A stretch of DNA of 64,000 bases from Actinophytocola algeriensis (lineage in GTDB: Bacteria > Actinomycetota > Actinomycetes > Mycobacteriales > Pseudonocardiaceae), in the NCBI RefSeq assembly GCF_014203735.1, contig NZ_JACHJQ010000013.1:62001-126000 (forward strand), read 5' to 3'. The translations under genes were made by a program, and so were the position numbers. Below the pieces are notes generated by a model. The model saw only the letters and a program-made list of their open reading frames with translations, made no database searches and was not told the DNA's origin. Shown here in pieces: positions 1 through 64,000 of this stretch. Position 1 is the stretch's first letter; every line of letters begins with the position of its first letter.

Positions 1-740
1 TACGCGCCCTCGGCCATCGGGTCGTTGTGCGCGTACAGGACCTGGATGTCCGGGTGCGCCTTGAACAACGCGTCCGCCTGCGACTGGCCCTTCTCCCGCA
101 GCCAGTCACCGTCGACGCTCTGGACGATCTCGATGTCCTTGCCCTCGATGCCCTCGCGGAACCCGTCGCCGCGCTCCTTGGCCGGGGTCGAGCCCGCCAG
201 GCCGCGGATCTCACCGATCTTGCCGCCGTTCGGGAGCAGCGTCGTCGCCACGTACTCGCCGGCCGTGCGGCCGATCTCGACGTTGTCCGCGCCGATCCAG
301 GTGGTGTACGCGTCACCGTCGACCTTGCGGTCCAGCACGATCACCGGGATGCCCTTGTTGTACGCCTTGGCCACCACCGCCGTCAGCGGCGTCGCCTCGT
401 TCGGGCTGATGATCAGCAGGTCGATCTGCTTGGTGAGGAAGTTCTCCACATCGGACACCTGCTTGGCGTTGTCCTGCTGCGCGTCCGCGAACTCCACGCT
501 GAACTGCGGCACCGACTCGGCCGCGGCCTTGATGTCGTCGTCCATCCGCTGCCGGTACGGCTCGGCGACGTTGGCCTGGCTCATGCCGATCGTGTACTTG
601 CCGTCAGGACCGCCACACTCGCTCTCCTGCGCGCCCCCACCGCCCTGACCACTGTTCTCGCTGGTCGTTCCACATGAGACGGACAGACTGAGCGCGGTGG
701 CCGCGGTGAGCACGGCGGCCACGGCACGACGACGGGCCAT
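1..740 (-). CDS. Sugar ABC transporter substrate-binding lipoprotein (3' end cut by window edge)
   Basis: Periplasmic-binding-protein-type sugar receptor, here an extracytoplasmic lipoprotein. The reading frame starts at ATG 738-740 and stays open to base 1, so the C-terminus is missing. The N-terminus has an Arg-rich start, a hydrophobic stretch and a lipobox-like LSVSC with Cys at residue 23, followed by a Gly/Ser/Asn linker. The mature part reads IGMSQANVAEPYRQRM, then DAQQDNAKQVSDVENF, IDLLIISPNEATPL, GIPVIVLDRKV and LYAHNDPMAEGA, the signature blocks of the RbsB/YtfQ (Peripla_BP_4) family. It is the last visible gene of an ATPase-permease-receptor operon, 55 bp after the permease. YtfQ-like blocks suggest a furanose or other monosaccharide, but the ligand is not determinable here. 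Confidence 0.93.
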   Translation of the reverse strand, partial: MARRRAVAAVLTAATALSLSVSCGTTSENSGQGGGGAQESECGGPDGKYTIGMSQANVAEPYRQRMDDDIKAAAESVPQFSVEFADAQQDNAKQVSDVENFLTKQIDLLIISPNEATPLTAVVAKAYNKGIPVIVLDRKVDGDAYTTWIGADNVEIGRTAGEYVATTLLPNGGKIGEIRGLAGSTPAKERGDGFREGIEGKDIEIVQSVDGDWLREKGQSQADALFKAHPDIQVLYAHNDPMAEGA

Positions 741-795
741 GTCGGATCCTCTTTCCTGGTTTGACAGACGTGTGGCAGAAGATGTGGCTGTGCGG

Positions 796-1845
796 TCAGA
801 CGGTCGGCCGCAGGCGCTGCAGCCCGGCGGCGACGACGATGACGAGCCCCTTGACGAGCAGCTGGACGTTCGGGTCCACGCCGTGGAGACCGAGGAAGTT
901 GTTGAGCACACCGAGGAGCAGCGCGCCGGCGACCGTGCCGACGACCGAGCCCCGGCCACCCATCAGGCTCGTGCCGCCGATGACGACGGCCGCGATCGCG
1001 TCCAGCTCGTAGCCGAACCCGTCGTTGGGGCTGCCCTGGTTGAGCTGGCCGGCGTGCACGATGCCCGCCAGCGCCGCCAGGAACCCGCAGATGCAGAACA
1101 CGATGACCTTCACGCGGGTCACCGGCACCCCGGAGAGCCGCGCGGCCTTCTCGTTGCCGCCGATCGCGTACACGTGGCGGGCGAAGGCACTGGTGCGCAG
1201 GAACACGATCGCGACGACGGCGACGACCGCGAAGATCAGCGCGGGGATCGGCACGATCCCGTTGAACGTGCGCTCCCCCAGCAGGGAGAACGTCACCGGC
1301 GCCTCGCCTGGCCCGTCGCCGTACGCGATGGCGACGCCCTGCCCGCCCGACCAGATGCGGGCGAGACCTCTGGCTATCTGCATGCCGGCGAGCGTCACGA
1401 TGAACGCCTGTATGCCGAACAACGCGGACGCCATCCCTTGCAGGAAGCCGAAGAACAGCCCGATCGCCAGCACGATGACGACGGTGGCGACGACCCCGAA
1501 GTCGTCGTTCACCATCAGCACCGCCGACCCGACCGCGGCGAGACCGAGCACCGCGCCGACGGACAGGTCGATGCCGCCGACGAGGATCACGAACGTCATG
1601 CCGACGGCCATGATCCCGATCTCGGACATCGCGCGGACGACGTTGGCGAGGTTGTCCGCGTTGAGGAACAGCAGCTCGCCGTTGTGCCGCGGCGAGAACA
1701 CCACGGCTACGACGAACACCGCGACCAGGCCGAACAGGCTCTGGAAGCGGAACAGCGCGTTCACGAACTCCCGGCGCTGTTTCCTCTGCTGTGGCGGCGG
1801 TTCCGGCTCGGCACCGGCCTGCTTGGTCGTCACCTCGCTGGTCAT
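796..1845 (-). CDS. Sugar ABC transporter permease, RbsC/YtfT type
   Basis: Inner-membrane permease of a CUT2-type sugar importer, 349 aa, the usual length for RbsC/XylH-like proteins. After a charged N-terminus of about 25 residues with a QQRKQRR stretch there are many hydrophobic helices. The family loop with GGIDLSVGAVLGLAAV (about residues 90-105) is present, as is a C-terminal YELDAIAAVVIGGTSLMGGRGSV-like block split over residues 280-305 (EAA-like coupling region). The ATG overlaps the stop of the upstream ATPase gene (ATGA at 1842-1845), so translation is coupled. It presumably forms a homodimer with the ATPase beneath and the lipoprotein outside (family knowledge). Confidence 0.95.
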   Translation of the reverse strand: MTSEVTTKQAGAEPEPPPQQRKQRREFVNALFRFQSLFGLVAVFVVAVVFSPRHNGELLFLNADNLANVVRAMSEIGIMAVGMTFVILVGGIDLSVGAVLGLAAVGSAVLMVNDDFGVVATVVIVLAIGLFFGFLQGMASALFGIQAFIVTLAGMQIARGLARIWSGGQGVAIAYGDGPGEAPVTFSLLGERTFNGIVPIPALIFAVVAVVAIVFLRTSAFARHVYAIGGNEKAARLSGVPVTRVKVIVFCICGFLAALAGIVHAGQLNQGSPNDGFGYELDAIAAVVIGGTSLMGGRGSVVGTVAGALLLGVLNNFLGLHGVDPNVQLLVKGLVIVVAAGLQRLRPTV

Positions 1846-3407
1846 GCGTTCTCTCCTCCTTCAACCGCCAAAGCCGCGGAACCCTCACCCATCGACGCGG
1901 CCAGCAGGTCGGCCTCACCCGCCTGCCGCGTGTCCAGCTCACGCACGCTGCGCCCGCCGGACAGCACCACCACCCGGTCGCACACTCCGACCAGCTCGGC
2001 CAGCTCCGACGACGCGAGCAGCACGCCGATCCCCTGCTGCGCCGCCTCGCCGAGCAGCTGGTAGATCTCCGCCTTCGCACCGACGTCCACGCCGCGGGTC
2101 GGCTCGTCGAGCAGCAGCAGGACCGGTTCGGTCAGCAGCATCCGGCCGAAGACGACCTTCTGCTGGTTGCCGCCGGACAGCGTGCCGACCGCGTCACCGA
2201 TCGAGCCGAGCTTCACCTTCAGCTCGGCGGTGATCCGCCGCACGGCACCGGTTTCCCTGGCCCTCGGCACGAACCCGGCCGTGGCGATGCGATCCACAAT
2301 GGACAGCACGGTGTTCGCGGCGACCGAGTGTTCCAGCGACAGCCCCGCGATCCGCCGGTCCTCCGGCACGAGCGCCATGCCCGCGCGCAGCGACTGCCGG
2401 GCGCCGCGCGGGTGGAAAGGCCTGCCGCGGAACAGGATCTCGCCCCGCAACGTCCCGGCCGAGCCCGCGCCGTAGAGGGTCTCGAGCAGCTCGGTGCGCC
2501 CGGAGCCGAGCAGCCCGCCGACGCCGACGATCTCGCCCCGCCGGACGGCCAGGCTGATGCCGTCGGGTTCCCGCCGCCCGGACCGCTCGCGCCGCGGGGT
2601 GAGCGCGAGGCCGGTGACGCGCAGGACCTCCTCCCCCGGATCGACGTCGCGCGTGCGGAACATGGCCTGCACGGGCCGTCCGACCATGGCCTCGGCCGCG
2701 GCCTCCGCGGTCATGTCCCGCGTGTCGAACCCGGCGACCACGGAACCGTTGCGCAGCACGGTCGCCCGGTCGGCGATGCGGCCGATCTCGTCCATGCGGT
2801 GGGAGATGTAGACGATCCCGACCCCGGCCCTGCGCAGCTCGGAGATCACCGTGAACATCTGCTCGACCTCGACCGGCGAGAGCGCGGAGGTCGGCTCGTC
2901 CATGATCAGGACCTTCGCGTCGAGGGACAGCGCCTTCGCGATCGTCACCAGCTGCTGCTCGCCGGTGCGCAGCTCGCCGACCGGTCTGCGCGGGTCGAGC
3001 GCGACGCCGCAGCGCTCCAGCAGCCCCCTGGTCACCTGGTTCGTGCGGCGTCGGTCGACCGTGCGCAGCCGGGTCCGGAGCTCACGGCCGAGGAAGATGT
3101 TCTCCGCCACCGTGAGACCGGGCACGAGGTCCAGCTCCTGGTGGATCATGGCGACGCCCGCGCGCTGCGCGTCGGCAGGCGCGGCGAACCGCACCGGAGC
3201 ACCGCCGATCGAGACCGTGCCGTCGTAGTCGGTGACGTCGCCGGACAGGATCTTCATGAGCGTCGACTTGCCCGCGCCGTTCTCGCCGAGCAGCGCGTGC
3301 ACCTCACCGGCCCGCACCGTGAGGTCGATGTCGCGGCAGGCGCGCACACCGCCGTACGACTTGCTGATGCCGATCATCTCGACCAGCGGGTTGACAGCGT
3401 TGTCCAT
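1842..3407 (-). CDS. Sugar ABC transporter ATP-binding protein with two ABC domains, RbsA/MglA type
   Basis: Cytoplasmic energising subunit of the sugar importer, 521 aa, as expected for tandem-domain CUT2 ATPases. Domain 1 (about residues 8-245) has Walker A GENGAGKST, a Q-loop region and Walker B VLIMDEPTSAL. Domain 2 (about 262-510) has the typical degenerate Walker A (GLLGSGRTE), signature LSGGNQQKVVFGRM and Walker B LLLLDEPTRGVD. The weak second P-loop is normal for this family. First gene of the operon, directly behind a strong promoter with a LacI-type operator (3431-3483). The start at 3405-3407 has a purine-rich GAGGGAGC just upstream. Carbohydrate class is clear; the exact sugar is not. 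Confidence 0.96.
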   Translation of the reverse strand: MDNAVNPLVEMIGISKSYGGVRACRDIDLTVRAGEVHALLGENGAGKSTLMKILSGDVTDYDGTVSIGGAPVRFAAPADAQRAGVAMIHQELDLVPGLTVAENIFLGRELRTRLRTVDRRRTNQVTRGLLERCGVALDPRRPVGELRTGEQQLVTIAKALSLDAKVLIMDEPTSALSPVEVEQMFTVISELRRAGVGIVYISHRMDEIGRIADRATVLRNGSVVAGFDTRDMTAEAAAEAMVGRPVQAMFRTRDVDPGEEVLRVTGLALTPRRERSGRREPDGISLAVRRGEIVGVGGLLGSGRTELLETLYGAGSAGTLRGEILFRGRPFHPRGARQSLRAGMALVPEDRRIAGLSLEHSVAANTVLSIVDRIATAGFVPRARETGAVRRITAELKVKLGSIGDAVGTLSGGNQQKVVFGRMLLTEPVLLLLDEPTRGVDVGAKAEIYQLLGEAAQQGIGVLLASSELAELVGVCDRVVVLSGGRSVRELDTRQAGEADLLAASMGEGSAALAVEGGENA

Positions 3408-3430
3408 GCTCCCTCGTCGCCAGTCGTCAG

Positions 3431-3483
3431 CGTCTGGGAAATCGATTACCCGAGACGCTAGGGGCGGTGCGGGACGGTGTCAA
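3431..3483 (-). promoter_or_regulatory. Promoter with LacI-family operator for the sugar ABC operon
   Basis: On the minus strand a near-consensus promoter reads TTGACA (3478-3483), 17-bp spacer, TAGCGT (3455-3460). Just downstream, over the expected transcription start, lies GGGAAATCGATTACCC (3436-3451), centred on AATCGATT, the palindromic core common to LacI-family operators. An outer CGTCT/AGACG repeat extends the dyad to 3431-3457. This predicts repression by a LacI-type regulator released by sugar. No lacI-family gene is visible in this window; it may lie beyond base 1. Confidence 0.8.
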
Positions 3484-3530
3484 GGGTGCGAACGAGGATG
3501 GCGCGGAGCCGCCGACCGGCAGGGCCCCGA

Positions 3531-3582
3531 GTCACGAAGGGGTCCTTCATCACACCGCTCCACACGAAGGGGTCCTTCGTCA
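3531..3582. repeat. Two copies of a short hairpin repeat, ACGAAGGGGTCCTTC(A/G)T
   Basis: A 17-bp motif occurs at 3534-3550 and 3564-3580, 30 bp apart. Each copy folds on itself (GAAGG, loop GGT, CCTTC), with extra pairing from flanking AC/GT in the second copy. The pair lies between the divergent sugar operon and toxin-antitoxin locus, away from both -10 boxes. It could be a dispersed intergenic repeat or a bidirectional structure; no T-run follows. Confidence 0.6.
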
Positions 3583-3626
3583 CGCGGGTGCGCACGTTCG
3601 CGCACGAGCGTGCTAGCCTGAATCGC

Positions 3627-4202
3627 ATGTCCGCGCTACGAACCGCACTGGCCCGCGCCGGGCTTCGGGTCGAGGCGGACGAGTTTCTCGCACTGGTCGA
3701 GGACGCCGCCAAGCGGCTCTCCCCTGTCGACCCGCGCCCGGCCGACTACTTCACCACCGACCAGCGCACCGCGCTCACGGCGGTGGGGTTCGACCTCGCG
3801 CCACAGCGGCAGGGCGAACGGGACGTGCGGGCGCGGACGGTCGCGCTGCAGGCGGTCCTGCGCGACACGGCGCTGACGGTGGCGGGCGCGGCCGAACGGA
3901 TCGGCGTCGACGCCAGCCGGATCCGGCACCGGCTCGCGGCGGGCCAGCTGGTCGGCTGGAAGGACCGCGGCGGCTGGCGGCTGCCGGTGTGGCAGTTCAC
4001 CGACGACGACGTGCTGCCCGGGCTCGGGACCGTGCTCGCCGAGGTGCCCGCCGACCAGCCCGCGCTGGTGGTGGCCGCGTTCATGACCACACCGCAGACC
4101 GCGCTCGGCGACCCGCCCGTGACGCCGAGGGACTGGCTGCTGGCGGGCGGCATGCCCGAGAAGGTCGCGCGGCTCATGTCGGTACTGGGGACGCCTGCCT
4201 GA
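3627..4202 (+). CDS. Antitoxin-like DNA-binding protein of a RES toxin-antitoxin pair
   Basis: 191-aa protein, most likely the antitoxin and autorepressor for the RES-domain enzyme that follows after 1 nt. The middle (about residues 80-125: LTVAGAAERIGVDASRIRHRLAAGQLVGWK) looks like an excisionase/MerR-type helix-turn-helix with a short wing. The C-terminus has DPPVTPRDWLLAGGMPEKVARLMSVL, resembling the toxin-neutralising tail of Xre/MbcA/ParS-like antitoxins (DUF2384 context). The ATG at 3627 is chosen because a TAGCCT -10 box (3614-3619) leaves only 7 nt, suggesting a leaderless mRNA. The longer upstream frame would read through the hairpin repeats. Function is inferred mostly from pairing. 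Confidence 0.75.
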   Translation: MSALRTALARAGLRVEADEFLALVEDAAKRLSPVDPRPADYFTTDQRTALTAVGFDLAPQRQGERDVRARTVALQAVLRDTALTVAGAAERIGVDASRIRHRLAAGQLVGWKDRGGWRLPVWQFTDDDVLPGLGTVLAEVPADQPALVVAAFMTTPQTALGDPPVTPRDWLLAGGMPEKVARLMSVLGTPA

Positions 4203-4203
4203 C

Positions 4204-4857
4204 GTGTCCCGACTCCCCCTGCCCCCTTCGCCTTCCGTGCTGCACGCGCGCCTGCGCCCGCACGAGGACGTCGTCGCGCTGCCGACCTCCACCCGCCTCG
4301 TGCGGGTGTTCGTCGCCGCGGGCGCACACCAGCAGCGGTGGAACACCTTCCGCCACACCGGCCCGCTGCCGCACGCCAGGTTCGACCCGCAGCCGCCGCC
4401 ACCGAACGGTGGTGTGGTCACCGCGCCCAAGCACGGCGTCCTGTACTTCGGGCTGTCCGTGCGGACGTCCATCGCCGAGGTGTTCCAGGCGTCGTCCATC
4501 GTGGACAGATCGACGCGGCGGCCGCACCTGGCCGTGTTCGCGCCGGTCCGCCCGCTGAAGCTCCTCGACCTCTGCGGGCTGTGGCCGACCAGGGCCGGGG
4601 CGTCGCAGGAGATCTCCAGCGGACCCAAGGACATCACGCAGGCGTGGGCGCGGACGATCCGCGACGCGTTCCCCGGCCTCGACGGGCTCTGGTACCGCTC
4701 GTCGATGGACTCCGGCGACCCGGCCGTGTGCCTGTGGGATCCGCCTGCTGGCGACGCGCTGCCCCTCACGCCGGAAGTGCTGCTGCCGCTCGACTACCCG
4801 GGCCTCGACCTGCCGCTGGCCCGCATCTGCGACTCGCTGAACTACGTCCTCAACTGA
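4204..4857 (+). CDS. RES-domain toxin (NAD+-degrading enzyme family)
   Basis: 217-aa RES-family protein. Characterised members (MbcT of M. tuberculosis) phosphorolyse NAD+ and stall growth. Family landmarks in order: LVRVFVAAGAHQQRWNTFR (about 27-45, substrate Arg region), HARFDP (57-62), GVLYFGLSVRTSIAEVF (78-94, with the conserved Tyr and Glu), a middle LLDLCGLW strand, and YRSSMDSGDPAVCLW (about 164-178), where RES proteins carry their conserved Ser. Starts at GTG 4204, 1 nt after the antitoxin stop, so the two are translationally coupled. No truncation is seen, so the toxin is probably active when unbound. Transfer is plausible but base composition matches the surroundings. Confidence 0.88.
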   Translation: MSRLPLPPSPSVLHARLRPHEDVVALPTSTRLVRVFVAAGAHQQRWNTFRHTGPLPHARFDPQPPPPNGGVVTAPKHGVLYFGLSVRTSIAEVFQASSIVDRSTRRPHLAVFAPVRPLKLLDLCGLWPTRAGASQEISSGPKDITQAWARTIRDAFPGLDGLWYRSSMDSGDPAVCLWDPPAGDALPLTPEVLLPLDYPGLDLPLARICDSLNYVLN

Positions 4858-4877
4858 GGGCCTCCCCCGGCGCCGGG

Positions 4878-4950
4878 TAGGGGTTCCCCACTTCGGATTC
4901 TGGGGGTTTCCCCGGTGTCGGGAAGAGCTCGGGAACTTATCGTAAGGAAC
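4878..4950 (+). promoter_or_regulatory. Conserved upstream element, copy A (shared with 48783-48850)
   Basis: This 5' region carries TCCCCAC, GGATTC(T), GGGGGTTTCCC and TGTC in that order, then CGTAAGG about 46 bp after GGATTC. The same series in the same order and spacing lies upstream of the serine hydrolase gene at 48883. Both copies sit about 85-100 bp before the start codon. This looks like a promoter class or binding site shared by two unlinked genes; the factor is unknown. Confidence 0.6.
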
Positions 4951-4992
4951 GAGCCGGCTCGTGAATCACATCACACGAACAAGGAGGTCGTG

Positions 4993-5226
4993 ATGAACGA
5001 GCCAACCCGGTGCACGAGACCCGTCGACATGCCGAACCGCCCGCGTGTGTGGCTGGTCGGCCGGATCGGGACCACCCCCGACCCGATCGACCTGCCCGCC
5101 GTCCGGGACACCTGGTTGCGCACCTGGTTCCCCGGTGCCGACGGGATCTACCACACCGCGGACGGTCGGCACCACGCCACCTGGGCCGAGCTGCACGCTC
5201 GGTGCGACCTCGTCGAGGTGGCGTGA
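4993..5226 (+). CDS. Small protein of unknown function, 77 aa
   Basis: Begins at ATG 4993 behind a perfect AAGGAGG (4981-4987) with 5-nt spacing, so translation is well supported. The protein has an N-terminal charged/Pro region, then RVWLVGRIGTTPDPIDLPAVRDTWLRTWFPGADGIY and a WAELHARCDLVEVA tail. It has no signal peptide or membrane segment. I do not recognise the family. It is preceded by the conserved upstream element at 4878-4950 and is convergent with terC, whose stop lies 4 bp away. Confidence 0.7.
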   Translation: MNEPTRCTRPVDMPNRPRVWLVGRIGTTPDPIDLPAVRDTWLRTWFPGADGIYHTADGRHHATWAELHARCDLVEVA

Positions 5227-5230
5227 TCGG

Positions 5231-6412
5231 TCACCTGCCCGTTCGGTCGGCGGCGGTGTCACCGGCCTCGAGCGGCGACCGGTCGGTCTCCGTGCTCTCT
5301 TCGTCGTCGGTCCCGGTGACGGCGTCGGTCCCGGTGACGGCGTCGGTCCCGGTGACGGCGTCGGTCCCGGTGACGGCGTCGGTCCCGGTGACGGCGTCGG
5401 TCCCGGTGACGGCGGCCTCGGCCGGCGCCCCGTTCTTCTTCTCGTCCCTGCGGGTCTTCATGAGGCTGGCGACCGCGGTGATGACCAGGACGCCGATGAT
5501 CACCGACAGGGACAGCGGGATGCCGATGGTCGGCACGTTGAGGTGCTCGCCGCCGTTGAGGAACGGCAGCGTGTTCGTGTGGAGCGCCTCGAGGACCATC
5601 TTCACGCCGATGAAGCCCAGGATGACCGCGAGCCCGATCGACAGGTAGACCAGGCGCCGCAGCAGGCCGCCGAGCAGGAAGTACAGCTGCCGCAGACCCA
5701 TCAGCGCGAACGCGTTGGCCGCGAAGACCAGGAACGGCTCCTTGGTGAGACCGAAGATCGCGGGGATCGAGTCCACCGCGAACATGATGTCCGCCGAGCC
5801 GATCGCGATCATCACGATGAACATCGGCGTCGCGAAGCGCTTGCCGTCGATCTTCGTGAAGACGTGGCCGTGGTGGTAGTCGTCGGTGACGGGGAAGAGC
5901 TTGCGGGCCCACTTCGTGACCCGGTTCTCCTCGTAGTCCTCGTCGTCGTCGCCGCCGATACCGGAGCCCGACAGCTTGATCGCGGTGTAGATGAGGAACG
6001 CGCCGAACACGTAGAACACCCAGCTGAACTGGGAGATCGCGGCCGCGCCGACGGCGATGAAGATGCTGCGGAAGACCAGCGCCAGCAGGATGCCGACCAG
6101 GAGGACCTTGTGCTGGTGGATCTGCGGCACCTTGAACGCCGACATGATCACCAGGAAGATGAACAGGTTGTCCACCGAGAGGGAGTACTCGGTGATGTAC
6201 CCGGCGAAGTACTCACCGGCGTAGGTGCCACCCGAGAACATCCAGATACCGATGCCGAACAGCACCGCGCAGGCGACGTAGAAGGTGACCCAGCGCCCCG
6301 CCTCACCGACGCCGACCTCGTGTGGCTTGCGGTCGACGATCACCAGGTCGATCGCAAGTAGCACTAGGAGGCCGCCGATGGTGGCGAGCCAGATCCACGC
6401 GGGAACATTCAT
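5231..6412 (-). CDS. terC: TerC-family integral membrane protein (probable Mn2+/metal exporter)
   Basis: 393-aa membrane protein of the TerC/Alx family, implicated in manganese efflux in bacteria. Starts at ATG 6410-6412 with GGAGG 8 nt upstream. Conserved acidic membrane motifs are IDLVIVDRKPHEVG (helix 1 end), YSLSVDNLFIFLVIM and SADIMFAVDSIPAIFGLT, with about eight hydrophobic segments. A longer frame to 6547 merely translates the riboswitch leader. The C-terminal tail is unusual: after a Lys/Arg-rich KTRRDEKKNG it carries six perfect repeats of Val-Thr-Gly-Thr-Asp-Ala from an 18-bp DNA repeat, then a DDEESTETD acidic end. Expression is probably switched on by Mn2+ via the leader. Confidence 0.93.
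   Translation of the reverse strand: MNVPAWIWLATIGGLLVLLAIDLVIVDRKPHEVGVGEAGRWVTFYVACAVLFGIGIWMFSGGTYAGEYFAGYITEYSLSVDNLFIFLVIMSAFKVPQIHQHKVLLVGILLALVFRSIFIAVGAAAISQFSWVFYVFGAFLIYTAIKLSGSGIGGDDDEDYEENRVTKWARKLFPVTDDYHHGHVFTKIDGKRFATPMFIVMIAIGSADIMFAVDSIPAIFGLTKEPFLVFAANAFALMGLRQLYFLLGGLLRRLVYLSIGLAVILGFIGVKMVLEALHTNTLPFLNGGEHLNVPTIGIPLSLSVIIGVLVITAVASLMKTRRDEKKNGAPAEAAVTGTDAVTGTDAVTGTDAVTGTDAVTGTDAVTGTDDEESTETDRSPLEAGDTAADRTGR
5306..5413. repeat. Six perfect copies of an 18-bp in-gene tandem repeat (terC C-terminus)
   Basis: GTCGGTCCCGGTGACGGC occurs six times with no mismatch (5306, 5324, 5342, 5360, 5378, 5396). The unit is a multiple of three, so copy number changes only lengthen or shorten the VTGTDA tail of TerC. 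Perfect identity, even at third positions, indicates recent expansion by slippage or recombination. Confidence 0.97.
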
Positions 6413-6420
6413 CCAATGAA

Positions 6421-6544
6421 CCTCCGGTTCAACGGTTCTTACCGACAACCGGAGGTCTCTTCCGCAGGTCAGCGCCTGCCGGGGACGCCGGGACTCGAGG
6501 TCCGTGTTGACGACGCCGCCGCGAAGGAATACTCCCCTCCAACA
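6421..6544 (-). promoter_or_regulatory. yybP-ykoY-type (Mn2+) riboswitch leader of terC with a switchable Shine-Dalgarno
   Basis: Read on the minus strand, the leader has TTGGAGGGGAGTA at 6544-6532, a CGTCGTCAACACGG middle and GGAAGAGACCTCC near 6464-6452. These are the P1/L1 GGAGTA and AGAC blocks of the yybP-ykoY family, which sits before terC/mntP genes. P1 would pair GGAGG (6542-6538) with CCTCC (6455-6451). The 3' P1 strand extended, CCTCCGGTT (6455-6447), is also a 9/9 complement of AACCGGAGG (6429-6421), the Shine-Dalgarno of terC, enclosing a CGGT-AAGA-ACCG mini-hairpin. So ligand-stabilised P1 should free the ribosome site (inferred ON switch). Confidence 0.85.
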
Positions 6545-6674
6545 CATCCATTGTGGTGGTCATATCCGGAACACACCAGTCAGATCAGGTTGTCGAACAT
6601 CACATTCGGGCGATGCGGACCAATCGGTCAGGGGCTCTCAGCCACTCTCAGGAAACGTCCAATACGTTTTGAGC

Positions 6675-9600
6675 GTGCCCCGTATCCCACGTCTTCAACC
6701 ACGCTGGCTCGCCGCCGGGCTGGTCGCCGTCCTCGCCGCCGCCGGTGGCCTGGTCTGGCTGAACAGCGGCGACGACCCGGCCGAGGTCAAGACCCGTGAG
6801 CTGACGCTCGCCGGCGCCCAGGGGCCCGGCGACGCGGCCCCGGTGCGCCTCGACGCCACCCTGTACCTGCCCGAGGTGACCCCGGCGCCCGCGGTCATCG
6901 TGGCGCACGGGTTCGGCGGCTCGAAGCAGAGCGTGGACGGCGACGCCCGTGAGCTGGCGCAACGCGGGTTCGTCGCGCTGGCCTACTCGGCCCGTGGCTT
7001 CGGGCGCAGCGAGGGGCAGATCTCGCTGAACTCGCGGCAGCACGAGGTCGCGGACGCGTCGAAGCTCGTCGACTGGCTCGGCGAGCAGGCCGAGGTCACC
7101 CAGGACGGTGACGACGACCCGAAGGTGGGCGTGACCGGCGGCTCGTACGGCGGTTCGCTGTCGCTGCTGCTCGCGGGCACCGACAAGCGGGTCGACGCGC
7201 TCGCGCCGTCGATCACCTACAACGACCTGAGCCAGGCGCTGCTGCCCAACTCGGCCACGACCGACGACACGGTCCCCGGCACGCCTGCGGCCAACGCGTA
7301 CGCGGCGGACGGTGTGTTCAAGCGCTCCTGGGCCGGCATCTTCTTCGCCTCCGGTGCGGGCGGCGGCGGGCTCGCCGACCCGACCGTGGACGCGGTGGAG
7401 GAAGGCGACGAGGACGACGACATCGACGTGCCGGCAGGCAACACGGGCACCGGCGGCACGGATTCGGGCGGCGAATCCGGCGGCACCGACAGTGGTACCG
7501 ACAACGGCGCGGGCAGTGACACGGGCAGTGGCACCGACAGCGACACGGGCGGCGACACGGGCAGTGACTCCGGCGCGGCGAACAGTGCCACGGCCGGTGC
7601 CGGCGCTGGTCAGCCGGGTGGCGGACCCAGCCAGCCCGGGCAGGAGGCCGGGAACCCGTGCGGGAAGTTCCGGCCCGAGTTCTGCGCGGCCTACGCCGAG
7701 GTGGCCACCACCGGCCGGGCCAGTCAGCAGACCGTCGACCTGCTGCAGTCCGTCTCCCCGATGCAGGTCACCAAGAACATCACGCAGCCGACGATGCTGG
7801 TGCAGGGCGAGCAGGACACCCTGTTCGGCCTCGACCAGGCCGACGCCAACGCCCGGCAGATCGCCGAGGCGGGCGGCAAGGTGAAGGTCGTCTGGTACAC
7901 CGGCGGGCACGACGGCGGACGGCCCGGTCCCGAGCTGCGCGGCCAGATCGCCGACTGGTTCGACTTCCACCTCCGCGGCCAGGGCAGCGACCCCGGCGAG
8001 GGCCTGTCGTACGCGGTGCAGGGCGCGCTGCGGGTGCAGGGCGCGCCGTCGGTGCGGACCGTCAGCACCGGCACCTACCCCGGCCTGAACGGCGCCGACG
8101 CCACCGAGCGCAGGAGCGTCCCGGTCTTCGGGCCGGAACAGACGATCGTCAACCCACCCGGCGGCAACCCGGCGTCGATCAGCAGCCTGCCCGGGCTCGG
8201 GTCGATCATCGGCAGCTCGTCGCGGCTGGTCGGCCGGGTGTCCATCGACCTGCCCGGGCAGGCAGCGCAGTTCCAGAGCCGCCCGCTGCAGTCGCAGCTG
8301 CTGATCGCGGGTGCGAGCACCGTCCGGCTGCGGGTCGCCGCGGTCCCGGGTGCCGCGCCGCCCGCGACCGAGGGCGCGGTGCTGTTCGCGAAGCTGTACG
8401 ACGTTAGCGCGGACGGCACCCGGATCCTGCCGGGCTCCGCGGTGTCGCCGTTCCGGATCCCGGCGCTGCCCGCGGACGGCTCGCCGGTCGAGGTGACCGT
8501 GACGCTGCCGGGCATCGTCCGGCCCATCGAGACCGACCGGAGCATCGCGCTGGTGGTCAGCACCACCGACCAGGCGTACGCCCCCGCCACGCAGGCGGCG
8601 GCGTACCGGGTCGCCGTCGCCGAGGGCGCGGCCGTCGAGGCGCCGGTCGTGTCCGGCACGCGCACCGGCAACGGGCTGCCCTCGGGGCCGCTGATCGGCA
8701 TCGCGATCGTGCTCGGGCTGGTCGTGCTCGCGGCGATCTGGGGTGCCTTCCGCAGGCGCCGGGCGACCGACCTGGATCCCGGACTCGTGGACGTGCCGCT
8801 GGTGATCGAGGGGCTGTCGAAGCGGTACCCGGGCGGCGTGACCGCGGTGGACGACCTGTCGTTCCGCGTCGAGGCCGGCCAGGTACTGGGGCTTCTCGGC
8901 CCGAACGGCGCAGGCAAGACGACGTCGCTGCGGATGCTGATGGGCCTGATCCAGCCCTCCGGCGGCACCATCCGCGTGTTCGGGCACAAGATCTACTCCG
9001 GTGCGCCGGTGCTGTCGCGGATCGGCTCGTTCGTCGAGGGCGCCGGGTTCCTGCCGCACCTGTCCGGGCAGGCGAACCTGGAGCTGTACTGGGCGGCCAC
9101 CGGCAGGCCGCCGGACAAGGCGCACGTCGAGGAGGCACTGGAGATCGCGGGTCTCGGCAAGGCGGTGCACCGGCGGGTGCGGACCTACAGCCAGGGCATG
9201 CGGCAACGGCTCGCGATCGCGCAGGCCATGCTCGGTCTCCCGGACCTGCTGGTGCTCGACGAGCCGACCAACGGGCTCGACCCGCCACAGATCCACCAGA
9301 TGCGCGCCGTGCTGCGCCGGTACGCCTCGACCGGGCGGACCGTCGTGGTCTCCTCGCACCTGTTGGCCGAGGTGGAGCAGACCTGCGACCACGTGGTGGT
9401 CATGCACCAGGGCAGGCTCGTCGCGTCGGGCAAGGTCGAGGAGATCGTCGGCGGCAGCGGTGAGGCGACCTTCCGGGTGGACCGCCCGGAGGACGCCGCC
9501 GAGGTGCTGCGCGCGGTGGACGGAGTGGAGGGCGTCGAGGTGGAGGGCAACCAGGTCCACGCGGACCTCGACGGCCTCCCCCGCGCCGAGGCGCTGGCCA

Positions 9601-9698
9601 AGCTGGTCGGCGCGGGTGTCGCGGTGGAACAGGCAGGACCGCGGCGCAGGCTCGAGGACGCGTTCCTGCAGCTGGTCGGAGAGGAGACGTCCCGGTGA
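6675..9698 (+). CDS. Membrane-anchored S15/CocE-type hydrolase fused to an ABC transporter ATPase
   Basis: 1007-aa two-function protein. Residues about 9-28 are a signal anchor. Residues about 55-640 form an X-Pro-peptidase/CocE-like alpha/beta hydrolase: VAHGFGG oxyanion region (76-82), nucleophile motif TGGSYGG with Ser157, Asp in GEQDTLFG (about 381), His in GGHDGG (about 412), then a jelly-roll part. A Gly/Ser/Thr/Asp-rich low-complexity insert interrupts it (about 244-322). A transmembrane helix (about 672-692) leads to a full ABC ATPase: GPNGAGKT (about 742-749), YSQGMRQ, LLVLDEPTNGLD. The hydrolase thus lies outside and the ATPase inside. GTG 6675 is chosen because TACGTT (6663-6668) sits 6 nt before it (leaderless). 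The permease follows with a 4-nt overlap. Substrate unknown. Confidence 0.9.
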   Translation: MPRIPRLQPRWLAAGLVAVLAAAGGLVWLNSGDDPAEVKTRELTLAGAQGPGDAAPVRLDATLYLPEVTPAPAVIVAHGFGGSKQSVDGDARELAQRGFVALAYSARGFGRSEGQISLNSRQHEVADASKLVDWLGEQAEVTQDGDDDPKVGVTGGSYGGSLSLLLAGTDKRVDALAPSITYNDLSQALLPNSATTDDTVPGTPAANAYAADGVFKRSWAGIFFASGAGGGGLADPTVDAVEEGDEDDDIDVPAGNTGTGGTDSGGESGGTDSGTDNGAGSDTGSGTDSDTGGDTGSDSGAANSATAGAGAGQPGGGPSQPGQEAGNPCGKFRPEFCAAYAEVATTGRASQQTVDLLQSVSPMQVTKNITQPTMLVQGEQDTLFGLDQADANARQIAEAGGKVKVVWYTGGHDGGRPGPELRGQIADWFDFHLRGQGSDPGEGLSYAVQGALRVQGAPSVRTVSTGTYPGLNGADATERRSVPVFGPEQTIVNPPGGNPASISSLPGLGSIIGSSSRLVGRVSIDLPGQAAQFQSRPLQSQLLIAGASTVRLRVAAVPGAAPPATEGAVLFAKLYDVSADGTRILPGSAVSPFRIPALPADGSPVEVTVTLPGIVRPIETDRSIALVVSTTDQAYAPATQAAAYRVAVAEGAAVEAPVVSGTRTGNGLPSGPLIGIAIVLGLVVLAAIWGAFRRRRATDLDPGLVDVPLVIEGLSKRYPGGVTAVDDLSFRVEAGQVLGLLGPNGAGKTTSLRMLMGLIQPSGGTIRVFGHKIYSGAPVLSRIGSFVEGAGFLPHLSGQANLELYWAATGRPPDKAHVEEALEIAGLGKAVHRRVRTYSQGMRQRLAIAQAMLGLPDLLVLDEPTNGLDPPQIHQMRAVLRRYASTGRTVVVSSHLLAEVEQTCDHVVVMHQGRLVASGKVEEIVGGSGEATFRVDRPEDAAEVLRAVDGVEGVEVEGNQVHADLDGLPRAEALAKLVGAGVAVEQAGPRRRLEDAFLQLVGEETSR

Positions 9699-10624
9699 CC
9701 GGAACGAACGGGGTACACACCGACGAGGCGGCCATCGAGCAGCTGGCCGACGCGGCGGCGCAGGAAGATCAGGGCGTGCAGCCAGACGGCTCGGTCACGG
9801 GCTACCGCGCGGGCCGGACGCTGCGGCTGCGGGTCGAGCTGGTCCGCCAGCTGCGGCGCCGCCGCGTGCAGCTCATGCTCGGGTTCCTGGTGCTGCTGCC
9901 GTGGATCCTGTGGGCGGCGTTCGAGTTCGGCACGGACGCGCGGGACAACCGGTCCGGCGGGTTCGTCGACCTGGCGACCTCGTCGGCACCGAACTTCGTG
10001 GTGTTCGTGCTGTTCGCGGTGTCGAGCTTCCTGCTGCCGATGATCGTGGCGCTGTTCTTCGGCGACACGATCGCGTCCGAGGCGTCGTGGTCGAGCCTGA
10101 AGTACCTGCTGGCGATGCCGGTCCCCCGGCACCGGCTGATGCGGCAGAAGGCGATCGCGTCGGGGCTGTTGTCGTTCTTCGCGATCGCGCTGCTGCCCGC
10201 GGTGGCACTGCTCGTCGGCGTGATCTTCTACGGCGCGGGCGAGGCCGTCAGCCCCACCGGTGACGCGATCCCGTTCTCCGACTCGATGATGGCGCTGCTG
10301 TTCACGGTGCTGTACCTGGCGGTGCACCTGCTGTGGGTGGCCGGGCTGGCGCTGTTCCTGACGGTGTCGACGGACGCGCCGCTCGGCGCGGTCGGCGGCA
10401 CGGTGCTGGTGGCGATCCTGTCGTCGATCCTGGACCAGATCACGGCGCTCGAGGGGCTGCGGAACTACCTGCCGACGCACTACGCGTTCGCGTGGTCGGA
10501 CCTGATCTCGACGGACATCGACTGGTCGAACATGGCGGCGGGCGCGTTCTCCGCGGTGGCGTACGGCGCGTTCTTCGGCCTGCTCGCGGCTCGTCGTTTC
10601 CGCACGAAGGACATCACGTCGTGA
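9695..10624 (+). CDS. ABC-2-type permease partner of the hydrolase-ATPase fusion
   Basis: 309-aa membrane protein. Its GTG overlaps the fusion gene's stop (GTGA at 9695-9698), so the two are coupled and almost surely form one exporter. The first 50 residues are soluble and acidic/Gln-rich. Helices follow: MLGFLVLLPWILWAAFEFG, FVVFVLFAVSSFLLPMIVALFFG, LLSFFAIALLPAVALLVGVIFYG, a helix with LLFTVLYLAVHLLWVAGLALF, GAVGGTVLVAILSSIL and a last one before a basic RRFRTKD tail. About six spans match the ABC2 membrane family. The cargo is unknown. Confidence 0.88.
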   Translation: MTGTNGVHTDEAAIEQLADAAAQEDQGVQPDGSVTGYRAGRTLRLRVELVRQLRRRRVQLMLGFLVLLPWILWAAFEFGTDARDNRSGGFVDLATSSAPNFVVFVLFAVSSFLLPMIVALFFGDTIASEASWSSLKYLLAMPVPRHRLMRQKAIASGLLSFFAIALLPAVALLVGVIFYGAGEAVSPTGDAIPFSDSMMALLFTVLYLAVHLLWVAGLALFLTVSTDAPLGAVGGTVLVAILSSILDQITALEGLRNYLPTHYAFAWSDLISTDIDWSNMAAGAFSAVAYGAFFGLLAARRFRTKDITS

Positions 10625-10636
10625 CATGATCGCGGC

Positions 10637-11074
10637 ATGATCTCGCAGGCCTGCCTGCGCTGTGGGGAACGCCAGGAGCTGGTCGTGGATCTCGACCTGC
10701 GCGGCGTTCCCCACGGCTTCGCGGGGCACGACACCGTGTACGACTGGGACATCGTGCTGTCGTGCACCGGCTGCGAGTTCGGTGAGCTGCGCGTGTACTC
10801 CCACGACTGCTGGGCTCCTCGGTGGGACGAGGAGTGGGACATGGAGTGGTCGGGCCAGCTCGACGCGGCCACGCTCGACCTGCTCCGGCGGTCGCTTTCG
10901 GCGTGCCAGGACCGCTCGGACCCGAAGTGCGGGTGCGCGGCGCACGTGTCGTTGCGGAAGACCAGCGCCTACACGCACAAGCTGCGCATCGACCCCAACG
11001 TCACGCCAGAAGGGGAGCGCCCCTTCGCGAAGGTGACACTGAGCGACGACGGCCTGCCCACGTTCGCCTACTGA
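10637..11074 (+). CDS. Zinc-ribbon-like protein of unknown function
   Basis: 145-aa soluble protein, 12 bp behind the ABC permease and likely in its transcript. It starts ISQACLRCGERQELVVDLDLRGVPHGF and has a second pair in IVLSCTGCEFGELRVYSHDCW. The two CxxC pairs (about residues 6-9 and 43-46) are spaced as in a zinc ribbon. Later cysteines (CQDRSDPKCGCAAH) could add a second site. No clear Shine-Dalgarno precedes ATG 10637. I do not recognise a named family. Confidence 0.72.
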   Translation: MISQACLRCGERQELVVDLDLRGVPHGFAGHDTVYDWDIVLSCTGCEFGELRVYSHDCWAPRWDEEWDMEWSGQLDAATLDLLRRSLSACQDRSDPKCGCAAHVSLRKTSAYTHKLRIDPNVTPEGERPFAKVTLSDDGLPTFAY

Positions 11075-11135
11075 TTGCTTCGCCGGTCCGCCGGGTAGTT
11101 CACTGGCACGTCCGAGAAGCCGCAGGAGGCGCGCC

Positions 11136-11516
11136 ATGGCCCGACCCGTGCACTTCGAGATCCACGCGACCGACCCCGTACAGGCGAAGGTCTTCTACGA
11201 GACCGTGTTCGGCTGGCGCATCGAGCAGTGGGGCACGAACCCGTACTGGACGGTCAACACCGGCGAGGGCCCGGGCATCAACGGCGGGCTGCTGCCCCGC
11301 AAGGGCCCACGTCCCGCCGCCGACACCCCGGTCGGCGCCTTCGTGATCACGGTCGAGGTCACCGACCTGGCCGAGACCGTCGCCGCCGTCATCGCCGCGG
11401 GCGGCGCGATCGCCCTCGACAAGCAACCCGTACCGAACGTCGGCTGGCTCGCCTACGTCGCCGACATGGACGGCAACCTGTTCGGCATCCTGGAACCCGA
11501 CACGTCGGCGTCCTAG
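11136..11516 (+). CDS. VOC (glyoxalase/bleomycin-resistance fold) family protein
   Basis: 126-aa single-domain VOC protein. MARPVHFEIHATDPVQAKVFYETVFGWRIEQWG is the classic beta-alpha-beta start with a potential metal His near residue 6. The second half has FVITVEVTDLAETVAAVIAAGGAIALDKQPV and VAYVADMDGNLFGILEPD, where the final Glu is the usual metal ligand position. AGGAGG lies about 7 nt before ATG 11136. Members bind metals or small molecules, or are lyases/dioxygenases; the specific activity cannot be told from sequence. Confidence 0.9.
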   Translation: MARPVHFEIHATDPVQAKVFYETVFGWRIEQWGTNPYWTVNTGEGPGINGGLLPRKGPRPAADTPVGAFVITVEVTDLAETVAAVIAAGGAIALDKQPVPNVGWLAYVADMDGNLFGILEPDTSAS

Positions 11517-11601
11517 CGGTTCGCCCTGTTGAGCCCTGCTTTGTCGCTGCGGCGGCTTTCCCTGTCGAGAGTTGTGCTCCGACGAGGCGCACCCCCGAGC
11601 A

Positions 11602-13536
11602 TCAGCGCCCTCGGCGGCCGCGCAGGTAGTCGCCGACCACGGCGGCACCAAGGCCGTCCAGATCGGGGGCCACGACTCGCCCGCCGCTGCGGCGGGCGAT
11701 CAGGTCGACGAACTGTGCCAGCCGAGGGTCGTCGCCCAGCATGAAGACCGTCACCGACGCCCCGAGTTTGGCCAGCGCGTCGACCTCCGCGACCGTCTTG
11801 CGCAGAGTCCTCGGCTCCGGTGGGTAGGCGAACTCCGCCTCCCCGTCGGGTTCCAGGTGTGCGGTCGGCTCGCCGTCGGTCACCACCAGCACCACCGGCT
11901 GGGCGTCGGAGTGCTTGCGCAGGTGCTGCCCGGCCAGCAGCAGCGCGTGGTGCAGGTTGGTCCCCTGCTCCCACACCCCCTCCAGGCCGACCAGCTCCGG
12001 CAGCTCCACCGACCGCGCGTGCCGCCCGAACGTGATGAGCTGCAACGCGTCCGTGCGGAACCGCGTCGAGATCAGCTGGTGCAGCGCGAGCGCGGTGCGC
12101 TTCATCGGCACCCACCGCCCGTCCTGCACCATCGACCACGACGTGTCCACGCACAGGGCGACCGCCGCCCGGGTCCGCTGCTCGGTCTCGGTGACCTCCA
12201 CGTCGACGACGTCCAGCGACACCGGACCACCCGCCGAGCGCAGCACCGCGTTGCGCACCGTCCGCGACACGTCCCACGGTGCGGTGTCGCCGAACTCCCA
12301 CGGCCGGGTCGCGCCGGTCGGCTCACCGACCGCGCCGGACAACGCGGAGTCCCGCTCGCCGGTGCGCCGGGCCGTGGCCAGCACGTCCTTCAGCGCCGTC
12401 TGCCCGAGGCGCCGCAACGCCTTGGGAGACAGGCGAAGCGAGCCGTCCGGCGCGCGTTCCAGCAGGCCCTGGTCACGCAGCTGCTGCTCCAGCTCGGCGA
12501 GCCTGCGGGCGTCGACCCGGGCCTCGTCACCCAGCTGGCGCTCCAGCGCCTCCAGGTCGATGTCCTCCAGCCGCGCACCCGGGTACGACTGCGACAGCTG
12601 CTCCGCCAGCGCGTCCAGCTCGGCGAGGTCGGCCATCGCCTGCGCGCCCTCGCCCATGCCGAGCGGCTGGTTGCCGCGGAACCGTGCCGAACCGGTCCAG
12701 TCCTCACCGGGCCGCAGCGCACGCAGGTTGGCGTCGAGCGTCGACACCTGTTCGAGCAGTCGGGGATCGCCGAACGCCGAGGCCATCAGGTCCGACAGCT
12801 CGGCCCGCTGCTGGTCGGACATCGAGTTCATCATCCGCTGCGCGGCCGCGGCACGGGCCGCCAGCGCGTCGACCAGTTCCTCGGTGTTGCGCGGGTTCTC
12901 CGGGAAGAACTCGCCGTGCCGGCGCATGAACTCCTGGAACTGCGCCGTCGTGTCGTCGCCGCGCAGGTGTGCCAGCAGCAGGTCGTTCAGATCCGCCATC
13001 ATCGCGCGGATCCGCTCGGTGTCCTCCTGGCTCATGCCTTCCAGGGCCTGCTTCATGCCCTGGAACCGCGACTCCATCAGTTCCTGGCCGAGCAGGTTCC
13101 TGATCTGCTCGTACTTCTCGCGTGCCTCGTCGGACCGCCAGTCGTACTCGGACAGCTCCCGGATGGCCGCGGCCGTACCGGACGGCAACGCGTCGAGCTG
13201 CGCCTCCCGGAACCGGGCGTCGTCGTCCGGGTCGGGGAACAGCGCGGTCTTCTCCGCGCTCACCGCCTCGTCGAGCAGCTGCCGCACCTGCTGCAGCGTC
13301 CCGTCGAGGTTGTGGCGGCGCTGGATCTGCGACCGCTTCTCCCACAGCCGCCGCGTCAGCTCGTCCAGGCCCGCGTTCTGCCTGGTGCCGCGGCGGAGCA
13401 GCTCCTCGAGCGCGGACCGGGGCGACCGGCCGTCCATGACGTCCCGCCCGATCGCGTCGAGCGCGTCCCGCAGGTCGACCGGCGGCGCGAGCGGGTCGGG
13501 CCCGTCGTAGTACTGGCCGTAGGTGAAACGGGTCAC
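11602..13536 (-). CDS. VWA-domain protein paired with chelatase-like AAA+ ATPase
   Basis: 644-aa cytosolic protein. Residues about 1-420 are charged, helical and Gln/Glu/Arg-rich. The C-terminal von Willebrand A domain has the MIDAS motif DTSWS (in ALCVDTSWSMVQDGRW), a later TFG loop and VVLVVTDGEPTAHLE. This layout matches the VWA partner of Mg-chelatase-like ATPases (Rv0959-type in M. tuberculosis). GTG 13534-13536 is chosen because AGGGGG precedes it by about 5 nt. The gene is 22 bp downstream of the AAA+ gene, so one operon. The pair probably remodels a protein or metal-cofactor target; none is known. Confidence 0.88.
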   Translation of the reverse strand: MTRFTYGQYYDGPDPLAPPVDLRDALDAIGRDVMDGRSPRSALEELLRRGTRQNAGLDELTRRLWEKRSQIQRRHNLDGTLQQVRQLLDEAVSAEKTALFPDPDDDARFREAQLDALPSGTAAAIRELSEYDWRSDEAREKYEQIRNLLGQELMESRFQGMKQALEGMSQEDTERIRAMMADLNDLLLAHLRGDDTTAQFQEFMRRHGEFFPENPRNTEELVDALAARAAAAQRMMNSMSDQQRAELSDLMASAFGDPRLLEQVSTLDANLRALRPGEDWTGSARFRGNQPLGMGEGAQAMADLAELDALAEQLSQSYPGARLEDIDLEALERQLGDEARVDARRLAELEQQLRDQGLLERAPDGSLRLSPKALRRLGQTALKDVLATARRTGERDSALSGAVGEPTGATRPWEFGDTAPWDVSRTVRNAVLRSAGGPVSLDVVDVEVTETEQRTRAAVALCVDTSWSMVQDGRWVPMKRTALALHQLISTRFRTDALQLITFGRHARSVELPELVGLEGVWEQGTNLHHALLLAGQHLRKHSDAQPVVLVVTDGEPTAHLEPDGEAEFAYPPEPRTLRKTVAEVDALAKLGASVTVFMLGDDPRLAQFVDLIARRSGGRVVAPDLDGLGAAVVGDYLRGRRGR

Positions 13537-13558
13537 GCCGCCCCCTCGCAAGCTCCGC

Positions 13559-14974
13559 TCACGGCCCGTACACCGTGGTGCCGTCGTTGCTGTCGGAGTC
13601 CTTCGCGAGCTTGCGCCGCAGGTACAGCGACTCGAGCGCCAGCTCGATGGCCGCCGCGATCCGGCCCGGGTTGTCCTTGGGTGACACGTTCAGCCGGGAC
13701 GCGACCTCGTGCAGCACCGGCAGCTCGGGCAGCGCCGCGAGCACCTCGCCGCCCGGCACCCGCTCACCGGTGGCGACCAGGTGGCCGTCGACCACCGCGT
13801 CCACGAGCGGTCGCAGGTCCAGGCCGGCGAACCGGTCCTTGGCGGTCTCGGCGACCGCGCGGCGCAGCAGGTGCGTCAGGTGCTCGGTCTCGCGGCCCTC
13901 CTCACCGGACTCGAACTCGAGCTTGCCGCGCAGCACGGCGGGCACCGACTCGAGGTCGATCGGCCGCGCCACGGCCGGGTGCTCGTCGATCAGCGCGGAC
14001 CGGCGCAGCGCGGCGGCCGCGACGGTCTCGGCGGCCGCCACGGCGAACCGGGCGGACACGCCGGAGCGCTGGTCGATGGCGGTGGACTCGCGCAGGTTGC
14101 GCACGAACCGGGCCAGCACCTCGAGCAGCTCGTCGCCGACCTCGGCGACCAGGCTCGCCTCCTGCTTGATCACGTCCACCTCGGCGGCGACGGACAGCGG
14201 GTAGTGCGTGACCACCTCGGCACCGAAGCGGTCCTTCAACGGGGTGATGATCCGGCCGCGGTTGGTGTAGTCCTCGGGGTTGGAGGTGGCGACCAGCAGC
14301 ACGTCGAGCGGCAGCCGCAGCGTGTAGCCGCGGACCTGGATGTCCCGCTCCTCCATGACGTTCAGCAGCGCGACCTGGATCCGCTCTGCCAGGTCCGGCA
14401 GCTCGTTGATCGCCACGATGCCACGGTGCGCCCTCGGCACGAGTCCGAAGTGGATGGTCTCCGGGTCGCCGAGCGTGCGACCCTGCGCGACCTTCACCGG
14501 GTCGACGTCACCGATCAGGTCACCCACGGACGTGTCCGGGGTGGCGAGCTTCTCCGCGTACCGCTCGGAGCGGTGGCGCCAGCCGACGGGCAGGTCGTCG
14601 CCCAGCTCGGCGGCGCGGCGGCGGGACTCGGGGGTGATCGGGTCGAGCGGGTGCTCGCCGAGCTCGGCGCCCTCGATCACGGGCGTCCACTCGTCGAGCA
14701 GGCCGACCATGGTGCGCAGCAGCCGGGTCTTGCCCTGGCCGCGCTCACCGAGCAGCACGACGTCGTGGCCCGCGATGAGCGCGCGCTCCAGCTGCGGCAC
14801 GACGGTCTTGTCGAACCCGACGATGCCGGGCCACGGGTCGCGCCCCGCACGCAACGCGGCCAGCAGGTTGTCACGGATCTCGGTCTTCACACCGCGGGGC
14901 TCGTGCCCGGCGGCGCGCAGCTCTCCCGCGGTGCGGGGAAGGTTCTCGGGTGGGGTGGGAACGGCGCCTGTCAC
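13559..14974 (-). CDS. Mg-chelatase/MoxR-like AAA+ ATPase
   Basis: AAA+ ATPase of about 471 aa in the BchI/ChlI/MoxR superfamily (Rv0958-like). Walker A is GERGQGKTRLL; the Walker B/sensor region reads GIVAINELPDLAERIQVALLNVMEERDIQVRGY, followed by LLVATSNPEDYTNRGRI, the hallmark of this clade. The C-terminal part is a lid/helical bundle. GTG 14974 is preferred: a TAGCGT -10 box at 14987-14982 lies 7 nt before it, with TCGACT as -35 at 17 bp. Operon with the downstream VWA gene. Its terminal TGAGCGGAGCTTGCGAGG shares a core with the repeat family at 22301-22454. Confidence 0.9.
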   Translation of the reverse strand: MTGAVPTPPENLPRTAGELRAAGHEPRGVKTEIRDNLLAALRAGRDPWPGIVGFDKTVVPQLERALIAGHDVVLLGERGQGKTRLLRTMVGLLDEWTPVIEGAELGEHPLDPITPESRRRAAELGDDLPVGWRHRSERYAEKLATPDTSVGDLIGDVDPVKVAQGRTLGDPETIHFGLVPRAHRGIVAINELPDLAERIQVALLNVMEERDIQVRGYTLRLPLDVLLVATSNPEDYTNRGRIITPLKDRFGAEVVTHYPLSVAAEVDVIKQEASLVAEVGDELLEVLARFVRNLRESTAIDQRSGVSARFAVAAAETVAAAALRRSALIDEHPAVARPIDLESVPAVLRGKLEFESGEEGRETEHLTHLLRRAVAETAKDRFAGLDLRPLVDAVVDGHLVATGERVPGGEVLAALPELPVLHEVASRLNVSPKDNPGRIAAAIELALESLYLRRKLAKDSDSNDGTTVYGP

Positions 14975-15033
14975 CGTTACGACGCTACGCACGTTCGGCC
15001 GATCAGTCGACGTGGAGTGACTCCAGGAGACCC

Positions 15034-15191
15034 TTGACGGCCGGTCACCGGCGGTTAGGCTCGCTTCCGGAGCGCGTCAGGGGATCGCGCCGCGACTCGC
15101 CGGAAGGCTCGAAGCCACCCCTCGCAAGAACAACGGACACCGAGTTCCGGGTGGCCCGTGCGAGTCCGGGTCCAGAGCGAGGTGCTTTCCC
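15034..15191 (+). promoter_or_regulatory. Promoter and structured 5' leader of the kinase-like gene
   Basis: TTGACG (15034-15039), 16-bp spacer, TAGGCT (15056-15061) form a good promoter. The resulting leader is about 120 nt. Within it CCTCGC (near 15119) is complementary to GCGAGG (near 15178), the latter overlapping the GAGG that would serve as Shine-Dalgarno for GTG 15192. CCACCC/GGGTGG and GGAC/GTCC pairs lie between them. A translation-controlling fold is possible; no known riboswitch class is recognised. Confidence 0.45.
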
Positions 15192-16361
15192 GTGAAGACA
15201 CTCCCCGACAACCCCGACCTCGGTCACCTGAAGCAGCAGGCCAAGGATCTCCTGGCCGGTCTGCGTGACACCGACCCCGCGACCACACTGGCCACCGCGC
15301 AGAAAGCGCTCGCGACCCAGTACGGCTTCCGCACGTGGACCGATCTCAAGGCCGAAGTGGACCGCACCCGTGGCCGGGCCGCCGTCGCCGACCCCGCCCT
15401 CGCCCGCGCGATCGCCGACCGGTACGACCTCGGGGCGGTGACCGGCGAGATGCGGTCGCTGGCCCGGCCGGACGAGTCGGGCCGGGCGTGGTCGCTGGAG
15501 ACCGACCGCGGCCGCTGGGTGGCTCGCACGATGGACACCTGGTGGCCGATCGTGGACGTCGAGGCCGAAGTGGCACTGCAACAGGCGGCCGCGGCCGCCG
15601 GCGTGCTGCTCCCCGCCCCGGTGCGGGACCGGGACGGCGGCATCGTGGCGACGGTGGCCGAGCACGAGTGGCGCGTGTGCGTGTGGGCGCACTCCGGACC
15701 GCCGATGGCCGCGCCGGCGAGCGCGGCCGTCACCAGGACGGTGGGCGGGATCCTGGCGACCATCCACGGGCTGGCACTGCGGGCCGACCGCGTGAGCCCG
15801 TGGCACGAGCTGCGTCTCTCACCGGTCAGCTGGGCCGACCTGGCGGCCAGGGCCGAGGCAGAGGGCGCGCGCTGGGCGCCCGCACTGACCGCCGTCGTAC
15901 CGGTGCTCACCGAGCTGGACGCCGTCGGCGCGGGTGTCGCCGCCCCACCACCGGTGTTGTCGCACAACGCGATGGGCCCCGGACAGGTGCGGCGCGGGCC
16001 GGGCGGCGGCCTCGTCGTGACCGGGTGGGAGCACGCGGGCGGTCAGCCCCCGGCGTGGGAGCTGGCGAACATGCTCATGGACTGGACGGTCGACCCCGGC
16101 GGCGGGGTGAACATCGCAGGCGCCCGCGCGCTGGTCGACGGCTACCACGCCACCGCGGGCACGGTGCCCGCGCTCGACCTCGCCGCGTTCCGCGGTGCGG
16201 TCACGGGCCTCATGAACTACGTGACCGGGCAGGTCGAGTACGCCCTGGCCGCCACCGACGACGAGGACCGGCGGTACGCGGACCGCAGCGTGCGGCACCT
16301 GCTGTCACACCTGCCGACCCGCGCCGCCCTCGAACAGCTCCTCGTGGTCGCCCGCGCCTGA
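15192..16361 (+). CDS. Aminoglycoside-phosphotransferase-fold protein with altered catalytic motif
   Basis: 389-aa protein. Residues 1-55 (LPDNPDLGHLKQQAKDLLAGLR, then KALATQYGFRTWTDLKAEV) form the helical segment often placed before ankyrin or other effector domains in actinobacteria. Residues about 66-385 resemble an APH/choline-kinase fold: WSLETDRGRWVARTMDTWW for the N-lobe, VGGILATIHGLALR for the linker helix, and VLSHNAMGPGQVRRG where active kinases have HGDLxxxN. The catalytic Asp is replaced (His-Asn-Ala-Met) and the metal-binding Asp of IDWE is replaced by GWEH. It is therefore probably a pseudokinase or binding protein. GTG 15192 follows GAGGTG by 8 nt. Confidence 0.75.
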   Translation: MKTLPDNPDLGHLKQQAKDLLAGLRDTDPATTLATAQKALATQYGFRTWTDLKAEVDRTRGRAAVADPALARAIADRYDLGAVTGEMRSLARPDESGRAWSLETDRGRWVARTMDTWWPIVDVEAEVALQQAAAAAGVLLPAPVRDRDGGIVATVAEHEWRVCVWAHSGPPMAAPASAAVTRTVGGILATIHGLALRADRVSPWHELRLSPVSWADLAARAEAEGARWAPALTAVVPVLTELDAVGAGVAAPPPVLSHNAMGPGQVRRGPGGGLVVTGWEHAGGQPPAWELANMLMDWTVDPGGGVNIAGARALVDGYHATAGTVPALDLAAFRGAVTGLMNYVTGQVEYALAATDDEDRRYADRSVRHLLSHLPTRAALEQLLVVARA

Positions 16362-16368
16362 CGGCCCG

Positions 16369-17622
16369 CTACTCGTGGTGCTCGTGGTCGCCGTGCCGGG
16401 CCTCGTCCCGCGCGGCACGGAACACGGTCGTCTCGACCGTGTTCAGCGTGATCAGCAGCGCGGCGAGCACCCCGAGCGCGGCCAGCGCCGGCAGGTTCGC
16501 GACCAGCGGCACGAGCGCGACGAGCACGACCGCGACCCCCAGCCGGTAGGTCTTGAACGACCGGTAGCAGCGCCACGCGAAACCCACGTGCGCGAGGAGG
16601 TAGAGCGCGGTGCCGCCGTACAGCGCCCAGAGCGGCGCCCCGTACAGCGGGTCCGACAGCGCGTGGTGCTCGCTGTCGCCCACATAGGTGAGCACCTTCT
16701 TCATGCCCAGCGCCAGCATCACGATGCCGACCATCATCGGCAGGTGCAGGTAGGTGAACGCGGTACGTGCCATGGCGACCCGCTGGTCGCCCTTCGCCGA
16801 GGGCAGCGCGTGTTCGCTGAGGATGGCGGCGGTGTCGAAGTAGGCCCACCACAGGCTCGCCGCCACCGCGAGCCCGAGCGTCGCGGCGACCACGACCGGC
16901 CAGGAGATCGCCAGGTGGGTGACCCCCACACCGATGGCGACGATCGACTCGCCGAGCGCGATGATCACCATCAGCCCGTGCCGCTCCGCGCAGAGGTTGA
17001 ATGCTTCGCTCCGCAAGCTCCGCGAAGTGGCGGGCCGAGTTGAGCCGCCAGCCGCGCGCGCCGATGGCGAGCGTGCCGCCGTAGTCCGCGACCACGGCGG
17101 CGAGCCACAGCAGCAGCTGCGCGTCGCCGGAGGTGTCCGCGGCGAGCAGGAGCAGCACCGTGCCACCCACCATGGTCGGCGCGAACCGGCCGACCTGGCG
17201 ACGCAGCACCGGGTCGTCCTTGCTGATCACCCAGAACAGGAGGACGTGCACCAGCCGCAGCACGAGGTAGGCGAAGGCGAACACGGTCGGGCCCCACAGC
17301 CCGCCGTCGATGTCGTCGAACGCCTCCGGGATGGCGAGCGCCAGCAGGAACATCGCCGCCATGGCGACGAGCATGGTCACCCGCGCGATGCCCTCGTCCG
17401 CCTTGACCAGGTTCGACACCCACGAGTAACCCACCCAGCACCACCAGACCACGAGGATCAGCAACGTGCCCTTCAGCAGGCCTCTGCCGGTCGGCTCCTC
17501 GGCCATGAGCGCGGTGATCTGGGTCAGTGCGAACACGAAACCAGGTCGAAGAACAGTTCCAGGGTCGTCGTGCTGCCGGACTCCCGTAGCCTTTCGACCC
17601 GTACCCGGGCTGGTTGTGCCAT
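16369..17622 (-). pseudogene. ltrA: ltrA (low-temperature-requirement A family) broken by two frameshifts
   Basis: The gene starts at ATG 17620-17622 with RVERLRESGSTTTLELFFDLV, the canonical LtrA N-terminus. Near 17543 one T is missing (GGTTTCGTG for an expected GGTTTTCGTG), moving the frame. The next frame encodes FALTQITALMAEEPTGRGLL through NSARHFAE. There a 34-bp insert (about 16983-17016), flanked by GCGGAG direct repeats, shifts the frame again before RHGLMVIIALGESIVAIG and the intact C-terminus (DEARHGDHEHHE). Removing the insert restores the family motif HFAERHGL exactly. The two shifts cancel but the stretch between has stops in the starting frame. LtrA proteins are multi-span membrane proteins of unclear role. 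Confidence 0.88.
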
Positions 17623-17671
17623 GCCGGACAGTCTGCCCATCGAACGGCTGACCAGGAAGGACGACACGAGG

Positions 17672-18154
17672 ATGGCGCTCGAGCTGAAATGGGACCCCGC
17701 GCCATCGGACTGGAACGACGCGTTGCGCGCGATCTACCCGATCTACCGCTGGGCCCCGTGGTTCGCGATGGCGCTGGCCGCGCTGTCGGCGGTGCTGCTG
17801 TTCGCCGGCCAGCCGATCCCGGGCGGGTTCGGGCTGATCTGCGCGGCGATCATCGTGGCCTTGCCGGTCATGGGCGTGCGGACCCAGTTCCGCCGCAACC
17901 CGGTCGCGGCGGCGACCGTGACGGCGACCGTGGACTCCCAGTCGTTCCGGATGATGACCATCGACGGCACCGCGTACACGGACCTGCGGTGGCAGACCAT
18001 CGACGGCTGGGTCGAGACCAAGCACAACTTCGTGCTGCGCACTGGCGAGTCGGCGCTCTTCCCGGTCCCCGGCCGCGCGTTCGGCACGCAGGAGGACCTG
18101 GACGGCTTCCGCGACATGCTCACGGAGCGGCTGGGCGAGCCGTCCCGACGTTAG
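17672..18154 (+). CDS. YcxB-like membrane protein
   Basis: 160-aa protein with two adjacent transmembrane helices (about residues 25-43 and 47-65) separated by QPIPGG, then a soluble C-terminal domain: ATVTATVDSQSFRMMTIDG, YTDLRWQTIDGWVETKHNFVL, FPVPGRAFGTQEDLDGFRDML. This layout and the W-x(2-4)-V-E-T/FPVPGRAF blocks match the YcxB-like C-terminal domain family of unknown function. ATG 17672 is preferred over the in-frame ATG 17621, which would overlap the start codon of divergent ltrA and leave no space for a promoter. Confidence 0.72.
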   Translation: MALELKWDPAPSDWNDALRAIYPIYRWAPWFAMALAALSAVLLFAGQPIPGGFGLICAAIIVALPVMGVRTQFRRNPVAAATVTATVDSQSFRMMTIDGTAYTDLRWQTIDGWVETKHNFVLRTGESALFPVPGRAFGTQEDLDGFRDMLTERLGEPSRR

Positions 18155-18215
18155 GCTGGCGAGCACTGATCACCACCCCGCAGGCAACCGACCATCGTCG
18201 CGTAATCTTCTTGTC

Positions 18216-19013
18216 GTGTCATCCCCCAGCGCGACATTGGCGGTGTGGAGCTCGGCCTGGCTGAGTGGCGCGGCCGCCGCCGACGATGTGCTCGACGCCC
18301 TGCAGGACTGGGCCGAGTTCCATGAGGTGGTCGCCGCGGACGAGCGGCTCGCCTCCACCCTCGAGATCCCCGTCCGGGGCACCGCGGGCGGTTCTCCCGC
18401 CGCGATGCTCGCGGCGCTGCGCCGGTCCGGCGCCGTGACCGCCGAGCTCGTGATGCCGGTGCCCGGTGACGTGCGCGGCCTCGGCGGCGCGGGCCAGTTC
18501 GCGGCCCACGCGTTACGCGTCGGCGAGGCGGTGGTCCTGAACGGGCTCGGCGCCGTGCCGGAGAAGCTCGGCAAGAAGGTCGACACCGGCATCATCCGCT
18601 GGACGGTGTACGAGGTCGAGCGGTTGATGCCGACCCCGAACGTGCCGATCGGCGAGGCCGAGCACGAACTGACCGGCGCCATGCGCGTCGCGGCAGGCAT
18701 GCTCATCGAGCTGGGCGTGGCCAAGCAGCGCGCCGGTGTCCGCGAGGAACTGCAGGCGCGCATCGCCGAGCGCACCGGCGCCAGCTGGCCGGCGGGCATG
18801 CCGCAGCGCGCGCTCCGGGTGCTGCAGCGCGCCGCGGAGGTGGCGGCGATCCTGGAGCTGGCGATGGAGGACGAGCCGGGCGGCGCGCTGTCCGCGTCGG
18901 CGGCCCACAAACGCGCCGAGGCCCTGCGCCCGCTGTTCCACGCCGTCCGCGTGGCCCGCTGCGCCGCGGTCGCCGAGGCGGTCCGCGCGCTCGACGTGTC
19001 CGACGCTCACTGA
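18216..19013 (+). CDS. Conserved actinobacterial protein of unknown function
   Basis: 265-aa soluble, Ala/Leu-rich, mostly helical protein without signal peptide. Visible landmarks: SSAWLSGAAAADDVLDALQDW at the N-terminus, a middle with ELVMPVPGDVRGLGGAGQF and AVVLNGLGAVPE, then long helices to VAEAVRALDVSDAH. A TAATCT -10 box (18203-18208) is 7 nt before GTG 18216, so the mRNA is likely leaderless. No enzymatic motif is recognisable. The 44-bp repeat begins 12 bp after its stop. Confidence 0.75.
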   Translation: MSSPSATLAVWSSAWLSGAAAADDVLDALQDWAEFHEVVAADERLASTLEIPVRGTAGGSPAAMLAALRRSGAVTAELVMPVPGDVRGLGGAGQFAAHALRVGEAVVLNGLGAVPEKLGKKVDTGIIRWTVYEVERLMPTPNVPIGEAEHELTGAMRVAAGMLIELGVAKQRAGVREELQARIAERTGASWPAGMPQRALRVLQRAAEVAAILELAMEDEPGGALSASAAHKRAEALRPLFHAVRVARCAAVAEAVRALDVSDAH

Positions 19014-19024
19014 CCGGGCCGCGT

Positions 19025-19196
19025 AAGGCCCGCGAACGCCGAGCCGAGCGAGGCCATGTTCACTGAGCGGGCCGCCGGCGTCTGGACCGACGAGCAGCGC
19101 AGGGAGCTCGGCCACGAGCGACCGAGCAGCGCAGGAGGGAAGACACCGGGTCAAGGCCCGCGAACGCCGAGCCGAGCGAGGCCATGTTGATTGAGC
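19025..19196. repeat. Direct pair of a 44-bp repeat, 128 bp apart
   Basis: Copies at 19025-19068 and 19153-19196 share AAGGCCCGCGAACGCCGAGC and continue CGAGCGAGGCCATGTT with only two or three differences at the end. The unit contains GCCGAGCGA and an ACTGAGC-type tail, resembling the array at 22301-22454. The second copy supplies the ATG used by the following gene. The spacer (19069-19152) has no gene. Confidence 0.85.
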
Positions 19197-19801
19197 AACG
19201 CCTTCGTGATGGCATCAGGGACGGCACCATCACGGTGATGTTCCGCCGGTGGCGCCGCAGCCAGGTGACCGCCGGGAACACCTACCGGACCGCGGCCGGG
19301 CGCATCGTCGTCGACGAGGTCTCCACGGTGGCGCCGTCGCGCATCCGCAGCGCCGACGCCCGTGCCGCGGGTTACCCGTCCGTGGCCGCCGCGGTGGCGG
19401 ATCTCCGTGGCACGCCCGGGGATCCGGTGTTCCTGTTGCGCCTGCACCTGGCCGAGGACGACGATCCCCGTGCCGCACTGGCCGCCACCGCCGAACTGTC
19501 CACTGAGGACCGTGCGGAGATCGCGCTGCGCCTGGAGCGGCTGGACCGCGCGAGCAACCACGGCCCGTGGACGGGGCAAACGCTTGCCATCATCGACCGC
19601 AGGCCCGGCGTCCGAGCGGGAGACCTCGCGGCGGAGCTGGGCCGCGAGATGCTCCCGTTCAAAGTGGACGTGCGCAAACTCAAGAACCTCGGCCTGACGC
19701 TCAGCCTGGAGGTCGGCTACCGCCTCTCCCCCCGCGGCGAGGCCTACCTGCGGCTCACGGGCACACCTGGCACGCCTTCCGCCACGTCACGTACTCGTTG
19801 A
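19184..19801 (+). CDS. Unknown protein, possibly ASCH-like; N-terminus set by a repeat, C-terminus runs into a decayed lectin
   Basis: 205 aa. Residues 1-65 (LRDGIRDGTITVMFRRWRRSQVTAGNTYRTAAGRIVVDEVS) resemble an ASCH/PUA-type beta-barrel start. A helical middle (SADARAAGYPSVAAAVADLRG) and a C-terminal winged-helix-like part (RPGVRAGDLAAELGREMLPFKVDVRKLKNLGLTLS, split in motif) follow. ATG 19184 lies inside the second 44-bp repeat. The last dozen codons overlap, on the other strand, the lectin remnant at 19757-19914. The natural C-terminus may therefore have changed recently. Family assignment is tentative. Confidence 0.6.
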   Translation: MLIEQRLRDGIRDGTITVMFRRWRRSQVTAGNTYRTAAGRIVVDEVSTVAPSRIRSADARAAGYPSVAAAVADLRGTPGDPVFLLRLHLAEDDDPRAALAATAELSTEDRAEIALRLERLDRASNHGPWTGQTLAIIDRRPGVRAGDLAAELGREMLPFKVDVRKLKNLGLTLSLEVGYRLSPRGEAYLRLTGTPGTPSATSRTR

Positions 19802-19914
19802 CCGCGTACTGCACCGGGTGCTGAATCAGCTTGGCACCGTTCGTTCTGCACGGCCATGCACAACCCGCTGTTCGCGTTGACCAGCCGCCCCCACTCGGCG
19901 TTCTCCGGCAGCGC
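19757..19914 (-). pseudogene. Fossil C-terminal repeat of the ricin-type lectin gene
   Basis: In frame directly after the lectin's TAA stop (19915-19917) the sequence still encodes LPENAEWGRLVNANSGLCMAV, a ricin-B subdomain start. After a frameshift near 19836 it continues NGAKLIQHPVQYAVNEYVTW, homologous to the intact NGASVIQYPAQHAYNSYVTF just upstream, and ends at TGA 19757-19759. So the lectin was once longer and lost its last subdomain by a nonsense change plus a small deletion. Confidence 0.8.
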
Positions 19915-20451
19915 TTATGCGGGCACGAACGTCACGTACGAGTTGTACGCGTGCTGTGCTGGGTACTGGATCACGCTGGCGCCGTTCGCGGTGGACGCGC
20001 CTGACACGTTGACCACCTTCCCGCTGCGGGAGTTGGTCATCCAGTAGTAGCCGGCCGGCATGCTCGAGTCCCGCCTGAACTCCCACATCTCGGCGGTCCC
20101 GGTCCCGCACGGCTGCTGGACGATCGCGACACCGTTGCTCGTCCAGCCGTTCTTCACCGCGACGCACAGCAGCGTGTACTTGCGCCCGACCGTGCCCCAG
20201 CTCCTCAGGGGGTCGAGAGTCGCACCCTCGAACGTGAAGTAGAACTGCTGGGACGTCTTGCCGATGCAGGTCCACTGGGTCAGGTACAGACCGCTGGTCA
20301 ACGCGTCGTTCGGCACGGACAGGCACTTCCCCGAGTGGAAGAACTTCACGTAGAAGTAGCCGCCTGGCGGGTTCGCCGCGGCGTGGCCGGCCGAGGTCAG
20401 CAGTCCGGCGAACGTGAGCAGGGTGACGAGCAGTGCTCGAAGTCTTCGCAT
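19915..20451 (-). CDS. Secreted ricin-B-type (beta-trefoil) lectin, C-terminally truncated
   Basis: 178-aa secreted carbohydrate-binding protein. MRRLRALLVTLLTFAGLLTS plus AGHAAANPP is a clear signal peptide. The mature part has beta-trefoil subdomains: FVK-type FYVKFFHSGKCLSVPND with QWTCIGKTSQQFYF, YTLLCVAVKNGWTSNGVAIVQQPC with EMWEF, and YYWMTNSRSGKVVNVSGAST with VIQYPAQHAYNSYVTF. QxW/QxF-like ends are present. The start at ATG 20449-20451 is directly downstream of a 20-bp palindrome. A TAA after VPA is followed in frame by a decayed further subdomain, so the protein is shorter than its ancestor but could still fold. Confidence 0.82.
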   Translation of the reverse strand: MRRLRALLVTLLTFAGLLTSAGHAAANPPGGYFYVKFFHSGKCLSVPNDALTSGLYLTQWTCIGKTSQQFYFTFEGATLDPLRSWGTVGRKYTLLCVAVKNGWTSNGVAIVQQPCGTGTAEMWEFRRDSSMPAGYYWMTNSRSGKVVNVSGASTANGASVIQYPAQHAYNSYVTFVPA

Positions 20452-20471
20452 ACGCGGCAGTGTCGCCGCGT
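20452..20471. promoter_or_regulatory. Perfect 7-bp-arm palindrome abutting the lectin start codon
   Basis: ACGCGGC-N6-GCCGCGT lies immediately before the lectin ATG and after a TTGTTAGC promoter-like stretch. It could be a repressor operator or an mRNA hairpin blocking initiation. No regulator gene is adjacent. Confidence 0.5.
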
Positions 20472-20485
20472 GCGCTAACAACTTT

Positions 20486-21511
20486 CTAACCGCGGCGCAG
20501 ACGCTCGCAGCAGCCGGCGGCACAGGGCGCGCCGTTCACCGTGCAGCCCGCGGCGGGCAGGTCCGACAGCTTCCTGGCCGGTGCGTCCGCCAGGTGTTCG
20601 CGGATCAACTCCACCACCAGCTCGGCGAAACGCGGGTCGCCGCTCGGTGCGATCGCGCGGGCGAAGCCCATGCCGAGCTCGGCCGCCTTCTCCTTCGCCT
20701 CGGTGTCCAGGTCCCACACGACCTCGAGGTGGTCGCTCACGAACCCGATCGGGCACAGCAACACCGCGGGCACTCCCTTGGCGTGCAGGTCATCCAGGTG
20801 GTCGAGGATGTCCGGCTCCAGCCACGGCACTTGCGGCGGCCCGGACCGGGACTGCCACACGACGTCGTACTCCGCGATGCCGAGGTCCGCCGCGACGAGC
20901 CGGGACGCCTCCGCGATCTGGCGTGAGTAGCGGTGCCCCCCTTCCTCGGGCGGGCCTGCGGCGACGTCGGCCGCGACCGGCACCGAATGGGCGGTGAAGA
21001 CCAGCCGGTACTCCCCCAGCGAGGCGGCGGCCTCCCGGACCGCGTCCGCGAACGCCGACACGAACAGCGGGTGGTCGAAGAACTGCCGCAGCTTGGTCAG
21101 CTCCGGCGCGCCGGCACCTACGGCGTCCCGCGCGCGGATGATGTCCTCGTCGTACTGCCTGCACGCCGAGTAGCCGCCGTAGGCGCTGGTCGGGAAGACC
21201 AGCGCGGCCTTGACTCCGTCGCGGCTCATCTCCGCGAGCGTGTCCTCCGCCATCGGGTGCCAGTTGCGGTTGCCGAAGTACACCGGCAGGTCGATGCCGT
21301 AGCGCGCCAGCTCCGCCTCGACCGCCTCGATGGCGGCCCGGTTCAGCGCGTTGATCGGGGACACGCCGCCGAAGCCGAGGTAGTGCTGCTCGACCTCGTC
21401 CAGCCGCTCCGGCGGCACACCTCGGCCACGGGTCACGTTCTCCAGGAACGGCCGCACGTCCTCGGGCTTCTCCGGTCCGCCGAACGACAGCCACAGCAAC
21501 GCGTCGGACAT
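20486..21511 (-). CDS. cpfC: Ferrochelatase (coproporphyrin III type) of heme synthesis
   Basis: 341-aa class I ferrochelatase, which inserts Fe2+ into coproporphyrin III in actinobacteria. Conserved blocks: [67 protein letters not shown], catalytic-region [48 protein letters not shown]. The C-terminus has [13 protein letters not shown], cysteines placed like those of the [2Fe-2S] cluster of actinobacterial enzymes. It follows inhA with a 3-bp gap, the same fabG-inhA-hemZ order as in mycobacteria. The genes share a transcript although the pathways differ. Confidence 0.96.
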
Positions 21512-21514
21512 GGT

Positions 21515-22282
21515 CTACTGACCCGTCGCGTGCACGCCGCCGTCCACCATGATCATCGAGCCGGTCGTGGCGGGCAGCCAGTCCGACAGCACCGCGCAGA
21601 TCGACTTCGCGACCGGGGTGGCGTCCTCGGCGTTCCAGCCCAGCGGCGCGCGGTCGCCCCAGCCGTCCTCCAGCTCGTTGAAGCCCGGGATCGACTTGGC
21701 GGCCATCGTCTTCACCGGACCGGCGGCCACCAGGTTCACCCGGATCCCCCTCGGGCCGAGGTCGCGCGCCAGGTACCGGTTCACCGACTCGAGCGCGGCC
21801 TTCGCGACGCCCATCCAGTTGTACGCGGGCCACGCGACGCGTGCGTCGAAGTCCATGCCGACGATCGAGCCGCCGGGCCCCATGAGCGGCAGGCAGGCGA
21901 CGGCGAGCGACTTGAACGAGTACGCCGAGACCTCCACCGCGACCGACACGTCCTCGCGCGGCGCGTCCAGGAACGGCGCGCCGAGGCAGGTCTGCGGGGC
22001 GAACCCGATCGAGTGCAGCACCCCGTCCAGGCCGTCGACGTGCTCGCGCACCCGGTCGGCCAGGGAGTCGAGCTGCTCGTTGTTCTGCACGTCCAGCTCG
22101 ATCACGGGCGCGGGGTTCGGCAGCCGCTTCGCGATCCGCTCGACCAGGCTCATCCGGCCGAAGCCCGTCAGCACGACGGTCGCGCCTTCTTCCTGGGCGA
22201 CCTTGGCCGCGTGGAACGCGATCGACGCGTCGGTGATCACGCCGGTGATGAGCAGGCGCTTGCCTTCGAGCAGACCGGGCAC
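21515..22282 (-). CDS. inhA: NADH-dependent enoyl-ACP reductase InhA/FabI
   Basis: 255-aa short-chain reductase catalysing the last step of fatty-acid (FAS-II) elongation. [20 protein letters not shown] is the NAD-binding start; [26 protein letters not shown] and [20 protein letters not shown] (Tyr-x6-Lys catalytic pair) match InhA, then [19 protein letters not shown] (substrate loop) and IMVDGGVHA. Start GTG 22280-22282 has AGGAGG 7 nt upstream. A longer frame to 22357 only translates the 31-bp repeats. It lies between fabG and ferrochelatase in one operon, with the repeat array separating it from fabG. Confidence 0.96.
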
Positions 22283-22300
22283 GAAACCGTCCTCCTGGCT

Positions 22301-22454
22301 GAGCGGAGCTTGCGGAGCGAACAGCATTACTAGCGGAGCTTGCCGAGCGAACAGCATTACTGAGCGGAGCTTGCCGAGCGAACAGCATTACTGAGCGGAG
22401 CTTGCCGAGCGAACAGCATTACTGAGCGGAGCTTGCCGAGCGAACAGCTTGACT
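22301..22454. repeat. Array of five 31-bp tandem repeats between fabG and inhA
   Basis: Unit GAGCGGAGCTTGCCGAGCGA plus ACAGCATTACT. Copies at 22301-22331, 22332-22361 (1 base shorter), 22362-22392, 22393-22423 and 22424-22454 (end diverged). The first copy has TTGCGGAG instead of TTGCCGAG. The same core, GCGGAGCTTGCGGAGCGAA, is the insert in ltrA (16983-17016), and a partial core occurs at the chelatase/VWA junction (13543-13559). It lies in the transcribed spacer of an essential operon and has no spacer sequences, so it is not CRISPR. Confidence 0.95.
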
Positions 22455-22482
22455 GATCAGGTCAGTTACCGGGGACAGTCTG

Positions 22483-23232
<750 letters not shown>

Positions 23233-23289
23233 CTATCTTTCCGCCGCGGGAACGTTCGCGCCGACTCCACCGTGTCAGCCAGAACACGA

Positions 23290-24282
23290 TCAGGGCAGGC
23301 GCTGCCCGATCAACAGGGCGCTGCCCGCGGCCACCAGCGCGGCCAGCGTGCCGAGGACCATCCACGGTCTGCTGGCGTCCGCGTCCTTGGTCTCGTACCC
23401 GATCTGCTCACCGAGCGTGTCGTACACCCGGTGCAGCTGGTCCGCGGTCGCCGCCTTGTAGAACTCGCCGCCGGACAGCTCCGCGATCTCCTTCATGGAC
23501 TCGTCGTCCACCGGCACCGGCTGGCTCTTGCCGTCGATCGTGACCGAGCCGTCGCCCGTGCCGAAGGAGATCGTGGAGACCGGGATCTTCTGGTCCTTCG
23601 CGGCCCTGGCCGCGGTGAACGCGCCCCGCGGGTCGTCGCCGTCGTCGGTCGGGACGGTCTGCTTCCCGTCGGTCATCAGCACGATGCGGGCAGGCGGCGC
23701 ACCGGTGGCGCCGCCGACGATCTGCGCGAAGCCCTCGATCGACTGCAGTGCGGCGAAGATCGCCTCACCGGTCGCGGTGGACTCCGCGAGCTTCAGGTTC
23801 TCGATGGCCTTGGCGACGCTCGTGCGGTCGGTCGTCGGCGACACCATCACGCTCGCGGTGCCCGCGAACGAGATCAGGCCGAGGTTGATGCCGGGGGTGA
23901 GGCCGTTCGCGAAGTCCTTGGCGGCGTCCTGCGCGGCACGCAGGCGCGTCGGCCGCACGTCCGTCGCCTCCATGGACAGCGACACGTCGATCACGAGCAT
24001 CACGGTGGCCCGGTTGCGCGGCACCCGCTGGGTGTCGGTCGGGCCCGCCATGGCTGTGGTCAGCAGCATCAGCGCGATCACCAGCACCACCGGCGGGAGG
24101 TGCCGGACCCAGCTCTGGCGCTTGGGCGCGACCTTCTCGAGCAGCGCCAGGTTGGTGAACCGCATCGTGCGCTTGCGGCGCATCCGCTGGACCATGATGT
24201 ACCCGGCGACGATCGCGGCCACCAGGATCAGCAGCAGGAACCACCAGGGCGCGGTGAAACCGCCGAAGCTGAGGCCGAACAT
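23290..24282 (-). CDS. VWA-domain membrane protein (Rv1481-like)
   Basis: 330-aa membrane-anchored protein. Two N-terminal helices (about 9-28 and 55-75) frame a basic RMRRKRTMRF loop. The VWA domain has MIDAS DVSLS (in ATVMLVIDVSLSMEATDVRPT), the Thr loop and RIVLMTDGKQTVPTDDGDDP. A C-terminal helix (MVLGTLAALVAAGSALL) closes it. ATG 24282 overlaps the upstream stop (TGATG). Third gene of moxR-DUF58-VWA, a MoxR-chaperone module linked to envelope integrity in mycobacteria (family knowledge). Confidence 0.92.
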   Translation of the reverse strand: MFGLSFGGFTAPWWFLLLILVAAIVAGYIMVQRMRRKRTMRFTNLALLEKVAPKRQSWVRHLPPVVLVIALMLLTTAMAGPTDTQRVPRNRATVMLVIDVSLSMEATDVRPTRLRAAQDAAKDFANGLTPGINLGLISFAGTASVMVSPTTDRTSVAKAIENLKLAESTATGEAIFAALQSIEGFAQIVGGATGAPPARIVLMTDGKQTVPTDDGDDPRGAFTAARAAKDQKIPVSTISFGTGDGSVTIDGKSQPVPVDDESMKEIAELSGGEFYKAATADQLHRVYDTLGEQIGYETKDADASRPWMVLGTLAALVAAGSALLIGQRLP

Positions 24283-25223
24283 CAGGCCACTCCTCCCCCT
24301 GACCACCGTCGCTTGCGGGCGACGACGAAACGTACGGTGTCAGCGATCCAGTCCGAGTCGGTGCGCAGCACCAGGTGCCCGGCACCGGCGCCGCGGATCG
24401 CGGTGGCGACGCGTGACCGGTGCTCGGCGGCCGCGGCGGCGAACTCCCTGCGCAGCAGTGCCGAGGCGTGCACCTCGCGCTGACGGCCCGACTCCGGGTC
24501 GGACAGCACCACGGTGCCGACCTCGGGCAGGTCCACGTCGCGCGGGTCGAGCACCTCGATCGCGATCAGCTCGTGCCGGGTGGACAGGCCACGCAGCGGC
24601 CGCTGCCAGTCGATGTCGCCGAGGAAGTCGGAGATCACCACGGCGAGGCCGCGGCGGCGGGGTGGGCGGCGCAGCTGTTCGAGCGCGTCCCGCAGGTCAC
24701 CGCGGGTGCCCTCGGGCGCACGGGGCATCTCGGCGACCTTGCGGACCAGGCCGCGGGCGTGCGCGAGCCCACCGCGGGCCGGCACGCGGTTGGTCTTCTC
24801 GCCGGTGGCGATGACCGCGCCGATCCGGTTGCCGCCCCCACCGGTCAGGTGCGCGATCGCGGCGGTCGCGGCGACCACCAGGTCCCGCTTCTCGCACGCC
24901 GCGGTGCCGAAGTCGAGGCTCGCGGACAGGTCGGCCACGAGCCACGTCTCCAGCTCGCGGTCGGCGACGGTCTCGCGGATGTGCGGCTCGGTCGTGCGCG
25001 CGGTGACCGCCCAGTCCATGCGACGCACGTCGTCTCCGGGCTGGTAGACCCGTGCCTCACCCGGCTCGGAGCCCGGACCCGGCACGAGCCCGAGGTGGTT
25101 GCCCTGGAGCAGCCCGTCGAGCCTGCGGCGCACGTCCAGTTCGAGCAGCCGCAGCCCGTGCTCCATCCGGTCCCCTTGCAGGATCGGCGGTGCCCAGCTC
25201 GGCCGCTCCTTCTCCCGACTCAC
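24282..25223 (-). CDS. DUF58-domain protein (Rv1480-like) of the MoxR module
   Basis: 313-aa cytosolic protein. GSEPGEARVYQPGDDVRRMDWAVTARTTEPHIRE is the DUF58 hallmark (G-D-D-x(2)-R-x-I/M-D-W). WLVADLSASLDFGTA and LAVVISDFLGDIDW resemble a degenerate VWA fold around it. It couples to moxR (GTGA overlap 25220-25223) and to the VWA gene (overlap at 24282-24284). Role inferred: adaptor between MoxR ATPase and the membrane VWA protein. Confidence 0.92.
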   Translation of the reverse strand: MSREKERPSWAPPILQGDRMEHGLRLLELDVRRRLDGLLQGNHLGLVPGPGSEPGEARVYQPGDDVRRMDWAVTARTTEPHIRETVADRELETWLVADLSASLDFGTAACEKRDLVVAATAAIAHLTGGGGNRIGAVIATGEKTNRVPARGGLAHARGLVRKVAEMPRAPEGTRGDLRDALEQLRRPPRRRGLAVVISDFLGDIDWQRPLRGLSTRHELIAIEVLDPRDVDLPEVGTVVLSDPESGRQREVHASALLRREFAAAAAEHRSRVATAIRGAGAGHLVLRTDSDWIADTVRFVVARKRRWSGGGVA

Positions 25224-26293
25224 CTACCAGCCACCCCTACGGGAGGCGGCTGCACCCCACCCGACTGCGGGCGGGCGGAGACCTGCGGCAACGGCACGGT
25301 CTGCAGCACGCGGGACACGATGTGGTCGACCGGCACGCCGTCGGCGAGCGCGTCGTAGGACAGGACGAGGCGGTGGCGCAGCACGTCCGGCACCACGTCC
25401 ACGACGTCCTGCGGCAGCACGTAGTCACGGCCGCGGACCAGCGCGAGTGCGCGGGAGGCGGCGACGATGCCGAGGCTCGCGCGCGGCGAGGCGCCGTAGG
25501 CGACCCAGCCCGCGACGTCGGCCAGGCCGTGCTCGGCCGGGGTGCGGGTCGCGAGGACCACGCGGACGGTGTAGTCGACGAGCGCGTGGTGGACGAACAC
25601 CCGCGCCGCCACGTCCTGGAGGCGGACCAGCTCGGCGGGGGTCAGCACCTGGTGCGGCTCCGGCGCGGTCACGCCCATCCGGTAGACGATCTCGCGCTCC
25701 TCCTCGGCCGTCGGGTAGTCGACGACGATCTTGAAGAGGAACCGGTCGCGCTGCGCCTCCGGCAGCGGGTAGACGCCCTCGTTCTCGATCGGGTTCTGCG
25801 TCGCCAGCACGAGGAAGGGATCCGGCATCGGGAAGGTCTGGCCGCCGATCGACACGTGCCGCTCGGCCATCACCTCCAGCATCGCCGACTGCACCTTCGC
25901 CGGCGCGCGGTTGATCTCGTCGGCGAGCACGAAGTTCGCGACCACCGGCCCCAGCTCGACGTCGAACTTCTCGGCGCCCTGACGGTAGATCCGCGTGCCG
26001 AGGATGTCGGCGGGCACGAGGTCGGGGGTGAACTGCACACGTGTGAACGATCCGCCGACGACCTTCGCGAAGGTCTCCACGGCCAGCGTCTTCGCGACGC
26101 CCGGCACACCCTCGAGGAGCAGGTGCCCCTTGGACAGCAGGCCGACGAGCATCCGCTCGACCAGCCGGTCCTGTCCCACGATGACCCGCTTGACCTCGAA
26201 CACGGTGCGTTCGAGGAGCTGAGCGTCCCGCGCCGGGGTGCTGGCGGGCGTCTCGCCCGCCGTTCCGTTCACCGACTCCGCCGGCTCGGTCAC
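25220..26293 (-). CDS. moxR: MoxR-family AAA+ ATPase
   Basis: 357-aa AAA+ chaperone-like ATPase. VIVGQDRLVERMLVGLLSKGHLLLEGVPGVAKT holds Walker A; QFTPDLVPADILGTRIY, GPVVANFVLADEINRAPAKVQSAMLEVMAE (Walker B) and FLVLATQNPIENEGVYPLPEAQRDRF are MoxR signatures. Start GTG 26291-26293 has AGGAGG 7 nt upstream. First gene of the operon with DUF58 and VWA partners. Residues 1-25 are a short acidic, Ala/Thr-rich tail. Confidence 0.95.
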   Translation of the reverse strand: MTEPAESVNGTAGETPASTPARDAQLLERTVFEVKRVIVGQDRLVERMLVGLLSKGHLLLEGVPGVAKTLAVETFAKVVGGSFTRVQFTPDLVPADILGTRIYRQGAEKFDVELGPVVANFVLADEINRAPAKVQSAMLEVMAERHVSIGGQTFPMPDPFLVLATQNPIENEGVYPLPEAQRDRFLFKIVVDYPTAEEEREIVYRMGVTAPEPHQVLTPAELVRLQDVAARVFVHHALVDYTVRVVLATRTPAEHGLADVAGWVAYGASPRASLGIVAASRALALVRGRDYVLPQDVVDVVPDVLRHRLVLSYDALADGVPVDHIVSRVLQTVPLPQVSARPQSGGVQPPPVGVAGR

Positions 26294-26378
26294 TGACCAA
26301 CCTCCTAGTGAAGCTTTATTTCTCCGGTCTACAGGCAACCTGACGAGCGGTGTGACGGCTGTGAACTGCGTCCACTCC

Positions 26379-27035
26379 TCACCCGTGACGGGTGTCCGGG
26401 GCGGCGGCCGCGAGGGCGTCGACACTGCCGGACATGATCGTCCGCACGTGCTCGGTGATGTGCTCGGCCGGCCAGTCCCACCAGGCCAGTGCCAGCAGCC
26501 GGCTGACGTCCGCGTCGTCGTAGCGGGTGCGGATGAGCCGGGCCGGGTTGCCGCCGACGATGCCGTAGTCCGGGACGTCGCTCGTCACCACGGCACCCGC
26601 GGCGACGATCGCCCCGTTGCCGATCCGCACGCCGGGCAGCACCGTCGCGCCGTGGCCGAACCAGACGTCGTTGCCGACCACGGTGTCGCCGCGGTTCGGG
26701 AGGCCGGTGAGGAGGTCCATGTGCTCGGCCCACGAGCCGCCCATGGTGGGGAACGGGAACGTCGACGGGCCGTCCATGCGGTGGTTGGCGCCGTTCATGA
26801 TGAACCGCACGCCCGTGCCCAGCGCGCAGAACCTGCCGATCACCAGCTTCTCCGGCCCGTAGTGGTAGAGCACGTTGCGCGTCTCGAACGCGGTCGCGTC
26901 GTCCGGGTCGTCGTAGTAGGTGTACTCCCCGACCTCGATCAGCGGGGACGTCACCAGCGGCCTGAGCAACACCACTCTCGGCTGGTCGGGCATCGGGTGG
27001 AGGACCGTCGGGTCAGCGGGCACCGGCATGATCAC
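26379..27035 (-). CDS. Xenobiotic-type (CatB/Vat-like) hexapeptide O-acetyltransferase
   Basis: 218-aa left-handed beta-helix acetyltransferase. [48 protein letters not shown] is the typical Vat/CatB block; NHRMD holds the catalytic His. Hexapeptide repeats follow ([38 protein letters not shown]) and [18 protein letters not shown]. Family members acetylate chloramphenicol or streptogramin A, but chromosomal homologues may have other substrates, so resistance is not implied. GTG 27035 or ATG 27029 could start it; neither has a strong Shine-Dalgarno. Confidence 0.88.
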
Positions 27036-27082
27036 CAGGCTCTCACGCGGTGGCCACCGGTTACGGGCGCATACTCCTGATC

Positions 27083-27175
27083 ATGGCGTACGACACCGAC
27101 CCGGCCGGCCGGGCGCGCGAGCTGCCCCGGGGCGTCACCCACGCCCGCGCTCTGTCCGCGAAGCGGGGCCGCTGA
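27083..27175 (+). CDS. Possible 30-residue small ORF upstream of the MOSC gene
   Basis: ATG 27083 opens a 30-codon frame (MAYDTDPAGRARELPRGVTH...) ending at TGA 27173-27175, 1 nt before the MOSC gene's ATG 27177. Close spacing suggests translational coupling. It could instead be a remnant of a longer protein or an unused frame. Its charged, Arg-rich product resembles nothing I know. Confidence 0.35.
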   Translation: MAYDTDPAGRARELPRGVTHARALSAKRGR

Positions 27176-27176
27176 C

Positions 27177-27719
27177 ATGGGCGGACATGTCACGGCGGTC
27201 AGCAGCAGCCCGGCGCACACGTTCAGCAAGCCGAACCGCGACGACATCCGCCTGCTCACGGGCCTCGGCGTCGAGGGGGACGCGCACCTGGGCGTGACGG
27301 TCAAGCACCGCTCCCGGGTCGCCCGCGACCCGTCCCAGCCGAACCTGCGGCAGGTCCACCTCATCCACGCCGAGCTGCACGACGAGCTGCTCGCGGCGGG
27401 CTTCACCGTCACGGCGGGCGACATGGGCGAGAACGTGACCACCCGCGGCGTCGACCTCCTCGCGCTGCCGACGGGCACCCGCCTGCGCCTCGGCGACTCG
27501 GCGGTGGTCGAGGTGACCGGCCTGCGCAACCCGTGCGTGCAGCTCGACGCCTTCCAGCCGGGCCTGATGAAAGCGGTGCTGGACCGCGACGAACACGGTG
27601 CCCTCGTCCGCAAGGCGGGCGTCATGGCGATCGTCCTGGCCGACGGCGCGGTCCGCGCCGACGACCCCGTCGAGGTGGAGCTGCCCACCGGTCCGCACCG
27701 GCCGCTCGCGCCGGTGTGA
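27177..27719 (+). CDS. MOSC-domain protein
   Basis: 180-aa protein with a C-terminal-type MOSC (molybdenum cofactor sulfurase C-terminal) fold. Visible: GGHVTAVSSSPAHTFSKPN, GVEGDAHLGVTVKHRSRV, RQVHLIHAELHDELLAAGFTVTAGDMGENVTTRGVDLLALP, and GLRNPCVQLDAFQPGLM with the conserved Cys thought to carry sulfur. Stand-alone MOSC proteins act on Moco-dependent detoxification or metal-sulfur transfer (family knowledge). Converges on the NlpC/P60 gene with only 7 bp between stops and no clear terminator. Confidence 0.88.
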   Translation: MGGHVTAVSSSPAHTFSKPNRDDIRLLTGLGVEGDAHLGVTVKHRSRVARDPSQPNLRQVHLIHAELHDELLAAGFTVTAGDMGENVTTRGVDLLALPTGTRLRLGDSAVVEVTGLRNPCVQLDAFQPGLMKAVLDRDEHGALVRKAGVMAIVLADGAVRADDPVEVELPTGPHRPLAPV

Positions 27720-27726
27720 CGGTGGG

Positions 27727-29037
27727 TCAGAGGACCCTGGTGGCGTAGCCGACGATGCCGCCGTAGCGGACGGACGTGACCCGGACGCGGGAGCCGGAGA
27801 ACGGGGCCTCGATCATCCGGCCGTCGCCGATGTAGAGGGCGACGTGGTGGATGCGGCCGCGGGTCGCCCAGAACAGCATGTCGCCCGGCGCCTTCTGGGA
27901 CAGCGGCACGCGCCTGCCGGCCCGTGCCTGGTAGCCGCTGTAGTGCGGCAACCGGACGCCGACGCCCGCGAACGCGTAGATCATCAGGCCGGAGCAGTCG
28001 AAGCCGATCTTGTTGTAGTCGCCGTGGGAGTCGGCGACGCCGCCGTCGCGGATGCCCCTGGTCGGGCCGTGCGCGTTGCCGCCTCCCCAGGCGTAGGGGA
28101 CGCCGAGCTGCGTCATCGCGCGGTTGATCACCGTGCGCGCGCCGCCGGACGACGGGGGCAGCGCCACTCCTCCGCCGCCGCCACCACCACCGCCGCCGCC
28201 GCCGGACGGGCGGGACTGCGCGGCTTCCTCGGCCTGCTTGGCGGCGAGCCAGTCGAGGTAGCGCTGCCGCTGGCTCGACAGGCCCGACGTGTTGGCCTGC
28301 GCCGCCGTGAGCTGGGCTTCGGCGGCGCTCTTCTGCGACTCGAGCTGGGAGGTCGCCGCGACCTGGTCGGTCTGGGCCTGCCGCGCGGCGGCGGTGGCGG
28401 CGTCGGCCGCCTGCTTGGCCGCCGCGGCCGCCGCCTGCTTCTGGTTGGCGAGGTCGAGCGCCTCGCGGGCGGCGGAGTCCTTGTTCGCCTGGTCGGTCCT
28501 GGCCACCTCCATGGTGTCCAGTGCGTCGAGCCTGCTCTCGCCGACCGCCTCCAGCAGCTGCGCGCGCTGGAGCAGGTCCTCCGGGCTCTTCGAGCCGATG
28601 TAGGCCGACATCGAGCCGATGGTCGAGCCCTGCTTGTAGCTGCCTGCGGCGAACTCGTCGAGCTGCTCGCGCGCGTTGTCCACATCGGAGGACGCGGTGG
28701 CCGCGGCGACCTTCGCGACGTCCGCGTCGGACTTCGCCTTGGCGGCCTCGTCCTGCGCGGTCTGCAGGTCGACCAGCGCCCGGTTGGCGTCCTCCATCTT
28801 CAGCTCGACGTCGGCCACCAGCTGCGCGAGCTGTGCCTCCGCCTGCGCGACCTGGTTGGTGAGCTGACCGACCCTGGTGGCCTTGGTCCGCGCGTCGGCC
28901 TTGCTGGCGCCCAGCTCGGAGTCGCTGGGGTTCGGCGGCGGGGGCGGCACGGCCACCGCCGTGCCCGCGCCCATGCTCACGACGAGCAACAGTGAGGCCG
29001 CGACGATCCGCAGCCCGGTGCCGGCCAGCCTGCCCAC
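27727..29037 (-). CDS. NlpC/P60 peptidoglycan hydrolase with coiled-coil inhibitory domain (RipA-like)
   Basis: 436-aa exported cell-wall endopeptidase. An N-terminal hydrophobic segment (IVAASLLLVVSMGAG) ends near AVPPPP. Residues about 50-285 are an Ala/Gln/Asp-rich coiled coil with LDEFAAGSYKQGSTIGSMSAYIGS, as in RipA-type proteins. A run of 12 glycines links to the C-terminal NlpC/P60 domain: VPYAWGGGNAHGPT, catalytic Cys in IGFDCSGLMIYAF, His in RIHHVALYIGDGRMIEAP. GTG 29037 has GGGAGG 8 nt upstream. Neighbour of the moxR operon, as ripA is in mycobacteria. The coiled coil likely keeps the enzyme in check until division. Confidence 0.92.
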   Translation of the reverse strand: MGRLAGTGLRIVAASLLLVVSMGAGTAVAVPPPPPNPSDSELGASKADARTKATRVGQLTNQVAQAEAQLAQLVADVELKMEDANRALVDLQTAQDEAAKAKSDADVAKVAAATASSDVDNAREQLDEFAAGSYKQGSTIGSMSAYIGSKSPEDLLQRAQLLEAVGESRLDALDTMEVARTDQANKDSAAREALDLANQKQAAAAAAKQAADAATAAARQAQTDQVAATSQLESQKSAAEAQLTAAQANTSGLSSQRQRYLDWLAAKQAEEAAQSRPSGGGGGGGGGGGGVALPPSSGGARTVINRAMTQLGVPYAWGGGNAHGPTRGIRDGGVADSHGDYNKIGFDCSGLMIYAFAGVGVRLPHYSGYQARAGRRVPLSQKAPGDMLFWATRGRIHHVALYIGDGRMIEAPFSGSRVRVTSVRYGGIVGYATRVL

Positions 29038-29248
29038 GGTGACAACCTCCCTCGCGCCGACCCGCACTCCCCTGAACAGCGGGGACAGCGGCCCCACTGT
29101 GCCACTGTGGACACATCAAGCACCACTCGCAACACCAGGAACTCAGACAACCTGCGCAACTTTCACCCCAATGAACACGCCAGACACACCGAGAGTGGTT
29201 ACGGAGGGTGTCGTCGGTGCCACCGGCCAGGGCTGACACCATGGCGAC

Positions 29249-29737
29249 GTGCTGTCGAGAATCGCGGCCCGCCCGCACACGCCGGTCGCCATCGCCGCCG
29301 TCGGGGTGACCGCGGCCGGGCTGGTGGCCGTCGGGATCGGCACGTTCCTGCCGTGGGTGAAGTCGGGGACCGTGCTGCGTGACAGCTACCAGTCGATCGC
29401 GATCATCCGCACGATCAAGGTGCTCGACGGGAGCCCGCTGGCGCTGGTGCTCGACGCCTGGACGCTGCTGATCCCGGTGATCACGCTCAGCGTCATCGTG
29501 TACGCACTCGGTTTCCGCCGGTCGGCCGCAACGATTTCCGCCATTGTGGCGATAATCAGCGGAACCGTGGCGGGGTCCGCCACCGTCCTAGGCGGTGGCG
29601 AAGAAGTCCGCCTCGGCATCTCGAGCACCGGCCCCGTGACAACGTTGATCGGGGCCGCACTGACACTGGTCGGGGTCGTCGGCATCTTCGCTGGCCGGCG
29701 CAGTCGCGCGACCGAAGACGCAGGAGGGGAACCGTGA
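29249..29737 (+). CDS. Four-helix membrane protein of unknown function
   Basis: 162 aa with four hydrophobic segments: [63 protein letters not shown] and [18 protein letters not shown], then a short acidic tail. The extracellular loop after helix 1 holds [17 protein letters not shown]. Its last codons overlap the GTG of the next gene (29734-29737), so the two are coupled. No family is recognised. Confidence 0.75.
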
Positions 29738-31230
29738 CCTATCCAGGTTCAGGCGGCCAGTGGCAGCCGAACGATCCGAACCAGCAGGCCCCGGGTGGCT
29801 ACCCGCAGCCGGGTTACGGCCAGCAGCCCGGCTACCCGCAGCAGGGTGGCTACCCGCAGACCGGTCCGCAGCCACAGCAGGGGGGCTATCCCCAGTCCGG
29901 CCCGCAGCCCGTGCAGGGTTATCCGCAGACGGGTCCGCAGGGTTTCCAGCAGCCGCAGACCGGCGGCTTCGCACAGCAGCAGTACGGGCAGCCGAACTTC
30001 GGCGGCCTCGGCGGCGAGCCGCCCAAGAAGCGCGGCAAGGGCCCGATCATCGGCGCGATCGCCGCGGTGATCGTGGTCGCGCTCGGCGTCGGCGCGACGA
30101 TCTTCGTGCTGAACCGGAGCAGCGGCGACCAGGCCGGCCAGGACAACCCGACGCAGGCGGCGACCAACCTGGTCAACAGCCTCAGCCAGGGTGACGTGCT
30201 CGGGGTGCTCGAGAGCCTCACGCCCGCCGAGTCCGCGCTGCTGGTCGACTTCAACGCGAAGACCACCCAGCGCCTCAAGGAGCTGAAGGTCTACAAGGAG
30301 GACGCCGACCCGAACAAGCTGCACGGCGCGGCGGTCGAGGCGACCGACCTCAAGTACGACGAGGCCGGCGCGGAGAAGGTCAACGACCACCTGACCATCA
30401 CCAAGCTCATCGGCGGCACCGTGTCGTTCCGCGCGGACCTCAACGAGCTGCCGCTGACCGACGAGTTCATGCAGGCCGCGTTCCCCGACGGCGTGCCGAC
30501 CGAGTCGACGGACGAGAAGGTGAACATCGCCGAGGTCGTCAAGGAGACCGGCGAGCCGATCCGCATCGCGACCGTCAAGGTCGACGACAAGTGGTACCCG
30601 AGCCTCTTCTACACCGTCGCCGACTACGCACTGGTGGACGCGGGCGAGGAGTGGCCGTCGGAGCCGATCGCGAACAACGGCGCCGACACGGCGGACAAGG
30701 CCGTCCAGGAGATGGTCCAGGCCGCGATCAACTCCGACATCGAGCGGGTCATCGAGCTGCTGCCGCCGGACGAGATGGGCGCCCTGCACGACGCGGGCCC
30801 GGTCCTGGTCGAGGCCGCGGGCCGTCCGTCCCCGGCCCCGGTGGAGGTCACCAAGCTGGACACCGTGTCGACCGACGCGGAAACCGGCGGCCAGAAGGTC
30901 ATGCTGAAAGAGGTCGAGATCAAGGCCGACGGCCAGACCTACCGCGTCGCCAAGGACGGTGACTGCTACACCGCCGAGGGCGAGGGCCAGACCCAGCAGC
31001 TGTGCGCCGACGACGTGGCGGCGGAGATCGGCGGCACCGACATGCCGGCGGATGTCCAGCAGGCCCTGGCCAACCTGGCGTCCGGCATGCTGAAGAACAC
31101 CGGCGTGGTCGCCACCGAGTTCGACGGCAAGTGGTACGTCAGCCCGCTGCGCACGTACAGCGAGCTGGGCCTGACCGCGCTGTCGGACCTGACCCCGGAG
31201 GACGTGCTCGCGCTCGTCACGATGAGCTGA
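29734..31230 (+). CDS. Pro/Gln/Tyr-rich single-pass membrane protein with large exposed domain
   Basis: 498 aa. Residues 1-95 are a low-complexity cytosolic tail of Gly-Tyr-Pro-Gln repeats ([20 protein letters not shown] type), common in actinobacterial membrane proteins and Ser/Thr-kinase neighbours. A KKRGKGP stop-transfer-like stretch leads to the single helix [22 protein letters not shown] (about 104-125). The remainder is exported and acidic: two similar halves contain [27 protein letters not shown] and [25 protein letters not shown], suggesting an internal duplication of a DUF4878-like fold, each followed by KWY(P/V)S near its end. Function unknown. Confidence 0.82.
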
Positions 31231-31243
31231 CGGTTCTTTCCCG

Positions 31244-31283
31244 GGAACGGCCCGGCACTCCGCGAGGGGTGCCGGGCCGTTCC
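31244..31283. terminator. Strong intrinsic hairpin between convergent genes
   Basis: A perfect 15-bp stem (GGAACGGCCCGGCAC / GTGCCGGGCCGTTCC) with a 10-nt loop lies between the stop of the membrane protein gene (31230) and the stop of the VOC gene (31290). It can terminate both strands. Confidence 0.9.
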
Positions 31284-31289
31284 ACGTTC

Positions 31290-31655
31290 TCAGCCCGCCA
31301 GGAACTCCAGGCGGTTGCCGCTGGGGTCGTTCGTGTGGAAGCGGCGGCGGCCCGGGATCTCGGCGGGGTCGGCCCAGCGGATCTCGTGGCCCGCGGCGGC
31401 GAGGGCCGCCGCGGTGGCGTCCACGTCGACCACGAAGGCCGGGTGGGCCTTCTTCGCCGGGCGGAAGTCCTCCTCGATGCCGACGTGCAGCTCCGCGTCC
31501 GGGCCGCCGTGGCCCGGGACCTGGAACCAGCAGCCGCCCCTGGCAGCCAGTAGTGGTGGTTTCCGCAGCTCAGCCCAGCCCAGCACGCCGGTGTAGTAAC
31601 CGCGCAGGCGGTCTTCGCTGCCCGGAGGTGCGGCGATCTGTACGTGGTGCAGCAT
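31290..31655 (-). CDS. VOC-family protein
   Basis: 121-aa single VOC domain. [25 protein letters not shown] is the first beta-alpha-beta with a likely metal His (residue 3 or 4). [41 protein letters not shown] follows, and the C-terminal [19 protein letters not shown] carries the canonical metal-site Glu. Start ATG 31653-31655 with GGAGGG upstream. Unlike the VOC protein at 11136 it keeps both usual metal-ligand positions. Divergent from acnA; substrate unknown. Confidence 0.9.
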
Positions 31656-31671
31656 GGGTGGCGACCCTCCC

Positions 31672-31701
31672 TTGGCGTCGAATACAGGACAAGCGTACTG
31701 T
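31672..31701 (+). promoter_or_regulatory. acnA promoter with an overlapping AcnR operator
   Basis: TTGGCG (31672-31677), 18-bp spacer and TACTGT (31696-31701) form the promoter. CAGGACAAGCGTACTG (31685-31700) fits the AcnR-binding motif CAGNACnnncGTACTG described in Corynebacterium glutamicum at every fixed position and overlaps the -10 box, so AcnR should repress aconitase here. The acnR gene is at 40530-41102. Confidence 0.85.
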
Positions 31702-31757
31702 TTGACACGAGAGAGGTCGTTCCCGAACCGCACACCACAGGCCCCATGGAGTTGGAC

Positions 31758-34562
<2,805 letters not shown>

Positions 34563-34578
34563 TACACACTCCTACCCG

Positions 34579-34613
34579 GTGCCCGGCGACCCACGAGTCG
34601 CCGGGCACTTTTT
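34579..34613 (+). terminator. Rho-independent terminator of acnA
   Basis: GTGCCCGGCGA (34579-34589), 8-nt loop, TCGCCGGGCAC (34598-34608), then five T residues, 17 bp after the acnA stop. Confidence 0.93.
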
Positions 34614-34764
34614 CGTTGAGGGACAAGGAAAAGACATACAGCAGCTGGAGGACATGGGGAAGCGACCCACCGAAGGCGGCGACACTTTGGCCACCCCGTG
34701 GAGAACGTGACGACCACACCGCGGCCACGGCGAGCGGCGGCCACCGGCCAGCCGGGCCCGGCGA

Positions 34765-35670
34765 TCAGTTCCCCACCAGCTCCTCCCGCCGCACCCGGAA
34801 CAACACGGACACCCAAGTCCTGAAAGGGCGCCAGCCGTCGGCCACCTCACTCAGCTCCGCCTTCGTGGCCACCGGATAGACCCGCCGCATCTCCTCGTGC
34901 AACCGCGTCTCCGCGTCCGGGAACCCGTCCGGATGCGCGGCTCCGCGCAACAGCACCAGCTCTGACGAGAACTCCCCGATGCCCGGCAACGTCCGCAGCC
35001 GGGTCAGCGCCTCCGCCACCGGAATCGAACGCAGCTCCGCCGCGTCCAGCCTGCCGGCCTCGGCGGCCTCCGCGATCGCCTTCAGGCGGTCGCTCTTCAC
35101 CTCGCTGACCATCGGCACCATGGGCACCGCCCGGAGCACCGCGGGCGGCGGGAACGACGGCAGCACCACCCCGTGCACGTCCACCGACGACCCCAGCTCC
35201 CTCGCCAGGTTGCGTTTGATCGTCGCCGCCTGGTTCATCCGGATGCGGTGGCCGATGATGGCGAAACACGCTGCCTCGTAAGGGGAATGGAACGCCACCG
35301 GCCGCAACCCCGGATAGCGCGCCTGCAGGTCCCCGACCACCGGATCTCGCGCGCCGACGGCCGCGAAGCCGGTACCGTCCACGTCCAGCGACAGGATCCG
35401 CCGTGCGGCCGCCGCCGCGTTGTCCACATCGGACGGATCGCCGTGGACTGCCATGCGCACCGGGCCGTTCGGGCCCGCCTGTTTCACCAGTACACCCACC
35501 GGCCGCCAACTCGGTGCGACCGGGAACGCGAGCCGTAGCTCGCCGGGGCTGGCTGCCGCGTCGGCGCGTGCCGCGGGTGCGAAGCCCTCGAGGAAACGGG
35601 CGCTCGCCGTGAGGTCGAAGGGCCCCTGGACGGGGACGTCAAGCCAGGTGACCTGGTCGATGGTTGTCAT
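34765..35670 (-). CDS. AlkA-like DNA glycosylase (HhH-GPD superfamily)
   Basis: 301-aa base-excision enzyme removing alkylated purines (family role). The first 95 residues match the AlkA N-terminal domain. PYEAACFAIIGHRIRMNQAATIKRNLARELGS begins the helical core. The helix-hairpin-helix is LRTLPGIGEFSSELVLLRGAAHPDGFPDAE, with catalytic Asp in HPD. The tail VADGWRPFRTWVSVLFRVRREEL includes the conserved WRPFR. ATG 35668-35670 follows the alignment-supported N-terminus MTTIDQVTWLDVPV. Lies between acnA and the egt operon. Confidence 0.88.
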   Translation of the reverse strand: MTTIDQVTWLDVPVQGPFDLTASARFLEGFAPAARADAAASPGELRLAFPVAPSWRPVGVLVKQAGPNGPVRMAVHGDPSDVDNAAAAARRILSLDVDGTGFAAVGARDPVVGDLQARYPGLRPVAFHSPYEAACFAIIGHRIRMNQAATIKRNLARELGSSVDVHGVVLPSFPPPAVLRAVPMVPMVSEVKSDRLKAIAEAAEAGRLDAAELRSIPVAEALTRLRTLPGIGEFSSELVLLRGAAHPDGFPDAETRLHEEMRRVYPVATKAELSEVADGWRPFRTWVSVLFRVRREELVGN

Positions 35671-35980
35671 GGGGACACCATGCCCCGGGGCACCGACAGA
35701 AACGGGCCGGAGCGGCGAGCGAATGTCCCATTCGCTCGGAGAGGTGCCCGGCACGCCAGCAGGCGGCCACAAAGGTCAGTTGCCGCCGAGGGTGGGGCGT
35801 CCGTGCCGCGCCAGGCGGAGGTCGAGCGGTTGCCCTGCTCCGGTCGGCCTGCGCGGCGCCGGACTCCTCACGCTCCCGTACCGGGAAGCGCTCGTTCAGG
35901 TCGACCAGCGCCGGTGCCACCGCCATCAGTGCGATGACCGCCAGGCCGACGACGATGCCCAAGGTCGCCAGAACGCTCAT
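35639..35980 (-). CDS. Possible small membrane protein upstream of the glycosylase gene
   Basis: ATG 35978-35980 follows GGGGAG by about 6 nt. The first 30 residues (LATLGIVVGLAVIALMAVAPALV) form one clean transmembrane helix, followed by DLNERFPVREREESG, a believable short protein. The remaining 70 residues are Arg/Pro/Ala-rich and run into the glycosylase 5' end with a 32-bp overlap, which looks like frame run-on. Either the natural stop was lost or only the N-terminal part matters. Confidence 0.45.
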   Translation of the reverse strand: MSVLATLGIVVGLAVIALMAVAPALVDLNERFPVREREESGAAQADRSRATARPPPGAARTPHPRRQLTFVAACWRAGHLSERMGHSLAAPARFCRCPGAWCPHDNHRPGHLA

Positions 35981-36043
35981 GATTTACTCCCCTGCTCTTT
36001 TCTCGTGTACCTCCACTTTCGTCGTTCTCGCTGGTCAGCGGAT

Positions 36044-36072
36044 CGGCCGATGGGCTGGTCGCCCATCGGCCG
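36044..36072. terminator. 12-bp perfect hairpin downstream of egtD
   Basis: CGGCCGATGGGC (36044-36055), loop TGGTC, GCCCATCGGCCG (36061-36072), 27 bp after the egtD stop on the minus strand. There is no T-run, as is usual for many actinobacterial terminators. Confidence 0.75.
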
Positions 36073-36098
36073 AGTGGTTCCTCCTACCGCCGAACGAC

Positions 36099-37067
36099 CT
36101 AGTCGGTGGCCTGCGACAGGGAGACGCCGAAGCGGTTCAGGCGGTCGGTCCACCACTTGGCGATGGTGAAGCCGGCCTCGGCCAGCTCCGTCGACACGCG
36201 CGCCGGGCGGAACTTCGACGAGACCTCCGTGCGCATCTCCTCGTTCTCCGCGAAGTCGACCTCCAGGTGCACCTCCGGGAGGTGCACCCGCATGGCGCGG
36301 GTGGCCCGCAGGCGCATCTCGATCCACTCCTCCTGGTCGTTCCACACGGCCACGTGCTCGAACGCCGACGTGTCGAAGTCGGCGCCCAGTTCCCGGTTCA
36401 GCACGTGCAGCACGTTGCGGTTGAACTCCGCGGTCACGCCCTGGGCGTCGTCGTAGGCGCGGACCAGTGTGTCCTTGTCCTTCACCAGGTCGGTGCCCAG
36501 CAGCAGCCACTCCCCTGCCCGCAGGTCGTCCCGCAGCGCGGACAGGAACTTCGCCCGTTCGACGGGGACCAGGTTGCCGATCGTGCCGCCGAGGAACACC
36601 ACCAGGCGGGGCGCGCCGCCCGGGAGCAGCGCCAGGTGCTGGGTGAAGTCGCCCACCACGCCGTGCACCGTGGCCGGGGCGTACGCGTCGCGCAGCACAG
36701 CGACCGAGGACTCCAGTGCCGCCTCCGACACGTCCAGTGCCACGATCTCCTGGAGGGTGCCCCCGGCACGGAGGGCGTCCAGCAGCAGGCGGGTCTTCTC
36801 CGACGAGCCGGAACCCAGCTCCACCAGCGTCCGCGCGGCGGTCAGCTCCGCGATCTCACCGGCCCGGTCGGCCAGCACCTCCCGTTCGGCGCGGGTCGGG
36901 TAGTACTCCTCGAGACGGGTGATCTCCTCGAACAGCTCACTCCCCCGCGCGTCGTAGAACCACTTGGGCGGCAACGTCTTCGGTGTCGCCGCCAGGCCCG
37001 TCAGCACATCCGACCGCAGGCCGCGGAGCACGTCGTTCTGCGTCAGGTGCACGGTCAGGTCGGTCAT
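36099..37067 (-). CDS. egtD: L-histidine N-alpha-methyltransferase (hercynine synthase)
   Basis: 322-aa SAM-dependent enzyme trimethylating histidine to hercynine, the entry to ergothioneine. Visible blocks: LAATPKTLPPKWFYDARGSELFEEITRLEEYYPTRAE (DUF2260/EgtD signature), SAM site TLVELGSGSSEKTRLLLDAL, DVSEAALESSV, VVFLGGTIGNLVP, GTDLVKDKDTLVRAYDDAQGVTAEFNRNVL and EEWIEMRLRAT, NEEMRTEVSSKF. The start overlaps the egtC stop (ATGA 37064-37067). Last gene of egtABCD. Confidence 0.96.
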   Translation of the reverse strand: MTDLTVHLTQNDVLRGLRSDVLTGLAATPKTLPPKWFYDARGSELFEEITRLEEYYPTRAEREVLADRAGEIAELTAARTLVELGSGSSEKTRLLLDALRAGGTLQEIVALDVSEAALESSVAVLRDAYAPATVHGVVGDFTQHLALLPGGAPRLVVFLGGTIGNLVPVERAKFLSALRDDLRAGEWLLLGTDLVKDKDTLVRAYDDAQGVTAEFNRNVLHVLNRELGADFDTSAFEHVAVWNDQEEWIEMRLRATRAMRVHLPEVHLEVDFAENEEMRTEVSSKFRPARVSTELAEAGFTIAKWWTDRLNRFGVSLSQATD

Positions 37068-37810
37068 GGGTCTCCCAGTCTCGTCATGTCCACACTGGAC
37101 GGTGTGGCGGTCACGAGGTGCCCGTCGGGCACCTCGTGCCAGCCGGGGTCGTCGTCGTAGGGCTCGGACGCGACCACCACGGCGCCGGGCAGCGCACGCA
37201 CCCACAGCGCGTGCGTCCACGCGGTCCCCACGATGGTCGAGCCGTCGGTCAGCAACAGGTTCAGCCGTGAGCCGGGCGCCGCCTCCGCCACGTCGGTGAC
37301 CACGGACGCGACCGCCTTCGCGGGCGCCACCCCGGTCGACAGCAGCGACCGCACCAGGAGCCACAGCAGCGCCGAGTCGGTCGGTGCGTCCATCAGCAGC
37401 AGGTCGGTCACCGGCAGCCGCGCCGCGAGCGCCGCCACCGAGGACGGCCAGCCGCGCACCAGGCCGTTGTGGCTGAACAGCCACCGCCCGCTGGTGAACG
37501 GCGCGCACGCGGTCTCCACCACCGGCATGCCGACCGTGGCCGAGCGAACGGCCGCGAGCACCCCGCCGGAGCTGACCGAACCGGCCAGCCCGGGCAGTGC
37601 CGCGTCCGTCCACATCGGAGCCGGACGGCGCACCCGGACGGGTTCGGGATCGCCCGTGTACCAGCCGATCCCGTACCCGTCCGCGTTCACGGTGCCGCCG
37701 CCGCGCATGTCACGCGGCGCCCACGACTGCCGCAGCAGCGAGTGCTCCGGCGTCAGCAGCAGGTCGGCGAGCCGCACGGGCTCGCCGACATAGGCCAGGT
37801 GCCTGCACAC
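37064..37810 (-). CDS. egtC: Gamma-glutamyl-hercynylcysteine S-oxide hydrolase
   Basis: 248-aa class II glutamine-amidotransferase-like (Ntn) hydrolase. Cys2 is the nucleophile (MCRHLAYVG). NADGYGIGWY, HNGLVRGW-type FSHNGLVRGWP and DSALLWLLVRSLL match EgtC. It removes gamma-glutamate from the sulfoxide made by EgtB. Directly after egtB (3-bp gap) and overlapping egtD by 4 bp. Confidence 0.95.
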   Translation of the reverse strand: MCRHLAYVGEPVRLADLLLTPEHSLLRQSWAPRDMRGGGTVNADGYGIGWYTGDPEPVRVRRPAPMWTDAALPGLAGSVSSGGVLAAVRSATVGMPVVETACAPFTSGRWLFSHNGLVRGWPSSVAALAARLPVTDLLLMDAPTDSALLWLLVRSLLSTGVAPAKAVASVVTDVAEAAPGSRLNLLLTDGSTIVGTAWTHALWVRALPGAVVVASEPYDDDPGWHEVPDGHLVTATPSSVDMTRLGDP

Positions 37811-37813
37811 GGC

Positions 37814-39139
37814 TCAGGCCGACTGCTCGCGGGACGCGTCGCGTGCGCACCGGAACCCGGCGAAGATCTGCCGCCGGATCGGGTGGTCCCAGTTGCGGAA
37901 CGTCGCCCGGCCCGCGACCGGGTCGGTGCCGAAGGAGCCGCCGCGCAGCATCTTGTAGTCGCCGCCGAAGAACACCTCCGAGTACTCCCGGTACGGGAAC
38001 GCCTCGAACCCCGGGTAGCCGTGGAAGTCCGAGTCGAGCCACTCCCACACGTCACCGACCAGCTGGTGCACGCCCAGCGGCGACGCCCCGTCCGGGTACG
38101 CGCCGACCGGAGCGGGCGACAGGTGCCGCTGCCCCACGTTGGCGTGCTCCGGGCCGGGATCCTCGTCGCCCCAGGGAAAGCGGCGCGACCGCCCGGTGGC
38201 CGGGTCGAAACGGGCCGCCTTCTCCCACTCCGGCTCGGTCGGCAGCCGCTTGCCGGCCCACCGGGCATAGGCCTGTGCCTCGTGGAAGCACACGTGCACC
38301 ACCGGTTCGTCCGGCGGGATCGGCTCGATGTGCCCGAACCGGTTCCGCAGCCAGCCGGAACCGTCCCGCACCCAGAACCGCGGCGCGTTCAGGTCGGCCT
38401 TCGCCCGGTACGCCCAGCCCTCCTCGGACCAGAACCGGGGGTCGTCGTACCCGCCCGCCTCGACGAAGGCGAGGTACTGGGCGTTCGTCACCGGCGCGGT
38501 GTCGATGAAGAACGCGTCGACGTGCACGTCGTGTGCGGGCCGTTCGTTGTCCAGCGCCCACGCGTCGATCGAGGTGCCCATGGTGAACGGGCCCTCTGGC
38601 ACCAGCACCTCGGCGGCCGGCAGCGGACGACCGGGCGGTGGCGGTGGCGCGTTCAGCACCGGCGCGCCGGACCGCAGCTGGTGGGTGGCCAGCATGGTCT
38701 CGTCGTGCTGCTGCTCGTGCTGGACGATCATGCCGAAGGCGAACCCGCCCGCCTCCAGCCGCCGCCCGTCGAGCGGGCTGTGCTCCAGCACGTCGAACGC
38801 CTTGTCCCGCACCTCGCGCACGTAGGTGCGGGCCTCGGCAGGCGACAGCAGCGGCAACGCGGGCCGGTCGGCCCTCGGGTGCTGGAACGCGTCGTACAGG
38901 TCGTCGATGTCCGGGCGCAGCGGAACACGTCCACCCACGTCGCGGACGAGCCACAGCTCCTCCTGGCTGCCGATGTGGGCGAGGTCCCACACCAGCGGGG
39001 ACATCAGCTTCGAGTGCTGGCGCACCAGGTCGTCGTCGTCGACGGCGTCGGTCAGCGCCACACTCCGGTCCCGCGCCCGCCGCAACTGCTCCGCGACCCG
39101 CGTGCGGAGCGCCTCGGTCGGGATGTCTGCCGCGGTCAT
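37814..39139 (-). CDS. egtB: Hercynine oxygenase (C-S bond-forming, iron-dependent)
   Basis: 441-aa EgtB, joining gamma-glutamylcysteine to hercynine with O2. The N-terminal DinB-like domain provides the iron histidines: His55 (LAHIGSQEE), His141 and His145 (VQHEQQHDETML). The C-terminal formylglycine-generating-enzyme/sulfatase-modifying-type domain has GPFTMGTSIDAWALDNERPAHDVHVDAFFIDTAPVTNAQYLAF, KRLPTEPEWEKAARFD, PWGDEDP and RNWDHPIRRQIFAGFRCARD. Coupled to egtA by a 4-bp overlap. Confidence 0.96.
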   Translation of the reverse strand: MTAADIPTEALRTRVAEQLRRARDRSVALTDAVDDDDLVRQHSKLMSPLVWDLAHIGSQEELWLVRDVGGRVPLRPDIDDLYDAFQHPRADRPALPLLSPAEARTYVREVRDKAFDVLEHSPLDGRRLEAGGFAFGMIVQHEQQHDETMLATHQLRSGAPVLNAPPPPPGRPLPAAEVLVPEGPFTMGTSIDAWALDNERPAHDVHVDAFFIDTAPVTNAQYLAFVEAGGYDDPRFWSEEGWAYRAKADLNAPRFWVRDGSGWLRNRFGHIEPIPPDEPVVHVCFHEAQAYARWAGKRLPTEPEWEKAARFDPATGRSRRFPWGDEDPGPEHANVGQRHLSPAPVGAYPDGASPLGVHQLVGDVWEWLDSDFHGYPGFEAFPYREYSEVFFGGDYKMLRGGSFGTDPVAGRATFRNWDHPIRRQIFAGFRCARDASREQSA

Positions 39140-40362
39140 GCGCTGCTCCTCACGGTGAGACGGTCGAGGTCGGCGACGATGGCCGAGGTCAGGCCGGCAG
39201 GCAGGCCCATGCCGGGCAGCGCGGCGGCGCCCAGTTCGAGCACCGTCGTCGCGGCGCGGGCGATCGCCCGGTCGGCGAGCCCGTCACGGGCGGCGGGCAG
39301 CCACCGGTCACCCACCGGCAGGCAGGCGTCCAGCACGGCGTCGACCGTGCGCCGGTCCGACACCAGCGCCGAGAGCAGCGCGGTCGGCGTGACCCAGCCG
39401 CTGCCCGCCTGCGCGTCGAGATAACGCACCTCGAGGTACCCGTGCGGGCGCACGGGCGGGAAGAGGGTCGACAGGTGGTAGTCGAGGTCGTCGGTGGTCG
39501 GCGGTGTCGGCAAGCCGCCCGCCACCCAGTCGGCGAACGTGAGGCCGGCAGGCGTGTGCCAGCGTGCGCCCTCCCCGCGCACGCAGAGAACGGGCGTGTC
39601 CAGCACGCGGCGGGCCCAGTCGGCGGCCGGGTCCGCGACGATCGCGGACGGGAACGACCTGGCCGGGTCGGTGCCGAGCACCGCGCGCATCCGTGCCGAC
39701 GCCCAGCCGGTCTGGCTGCCGGAGAGCGTCGGGGAGTTCGCGAACGCGGCGACCAACACCGGACCGAGCGCGCTCACCGCCGCCCACCGCTGCGCGACCG
39801 TGTCCGCCTCACCGGCGTCCAGGCACACCTGCAGACCGGCGGTGCAACACATCATGGTGATTCCGTGCGGCCCGATGGACTCGAAGACGTGCTCCATCGC
39901 GGCGTAGCGCGGGGTGTCGAGGATTCGGGCGGGAGACCGGTGCGGGTCGACAGCTTTGTCGCCGAGGACCAGGCCCGCTGCGGCGAGTAGTTCGGTGAGA
40001 AACGCGAGGTCGGCGTGGACCGCGTCGAACAACTCGGCGAGTGAGGATCGGGGTAGTGCGGAGATCTCCACCTGGCCGCCGGGTTCGACGGTGAGCGGAG
40101 AGCCGGATGGCAGTGGTTGCTGAGGGCTGTCGGGGGTCAGGGTGCGGGGTGCGTGGGGGCCGAGCGCGGCGACCAGACGACGGGGGTCCAGTGGCCGCCG
40201 GGGATCCTCCTCGTGGTGGACGATCCACTCGAGCTCCACTCCGTGGAGTTTCGGTGGCCCGTGTTTGAAGCAGACCGAGGCGACATATGCCTCCGCCTCG
40301 ACCCGGTCCCGCAGACGGCGCCGGTCAGGCCCCGTGACCTGCGGGTCTTGGACTGCTGTCAC
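39136..40362 (-). CDS. egtA: Glutamate-cysteine ligase EgtA
   Basis: About 408-aa ATP-dependent ligase making gamma-glutamylcysteine for EgtB. Family blocks: HGVELEWIVHHEEDPRRP, LTVEPGGQVEISALP, RYAAMEHVFESIGPHGITMMCCTAGLQVCLDAG and YLEVRYLDAQAG. GTG 40362 is preferred because AGGAGG lies 8 nt before it, while ATG 40368 would leave only 2 nt. First gene of the four-gene operon; egtE is absent here and may be elsewhere or replaced by another PLP lyase. A TAGCGT -10 is visible near 40390 on the minus strand. Confidence 0.93.
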   Translation of the reverse strand: MTAVQDPQVTGPDRRRLRDRVEAEAYVASVCFKHGPPKLHGVELEWIVHHEEDPRRPLDPRRLVAALGPHAPRTLTPDSPQQPLPSGSPLTVEPGGQVEISALPRSSLAELFDAVHADLAFLTELLAAAGLVLGDKAVDPHRSPARILDTPRYAAMEHVFESIGPHGITMMCCTAGLQVCLDAGEADTVAQRWAAVSALGPVLVAAFANSPTLSGSQTGWASARMRAVLGTDPARSFPSAIVADPAADWARRVLDTPVLCVRGEGARWHTPAGLTFADWVAGGLPTPPTTDDLDYHLSTLFPPVRPHGYLEVRYLDAQAGSGWVTPTALLSALVSDRRTVDAVLDACLPVGDRWLPAARDGLADRAIARAATTVLELGAAALPGMGLPAGLTSAIVADLDRLTVRSSA

Positions 40363-40529
40363 AGCCATCACCTCCTGGAAATCGACGCTACACGCGCCCA
40401 CCGACAATTACGTGACGGTGAAACGCAGAACGTGTGGACGGCGATTGGGACAAGCAGGAGAAACCGGAAAGCGCCTGGAAGACGTACGTACGGATTGCAT
40501 CGCGGTGAACGGACTGCGACGATCAGGCG

Positions 40530-41102
40530 GTGCCACGGGTCAGCCAGGATCACCTCGAAGCGCGTCGCCACCAGATCCTCGACGGGGCCCGCGTCTGCTT
40601 CGCTCGTTTCGGCTACGAGGGCGCCACCGTGCGACGGCTCGAGGAGGCCACGGGCCTGTCCCGCGGCGCCATCTTCCACCACTTCCGCGACAAGGAGTCG
40701 CTTTTCCTCGCACTCGCCGAGGACGACGCCCTGCGCATGGCGGACGTGGTCGCGAAGGACGGCCTCGTCCAGGTCATGCGTGACCTGCTGGCGACCAAGA
40801 ACGGCGCCGACTGGCTCGGCAGCAGGCTGGAGCTGTCGCGGCGGCTGCGCACCGACCCGGAGTTCCGGGAGCGCTGGGCGGAACGGTCGCGCAACCTCAC
40901 CCTCGCCACCCGCGCACGCCTCGTCCGCCAGCGCGAGGCCGGCAACCTTCGTGACGACGTGGACGTCGACGTCCTCACCGCGTACCTGGAACTGGTCCTC
41001 GAAGGCCTCGTCTCCCACCTCGCCATGGGCCTGCCCGCCGACGACCTGGAGCCAGTGCTCGACCTCGTCGAACAGTCGGTGCGGCGCCGCTCGGCGTCCT
41101 GA
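40530..41102 (+). CDS. acnR: TetR-family aconitase repressor
   Basis: 190-aa TetR regulator. VSQDHLEARRHQILDGARVCFARFGYEGATVRRLEEATGLSRGAIFHHFRDKESLFLALAEDD is the DNA-binding domain and is very close in pattern to AcnR proteins (EGATVRRLEEATGLSRGAIFHHF). The C-terminal ligand domain is helical. In mycobacteria and corynebacteria acnR directly follows acn; here it is 6 kb away with the egt operon between. The acnA promoter keeps a perfect AcnR box, so the regulatory link is likely intact. GTG 40530 gives the canonical N-terminus. Confidence 0.9.
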   Translation: MPRVSQDHLEARRHQILDGARVCFARFGYEGATVRRLEEATGLSRGAIFHHFRDKESLFLALAEDDALRMADVVAKDGLVQVMRDLLATKNGADWLGSRLELSRRLRTDPEFRERWAERSRNLTLATRARLVRQREAGNLRDDVDVDVLTAYLELVLEGLVSHLAMGLPADDLEPVLDLVEQSVRRRSAS

Positions 41103-41166
41103 CCCCGGATAGCGCCGCGGTCGTGCGGGCGAGCGGCGGGCGCACCGCGGGTGCGATGCTGGGGAC

Positions 41167-41730
41167 ATGGATCTCCTGGACGCGCACGGACAGGCCATGG
41201 ACACCTTCGACCGGGCGATGCACAAGGTGGGGCTGACCGACTGGGACTCGCCGACGCCGTGCGGCGACTGGACCGTGCGGGACCTGGTCAACCACATCGT
41301 GGTGGACCAGCTGTGGGTACCGGACGTGCTCGACGGGCGGACCCTGGCCGAGGTCGGCGACAAGTTCGACGGCGACCAGCTGCACGACGACCCGCTGGCG
41401 GCGTGGCGCGCGGCGAGTGACGTGGCGCGGTCGGCCTGGCTGCGGCCCGGTGCCCTCGACGGCACCGTCCACCTCAGCTCGGGCGACCAGGCCGCCGCGG
41501 AGTACGGCTGGCAGATGACCACCGACCTCACGGTGCACGGCTGGGACCTGGCGACGGCGCTCGGCGCGGACGCGGCCATCCCCGACGAGCTCGCCGAGGC
41601 GCTGATCGCCTTCATCGAGCCGCAGGCGGACGCGTGGTCGGCGACGGGACTGTTCGGCACGCCGGTCGCGGTACCGCGGGACGCGCCCTCGGCGGCACGC
41701 CTGGTCGGGCTGCTCGGACGGCAACCGTAG
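41167..41730 (+). CDS. DinB/maleylpyruvate-isomerase-like (TIGR03086-type) metal-binding protein
   Basis: 187-aa four-helix-bundle protein. WDSPTPCGDWTVRDLVNHIVVDQLW carries the first metal His; TTDLTVHGWDLATALG gives the second His, with an acidic residue before it. Family members are mycothiol-dependent isomerases or transferases, but most are uncharacterised. Compact gene with a GATGCT -10-like box 8 nt before ATG 41167, thus possibly leaderless. Confidence 0.88.
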   Translation: MDLLDAHGQAMDTFDRAMHKVGLTDWDSPTPCGDWTVRDLVNHIVVDQLWVPDVLDGRTLAEVGDKFDGDQLHDDPLAAWRAASDVARSAWLRPGALDGTVHLSSGDQAAAEYGWQMTTDLTVHGWDLATALGADAAIPDELAEALIAFIEPQADAWSATGLFGTPVAVPRDAPSAARLVGLLGRQP

Positions 41731-41789
41731 CCGCCCCCGGCCCTTTACACTGGTCACCATCCCGAAGCGGATAGGAGTGACCTGAAACC

Positions 41790-41879
41790 GTGCCCGAAGC
41801 ACAGTCCCCCAGCGACAGTACCGAGCCGGGAGAGCCCGGCTGCCATATCGACCCGGTCCTCGGCGGTGACCCCCGATGA
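41790..41879 (+). CDS. Possible 29-residue leader ORF coupled to the CNNM transporter gene
   Basis: GTG 41790 opens a 29-codon frame (PEAQSPSDSTEPGEPGCHID...) whose TGA overlaps the ATG of the transporter gene (ATGA 41876-41879). AGGAG lies 12 nt upstream, a loose spacing; a TACACT -10-like box is near 41745. It may only serve to load ribosomes for the next gene. Confidence 0.4.
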   Translation: MPEAQSPSDSTEPGEPGCHIDPVLGGDPR

Positions 41880-43228
41880 CCGGATTACTGCTGCAAGTCC
41901 TCGGCGTTCTCGCCATCATCGCACTCACCTTCGGCACGGCGATCTTCGTCGCGGCCGAGTTCTCCCTCACCGCGCTGGAACGCAGCCAGGTGGAACACCA
42001 GCTGCGCACGGTCGGCGACGCCCGCGCGAAGCAGGTCCACAAGGCGCACCAGTCGCTGTCCTTCCAGCTCTCCGGCGCGCAGGTGGGCATCACGATCACG
42101 ACCCTGACCATGGGTTACCTCGCCGAGCCGATCATCACGGACTGGGTCCGGCCGCTGCTCGACGTGCTCGGTGTGCCCGAGGGCGCTGCCCTGCCGATCG
42201 CGCTGGTGGTCGCGCTGATCATCGCGAACGTGATCTCGATGCTGTTCGGCGAGCTGGTGCCGAAGAACCTGGCGATCTCCAAGCCGATCGCCACCGCGCG
42301 CGCCGTGGCGGGTGCGCAGATCAGGTTCTCCTCCGCGTTGCGCTGGTTCATCAACCTGCTCAACGGCGCGGCGAACTGGCTCGTGCGCAGGCTCGGCATC
42401 GAGCCTGCCGACGAGCTGGCCTCCGCGCGGTCACCGCAGGAGCTGGGTTCGCTCGTCCGCACCAGCGCCGAGCACGGCACGATCGACCCCGGCACCGCGA
42501 CGCTGCTGGACCGGTCGCTGCGGTTCGGTGACCGTTCGGCGGAGGAGCTGATGACGCCGCGCGTGCAGGTCGAGTCGCTGCCGACGGACGCGACCGTGCT
42601 CGACCTGATCGAGCTGACCCGGCGCACCGGCTACTCGCGTTTCCCCGTGCACGAAGGAGATCTCGACGACGTGCGCGGGGTCGTGCACGTCAAGCAGGCG
42701 TTCAGCGTGCCGGTGGACCAGCGCGGCACGACCGCGGTGAACAAGCTGGCGCTGCCGGTGCAGACCGTGCCGGAGAGCCTCGACGGCGACACGCTGCTCG
42801 AGCGGCTGCGCGAGTCGGGCCTGCAGCTCGCGGTGGTCGTCGACGAGTACGGCGGCACGGCGGGCCTGGTCACGCTGGAGGACCTGGTCGAGGAGATCGT
42901 CGGCGACGTGCGCGACGAGCACGACCGCGGTGAGGTCAACCCGGTCCGCCCGCTCGGCCGCGAGAGCTGGATGGTGTCCGGGCTGCTGCGGGACGACGAG
43001 CTGGCCGACGCCACCGGGTTCCGGATGCCGACCGGTGACTACGAAACCCTCGCCGGACTGGTGCTGGCACGGCTGGGCCGCATTCCCGAGGTCAACGACG
43101 AGGTGCGGATCGACGGCTGGCGGATCACCGTGATGGCCATGGACCGGCACCGGGTCGCGGAGCTGCGGGTGGCGAAGGTCCCCGACGCCGAACGGGTGGA
43201 GAACCGCGAGGAGGTGGCAGCGCGATGA
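41876..43228 (+). CDS. CNNM/CorC (HlyC/CorC) family membrane transporter
   Basis: 450-aa protein with an N-terminal CNNM (DUF21) membrane domain of about four helices ([70 protein letters not shown]). A tandem CBS domain follows ([33 protein letters not shown] ... [31 protein letters not shown]), then a C-terminal CorC_HlyC domain. Members are linked to Mg2+/Co2+ export. The next gene is a second, shorter paralogue, overlapping by 4 bp. Confidence 0.93.
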
Positions 43229-44274
43229 CCGGAGGGGTTGCCATACTCGTCGCCGCGCTTTTGTTGCTGCTCAACGCGTTCTTCGTCGGTGCCGAGTTCG
43301 CACTGGTCAGCGCGCGGCGCGACCGGCTCGAAGCGCTCGCGGAAGGCGGGGTGGAACGGGCCAGGATCGTCATGCGGGCCGCCGAGCACACGTCGATGAT
43401 GATGGCTGGCGCACAGCTCGGCATCACGCTGTGCACCATCGGTCTCGGCGCGCTCGGCGAGCCGACCGTGGCGCACTTCCTCGAAGTGCTGCTCGGCCCG
43501 CTGAACCTGCCCGCCGCCGTGCTGCACGCGCTGGCGTTCGCGATCGCGCTGGTGATCGTGTCGATCCTGCACATCGTGCTGGGCGAGATGGTCACCAAGA
43601 ACATCGCGATCGCCGCGCCGGAGAAGACGGCGGTGTGGCTGACGCCCGCGCTGGTCGGCTGGGTGCGGCTGATCCGGCCGGTGATCGCACTGCTCAACGC
43701 GGCGGCCAACGGTGTGCTGCGGTTGCTGAAGGTCGAGCCGAAGGACGAGATCGAGAGCGCCCACACGCCGGAGGAGCTCGCGAACATGATCGCGGACTCG
43801 CGGCGCGAGGGCCTGCTCGACCCGGCGGAGCACCGGCGGCTCACGCAGACGCTGTCGTCGGCGGAGCGGACGGTCGCCGAGGTGCTGGTGCCGCTCGACG
43901 AGGTCGAGACGCTGCCGCACCCGCCGACGGTCGGCGACATGGAGGAAGCGGTCAACCGCACCGGTTTCTCGCGGTTCCCGGTGCGCATGCCCGACGGCAG
44001 GCTGAACGGCTACCTGCACGTCAAGGACGTGCTGGACCAGGCGGACCAGGACCCGTCGACACCGGTGCCCTACCACCGGGTCCGCGGGCTGCCCGAGATC
44101 CCGGCCGACTCGCGGCTCGACGAGGCGCTCGCCGCGCTGCGCCGGGCGCGCAGCCACGTGGCGAAGGCGGTGGCGGCGGACCGCACGGTGCTGGGTGTGG
44201 TGGCACTGGAGGACCTGGTCGAGGAGTACGTCGGCACCGTGCGGGACGGCACCCACACCGACCCGGACACCTGA
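43225..44274 (+). CDS. CNNM/CorC-family protein, short paralogue without CorC_HlyC domain
   Basis: 349-aa second CNNM-family protein. Membrane domain: VAILVAALLLLLNAFFVGAEFALVSARRDRLEALAEGG, GAQLGITLCTIGLGALGEPTV, HALAFAIALVIVSILHIVLGEMVTKN. CBS pair: VPLDEVETLPHPPTVGDMEEAVNRTGFSRFPVRM to VLGVVALEDLVEEYVGTVRD. It ends where its partner continues with the CorC_HlyC domain. Start overlaps the previous stop (ATGA 43225-43228), so a fixed ratio, possibly a heteromer, is plausible (inference). Confidence 0.92.
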   Translation: MTGGVAILVAALLLLLNAFFVGAEFALVSARRDRLEALAEGGVERARIVMRAAEHTSMMMAGAQLGITLCTIGLGALGEPTVAHFLEVLLGPLNLPAAVLHALAFAIALVIVSILHIVLGEMVTKNIAIAAPEKTAVWLTPALVGWVRLIRPVIALLNAAANGVLRLLKVEPKDEIESAHTPEELANMIADSRREGLLDPAEHRRLTQTLSSAERTVAEVLVPLDEVETLPHPPTVGDMEEAVNRTGFSRFPVRMPDGRLNGYLHVKDVLDQADQDPSTPVPYHRVRGLPEIPADSRLDEALAALRRARSHVAKAVAADRTVLGVVALEDLVEEYVGTVRDGTHTDPDT

Positions 44275-44334
44275 TGGTGGGACGGCGTCTCCGGGTTCCT
44301 TCCCGGCGGCGCCGCCCTCTGCCATCCTGAGCCG

Positions 44335-45150
44335 ATGGGGGATTGGCTGGCACCGGTGGCAGGCGGTCTCGTCGCGGGGGTGGCCGTCGCCGTGCTGGCG
44401 TACCTGTGCCGCGACGGCACGCGGACGTGGACCGGCGGTGGGCGGCTCGCGGTGCTCCTGGTCGTGGCGATCGTGCTCGGCGCCGCGACACCGGTGCTGC
44501 TGCGCCCGCCCGAGGACACCCGCCCGGTCACGTCGGCAGGCGACGACACCCTCACCCGCACCGTGGCGCGGCTGAAGTCCGCCGACCTCGACGAGCGGCT
44601 CGCCGCGCTCGCGGTGCTGGACCGGCTGGCGCAGCAGTACGTCGGGAAGGTACCCGCGATCTTCGCGGCGCTCGCGGAGTTCGTGCGGCGCCAGGCGCCC
44701 GAGGCCGGCGACCAGCGCTGCGCGGGCAGCGTGCCTGCCGCCGACGTCGGCGCCGCGCTAGCCACGCTGCGCGCCCGGCCGTACGACCACGACGTCACCG
44801 CGGCCGTCGACCTGCACGGGACGTGCCTCGCAGGCGCCGACCTGCGCGGCCTGCGGCTGCCCGGCGGCACGCTCGCCGACGCGGACCTGTCCGGGGCGTC
44901 GCTCAGGAGCGCCGACCTGACCAGGGCGGACCTGGCCCGCGCGAACCTGGCGGGGGCGTCGCTCGCGGGCAGCGACCTGATCGACACGAGGTTCGCCGAC
45001 ACGCGGTTCGCGGAGACCGAGCTCAGCCACGCCCGGTTCTCCGACGACACGCTGTGGCCCTCGCAGCACGAGGACGCCGTGATGGCCGCGTCGAGTTTCG
45101 CGACCACCACGTTCGTCATCGGGGAACTGGTGCTGTCCGATCCCCGCTGA
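44335..45150 (+). CDS. Membrane protein with pentapeptide-repeat domain
   Basis: 271 aa. Two N-terminal helices (VAGGLVAGVAVAVLAYL and LAVLLVVAIVLGAATPVLL) are followed by a helical linker (RLKSADLDERLAALAVLDRLAQQY) as in many actinobacterial pentapeptide-repeat proteins. From about residue 160 come A(D/N)LxX repeats: TCLAGADLRGLRLPGG, LADADLSGASLRSADLTRADLARANLAGASLAGSDLIDTRF, ADTRFAETELSHARF. Such domains form a quadrilateral beta-helix that can mimic DNA or scaffold. Its 3' end overlaps the convergent transporter by 35 bp. Confidence 0.88.
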   Translation: MGDWLAPVAGGLVAGVAVAVLAYLCRDGTRTWTGGGRLAVLLVVAIVLGAATPVLLRPPEDTRPVTSAGDDTLTRTVARLKSADLDERLAALAVLDRLAQQYVGKVPAIFAALAEFVRRQAPEAGDQRCAGSVPAADVGAALATLRARPYDHDVTAAVDLHGTCLAGADLRGLRLPGGTLADADLSGASLRSADLTRADLARANLAGASLAGSDLIDTRFADTRFAETELSHARFSDDTLWPSQHEDAVMAASSFATTTFVIGELVLSDPR

Positions 45151-46060
45151 CCTGGGTGGCGACCCTGGACCTGGTCCGCTGCGTGACCGCCACGGCGGCG
45201 ATGACCAGCACGGCCGCGCCCGCGGTCGCGGGGCTGATGTGCTGGGACAGCAACAGCGCGGACCACATCAGCGTCAGCACCGGCTGCAGGAGCTGGAGCT
45301 GCGAGATCCGCGCGATCCCGCCGAGCGCGAGGCCGCGGTACCACGCGTAGAACCCGGCGAACATGCTCACCGCGCTCACGTACGCGAGGCCGAGCCACGC
45401 GTTGACGTCCGGCGCGTGCCACGGTTCCGCGGTCAGGAGCGTCACCGGTATCACTGCCGGCAGCGCGAGGAGTAGCGCCCACGAGATGACCTGCCAGCCG
45501 CCGAGCTCGCGGGCCAGCACGCCGCCCTCGGTGTAGCCGAGCGCGGCCAGCCCGACCGCCGCGAGCAGCCACAGGTCGGCCACCCGGATCTGCCCGGCGC
45601 CCTGGACCACCGCGAACCCGAGCACGGTCACCATGCCGAACCCGCACGCCGCCCAGAACGGCCACTTCGGCCGCTCTCCCCCGCGCACGACGGCGAGCGC
45701 CGCGGTGGCCGCGGGCAGGAGCCCGACGAGGACGGCGCTGTGCGCGGATGTGGTGTCCCGCAAGGCAAGCACGCTGCACAGGGGGAAGCCGACCACCACG
45801 CCGACGGCGACGAGCGCGAGCCGCCGCCACTGGTTCGCGGTCGGCCGGGGCGCACGCGCGGCGAGCAGGCACACCGCGCCGAGCAGTGCCGCCGGGATGG
45901 CCCTGCCGAGCCCGACGGTGACCGCGCCGAACGCGGGCAGCGCGGCCTCGGACGCCGGGAAGGTGACGCTGAACGCCAGCACCCCGATGCTTCCCCACAG
46001 CAGGCCCGCGTCGAGTAGCGGGGCACGGCGCGCGACGGTAGCGCTATCCTTCACTGACAT
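45116..46060 (-). CDS. DMT/EamA-family exporter
   Basis: 314-aa ten-helix transporter of the drug/metabolite superfamily with two EamA repeats: GLLWGSIGVLAFSVTFPASEAALPAF, GVVVGFPLCSVLALRDTTSAHSAVLVGLLPAATAALAVV in the first and ALGYTEGGVLARELGGWQVISWALLLALP, YVSAVSMFAGFYAWYRGLALGGIARISQLQLLQPVLTLMWSALLL in the second. Its ATG (46058-46060) overlaps the ATG of the divergent MocR regulator. Such pairs usually export an amino acid or amine whose level MocR senses (inference). Confidence 0.92.
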   Translation of the reverse strand: MSVKDSATVARRAPLLDAGLLWGSIGVLAFSVTFPASEAALPAFGAVTVGLGRAIPAALLGAVCLLAARAPRPTANQWRRLALVAVGVVVGFPLCSVLALRDTTSAHSAVLVGLLPAATAALAVVRGGERPKWPFWAACGFGMVTVLGFAVVQGAGQIRVADLWLLAAVGLAALGYTEGGVLARELGGWQVISWALLLALPAVIPVTLLTAEPWHAPDVNAWLGLAYVSAVSMFAGFYAWYRGLALGGIARISQLQLLQPVLTLMWSALLLSQHISPATAGAAVLVIAAVAVTQRTRSRVATQVSGDRTAPVPR

Positions 46061-46073
46061 GTCCAACGATAGC
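46043..46073. promoter_or_regulatory. Shared operator/promoter of the divergent exporter-MocR pair
   Basis: Inverted repeat GCTATC(C)TT at 46043-46051 and AAC(G)ATAGC at 46065-46073 is centred near ACATGT, which contains both overlapping start codons. -10 boxes TATCCT (46045-46050, plus) and TATCGT (46071-46066, minus) lie 8 and 5 nt before the ATGs, so both mRNAs should be leaderless and share one control site. Confidence 0.8.
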
Positions 46074-47435
46074 AGTGTGGTCCGGCTCGCCAGTGCGCTG
46101 CGCGCACGGGCCGCCGCGCTCGCGCCCGGCGACCAGCTGCCGTCGAGCCGGTCCATCGTCGCGGAGCACGGCGTCAGCCCGGTCACCGTCGGCCGGGCCC
46201 TCGCGCGGCTCGCGGCCGAGGGCACGGTGGTCACCGAACCGGGCCGCGGCACGTTCGTCGCACCGCGGCAGACGCCGGTCGAGGACGTCGGCTGGCAGAC
46301 CGTCGCGCTCGGCGACGCCCGCGTCAACACCGCCCACCTCGGCAGGCTCCTCGAGGTGCCGGAGCCCGGCACGCTGGTCCTGTCGTCGGGCTACCTCGGC
46401 GACGACCTGCAGCCCACCCGTTTCCTCGCCACCGCGGCGGCGCGTGCCGCCCGCAGGCCGGGTGCGTGGGGACGGGTGCCACCGACCGGGCTGCCGGAGC
46501 TGCGAGCCGGGTTCGCCGCCACGATCGGTGTCGACGCCGGGGACGTCACGGTGGTCGCGGGCGGCCAGTCCGGTCTGTCCGCGGCGTTCCGCGCGCTGTC
46601 CCCACCCGGTGCGCCCGTGCTGCTGGAGGCACCGACCTACCTCGGTGCGGTCGCCGCCGCGCAGGCCGCGGACCTGCGGCCGGTCCCCGTGCCCGCCGAC
46701 ACCGACGGGCTGCGGCCGGACCTGCTCGCCGAGGCGTTCGCGCGGACCGGCGCCGCGCTCGTGTACACGCAGCCGACGTTCGCCAACCCGACCGGCGCGG
46801 TGCTGGCCCCGGCACGCAGGCAGGAGGTGCTCGACGTGGTGCACGCGGCCGGCGCGTTCCTGATCGAGGACGACTGGGCCCGCCACCTCGCACTGGACCG
46901 CACCGCCCCGCCCCCGCTGCTGCGGGACGACCGCAACGGGCACGTCGTGTACCTGACGTCGCTGACGAAGCCGGTCGCGCCGAGCCTGCGGGTGGGCGCA
47001 CTGGTCGCCCGCGGTCCGGCGGCGGGCAGGCTCGCGGCGATCCGGCGCGTCGAGGACCTGTTCATCTCCCGGCCGCTGCAGGAGATCGCGATCGAGCTGT
47101 TCGGCTCCCCCGCCTGGCAGCGCCACCTGACCACGCTGCGGGCGGCGCTGCGGGACCGGCGGGACGCGCTGGTGGCGGGGCTGCGCCGCGACCTGCCGCA
47201 GGTGGAGCTGACGCACGTCCCGTCGGGCGGTCTCCACCTGTGGGTGCGGCTGCCGGCGGAGGTCGACGAGATCGACCTGGTCACCCGCGCCCGCAAACGG
47301 GACGTGGTGATCGAGCCGGGCCACCCGTACTACGTGACCGAGCCGCCGGGACCCCACCTGCGCCTCACGTACGCGGCCGCGACCCCGGCCGAGCTGACCG
47401 AGGCGACCCGCAGACTCGCCCGGGAGCTAGCGTGA
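46059..47435 (+). CDS. MocR-type GntR/aminotransferase-fold regulator
   Basis: 458-aa fusion of a winged helix (residues about 5-70: LAPGDQLPSSRSIVAEHGVSPVTVGRALARLAAEGTVVTEPGRGTFVA) with a fold-type I PLP domain. WGRVPPTGLPELRAGFA, VVAGGQSGLSAAFRAL, VLLEAPTYLGAVAAAQA, YTQPTFANPTGAVL, FLIEDDWARHLAL and the PLP Lys in YLTSLTKPVAPSLRVG are all kept. Likely senses an amino-group ligand via PLP and controls the divergent DMT exporter. The next gene starts inside its stop codon. Confidence 0.94.
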   Translation: MSNDSSVVRLASALRARAAALAPGDQLPSSRSIVAEHGVSPVTVGRALARLAAEGTVVTEPGRGTFVAPRQTPVEDVGWQTVALGDARVNTAHLGRLLEVPEPGTLVLSSGYLGDDLQPTRFLATAAARAARRPGAWGRVPPTGLPELRAGFAATIGVDAGDVTVVAGGQSGLSAAFRALSPPGAPVLLEAPTYLGAVAAAQAADLRPVPVPADTDGLRPDLLAEAFARTGAALVYTQPTFANPTGAVLAPARRQEVLDVVHAAGAFLIEDDWARHLALDRTAPPPLLRDDRNGHVVYLTSLTKPVAPSLRVGALVARGPAAGRLAAIRRVEDLFISRPLQEIAIELFGSPAWQRHLTTLRAALRDRRDALVAGLRRDLPQVELTHVPSGGLHLWVRLPAEVDEIDLVTRARKRDVVIEPGHPYYVTEPPGPHLRLTYAAATPAELTEATRRLARELA

Positions 47436-48292
47436 GGACCGTGAACCGCACGATCCTCCCGGCAGTCGAGTGGCGGGCCCGCCAGGACGCGCACGTCTCG
47501 CGGGTGCGGCGGTGGACGGATCCCCTGCGGGAGCGCCGTGCCCGGGGCGAACGGCACCCGGTGCTCGACTTCCTGTTCACCTACTACTCGCACCGTCCCG
47601 CGCGGCTGCTGCGCTGGCACCCCGGCCCCGGCGTCGAACTGGCCGACGCCGACGAGTTCCTGCGGTGGCCCGCCTACCGGCGCACCGAGCACGGCGTGAC
47701 GCTGGCGCCGCTGCCCGCCGCGCGGCGGTCGGCCGTCGAGTTCGTGCACGCCCTGCTGACCGCGACCGCGGCACGCAAGCCGCACCTTGGCTGTTTCGGG
47801 CTGCACGAGTGGGCGATGGTGTACCGGTCCGGGGAGATCCGGCACGAGAACTGGCCGCTGCGGCTGGGCGGCGACGCCACGGACGCGGTCGTCGAGTCGC
47901 TTCCCGTGCGGTGCACGCACTTCGACGCGTTCCGGTTCTTCACCCACGACGCGCGCCCGCTGAACTCCCTGCAGCCACAGCGGTCCGACCAGGTCGCGCT
48001 CGAACAGCCCGGCTGCCTCCACGCGGGCATGGACCTGTACAAGTGGAGCTACAAGCTCGACCCGTACGTCCCGTCCGAGCTGGTCGCCGACTGCTTCGAG
48101 TTGGCACTCGACATCCGCTCGCTCGACATGCGCGCGAGCCCCTACGACCTCGCCCCGCTCGGCTACGCTCCGGTACGGATCGAGACGGCGGAGGGCCGGG
48201 CCCGGTACCGGCGGGAGCAGGCCGGGTTCACCGAGCGCGCGCGGCCGCTGCGGGCGGAGCTTGTTGCGGTGTGCGAGGAGTTGCTGGGATGA
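47432..48292 (+). CDS. Conserved actinobacterial protein often called 3-methyladenine DNA glycosylase
   Basis: 286-aa soluble protein. Conserved-looking blocks: HPVLDFLFTYYSHRPARLLRWHPG, FVHALLTATAARKPHLGCFGLHEWAMVYRS, HENWPLRLGG, RCTHFDAFRFFTHDARPLNSL and QPGCLHAGMDLYKWSYKLDPYVPSEL. These His/Cys/Asp-rich motifs suggest a metal-dependent enzyme; no helix-hairpin-helix or glycosylase Asp motif is visible, so the common name is doubtful. GTG 47432 overlaps the MocR stop (GTGA), with GGGAG 5 nt upstream. The lipoprotein gene follows with a 4-bp overlap, so the three are one translational unit. Confidence 0.78.
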   Translation: MRTVNRTILPAVEWRARQDAHVSRVRRWTDPLRERRARGERHPVLDFLFTYYSHRPARLLRWHPGPGVELADADEFLRWPAYRRTEHGVTLAPLPAARRSAVEFVHALLTATAARKPHLGCFGLHEWAMVYRSGEIRHENWPLRLGGDATDAVVESLPVRCTHFDAFRFFTHDARPLNSLQPQRSDQVALEQPGCLHAGMDLYKWSYKLDPYVPSELVADCFELALDIRSLDMRASPYDLAPLGYAPVRIETAEGRARYRREQAGFTERARPLRAELVAVCEELLG

Positions 48293-48783
48293 GGTCGTTC
48301 TTCGTCTGCGTGCTGGCCGCGCTGATGCTGGCCGGGTGCACGTCACGGACGGGTGGCGCGCCGGAGAGCACGGAGGAGAGCCGCGCGGAATCGGTCGACC
48401 TGGCCGTGCCGATCGAGCTGCGGCCGGTGCTGGAGACCGAGTCGACCGACCCGACGGTGATCGTCCTGCCCACCGACGACGGCGAACGGCTCACGCTGGC
48501 CGAGCCGATGCTCACGATCCGCCGCCTGGACAGCGCGGAGGTCACACTCGAGGAGACCGTGGGCAACTGGGTCCTGACCCTCGACCTGGACGACGCCGAC
48601 GGCAAGGCGTTCGGCGACTGGACCGCCGACCACATCGGCGAACGGCTCGCGATGGTCGCGGACGAGCAGGTGCTCATGGCACCTGCGATCCAGTCCGCCA
48701 TCCCGGGCGGCGAGATCCAGATCTCGGCGCGGTACACGCGCGACGAAGCCCAGGCGCTACTGGACAAGATCACCGGCAGGTAG
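48289..48783 (+). CDS. Lipoprotein with a SecD P1-head-like domain
   Basis: 164-aa lipoprotein: MRSFFVCVLAALMLAGC is a signal with lipobox LAGC (Cys17). Residues about 95-163 (VGNWVLTLDLDDADGKAFGDW, GERLAMVADEQVLMAPAIQSAI, GGEIQISARYTRDEAQALLDKI) match the SecD P1-head pattern: 'lAmv.d..v..aP.i...i.gg..i...yt..eA..L'. There are no membrane helices, so it is not SecD itself. Perhaps an extracytoplasmic chaperone or solute binder. Start overlaps the previous stop (ATGA 48289-48292). Confidence 0.85.
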   Translation: MRSFFVCVLAALMLAGCTSRTGGAPESTEESRAESVDLAVPIELRPVLETESTDPTVIVLPTDDGERLTLAEPMLTIRRLDSAEVTLEETVGNWVLTLDLDDADGKAFGDWTADHIGERLAMVADEQVLMAPAIQSAIPGGEIQISARYTRDEAQALLDKITGR

Positions 48784-48850
48784 GGCTGTCCCCACCAGGA
48801 TTCCGGGGGTTTCCCGGATGTCCCGGCGCGGGGCCGCTCCGTAACGTCGG
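48783..48850 (+). promoter_or_regulatory. Conserved upstream element, copy B (shared with 4878-4950)
   Basis: Contains TCCCCAC, GGATTC, GGGGGTTTCCC and TGTC, and CGTAACG 42 bp after GGATTC, in the same order as copy A. The serine hydrolase GTG lies 85 bp after GGATTC. Likely a promoter or binding site common to both genes. Confidence 0.6.
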
Positions 48851-48882
48851 CACGATCATCCACGCGACTTGGGGGTTGTGTT

Positions 48883-49998
48883 GTGCTGACGAGGAAATCC
48901 ACGCGCGTCGTCGCGGGTTCGCTGGCGCTGGCGCTCGGCTGTGTGGCGGCGGTGCCCGCGGCCGCGACACCACGTGGTGGCCACCCCGGTGACCACGCCG
49001 ATGTGCAAGCGGTCATCGACGGCTTCACCGCGGCTGGTGCGCCGGGTGCGATGGTGTACGGCCAGGACCGGCGCGGCCGCTGGTCGGTGTCGAGCGGCAC
49101 CGCCGAGCTGGGCACCGACCGCCCGATCCGGCCCCGCGACCGGGTGCGGGTCGCGAGCAACACCAAGATGTTCACGGCCGCGGTGGTGCTGCAACTCGTC
49201 GAGGAGCGCGAGGTCGAGCTGGACGCGCCCATCGAGGAGTACGTGCCGGGGCTGGTGCACGGCAACGGGTACGACGGCACGAAGATCACCGTGCGGCAGC
49301 TGTTGCAGCACACCAGCGGCATGGCGGACTACGTCGCCGACGTGCTGGCCGACCCGGACGCGAACAACCATCCGTGGCGCCCTGAGGAGCTGGTGGCGAT
49401 CGGGTTGAGCCACCCGCCGCTGTTCGCGCCCGGTGCGGCGTGGGCGTACTCCAACACCGGGTACATCGTGCTCGGCATGATCGTCGAAGAGGTGACGGGC
49501 AACGACCTCGGCGCGGAGGTCACCGACCGGCTGATCCGGCCGCTCGGGCTCGGCGGGACCACGTACCCGGAAGCGGGTGACAAGCGGATCCGGGGACCGC
49601 ACGCGCATGGCTACTTCGCCTTCCCCGGCCAGCCGGTCATGGACATCACCGAGCTGGAGCCGAGCCTGCCCGGCGCCGCCGGCTCGCTCGTCTCCACCGG
49701 CCCGGACCTGACCCGGTTCGTGCGGGCCCTGTTGTCCGGCAAGGTGTTGCGCCCGGACCTGCTCCGGCAGATGCGCACGACCGTGCCGGCCAGGGGGTAC
49801 GACTACGGTCTCGGGATCGGCGAGATCTCCCTGCCCTGCGGTGGTTCCGCCTGGGGCCACGCGGGAAACCTGCCGGGCTTCGACACGTTCACCGCGGCCA
49901 CCGAGGACGGCCGCGCGGTGTTCGTGGTGACCAACGGCCGCCTCGCCGACGGCAGCGCCGCGAACTCCCGCGCCGCGGCGGAGGCCGCGCTGTGCTGA
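48883..49998 (+). CDS. Secreted serine hydrolase (beta-lactamase/DD-peptidase fold, class C-like)
   Basis: 371-aa exported penicillin-binding-protein-like hydrolase. An N-terminal signal peptide (VVAGSLALALGCVAAVPAAA) precedes the fold. Catalytic motifs: SNTK (in RVASNTKMFTAAVVLQLVEE) as SxxK, YSN in AWAYSNTGYIVLGMIVEEVTG as YxN, and HAG in WGHAGNLPGFDTF as the KTG-like triad. QLLQHTSGMADYV is also typical. Could act as D-Ala-D-Ala carboxypeptidase or esterase. GTG 48883 start; the weak GGGG upstream and the conserved upstream element are its only visible regulation. Confidence 0.92.
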   Translation: MLTRKSTRVVAGSLALALGCVAAVPAAATPRGGHPGDHADVQAVIDGFTAAGAPGAMVYGQDRRGRWSVSSGTAELGTDRPIRPRDRVRVASNTKMFTAAVVLQLVEEREVELDAPIEEYVPGLVHGNGYDGTKITVRQLLQHTSGMADYVADVLADPDANNHPWRPEELVAIGLSHPPLFAPGAAWAYSNTGYIVLGMIVEEVTGNDLGAEVTDRLIRPLGLGGTTYPEAGDKRIRGPHAHGYFAFPGQPVMDITELEPSLPGAAGSLVSTGPDLTRFVRALLSGKVLRPDLLRQMRTTVPARGYDYGLGIGEISLPCGGSAWGHAGNLPGFDTFTAATEDGRAVFVVTNGRLADGSAANSRAAAEAALC

Positions 49999-50001
49999 CT
50001 C

Positions 50002-50040
50002 GATCGGCGCCGGACCACACAGCACGGTCCGGCGCCGATC
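50002..50040. terminator. Hairpin terminator after the serine hydrolase gene
   Basis: GATCGGCGCCGGACC (50002-50016), 9-nt loop, GGTCCGGCGCCGATC (50026-50040): a perfect 15-bp stem 3 bp after the stop, with no long T-run. Confidence 0.85.
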
Positions 50041-50189
50041 GTCTGGCAGTGCCCCTTGGATCTTTGTGCAAAGTCTTGGCCTGAGCAGCAGTTACCTCAG
50101 GGGAACGTGACGGCACTCAGCCACCGACCGCGCGCGGTCCGCCGGTGTCGCTGGGTCGGGACCAACACTTTGAAATCCGGGGAGGCGGA

Positions 50190-53057
50190 CTAGTAAGTGT
50201 CGATGGGTGGGCAGGAGCAGACCAGGTTGCGGTCGCCCTTCGCGCCGTCGATGCGCCGCACCGGCGGCCAGATCTTCTGGCCCGTCGCGCCCTGCGGGTA
50301 CACGGCCTCCTCGCGGCTGTACGGGTGGTCCCACTTGCCCGCGATGGACTCGGCCGTGTGCGGCGCGCCGCGCAGCGGGTTGTCCTCCAGCGGCCAGTCG
50401 CCGTGCGCGACCCGGTCGATCTCGCGGCGGATCGCGATCATGGCGTCGCAGAAGCGGTCCAGCTCCGCCAGGTCCTCGCTCTCGGTCGGCTCCACCATCA
50501 GCGTGCCCGCCACCGGGAACGACATCGTCGGAGCGTGCAGGCCGTAGTCGGCGAGCCGCTTGGCGACGTCGTCGACGGTGATGCCGGTGGCCTTGGTGAT
50601 GCCGCGCAGGTCGAGGATGCACTCGTGGGCGACGAACCCGCCGGCACCCGCGTACAGCACCGGGAAGTGCTCGTTCAGGCGCTTCGCGACGTAGTTCGCC
50701 GCGGCGACCGCGGTCATGGTCGCGCGCCGCAGCCCGGTACCGCCCATCATCCGCACGTACGCCCACGAGATCGGCAGGATCGACGCGCTGCCCCACGGCG
50801 CCGCGCTGATCGGTCCGACGCCGGTCTCCGGGCCGGCCTTCGGCTGCAGCGGGTGGTTCGGCAGGTACGGCGCCAGGTGCTCGCGCACACCGATCGGCCC
50901 GACACCAGGACCGCCGCCGCCGTGCGGGATGCAGAACGTCTTGTGCAGGTTCAGGTGTGACACGTCGGCGCCGAACTTCCCGAAGCGCGCCAACCCGATG
51001 AGCGCGTTCAGGTTCGCACCGTCCACATAGACCTGGCCGCCCGCGTCGTGCACCAGCTCGCACACGGTCCGCACGGTGTCCTCGTACACGCCGTGCGTCG
51101 ACGGGTACGTGATCATGATGGCGGACAGGTCGTCGCGGTGCGCGTCCACTGTGGACCGCAGGTGGTCGAGGTCGATGTTCCCGTCCGCGTCACAGCGAAC
51201 CACGACCACGCGCATGCCCGCCATGGCGGCGCTGGCGGCGTTGGTGCCGTGCGCACTGGCGGGGATGAGGCAGACGTCGCGGTCGCCCTGGCCGTTCGCG
51301 CGGTGGTAGGCGCGGATGGCGAGCAGGCCCGCGAACTCGCCCTGGCTGCCCGCGTTGGGCTGCAGGCTGACCGCGTCGTACCCGGTGACCCGCGCGAGCC
51401 AGTCCTCGAGGTCGGCCACGATGCCCAGCAGCCCGGCCGCGTCGTCGGCGGGCGCGAACGGGTGCAGGCTCGAGAACTCCGGCCAGGTGATGGGCTCCAT
51501 CTCGGCGGTGGCGTTCAGCTTCATGGTGCACGACCCGAGCGGGATCATGGACCGGTCGAGCGCGACGTCCTTGTCCGACAGGGCACGCAGGTACCGCAGC
51601 AGCGCGGTTTCCGAGCGGTGCGTGGAGAAGACGGGGTGCGTGAGGTACTCGGACGTGCGGCGGAGCTCGGCCGGGAACGCGTCCTCGGTGTCGGCGTCGA
51701 GCCGCTCGAGGTCGCCGTCCACGCCGAACGAGGCCCACAGCTTGCGCACGTGGTCCCGCGTGGTGGTCTCGTCACAGGCGACGGCGACCCGGTCGGCGGA
51801 GACGCGCCGGACGTTGATGCCGCGGTCACGCGCGTTCCCGACAACCTCGTCGGCCCGCCCCGGCACCTCGACGAGCACGGTGTCGAAGAAGTGGTCGTGC
51901 ACGACGGTGACCGCGCCCTGCCGCAACCCGGCGGCGAACACGGCGGCCATCCGGTGGGCGCGGGTGGCGATGTTCCGCAGCCCGTCGGGCCCGTGGTAGA
52001 CGGCGTACATGGAGGCGACGATGGCGAGCAGCACCTGCGCGGTGCAGATGTTGCTGGTGGCCTTCTCACGGCGGATGTGCTGCTCACGGGTCTGCAGCGC
52101 GAGCCGGTAGGCACGGTTGCCGTCGGCGTCGACGCTCACCCCGACCAGCCGGCCGGGCAGCTGCCGCTCGAGCCCCTGCCGCACGGCGAGGTACCCGGCG
52201 TGCGGTCCGCCGAAGCCCATCGGCACCCCGAACCGCTGGGTGGACCCGGCGACGACGTCGGCCCCGACCTCCCCTGGCGCCCGCAGGAGCGTCAACGACA
52301 GGAGGTCCGCGGCGACGACGACCTGGGCCCCACGCTCGTGCGCGGCCTCGATGAGCGCGGCGTGGTCGCGCACAGCGCCGCCGGCACCCGGGTAGGAGAG
52401 CAGCAACCCGAAGAAGTCCCCGTCCGGCAGCCCGTTCTCCAGGTCGGCGACCTCGACCTCGATCCCGAGCGGCTCGGCCCTGGTCTCGATCACGGCGACG
52501 GTCTGCGGGAACGTGTCGGCGTCCACGAGGAAGCGGTTGCTCTTGGCCTTCCCGGCCCGCCGCACGAGCGTCATCCCCTCCGCGGCGGCGGTGGACTCGT
52601 CGAGCATGGAGGCGTTGGCGAGCGGCAGCCCGGTGAGGTCGGCCACCATCGTCTGGAAGTTCAGCAGCGCCTCGAGGCGGCCCTGGGAGATCTCGGGCTG
52701 GTAGGGCGTGTAGGCCGTGTACCAGGCGGGCGACTCGAGCACGTTGCGCAGGATGACGGGCGGCGTGACGGTGCCGTAGTAGCCGAGCCCGATCATCGAG
52801 GTCAGCGCGGTGTTCTTGGCGGCGAGCCCACGCAGCTCGGCCAGCGCCTGCGCCTCGGAGGCGGGTGCGGGCAACCCGAGATCGGGGTTCGCCTCCCGGA
52901 TCGAGTCGGGCACGGCGCGCTCGACGAGTTCCTCGAGCGACCCGACCCCGATCACGTCGAGCATGCGCGCCAGCTCGGCAGGCCGCGGCCCGATGTGCCG
53001 GTCGGCGAAGAGGGTGCCGTCCTCAAGGGCGGCGAGTGGGATCCGGTCCTGGGTCAT
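50190..53057 (-). CDS. gcvP: Glycine dehydrogenase (decarboxylating), P-protein
   Basis: About 955-aa PLP enzyme starting the glycine cleavage cycle. N-half landmarks: [76 protein letters not shown]-half: STRGCTMK-type [51 protein letters not shown] and the PLP-lysine loop [16 protein letters not shown] (Lys706). ATG 53055-53057 has GGAGG 7 nt upstream and lies behind a tandem glycine riboswitch. gcvH is 3.4 kb upstream on the same strand; gcvT is not in this window. Confidence 0.97.
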
Positions 53058-53097
53058 CTGCGCGCCTCCGGAGCGTGGGGTGGGCATGCGTCTGGCT

Positions 53098-53298
53098 GCC
53101 CTCCCCCTCTGTCCGTGCACGCTACGACGTGCGCCTGAGAGCTTCGTCCACATCATCTGGACTTGCACCTTCGGCGGGTCCGGTGCCGGACCGCTTTCCA
53201 GAGGCGTCTCCACCACGCGGTTCGGGTGCCTGAGAGGTTCCGGGGAGGAGTTGCTCCTTCGGCGCCGAGCCGGACTCGGTCTCTCCCGCGCGGGATCA
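53098..53298 (-). promoter_or_regulatory. Tandem glycine riboswitch of gcvP
   Basis: Two consecutive glycine aptamers on the minus strand. Aptamer 1: CGCGGGAGAGACC, GCGCCGAAGGAGCAACTCC, GGAACCTCTCAGGCACC. Aptamer 2: GGAGACGCCTCTGGAAAGCGG, GCCGAAGGTGCAAGTCC, GAAGCTCTCAGGCGCA, GACAGAGGGGGAG (order 5' to 3'; each listed piece is a part of the fold). Both contain the GCCGAAGG-GCAA and CTCTCAGGC blocks of the family. Glycine binding normally turns gcv genes on; an ON switch is expected here. Confidence 0.95.
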
Positions 53299-53518
53299 AC
53301 GACTACGCGCGTAGCGTACCCCGCTACCGGCGATCAACCCCCGCAAGGTCGCGAACGCGACGTCCGGTTCACCGGCGGTCACGGCCGGGAGCCGCTTCCT
53401 CGAACGGGACCTTCAGGACGTTGTCCGCAGGCGGCCGCCGGCCCCCGGAATCCAGCGTAACGACGAGCACCGACGCGAACCGGCCGCAACCACGCGTCAA
53501 CGGACCGTTCGCACGGTC

Positions 53519-54100
53519 TCACCCAGCGTTGCGGGCCTTTCGCCGGGCGGTCAGCTCGTCGTCGACGACCGTCTCGACGATGCCGCCGTCAGCACGCTCG
53601 GCCGGGAACTCGTGGATGGTCCCGTTGATCTCCTGCATGGCCCCGGACACGGCGATCCCGAAGACCCCCTGCCCGCCCTGCAGCAGATCGACGATCTCCT
53701 CTGGCGACGTGCACTCGTACACCGTCGTCCCGTCGGAGAAGAGCGTGATCCTGGCCAGGTCGCGGACCCCGCGCCTGCGCAGGTGGTCGACCGCCACGCG
53801 GATGTTCTGCAGCGACACCCCGGTGTCGAGCAGTCGCTTGACCACCTTCAGGACCAGGACGTCCTTGAACGAGTACAGCCGTGCCGAGCCGGAGCCGTGC
53901 GCACTGCGAATGGACGGGGCCACCAGCCCGGTCCGCGCCCAGTAGTCCAGCTGGCGGTACGTGATACCGGCGATCTGACAAGCCGCGGGCCCGCGGTAGC
54001 CGACGAGCTCGTCCGGTCCGGACTGGTCCGGAAACAGCTCGCCCTGCTCTCCGGTGACGGGACCTTCCTCGACCACGCCTGCCTCCAGTTTCCCTGCCAC
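53519..54100 (-). CDS. MerR-family regulator (Rv1830-like)
   Basis: 193-aa MerR-type protein: YRGPAACQIAGITYRQLDYWARTGLVAPSIRSAHGSGSARLYSFKDVLVLKVVKRLLDTGVSLQNIRVAVDHLRRRG is the DNA-binding part. The remainder (LARITLFSDGTTVYECTSPEEIVDLLQGGQGVFGIAVSGAMQEINGTIHEFP) is the conserved tail of this actinobacterial clade; no metal-binding Cys loop is present. Starts at GTG 54098-54100. Same neighbourhood as in M. tuberculosis (DUF151, ftsR, garA, gcvH); its target is not visible here. Confidence 0.92.
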   Translation of the reverse strand: MAGKLEAGVVEEGPVTGEQGELFPDQSGPDELVGYRGPAACQIAGITYRQLDYWARTGLVAPSIRSAHGSGSARLYSFKDVLVLKVVKRLLDTGVSLQNIRVAVDHLRRRGVRDLARITLFSDGTTVYECTSPEEIVDLLQGGQGVFGIAVSGAMQEINGTIHEFPAERADGGIVETVVDDELTARRKARNAG

Positions 54101-54126
54101 GCGCGAGCCGTCAGCTCGTCAATACG

Positions 54127-54155
54127 ACGGTAGGTCGGCGGGGGGACAGGGTCAA
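54127..54155 (-). promoter_or_regulatory. Promoter of the MerR gene with unusual upstream repeats
   Basis: Minus strand: TTGACC (54155-54150), 17-bp spacer, TACCGT (54132-54127), about 27 bp before GTG 54100. Upstream of the -35, AGGTTTAGGTTTGCGACCT (near 54174-54192) has a direct AGGTTT repeat and an AGGT/ACCT dyad, possibly a MerR operator. Confidence 0.7.
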
Positions 54156-54234
54156 CGCGACGCGCGGACGACAGGTCGCAAACCTAAACCTGATATGGAG
54201 ACTTTGTTACCGATCAGTCATCAACGCCGGGCCT

Positions 54235-54567
54235 CAGGTGTCGGCGCCGCCGTTGTGCTCCGTAGCCGTCCGGAACCAGCTCATCTCACGTGTCGGCGCC
54301 GCGACTGTGTTCATGCGGGACACCCGCACCCGGGCTTCCCAAGCTTTCCGTAGCCGTCCGGAACCAGCTCATCTCACGTGTCGGCGCCGCGACTGTGTTC
54401 ATGCGGGACACCCGCACCCGGCCTTCCCAAGCTTTCCGCGGCCGTCCGGAACCAGCTCATCTCACGTGTCGGCGCCGCGACTGTGTTCATGCGGGACACC
54501 CGCACCCGGCCTTCCCAAGCTTTCCGCGGCCGTCCGGAACCAGCTCATCTCACGTGTCGGCGCCGCG
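54235..54567. repeat. Three and a half copies of an 88-bp tandem repeat at the 3' end of the DUF151 gene
   Basis: Copies start at 54260, 54348, 54436 and (partial) 54524, with a degenerate fragment before the first. They differ at a few sites (CCGTAGCC versus CCGCGGCC; CCCGGGCTT versus CCCGGCCTT). Each holds CTCATCTCACGTGTCGGCGC, i.e. the last codons and stop of the DUF151 gene, and GCGGGACACCCGC, a small hairpin. The array fills most of the 449-bp gap between the DUF151 and MerR genes; the rest has the MerR promoter. Confidence 0.93.
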
Positions 54568-55023
54568 GAAATCTTCCGGGGAGACGCTGTCGAGGAACTC
54601 GCGGAACTTCTCGACCTCGTCTTCCTGCTCGTCCGGGATGATGAGCCCGGCCTCCTGGAGCACGGAGTCCTCGGCGTGGATGGGTACGCCGACCCGCAGC
54701 GCGAGCGCCACCGAGTCGCTGGGCCTCGCCGAGACCCGGATGTCGCCGTCGAAGACGAGTTCCGCGAAGAACGTGCCCTCGCGCAGATCGGTGATCCGCA
54801 CCTGCTCGAGCTCCCGGCCCAACGCCCCGATCACGTCCTTGAGCAGGTCGTGCGTCAGCGGCCGGGCCGGCCGGACCCCCTGCTGCTCGAGTGCGATGGC
54901 CGTCGCTTCCACCGAGCCGATCCAGATCGGGAGGTATCGCTCGCCGTCGGTCTCGCGCAGCAGCAAGATCGGTTGATTGGCGGGTAGCTCCACCCGCACG
55001 CCCACGACTCGCATCTCGCTCAT
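54550..55023 (-). CDS. Bifunctional nuclease-family (DUF151) protein
   Basis: 157-aa protein: MRVVGVRVELPANQPILLLRETDGERYLPIWIGSVEATAIALEQQGVRPARPLTHDLLKDVI is the DUF151 core; FFAELVFDGDIRVSARPSDSVALALRVGVPIHAEDSVL follows, then an acidic DEQEDEVEKFREFLDSVSPEDFRG tail. Related proteins in plants show nuclease activity; in bacteria the role is unclear. Its last five codons and stop lie in the 88-bp repeat. Start ATG 55021-55023 has GGAGG 8 nt upstream. Conserved neighbour of ftsR. Confidence 0.93.
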   Translation of the reverse strand: MSEMRVVGVRVELPANQPILLLRETDGERYLPIWIGSVEATAIALEQQGVRPARPLTHDLLKDVIGALGRELEQVRITDLREGTFFAELVFDGDIRVSARPSDSVALALRVGVPIHAEDSVLQEAGLIIPDEQEDEVEKFREFLDSVSPEDFRGADT

Positions 55024-55187
55024 CGGGTTCGCCTCCCTCCGACTGGCTCAGCGAGGATGTGCATCCACACCTTCGAGCATCGCTTATCGATGACCTCGAC
55101 GCTACCCGCCATCCGGTTCCGACGCTTGTGCAATCCGGAGACGATCGAGTGCCGATGTCATATCGTGGCAACTGGTTGATCTTCAGC

Positions 55188-55877
55188 TTACTTCCCCGCG
55201 ATACGCCGTAAACCAGCCTTGACGAGCATCGTGTGCAGCCCGACGGACAACGCCGCCAGCTCACGGACCGCTTCGTCCGCCTTGCGCCCCCGCATGGGTG
55301 CCACGATCTGCTCGACGAGCCCGACCTCCCGGTCGGCCGCCGCGCGGAATCCGCGCAGGTGACGGGGTTCGACGCCGAAGTCGGCCAGTGCGTGCACGAT
55401 GGCGGCGACCTGCGCCGACTCGTTGTCGTACAGGCCAGCCGCACCGGGTTTGACCAGCCCGTACTGTTCCAGCTCACTCAGCGTGGCCGGGTCGATACCC
55501 GCTGACTCGATCAGTTCCTCGCGGGTCATCCGGCGGATCGGCTGCTCCGCGAAGTCCTCCGCGGCGGGCAGGCCGTCGGCCGGGACGGCACGCAGTACGC
55601 GTGGCCGTTCGGCGGAGTCGGCCGCGTCCAGCTGTTCCTTGATGACCCTGAGCGGCAGGTAGTGGTCCCGCTGCGCGGCGAGGACGAAACGCAGGCGATC
55701 GACGTCGGCGGCCGTGAACTGCCGGTACCCGGAGGCGGTGCGGGCGGGCTGTACCAGCCCTTCCGCCTCCAGGAACCGGATCTTCGAGATGGTGACGTCC
55801 GGGAACTCCTCGCGTAGCCGGCTGAGCACCGCACCGATGCTCAGCCGGTCGCCAGCCGGCCGCCCGGCCGCCGTCAC
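55188..55877 (-). CDS. ftsR: MerR-type regulator FtsR (Rv1828-like)
   Basis: 229-aa MerR-like regulator. RLSIGAVLSRLREEFPDVTISKIRFLEAEGLVQPARTASGYRQFTAADVDRLRFVLAAQRDHYLPLRVIKEQLDA is the N-terminal winged helix; the C-terminal half repeats a MerR-like helical motif (MTREELIESAGIDPATLSELEQYGLVKPG), typical of FtsR/Rv1828. In Corynebacterium glutamicum FtsR activates ftsZ. GTG 55875-55877 has GGAGG 6 nt upstream. Lies directly downstream of garA (20-bp gap), likely co-transcribed with it. Confidence 0.9.
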   Translation of the reverse strand: MTAAGRPAGDRLSIGAVLSRLREEFPDVTISKIRFLEAEGLVQPARTASGYRQFTAADVDRLRFVLAAQRDHYLPLRVIKEQLDAADSAERPRVLRAVPADGLPAAEDFAEQPIRRMTREELIESAGIDPATLSELEQYGLVKPGAAGLYDNESAQVAAIVHALADFGVEPRHLRGFRAAADREVGLVEQIVAPMRGRKADEAVRELAALSVGLHTMLVKAGLRRIAGK

Positions 55878-55897
55878 ATCTATCCTCCGCTTGAGCC

Positions 55898-56344
55898 CTA
55901 GGACGCGTTGACGCCGGTGAGGAACACGAGGCGGAACTTGCCGATCTGCACCTCGTCGCCGCCGGCGAGAACGGCCTGGTCCACCGGCTCCCGGTTGACG
56001 TAGGTGCCGTTCAGGCTGCCGACGTCGATCACCACGAACTCGCCGCCCTCACGCCGGAACTCGGCGTGCCTGCGGGAGACCGTGACGTCGTCGAGGAAGA
56101 TGTCGCTGTCCGGGTGCCGCCCCGCACTCGTGGTGTCGCGGTCGAGCAGGAAGCGGGAACCCGCGTTCGGCCCGCGCTTGACGACCAGGAGAGCGGAACC
56201 CGCCGGCAGAGCGTCCACACCCGCGACGGAAGGCTCCGGGGCTGGGGTCTCGGTCGCCTCTGCGTCGAGGAAGTCGGCCCGGAAGACGGAAGTCCGCTCC
56301 GGCGACTGCTCCGGCGGCACGCCGGGCCCGTCGTTGGTGCTCAC
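55898..56344 (-). CDS. garA: FHA-domain regulator of 2-oxoglutarate metabolism (GarA/OdhI)
   Basis: 148-aa protein with an N-terminal phosphorylation tail and a C-terminal FHA domain (SALLVVKRGPNAGSRFLLDRDTTSAGRHPDSDIFLDDVTVSRRHAEF, GGEFVVIDVGSLNGTYVNREPV). GarA/OdhI inhibits 2-oxoglutarate dehydrogenase and regulates glutamate enzymes until phosphorylated. The tail here reads SPERTSVFRADFL: Thr18 matches one of the two adjacent Thr of the usual ETTSVF motif, but the first is Arg17. The usual two-kinase switch may therefore have one site. Followed by ftsR; gcvH lies upstream. Confidence 0.93.
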   Translation of the reverse strand: MSTNDGPGVPPEQSPERTSVFRADFLDAEATETPAPEPSVAGVDALPAGSALLVVKRGPNAGSRFLLDRDTTSAGRHPDSDIFLDDVTVSRRHAEFRREGGEFVVIDVGSLNGTYVNREPVDQAVLAGGDEVQIGKFRLVFLTGVNAS

Positions 56345-56427
56345 CTGAGCTCTCCTCCTGCTGATGCTTCTTGTCCTTAGCTAACCTACCGTGCGCGATC
56401 AGCACGCCCGGAGGTGACCTCCCGGTC

Positions 56428-56808
56428 CTACTTGTCGGTGAGTGCCTGGTAGGCCGCGGCGTCCATCAGATCGTCCAGCGCGGCGATGTCCGTGGCGGTG
56501 ATCTCGACGATCCAGCCCTCGCCGTACGGGTCGGAGTTGATCAGCTCCGGGGACTCGTCCAGCGCGTTGTTCACCGCGGTCACCTCGCCGGACACCGGGG
56601 CGAAGATCTCCGAGACGCTCTTGGTGGACTCCACCTCGCCGAGCGGTGAACCGGCGTCCACCTTCTCCCCCACCTTCGGGAGCTCGACGAACACCACGTC
56701 ACCGAGCTGGTCCTGCGCGTAGTCGGTGATGCCGACACGCACGGTGCTGCCCTCGGTCTTGGCGAGCCACTCGTGCTCTTCCGTGTACTTGAGGTCTTCC
56801 GGCGTCAC
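56428..56808 (-). CDS. gcvH: Glycine cleavage system H protein
   Basis: 126-aa lipoyl carrier shuttling the aminomethyl group between P-, T- and L-proteins. KYTEEHEWLAKTEGSTVRVGITDYAQDQLGDVVFVELP, then the lipoylation loop GSPLGEVESTKSVSEIFAPVSGEV with Lys63. GTG 56806-56808 follows GGAGG. Starts the gcvH-garA-ftsR-DUF151-merR gene series and links glycine cleavage to GarA. Confidence 0.96.
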   Translation of the reverse strand: MTPEDLKYTEEHEWLAKTEGSTVRVGITDYAQDQLGDVVFVELPKVGEKVDAGSPLGEVESTKSVSEIFAPVSGEVTAVNNALDESPELINSDPYGEGWIVEITATDIAALDDLMDAAAYQALTDK

Positions 56809-56844
56809 TGAACTTCCTCCGCGGAGAGTGGGTTTGGCCGAAGC

Positions 56845-57441
56845 TTAGATGGGCTTGGCCTGCAGTGGTGAGCGCAGTGCCATGCGTGTCTGCACCAGGT
56901 AGAGCAGGCCGGACCAGACGAACAGCGCACTGCCCCACACGACGAACGCGTAGGCCGCCGGCCGGGCGATCGTCGCGAAGTCCGAACCGCCCTGCGCGAT
57001 CAGCAGCAGCGGCATCGCGTACATGAGGTTGAACGTCGCCGCCTTGCCGATGTAGGTGACCTCCGGCGGACCGAACCCGTTGCGCTTGAGCACCCAGATG
57101 CACACGGCGACCATGAGGTCACGGCCGACCAGGACCAGCGCGAACCACAGCGGGATGATGTCGCGCAGCACGAACGCGACCACCGTGGCGAGCGTGTACA
57201 GCCGGTCGGCGGCGGGGTCGAGGAGGGCGCCGAGCCTGCTGGCCTGGTTGAGCCAGCGCGCGATCTTGCCGTCTGCCCAGTCGGAAACGCCGCTGTAGAC
57301 CAGGATGGCGAGCGCCCAGCCGTCGGCCTTCGGGCCGAGGAGCAGCCACAGGAACACCGGCACCAGCGCAAGGCGGATCACGCTCAGCAGGTTCGGGATG
57401 GTGAGCCACCGGTCGGGCAGCTCTTCGGGCAGGGAAGCCAT
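56845..57441 (-). CDS. CDP-alcohol phosphatidyltransferase family protein
   Basis: 198-aa membrane enzyme of phospholipid synthesis, likely a phosphatidylglycerophosphate synthase paralogue (PgsA2/Rv1822-like). The signature D-x2-DG-x2-AR-x8-G-x3-D-x3-D is met by SDWADGKIARWLNQASRLGALLDPAADRLY. About six hydrophobic helices surround it. ATG 57439-57441; the upstream GCAGGGC is a weak ribosome site. It is 37 bp upstream of gcvH, so possibly first of a longer operon. The substrate alcohol is uncertain. Confidence 0.9.
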   Translation of the reverse strand: MASLPEELPDRWLTIPNLLSVIRLALVPVFLWLLLGPKADGWALAILVYSGVSDWADGKIARWLNQASRLGALLDPAADRLYTLATVVAFVLRDIIPLWFALVLVGRDLMVAVCIWVLKRNGFGPPEVTYIGKAATFNLMYAMPLLLIAQGGSDFATIARPAAYAFVVWGSALFVWSGLLYLVQTRMALRSPLQAKPI

Positions 57442-57462
57442 GCCCTGCAGAGTATTCGCCGG

Positions 57463-57657
57463 TCAGCGTGCCATGCGGGTCAGGCTCCAGCCACGGCGGC
57501 GCAGGTCCGCGTCGGTGAGCGACCGGGGCCGCCCCTTGTCGTCGACGCCCACCCAGCGTGCGTCCTCGCGCACGAGGGCGCGGCCCTGGCACCACACGAC
57601 GCGGCCCTGCGTGGTGGGAAGCGGTGATGCCGTGGTGGTCTTGCGGTTCTCAGCCAT
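57463..57657 (-). CDS. Small conserved-looking protein, 64 aa
   Basis: 64-aa basic protein: MAENRKTTTASPLPTTQG, then RVVWCQGRALVREDARWVGVDDKGRPRSLTDADLRRRGWSLTRMAR. The W-x-G-V-D-D and DADLRRRGW blocks suggest a small beta-alpha domain. It lies 21 bp upstream of the phosphatidyltransferase gene on the same strand and may be its co-transcribed partner. No function is known to me. Confidence 0.7.
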   Translation of the reverse strand: MAENRKTTTASPLPTTQGRVVWCQGRALVREDARWVGVDDKGRPRSLTDADLRRRGWSLTRMAR

Positions 57658-57668
57658 GTCCTCGCTGC

Positions 57669-58535
57669 CTAGTCGTGGATCTCGTCCCTCCCGCAGGGTC
57701 TTTCGACTCTGGCGCGTGAATCGTTATCCGGTTCGTCGTCCGGTGCCCACATGGTGGACGCAGCCGCCGTGGCGACTACGTAGCGAAACGACTTCGGCAG
57801 GCGCACGACACCGTCCGGAGCAACAGCGTCGGCCACCGATTCGGTGAAGGCCGCACGCACGGGTGTCTCCCCCGCGAGACGGATCGCACGCAGGATCGGT
57901 TCGCTGCCGAGCATGGCGGTCCACGCCGCGCCGACGCTCGGGTACCTGGCCTGGCACGCCACCTCGCCGCCGCGCAGGACGGTGAGCCCGGCGGCCCGCA
58001 GCGCGCCGTCCACGCCCTCGTCGGCGCCCGCGGCGGGTGGGAGGAGGTCGAGCCGGCGCAGGTGGCCCGCGAATGTCCCGGCCCAGCCGCCGGCCGGCCG
58101 GCCCCAGCCGCCGACCGCGACCCGCCCGCCGGGGCGGACCACCCGCACCAGCTCGGTCAGCACCGCCGCACGGTCCGTCCCGCTGTGTGCCGACGCCCCC
58201 GTCGTCACGACGTCGAACGTGCCGTTGTCGAACGGCAGTGCCTCTCCCGGTTCGACGAGCCCACCGACCCGCAGGTCGGCGTCCGGGAGCGCCCAGCGCG
58301 CGATCTCCAGCCGCTCCACGGCGGTGTCCGTGCCCGCGACCAGCGCCCCCCGCTGCTCGGCGGCACACAGGAACAGCCCGACCCCGCAGCCGACGTCCAG
58401 CAGCCGCTGCCCGTCGATCCGACCGAGTGCGGCGAGGACCGCCCGGTGCAGCGGCCGGAACTCCCGTTCCGGCAGCGGCGGCCAGTCCTGAACACTGTCC
58501 TGCAACGGATACCCGTACATCGTGCTGACGATCAT
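57669..58535 (-). CDS. Class I SAM-dependent methyltransferase
   Basis: 288-aa methyltransferase. The SAM site is LLDVGCGVGLFLCAAEQRGALVAGTDTAVERLEIARW; motif post-I/II DVVTTGASAHSGTDRAAVLTELVRVVRPGGRVAVGGWG. The C-terminal third has AAWTAMLGSEPILRAIRLAGETPVRAAFTESVADAV and SFRYVVATAA, as in UbiE/COQ5-like small-molecule methylases. ATG 58535 has GGGAG 6 nt upstream. Divergent from the LuxR regulator gene, which may control it (inference from position only). Confidence 0.9.
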   Translation of the reverse strand: MIVSTMYGYPLQDSVQDWPPLPEREFRPLHRAVLAALGRIDGQRLLDVGCGVGLFLCAAEQRGALVAGTDTAVERLEIARWALPDADLRVGGLVEPGEALPFDNGTFDVVTTGASAHSGTDRAAVLTELVRVVRPGGRVAVGGWGRPAGGWAGTFAGHLRRLDLLPPAAGADEGVDGALRAAGLTVLRGGEVACQARYPSVGAAWTAMLGSEPILRAIRLAGETPVRAAFTESVADAVAPDGVVRLPKSFRYVVATAAASTMWAPDDEPDNDSRARVERPCGRDEIHD

Positions 58536-58671
58536 GTCGCGCTCCCTGCCCGTCGCGGCCAATACTCGCGGTCACGGTGGGGCGGCACATCGGGCATTGC
58601 CTCAGATCGCGCGTCCCGATGACTTAGGCCGGACGTGCCGTGCCTCACACGCACAGGTGGATACTGGCCGC

Positions 58672-61473
58672 GTGTCACGACGGGTGTCGGTGCCGGAGCT
58701 GATCGGCAGGCGGAGTGAGCTGGCCGTGCTGGCCGCCGCCCTCACCGACGCGACGGCTGGCACCGGCAGGCTCGTGCTGGTCGAGGGTGACGCGGGGGTC
58801 GGCAAGACCCGCCTCACCCAGGAGTTCGCGGACCAGGCCGCCCGCGACGGCGCGACCGTGCTGTCCGGCGGCTGCCTGCAGCTCGAGGCCGACATCCCCT
58901 ACGCGCCGTTCGAGGAGGCGCTCCGCGGGCTGCCGGAGCGGCAGGCGCTCTTCGGCGGCGGCACCGACCGGGCCACGGTGTTCCGCCGCGTCGCCGACGT
59001 GATCGCCGCCGCGGGCAGGCCCGTCGTGCTGGTGCTGGAGGACCTGCACTGGGCGGACGCGTCGACCCGCGACCTGTTCGTGTTCCTGCAGCGGGCGCTG
59101 CGGCACGCACCGGTGCTGCAGATCGGCACGCACCGCTCGGGCGAGGTCGGCGGTGACCACCCGGTGGCGGGCGTGGTCGCGGAGCTGGGCAGGCTGCCGC
59201 ACACCGAGCGGCTGCGGCTGCCGCCGCTGGACCCGGCCGAGACGACCGCGCTGGCCCGCGGCCTGCTCGGCGTCGAGCCCGGCGGCGAGATGGTGAAGAT
59301 GCTGCTGGCCAGGGCCGAGGGCAACCCGTTCTTCACCGAGGAGCTGATCGCGGCGTGGCCGGCGCGCGGCGAGGTGCCGCAGACCGTGCGCGAGGTGGTG
59401 ATCACCCGGCTGGCCAGGCTGACGGAGGGTGCGCGGCAGCTGTCCCGCCTGGCGTCGGTGATCGGCAGGACGGTGTCCCACGACCTGCTCGCGGAGCTTG
59501 CCGCGTTGGCTGCGTTGTCCGAGGCGGACATCGGCGGCTCGGTGCGCGACCTGATCCACCACGGGCAGCTGGTGACCTCGGGCGAGGACGGCTACGCGTT
59601 CCGGCACGCGCTGATCCGCGAAGCCATCTACGCCGACCTGCTGCCCGGCGAGCGGCGCGCCGCGCACGCACGGGTGGCCCGGCTGCTCGCCGCCCGGCCG
59701 ACCCCGGTCGCCGAGCTGGCGCACCACTGGGACGCGGCGGGCGAGGTGGACGAGGCGTTGAGGGCCTCCGTGCTGGCCGGTGCCTCGGCGGCCGCCGCGT
59801 TCGCGCACGCCGAGGCGCACGCGCACTACGAACGCGCGCTGCGGCGCTGGCGGGCGGCGTCGGCCCCGGAGGCGCTGACCGGGCTGGACCTGGACACGGT
59901 GCTGGAGCGGGCCGCGGCGGCCGCCAGCATCGCGTCCCGCAACGCCCGTGCGGTCGAGCTGACCCGGGAGCGGCTGGCGCTGCTCGACCCGGTGCGGGAG
60001 CCGGAGCGGGTCGCGGTCGCGTACGCGGAGCTGGCGCACCGGGCGTGGGCGTCGGCGGACTGGCCGCTCGCCAGGTCGGCCAACCAGCGTGCGCTGGAGC
60101 TGATCCCGGCGGACTCGCCGGAGCGGGTCGCGATCATGGCGCACCGGATGGGCCTCGCGATGCTGCAGTCCCGCCACCGCGAGGCGCTGCGGTTCGCGCG
60201 CGAGCTGATCCCGGTGGCCGAGGCCGCAGGCGACACCCGCTCGTACGCGCGCGGGCTGATGGTGCTGGGGATCAGCTCGATCGGCACCGGGCAGGTCGAG
60301 GACGGGCTCGCGTACCTGCGGCAGCACCTCGCGCTCGCGACCGAGACGCGGGACCCGAGGATGCTCGGAGTCAACTACGCCAACCACACCGAGGCGCTGG
60401 TGTGGGTGGACCGGGCGGAGGACGCGCTCGCCCTGTCCCGCGAGGGCATCGCGCGGGCGGGTGAGTTCGGGTTCGACTTCTACCTGCTGCTGATCGTCGG
60501 CAACCAGGTGCGCGCGCTGGCCGAGCTGTCCAGGTGGGACGAGGCGCTCGACACCGCTGAGGACCCGACGGACCAGGGCGCCGACGCGTTCACGCGGCTG
60601 CCGGTGGACCAGACGCGGGCGGACCTGTACCTCAAACGCGGCGACGTGGCGGCGGCCGCGGCACTGCTGGCTCCGGCGGCGGCCACACTGGCCGGACAGG
60701 ACGACGTGCAGTTCGGTACCGAGTTGTCCGCCCTGCAGGCGTTGATGGCGCTCCAGGAGGGTCGCTGGGCCGATGCACGCGCCGCGGTGCGGGAGGGGCT
60801 GCGGATCGCACTGGGCGCCGACAACCAGCACCGCGCCGCCCGGCTGGTGGCGATCGGCGTCCGGGTCGAGGCGGACGCCGGCGACGACCTCGCACGGGCC
60901 GACGAGATCCTCGCGGCCGGCGAGGCCCACCTGGTGGCGCTGACGGCGGACGGTGTCGCACCACTGCCGAGGACGCTGCGCTCGCTGGCCACGGCCCGCG
61001 CGGAACGGACCCGGCTGGCCACGCCGGACCCGGCGGCGTGGGCGGCGGTCGTGGCGATCGCGGCCCACGACCGGCACCTGCTGGGCTACGCCCGGTTCCG
61101 GGAAGCGGAGGCGTTGCTGCTCACCCGCGGCTCTCGGCAGCCCGCGGTGACCGCGCTGGCGGAGGCGGCCGCCATCGCGGCCTCACTGGGCGCCGTACCG
61201 CTCGCCGAGGACGTGCGCGCGCTGGCCGAGCGGGCGAGGGTGGCGCTGCCTGCCGCGACCACCGCCCCGGCCGAGGAGGACCCGGACGGGCTGACCGCGC
61301 GGGAGGTGGAGGTGCTGGCGCTCGTCGCCCTCGGGCGCACCAACGCCGAGATCGCGGCGGAGCTGTTCATCAGCACGAAGACGGCGAGCGTCCACGTGTC
61401 GAACATCCTGCGCAAGCTGGGTCTGAAGAGCCGCATCCAGGCCGCGGCGGTGGCACAGCGCCGCGGCCTATGA
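58672..61473 (+). CDS. Large ATPase regulator with C-terminal LuxR helix-turn-helix (LAL type)
   Basis: 933-aa MalT/LAL-like regulator. Walker A is GDAGVGKTRLTQEF (about residues 40-53); Walker B VVLVLEDLHWADASTRDL. The middle is a long TPR-like helical array (LAHHWDAAGEVDEALRASVL, YAELAHRAWASADWPLARSANQRALEL, MVLGISSIGTGQVEDGLAYLRQHLAL). The C-terminal LuxR domain is DGLTAREVEVLALVALGRTNAEIAAELFISTKTASVHVSNILRKLGLKSR (about 872-925). GTG 58672 is chosen; GATACT lies 6-7 nt before it (leaderless). Its inducer is unknown; flanked by a methyltransferase and an MFS exporter. Confidence 0.92.
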   Translation: MSRRVSVPELIGRRSELAVLAAALTDATAGTGRLVLVEGDAGVGKTRLTQEFADQAARDGATVLSGGCLQLEADIPYAPFEEALRGLPERQALFGGGTDRATVFRRVADVIAAAGRPVVLVLEDLHWADASTRDLFVFLQRALRHAPVLQIGTHRSGEVGGDHPVAGVVAELGRLPHTERLRLPPLDPAETTALARGLLGVEPGGEMVKMLLARAEGNPFFTEELIAAWPARGEVPQTVREVVITRLARLTEGARQLSRLASVIGRTVSHDLLAELAALAALSEADIGGSVRDLIHHGQLVTSGEDGYAFRHALIREAIYADLLPGERRAAHARVARLLAARPTPVAELAHHWDAAGEVDEALRASVLAGASAAAAFAHAEAHAHYERALRRWRAASAPEALTGLDLDTVLERAAAAASIASRNARAVELTRERLALLDPVREPERVAVAYAELAHRAWASADWPLARSANQRALELIPADSPERVAIMAHRMGLAMLQSRHREALRFARELIPVAEAAGDTRSYARGLMVLGISSIGTGQVEDGLAYLRQHLALATETRDPRMLGVNYANHTEALVWVDRAEDALALSREGIARAGEFGFDFYLLLIVGNQVRALAELSRWDEALDTAEDPTDQGADAFTRLPVDQTRADLYLKRGDVAAAAALLAPAAATLAGQDDVQFGTELSALQALMALQEGRWADARAAVREGLRIALGADNQHRAARLVAIGVRVEADAGDDLARADEILAAGEAHLVALTADGVAPLPRTLRSLATARAERTRLATPDPAAWAAVVAIAAHDRHLLGYARFREAEALLLTRGSRQPAVTALAEAAAIAASLGAVPLAEDVRALAERARVALPAATTAPAEEDPDGLTAREVEVLALVALGRTNAEIAAELFISTKTASVHVSNILRKLGLKSRIQAAAVAQRRGL

Positions 61474-61869
61474 GTAGCAACCCCGGTACGGCGGCGTCGG
61501 CCGCGAGCGGGGCCGCGGAGACACGCCACTGGCCCAGAGCCGCACCGCGAGCGGTGCGGGCAGCGTCAGCGACTCCAGGTTCACCAGGTCCGGCAGGTCC
61601 GGCAGGTCCGGCAGGTCCGGCAGGTAGGCGGGCAGCACCGCCTTCTTCAGCCGCGCCGCGGTGGGGCACAGCGCCAGGCCGCGTATCCGCGTCAGGTCCT
61701 CCTGGCGCGGCGTGCCGCTCCACGGGATCCGCACGGCACCGTCCTCCGCGTAGTGGTCGCACTCGGCGGCGTTGCCGACGCAGAAGACCGCTTCGCCGAG
61801 AGCCGCGACCGGTACCTCCGGCCGCCCGGCGGAGACGGGGCGGTCGACGCCCGTCATACCGGGCATCAT
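61468..61869 (-). CDS. Protein of unknown function with Leu-Pro-Asp repeats, coupled to the MFS gene
   Basis: 133 aa. MTGVDRPVSAGRPEVPVAALGEAVFCVGNAAECDHYAEDGAVRIPWSG, then RQEDLTRIRGLALCPTAARLKKAV, repeated LPDLPDLPDLPDL, and NLESLTLPAPLAVRLWASG before an Arg/Pro-rich end. The repeat is from a 9-bp tandem (4.5 copies). Three Cys in the first half might bind metal. ATG 61867-61869 lies 6 bp after the MFS stop, so same transcript; its end overlaps the LuxR stop by 6 bp. Unrecognised family. Confidence 0.65.
   Translation of the reverse strand: MMPGMTGVDRPVSAGRPEVPVAALGEAVFCVGNAAECDHYAEDGAVRIPWSGTPRQEDLTRIRGLALCPTAARLKKAVLPAYLPDLPDLPDLPDLVNLESLTLPAPLAVRLWASGVSPRPRSRPTPPYRGCYS
61585..61625. repeat. 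9-bp in-gene tandem repeat, 4.5 copies
   Basis: CAGGTCCGG repeats at 61585, 61594, 61603 and 61612, then half a copy. On the coding (minus) strand it gives a Leu-Pro-Asp run and keeps the frame whatever the copy number. Confidence 0.95.
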
Positions 61870-61875
61870 CCCGGC

Positions 61876-63606
61876 TCAGCCCGCCGTGTCCGGCACCGGC
61901 GCACCCAGTGGCGCCGGTTCCGCCACCACGCCTGCCTTGCCGCTGCGGGTCCGGCCGAACCACGAGGCGACCGCGGCCACCAGGCTCGCGATGATCGCGA
62001 ACCAGAACGCGATGTGCAGGCCGTCCGCGAACGGCTGGGTCACCAGGCTCGGGAAGAAGCTGTGCCCGGTCAGGAACGCGGCCTGGTCCGGCGGCAGCCC
62101 GGACAGCGACCCGCCGAGCAGGTGCTCGATCGGGTTGTAGCCGAGGAACGCGGCGAACAGGACCGCGACCGCGGGCAGCTGCGCCAGCTGGTTCGCGGCG
62201 TCGGCAGGCACGCCGTGCGTGGTGAGGCCGGTGTTCATGGCAGCGGGCAGCGTCGTCGACAACCCGGCGATGATGAGGCTGAAGAAGATCCCGATGGACA
62301 GCACCATCGCCGAGTTCTGGAACGTGGCGGTCATGCCCGCTCCCGCGCCCCGCGCGTTGCCCGGCAGCGACGACATGACCTCGGCCCGGTTCGGCGACGT
62401 GAACATGCCCATCCCGATCCCGTTGACCACCAGCAGCGCGGCGAACAGCGGGTACGGGAAGTTCACCGGCAGCTCGGTGAGCAGGAAGAACGTCAGCGCG
62501 GTCAGCACCATGCCGCCGGTGGTGAAGAACGTGGCCCCGCGCCGGTCGGACAGGATCCCGGACAACGGTGCCGCGATCAGGAAACCGACGGTCATGGGCA
62601 GCATGTAGATGCCGGCCCACAGCGGTGTCTCCTCGTAGGAGTAGCCGTGCTGCGGTAGCCAGATGCCCTGCAGCCAGATGATCAGGATGAACTGGAGCCC
62701 ACCCCGGCCCAGCGAGGCCATCAGGTTCGCGAGGTTGCCGAGGCTGAACACCCGGATCTTGAACAGGGACAGGTCGAACAGCGGGTTCGCCGTGCGCAGC
62801 TCGAGCCACGCGAACAGGCCCAGTACGGCCAGCCCGCCGATGAGCGCGCCGAGGACCCACGGGTTCGTCCAGCCCATCGGGTGGCCGCCGTAGGGCTGGA
62901 GCCCGTAGGTGATCGCGACCATCACGGCGATCAGGCCGGCCGCGAACGTGATGTTGCCGCCCCAGTCGAGGTGCGCCTTCTGCCGCGGCGAGGTGTCGTG
63001 CAGCCGCAGGTACGCCCAGATGGTGCCGATCACCCCGAACGGGACGGATACGAGGAACACCCAGTGCCAGTTGACCGGCGCCAGCACACCGCCGACGACC
63101 AGGCCGAGGAACGAGCCCGCGACCGCGGCGACGCCGTTGATGCCGAGCGCGAGACCGCGCTGGTTGGCGGGGAACGCGTCGGTGAGGATCGCGCTCGAGT
63201 TGGCCATGAGGAACGCGCCGCCGACGCCCTGCACGACCCGCCAGCCGATCAGCCACAGCGCGGCCGCGTCGCCGGACATCCAGGTGATCGCGAGCAGGAT
63301 CGACGAGATCGTGAAGATCAGGAAGCCGAGGTTGTACATGCGGGCACGCCCGTACATGTCACCGAGGCGCCCGAAACTGACCACCAGCACGGCGGTGACG
63401 ATCAGGAAACCCATGATCATCCACAGCAGGTAGCTGGTGTTGGCGGGATCGAGCGGGTTGATCCCGATCCCCTGGAACACGTCCGGCAGGGCGATCAGCA
63501 CGATCGACGAGTTGATCGTCGCGATCAGCATGCCCAGCGTGGTGTTGGACAACGCGATCCACTTGTAGTGCGGGCCGAGTTCGGCGAGCGACCGCACAGA
63601 CGACAC
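61876..63606 (-). CDS. DHA2-type MFS drug/metabolite exporter
   Basis: 576-aa 14-helix MFS transporter (EmrB/QacA clade). WIALSNTTLGMLIATINSSIVLIALPDVFQGIG is helix 1 with the D/N-rich loop; LVVSFGRLGDMYGRARMYNLGF is motif A; VVQGVGGAFLMANSSAILTDAFP is motif C region (GxGGA) and GLALGINGVAAVAGSFLGLVVGGVLAP follows. SLPGNARGAGAGMTATFQNSAMVLSIGIFFSLIIAGL lies in the C-half. GTG 63604-63606 has GAGGGGG upstream. Export of an antibiotic or metabolite is the usual role; no resistance can be claimed. Confidence 0.94.
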   Translation of the reverse strand: MSSVRSLAELGPHYKWIALSNTTLGMLIATINSSIVLIALPDVFQGIGINPLDPANTSYLLWMIMGFLIVTAVLVVSFGRLGDMYGRARMYNLGFLIFTISSILLAITWMSGDAAALWLIGWRVVQGVGGAFLMANSSAILTDAFPANQRGLALGINGVAAVAGSFLGLVVGGVLAPVNWHWVFLVSVPFGVIGTIWAYLRLHDTSPRQKAHLDWGGNITFAAGLIAVMVAITYGLQPYGGHPMGWTNPWVLGALIGGLAVLGLFAWLELRTANPLFDLSLFKIRVFSLGNLANLMASLGRGGLQFILIIWLQGIWLPQHGYSYEETPLWAGIYMLPMTVGFLIAAPLSGILSDRRGATFFTTGGMVLTALTFFLLTELPVNFPYPLFAALLVVNGIGMGMFTSPNRAEVMSSLPGNARGAGAGMTATFQNSAMVLSIGIFFSLIIAGLSTTLPAAMNTGLTTHGVPADAANQLAQLPAVAVLFAAFLGYNPIEHLLGGSLSGLPPDQAAFLTGHSFFPSLVTQPFADGLHIAFWFAIIASLVAAVASWFGRTRSGKAGVVAEPAPLGAPVPDTAG

Positions 63607-63830
63607 GGTGAAGCCCCCTCACATCAGGTTCTCCGGCAAGGCTAGCTCGTTTCGTTCGCCTTGCTAAAGACCTGGCGTGGGCAGCGCGAGTGATGTTCCA
63701 GACAGCCTGTGCGTTTTGTTCCGGACTGCCGGAATTGCCCGCTGGGAATTCCCAGAAGAGGGCGCGAAAGTGGCTCGCGGTTGTGCTCGCGGTCACGCCG
63801 ACGGCGGCGCGAGCTGGGTGTTCGGCGGGG

Positions 63831-63989
63831 TCAGTCCGCGCGGTGGCGGCGTCTGCCCGCGGCGGGCGGCTGGTCCGGCTCGTGGCCGGACGGCTGCTCC
63901 TGCGCGGTGGCGCGCGGCTCGGCCCGCTGTGCCATCTCGCGCAGCAGTTGGTCGAAGATCGGCGTCGACATCACGCTCTCCCGAGCCAT
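63831..63989 (-). CDS. Small protein at the window edge, 52 aa
   Basis: ATG 63987-63989 with GGAGG 6 nt upstream reaching the last bases. Product: MARESVMSTPIFDQLLREMA, then a Pro/Glu/Arg-rich tail ending RRRHRAD. The ordered N-terminal helix and basic disordered end suggest a small regulatory protein; unrecognised. 63607-63830 upstream of the MFS gene holds no other gene I can support. Confidence 0.6.
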   Translation of the reverse strand: MARESVMSTPIFDQLLREMAQRAEPRATAQEQPSGHEPDQPPAAGRRRHRAD

Positions 63990-64000
63990 GCGCGCCCTCC

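Follow-up and report, generated by a model that had tools for sequence, protein, structure and literature searches.

The window analysed here, a stretch of 64,000 nucleotides from Actinophytocola algeriensis, raises the question of whether one polypeptide joins a hydrolase outside the cell membrane to an ABC ATPase inside it and, if so, what such a chain might accomplish together with the permease encoded next to it.

Architecture and predicted topology of the fusion

The reading frame, as given by the window ORFs, is unbroken from its GTG start at 6675 to the stop codon at 9696-9698 and encodes 1007 amino acids, and Pfam places Peptidase_S15 at residues 57-196 (E 1.4e-20) and ABC_tran at residues 726-866 (E 1.6e-29), both above their curated cut-offs. 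Hydropathy identifies two helices, at residues 11-29 and 673-691. The ORF, Pfam and hydropathy results thus bear out the architecture read in an earlier note on this DNA, namely a signal anchor, an S15/CocE-type hydrolase, a membrane helix and a complete ABC ATPase (Table 1). Promoter, terminator and Rfam scans at the locus gave nothing useful.

Table 1. Features of the fusion locus and its surroundings in window coordinates.
Feature	Residues	Coordinates	Strand	Basis
TerC-family membrane protein, divergent neighbour, outside the proposed machine		5231..6415	-	conserved adjoining the fusion in the host's family
Fusion gene: anchor, CocE/S15-type hydrolase, membrane helix, ABC ATPase	1007 aa	6675..9698	+	ORF and Pfam
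First membrane helix / signal anchor	11-29	6705..6761	+	hydropathy
Alpha/beta-hydrolase domain	39-434	6789..7976	+	Pfam, structure model, fold match
Putative nucleophile, in GGSYGG	Ser157	7143..7145	+	invariant 92/92
Asp/Ser/Gly-rich low-complexity spacer	228-328	7356..7658	+	alignment; low pLDDT
Invariant cysteine pair (92/92)	Cys329 ... Cys337	7659..7685	+	alignment
Putative catalytic acid	Asp381	7815..7817	+	invariant 92/92
Putative catalytic base, in GGHDG	His412	7908..7910	+	invariant 92/92
Predicted beta-sandwich (PepX_C-like) domain	444-658	8004..8648	+	structure model, fold match; PepX_C weak
Second membrane helix, RRRR at its end	670-694 in structure model	8682..8756	+	hydropathy, model
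ABC ATPase core	707-930	8793..9464	+	Pfam, NCBIfam, sequence match to solved structures
C-terminal alpha/beta extension of ATPase and stop codon		9465..9698	+	structure model
ABC-2 permease, 4 bp overlap with the end of the fusion gene	309 aa	9695..10624	+	ORF, Pfam, hydropathy

A helix at the position of the second membrane segment is found by hydropathy in 92/92 fusions. Of the 88 loci in which helix 1 was found, 84 carry a net positive charge ahead of it, and the charges flanking helix 2 fit a topology with the hydrolase outside in only 61/92. The predicted arrangement, hydrolase outside and ATPase inside, is consistent with this pattern, more weakly so at helix 2. One relative (L051) has a sequence that, on visual inspection, resembles a cleavable signal peptide. 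The structure models used here are single chains built from 9 sequences, with mean pLDDT values of 59.8 and 65.8.

Conservation of the fusion and its permease partner

The earlier note had proposed a search across genomes for S15-ABC fusions and their permease partner, and had named a frameshift artefact or absence of the fusion from relatives as grounds for abandoning its reading. Both grounds fail, as 92 loci with hydrolase and ATPase domains within one frame could be aligned (left aside were L021, a weak 340-aa match, L029, a hydrolase alone, and repeated or cut-off locus copies). That a frameshift or assembly artefact joined two genes, to which we assign next to no probability, is refuted by the occurrence of the identical one-frame fusion in all these loci, only two pairs of which (L028/L181 and L032/L081) are more than 93% identical. 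Among 40 loci chosen by hand from the hits, five (L164, L165, L166, L171 and L184, the last truncated at the edge of the fetched stretch) were excluded as hydrolases without the ATPase. Of 150 sampled genomes of the host's family (Pseudonocardiaceae), 146 contain a match to the outside part, and the fused form also occurs in further orders of Actinomycetota. A plasmid collection contains 12 matching records, nine of which cover just 18-19% of the query; the other three are two fusions and the unfused L029.

The permease gene, whose 4-bp overlap with the fusion gene had been seen earlier and is confirmed at 9695-10624, lies downstream of the fusion in 91 of the 92 loci, the exception (L185) being on a contig of 3120 bases. 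The 4-bp overlap recurs in 42/57 and 23/34 loci of two locus sets, counts to be read in light of the fact that the script assigning start codons in the relatives took the codon closest to the expected position and is thereby biased towards this overlap. The predicted permease start is at most 100 bp from the end of the fusion in 55/57 and 34/34 loci of these sets, L053 (428 bp) and L052 (244 bp) being more distant.

On the other side, a TerC gene stands divergently upstream in 30 of the 33 host-family loci with at least 1.3 kb of upstream sequence and in 0 of 36 loci outside the family (23 of the 92 loci were too short to be included), so that no shared context is visible in the wider fusion family. 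The 146/150 genomes, together with the TerC linkage, suggest a core chromosomal gene in the host's family. The next gene past the permease (10637-11074) has no Pfam match, and UvrB was dropped as a second conserved neighbour because the UvrB fragment matched its own locus (L042) only.

The predicted outside part: a CocE/S15-type hydrolase

The Ser-Asp-His motifs that the earlier note had described as intact are indeed so: the putative triad (157, 381, 412), placed by alignment, is invariant in 92/92 fusions, as are Cys329/Cys337 and the key ATPase residues, and in the structure model Asp381 and His412 directly follow two late strands. The two cysteines form a probable disulfide on the predicted outer face. 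The low-complexity Asp/Ser/Gly insert is likewise present in the window protein, but amounts to a variable spacer that ranges from 2 to 101 aa across the aligned fusions; given this variation, we rejected it as a functional element.

With respect to family membership, the Peptidase_S15 profile scores 74.6 bits against a cut-off of 23 over profile positions 3-144 of 262 only, whereas the NCBIfam CocE_NonD model (TIGR00976; 60.3 bits against 66.3) and PepX_C in the window protein (16.4 bits against 22.5) remain below their cut-offs; a scan of 9 aligned members detects PepX_C at E<=0.01 in 8, including the window protein. Foldseek retrieves PaL (8yzn) as the best match to the outside part, followed by CocE (1l7r), and the match spans the PepX_C-like beta-sandwich. 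The fusion resembles the CocE/NonD and S15 hydrolases (cocaine esterase, PaL lipase, alpha-amino-acid ester hydrolase and X-Pro dipeptidyl aminopeptidase) in combining an alpha/beta-hydrolase with a predicted beta-sandwich across nearly all of its outside part, and in the presence of Ser, Asp and His. Its sequence identity to the 50 best fold matches is 10-19%, and it further differs in its membrane anchor, spacer, cysteine pair and attached ATPase. Given that the fold matches include peptidases, ester specificity is a guess.

The ATPase and the permease

The ATPase motifs are complete (Walker A GPNGAGKTT, signature YSQGM, Walker B LLVLDEP and the H-switch). By sequence, the nearest solved structures are those of ABCA exporters, followed by NosF and the Rv1218c multidrug efflux ATPase, and the nearest NCBIfam models are DrrA and lantibiotic-protection, both far below cut-off. 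The permease matches four Pfam families, all of them ABC2_membrane models (ABC2_membrane_4, E 1.9e-9), and no other family at E<=0.1; in particular, no FtsX/MacB-type Pfam model matches at this threshold. It scores weakly against the NCBIfam model for MutE/EpiE (17.4 bits against a cut-off of 145.2), and no solved structure resembles it by sequence at E<=1. Six to eight helices are predicted in 77 of the 83 complete permeases.

In the type of ATPase and ABC-2 permease, the pair resembles exporters such as DrrAB, Rv1217c-Rv1218c and LanFEG, from which it is distinguished by the outside enzyme borne on the ATPase. In LanFEG, two different permease genes lie beside the ATPase gene and glutamate replaces the Q-loop glutamine; by contrast, a single permease gene accompanies the fusion ATPase. 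Glutamate (Glu788) also occupies the Q-loop position in 91/92 fusions, but 7/7 unfused ATPases of the same genome have Asp or Glu there, so that this residue is non-discriminating, and the lantibiotic-type glutamate loop was dropped as a family mark.

Parallel evolution and origin

Parallel evolution was analysed on 83 of the 92 loci, with TerC as the single control on 33 of them. Across these 33 loci, pairwise distances correlate at 0.894 between hydrolase and permease and at 0.868 between ATPase and permease, compared with 0.596 (hydrolase) and 0.475 (ATPase) for the neighbouring TerC; given TerC, the partial correlation of hydrolase and permease is 0.84. Since the hydrolase tracks the permease more closely than it tracks TerC, hydrolase and permease probably act as one working unit. 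This comparison of sequences supports a joint function, but does not speak for export.

Two trees bear on whether the fusion arose once. In the hydrolase tree, for which 46 of the 92 fusions were used, one branch separates these from 6 unfused hydrolases (SH-aLRT 97). In an ATPase tree with 7 outgroup ATPases, the fusion ATPases group together in only 41% of bootstrap trees, and the outgroup branches are long. No ATPase or permease of the fusion type lies beside the five unfused loci (L164, L165, L166, L171 and L184). Judged by eye, unfused hydrolase relatives appear to be secreted, and L171 and L184 have an apparent C-terminal anchor of their own.

A possible export-and-cut machine

We propose, with a probability of about one half, that the two genes specify an ABC exporter at whose exit a tethered hydrolase receives the substrate, a lipophilic compound that probably carries an ester. 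The ABC-2 exporter would reside in the actinobacterial cell membrane, with the CocE/S15-type serine hydrolase carried by its ATPase subunit on the outer face. A presumed ATPase dimer would drive two permeases and thereby place two hydrolases above the exit. The permease would take its substrate, lipophilic or amphipathic in character, out of the membrane or the cytoplasm, presumably outward, and the emerging molecule would be cut by the tethered enzyme, most likely at an ester and possibly at an amide; it would thereby be released, trimmed or inactivated, its return being blocked. More tentatively, and with appreciable doubt on our part, ATP hydrolysis inside might directly govern the hydrolase outside through the one polypeptide, such that the enzyme acts only on molecules delivered by the pump, or only while the pump cycles; the fusion would then belong to the core machinery of actinobacterial envelopes without having been recognised as such. 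Coupling of enzyme and pump, if real, would make the pair a self-contained device for exporting and cutting, in which the control of chemistry across a membrane by an ABC motor could be studied. If the substrates are antibiotics or envelope lipids, the pair would be relevant to self-protection or to the building of the envelope in Actinomycetota, a phylum with many antibiotic producers.

Other readings have to be weighed against this proposal. The enzyme could simply be anchored near the pump, with no common substrate and with the fusion fixing only expression or location; the secreted appearance of the unfused relatives and the apparent anchors of L171 and L184 indicate that anchoring alone may have been selected, but the lack of a fusion-type ATPase or permease at all five unfused loci and the excess of hydrolase-permease parallel evolution over that with the syntenic TerC render this explanation unlikely. 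An ABC pair that moves no substrate is also conceivable. In FtsEX, an ATP-driven mechanical signal switches on cell-wall hydrolases, and by analogy ATP hydrolysis might mechanically switch on the outside enzyme here, a possibility compatible with ATPase and enzyme sharing one chain through one helix and a short linker, and with the fused part being the enzyme itself rather than a separate binding protein. We regard such gating as improbable, however, in view of the exclusively ABC2_membrane matches of the permease, the lack of FtsX/MacB matches and the 6-8 helices predicted in most permeases.

The proposed exporter with its tethered hydrolase should also be set against a ZmaM-like, pathway-specific prodrug activator combined with a natural-product exporter. 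Such a role would fit the plan shared with ZmaM, in which a single polypeptide unites an outside serine hydrolase with a membrane part and an ABC component (PMC9889268), but is very improbable for an outside part present in 146/150 host-family genomes with TerC alongside in 30/33 testable loci. Moreover, none of the 9 neighbouring genes scanned (796 to 14992) encodes a biosynthetic synthase; together, these observations disfavour a role in a biosynthetic cluster.

Relation to known peptidase-ABC fusions

The CocE/S15-ABC fusion is widespread and apparently undescribed, neither a description of a CocE/S15-ABC ATPase fusion nor a function for it having been found in the open-access literature searched. 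The earlier statement that the architecture has no characterised member agrees with this for CocE/S15-ABC fusions, but not for the general plan, which is already known from a different peptidase family: in ZmaM, EdeA and PamJ, an outside serine hydrolase forms the N-terminal part of a polypeptide that continues into an ABC component (PMC9889268). There, an S12 (beta-lactamase family) peptidase is joined to an ABC half-transporter, whereas the present fusion combines a CocE/S15-type enzyme with the ATPase only and leaves the permease to a separate gene; the S12 domain (beta-lactamase, PF00144) is absent among the 14 Pfam families matched at E<=0.1. A further likeness is offered by Q1D520 (TC 3.A.1.145), an ABC-2 permease fused to an M1 aminopeptidase, in which an exporter component is likewise joined to a hydrolase, but it is the permease rather than the ATPase that bears the zinc peptidase, at its C-terminus (PMC3924187).

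Architecture and Predicted Topology

A Pfam scan of the fusion protein of Actinophytocola algeriensis places two domains far above cut-off, Peptidase_S15 at residues 57-196 and ABC_tran at residues 726-866, and the ABC-2 permease gene starts inside the stop region of the fusion gene, with a 4-bp overlap. In an alignment of 92 fusions (57 and 35 loci from two rounds), hydropathy places a helix ahead of the ATPase in every sequence and an N-terminal helix in 88; the charge pattern is strong for the first helix (84 of these 88) and weaker for the second, which is followed by more positive charge than precedes it in 61 of 92. The predicted topology has the enzyme outside the cell and the ATPase inside.

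Features of the fusion gene, its product and the adjoining genes
Feature	Position	Strand	Description
TerC-family gene	5231-6415	-	divergent from the fusion
Fusion gene	6675-9698	+	1007 aa, single frame, GTG start
Basic N-terminus, then helix	residues 11-29		hydropathy
Alpha/beta-hydrolase domain	residues 39-434		split by Asp/Ser/Gly-rich spacer; model
Asp/Ser/Gly-rich spacer	residues 228-328		within hydrolase domain
Beta-sandwich	residues 444-658		model
Second helix	residues 670-694		ends in four arginines; model
ABC ATPase	residues 707-930		small C-terminal domain behind; model
ABC-2 permease gene	9695-10624	+	directly behind the fusion

Occurrence and Descent

The earlier note had allowed that a frameshift or assembly artefact might have joined two genes. 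This reading fails and the fusion is real, given that its outside part is matched in 146 of 150 sampled genomes of the Pseudonocardiaceae and that relatives carry the fusion in one frame. The matches cover all six genomes sampled from the genus, the source genome included, and 44 of the 46 genera sampled from the family, the four genomes without a match belonging to two genera. In wider sampling with a 23-row profile (E 1e-40), matches were obtained for 155 of the 200 genomes taken from the order Mycobacteriales (family members counted in) and for 37 of the 396 taken from the phylum Actinomycetota; not all of these matches are fusions. The full fusion occurs in four Actinokineospora species, Kibdelosporangium persicum, Haloechinothrix alba, Crossiella sp. 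and Pseudonocardia dioxanivorans, as well as in Nonomuraea gerenzanensis and Tsukamurella tyrosinosolvens, in the last of which it adjoins an ABC permease and is annotated simply as "alpha/beta fold hydrolase". In each of three family genomes (G036, G063, G064) there is also a second match, which is more divergent and lies in a frame of 930-961 aa; the one such locus fetched, L084, is a full fusion, and thus the fusion is duplicated at least there.

A TerC gene lies divergently upstream of the fusion in 30 of the 33 family loci whose upstream sequence is long enough; none of 36 loci from other families has it there. This pairing, together with the near-universal presence, suggests that the fusion gene belongs to the core of the family and is passed on vertically. 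An Rfam scan of window positions 6000-10900 found no family, hence no known manganese riboswitch.

Unfused hydrolase relatives, namely a protein of Streptomyces sp. BHT-5-2 and those at loci L164, L165, L166, L171 and L184, resemble secreted enzymes by eye, and the fetched stretches contain neither this ATPase nor the permease gene beside the hydrolase at these five loci. Inspection by eye also suggests a C-terminal sorting signal or hydrophobic tail in L171 and L184 (the latter cut), perhaps a wall-anchored alternative to ATPase fusion. In the hydrolase tree, 46 tested fusions fall on one side of a branch and six unfused relatives on the other, a pattern that fits a single fusion event; for the ATPase, only 41% of bootstrap trees support one origin.

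The Outside Part and its Conservation

AlphaFold2 models were built from only 9 sequences. The model of residues 1-699 has a mean pLDDT of 65.8 and a pTM of 0.66, with pLDDT of at least 70 for 363 of 699 residues and below 50 for 203, roughly half of which belong to the spacer; the model of the whole protein is of lower quality (59.8 and 0.47). The top 29 Foldseek matches, which span nearly the whole outside part at 10-19% identity, comprise PaL lipase, cocaine esterase, alpha-amino-acid ester hydrolases, an archaeal aminopeptidase, X-Pro dipeptidyl aminopeptidases and SACOL2612. As modelled, the outside part has the complete two-domain plan of CocE/S15 enzymes, but is divergent, since it scores below the cut-off of NCBIfam CocE_NonD. 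Given that the two best kinds of fold match are a lipase and an esterase, esters would be likelier substrates of this putative hydrolase than peptides, with peptidases of the same fold a possible reading. Elsewhere in the same genome there are 11 more matches to S15, whose open frames measure 298-824 aa.

Ser157, Asp381, His412, Cys329 and Cys337 are invariant in all 92 aligned fusions, as are, in the ATPase, the Walker A lysine 748, signature Ser839/Gly841, Walker B Asp862/Glu863 and His895. The model places Asp381 and His412 behind predicted strands 373-378 and 403-408; the triad acid and base of alpha/beta-hydrolases are expected after such late strands. Positions identical in at least 90 of the 92 fusions make up 33% of the ATPase, 15% of the hydrolase core, 8% of the C-terminal extension of the ATPase and 3% of the beta-sandwich, the least conserved folded domain. 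The spacer, of low confidence in the models, varies from 2 to 101 aa.

Permease Partner and Predicted Function

The permease partner singled out in the earlier note is indeed kept: its gene follows the fusion at all 57 loci of the first round and at 34 of the 35 of the second, the remaining locus sitting on a 3120-base contig. Pairwise distances across 83 loci correlate at 0.915 (hydrolase-permease), 0.885 (hydrolase-ATPase) and 0.846 (ATPase-permease). Because shared descent alone yields high correlations, the divergent neighbor TerC served as control in 33 loci. Here hydrolase-permease reaches 0.894 vs 0.596 for hydrolase-TerC (difference 0.30, jackknife error 0.08) and ATPase-permease 0.868 vs 0.475 for ATPase-TerC (difference 0.39, error 0.12), TerC being a single control and differing rates being able to widen the gap.

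By sequence, the nearest solved structures of the ATPase are ABCA-type phospholipid transporters, followed by a Thermotoga ATPase, NosF and the mycobacterial efflux ATPase Rv1218c. Given this affinity and the ABC-2 kind of the permease, the pair is most likely an exporter of a lipophilic molecule. We infer the cargo, dimer, export direction and coupling as follows. The enzyme would be tethered at the outer face by the helix running on into the ATPase, such that a dimeric pump could hold two active sites above its exit; cargo would be exported first and then cleaved, making transport irreversible, and cleavage might release, trim or destroy it. The two strongest rivals to export followed by cleavage are plain tethering of the enzyme and an ATP-gated enzyme that acts without transport.

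Among known systems, the consulted portions of an account of extra domains in alpha/beta hydrolases name no ABC fusion (PMC11878206). Excerpts of another paper describe ZmaM, in which a ClbP-like S12 peptidase carries an ABC half-transporter at its C-terminus, and class the EdeA and PamJ homologs as long forms of this type (PMC9889268); excerpts of a third report the fusion of an ABC-2 domain with an M1 aminopeptidase (PMC3924187). As far as these excerpts describe ZmaM, the present fusion shares its overall plan but has another peptidase and another split of parts, and is not a member of the ZmaM family. Searches confined to the open-access literature, judged mostly from listings, yielded no recognisable description of a CocE/S15-ABC fusion.

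Other Genes in the Neighborhood

At window positions 3477-4857 (+), a gene without a Pfam match directly precedes one that encodes a RES domain (PF08808, E 1e-16), a pair that we take to resemble RES-type toxin-antitoxin systems. Positions 11602-14992 (-) hold a gene pair for a vWA-domain protein and an AAA ATPase, MoxR-like by eye. At L160, a locus of a relative, the fusion and permease genes are closely followed by a gene for a vWA protein that looks lipoprotein-like by eye.
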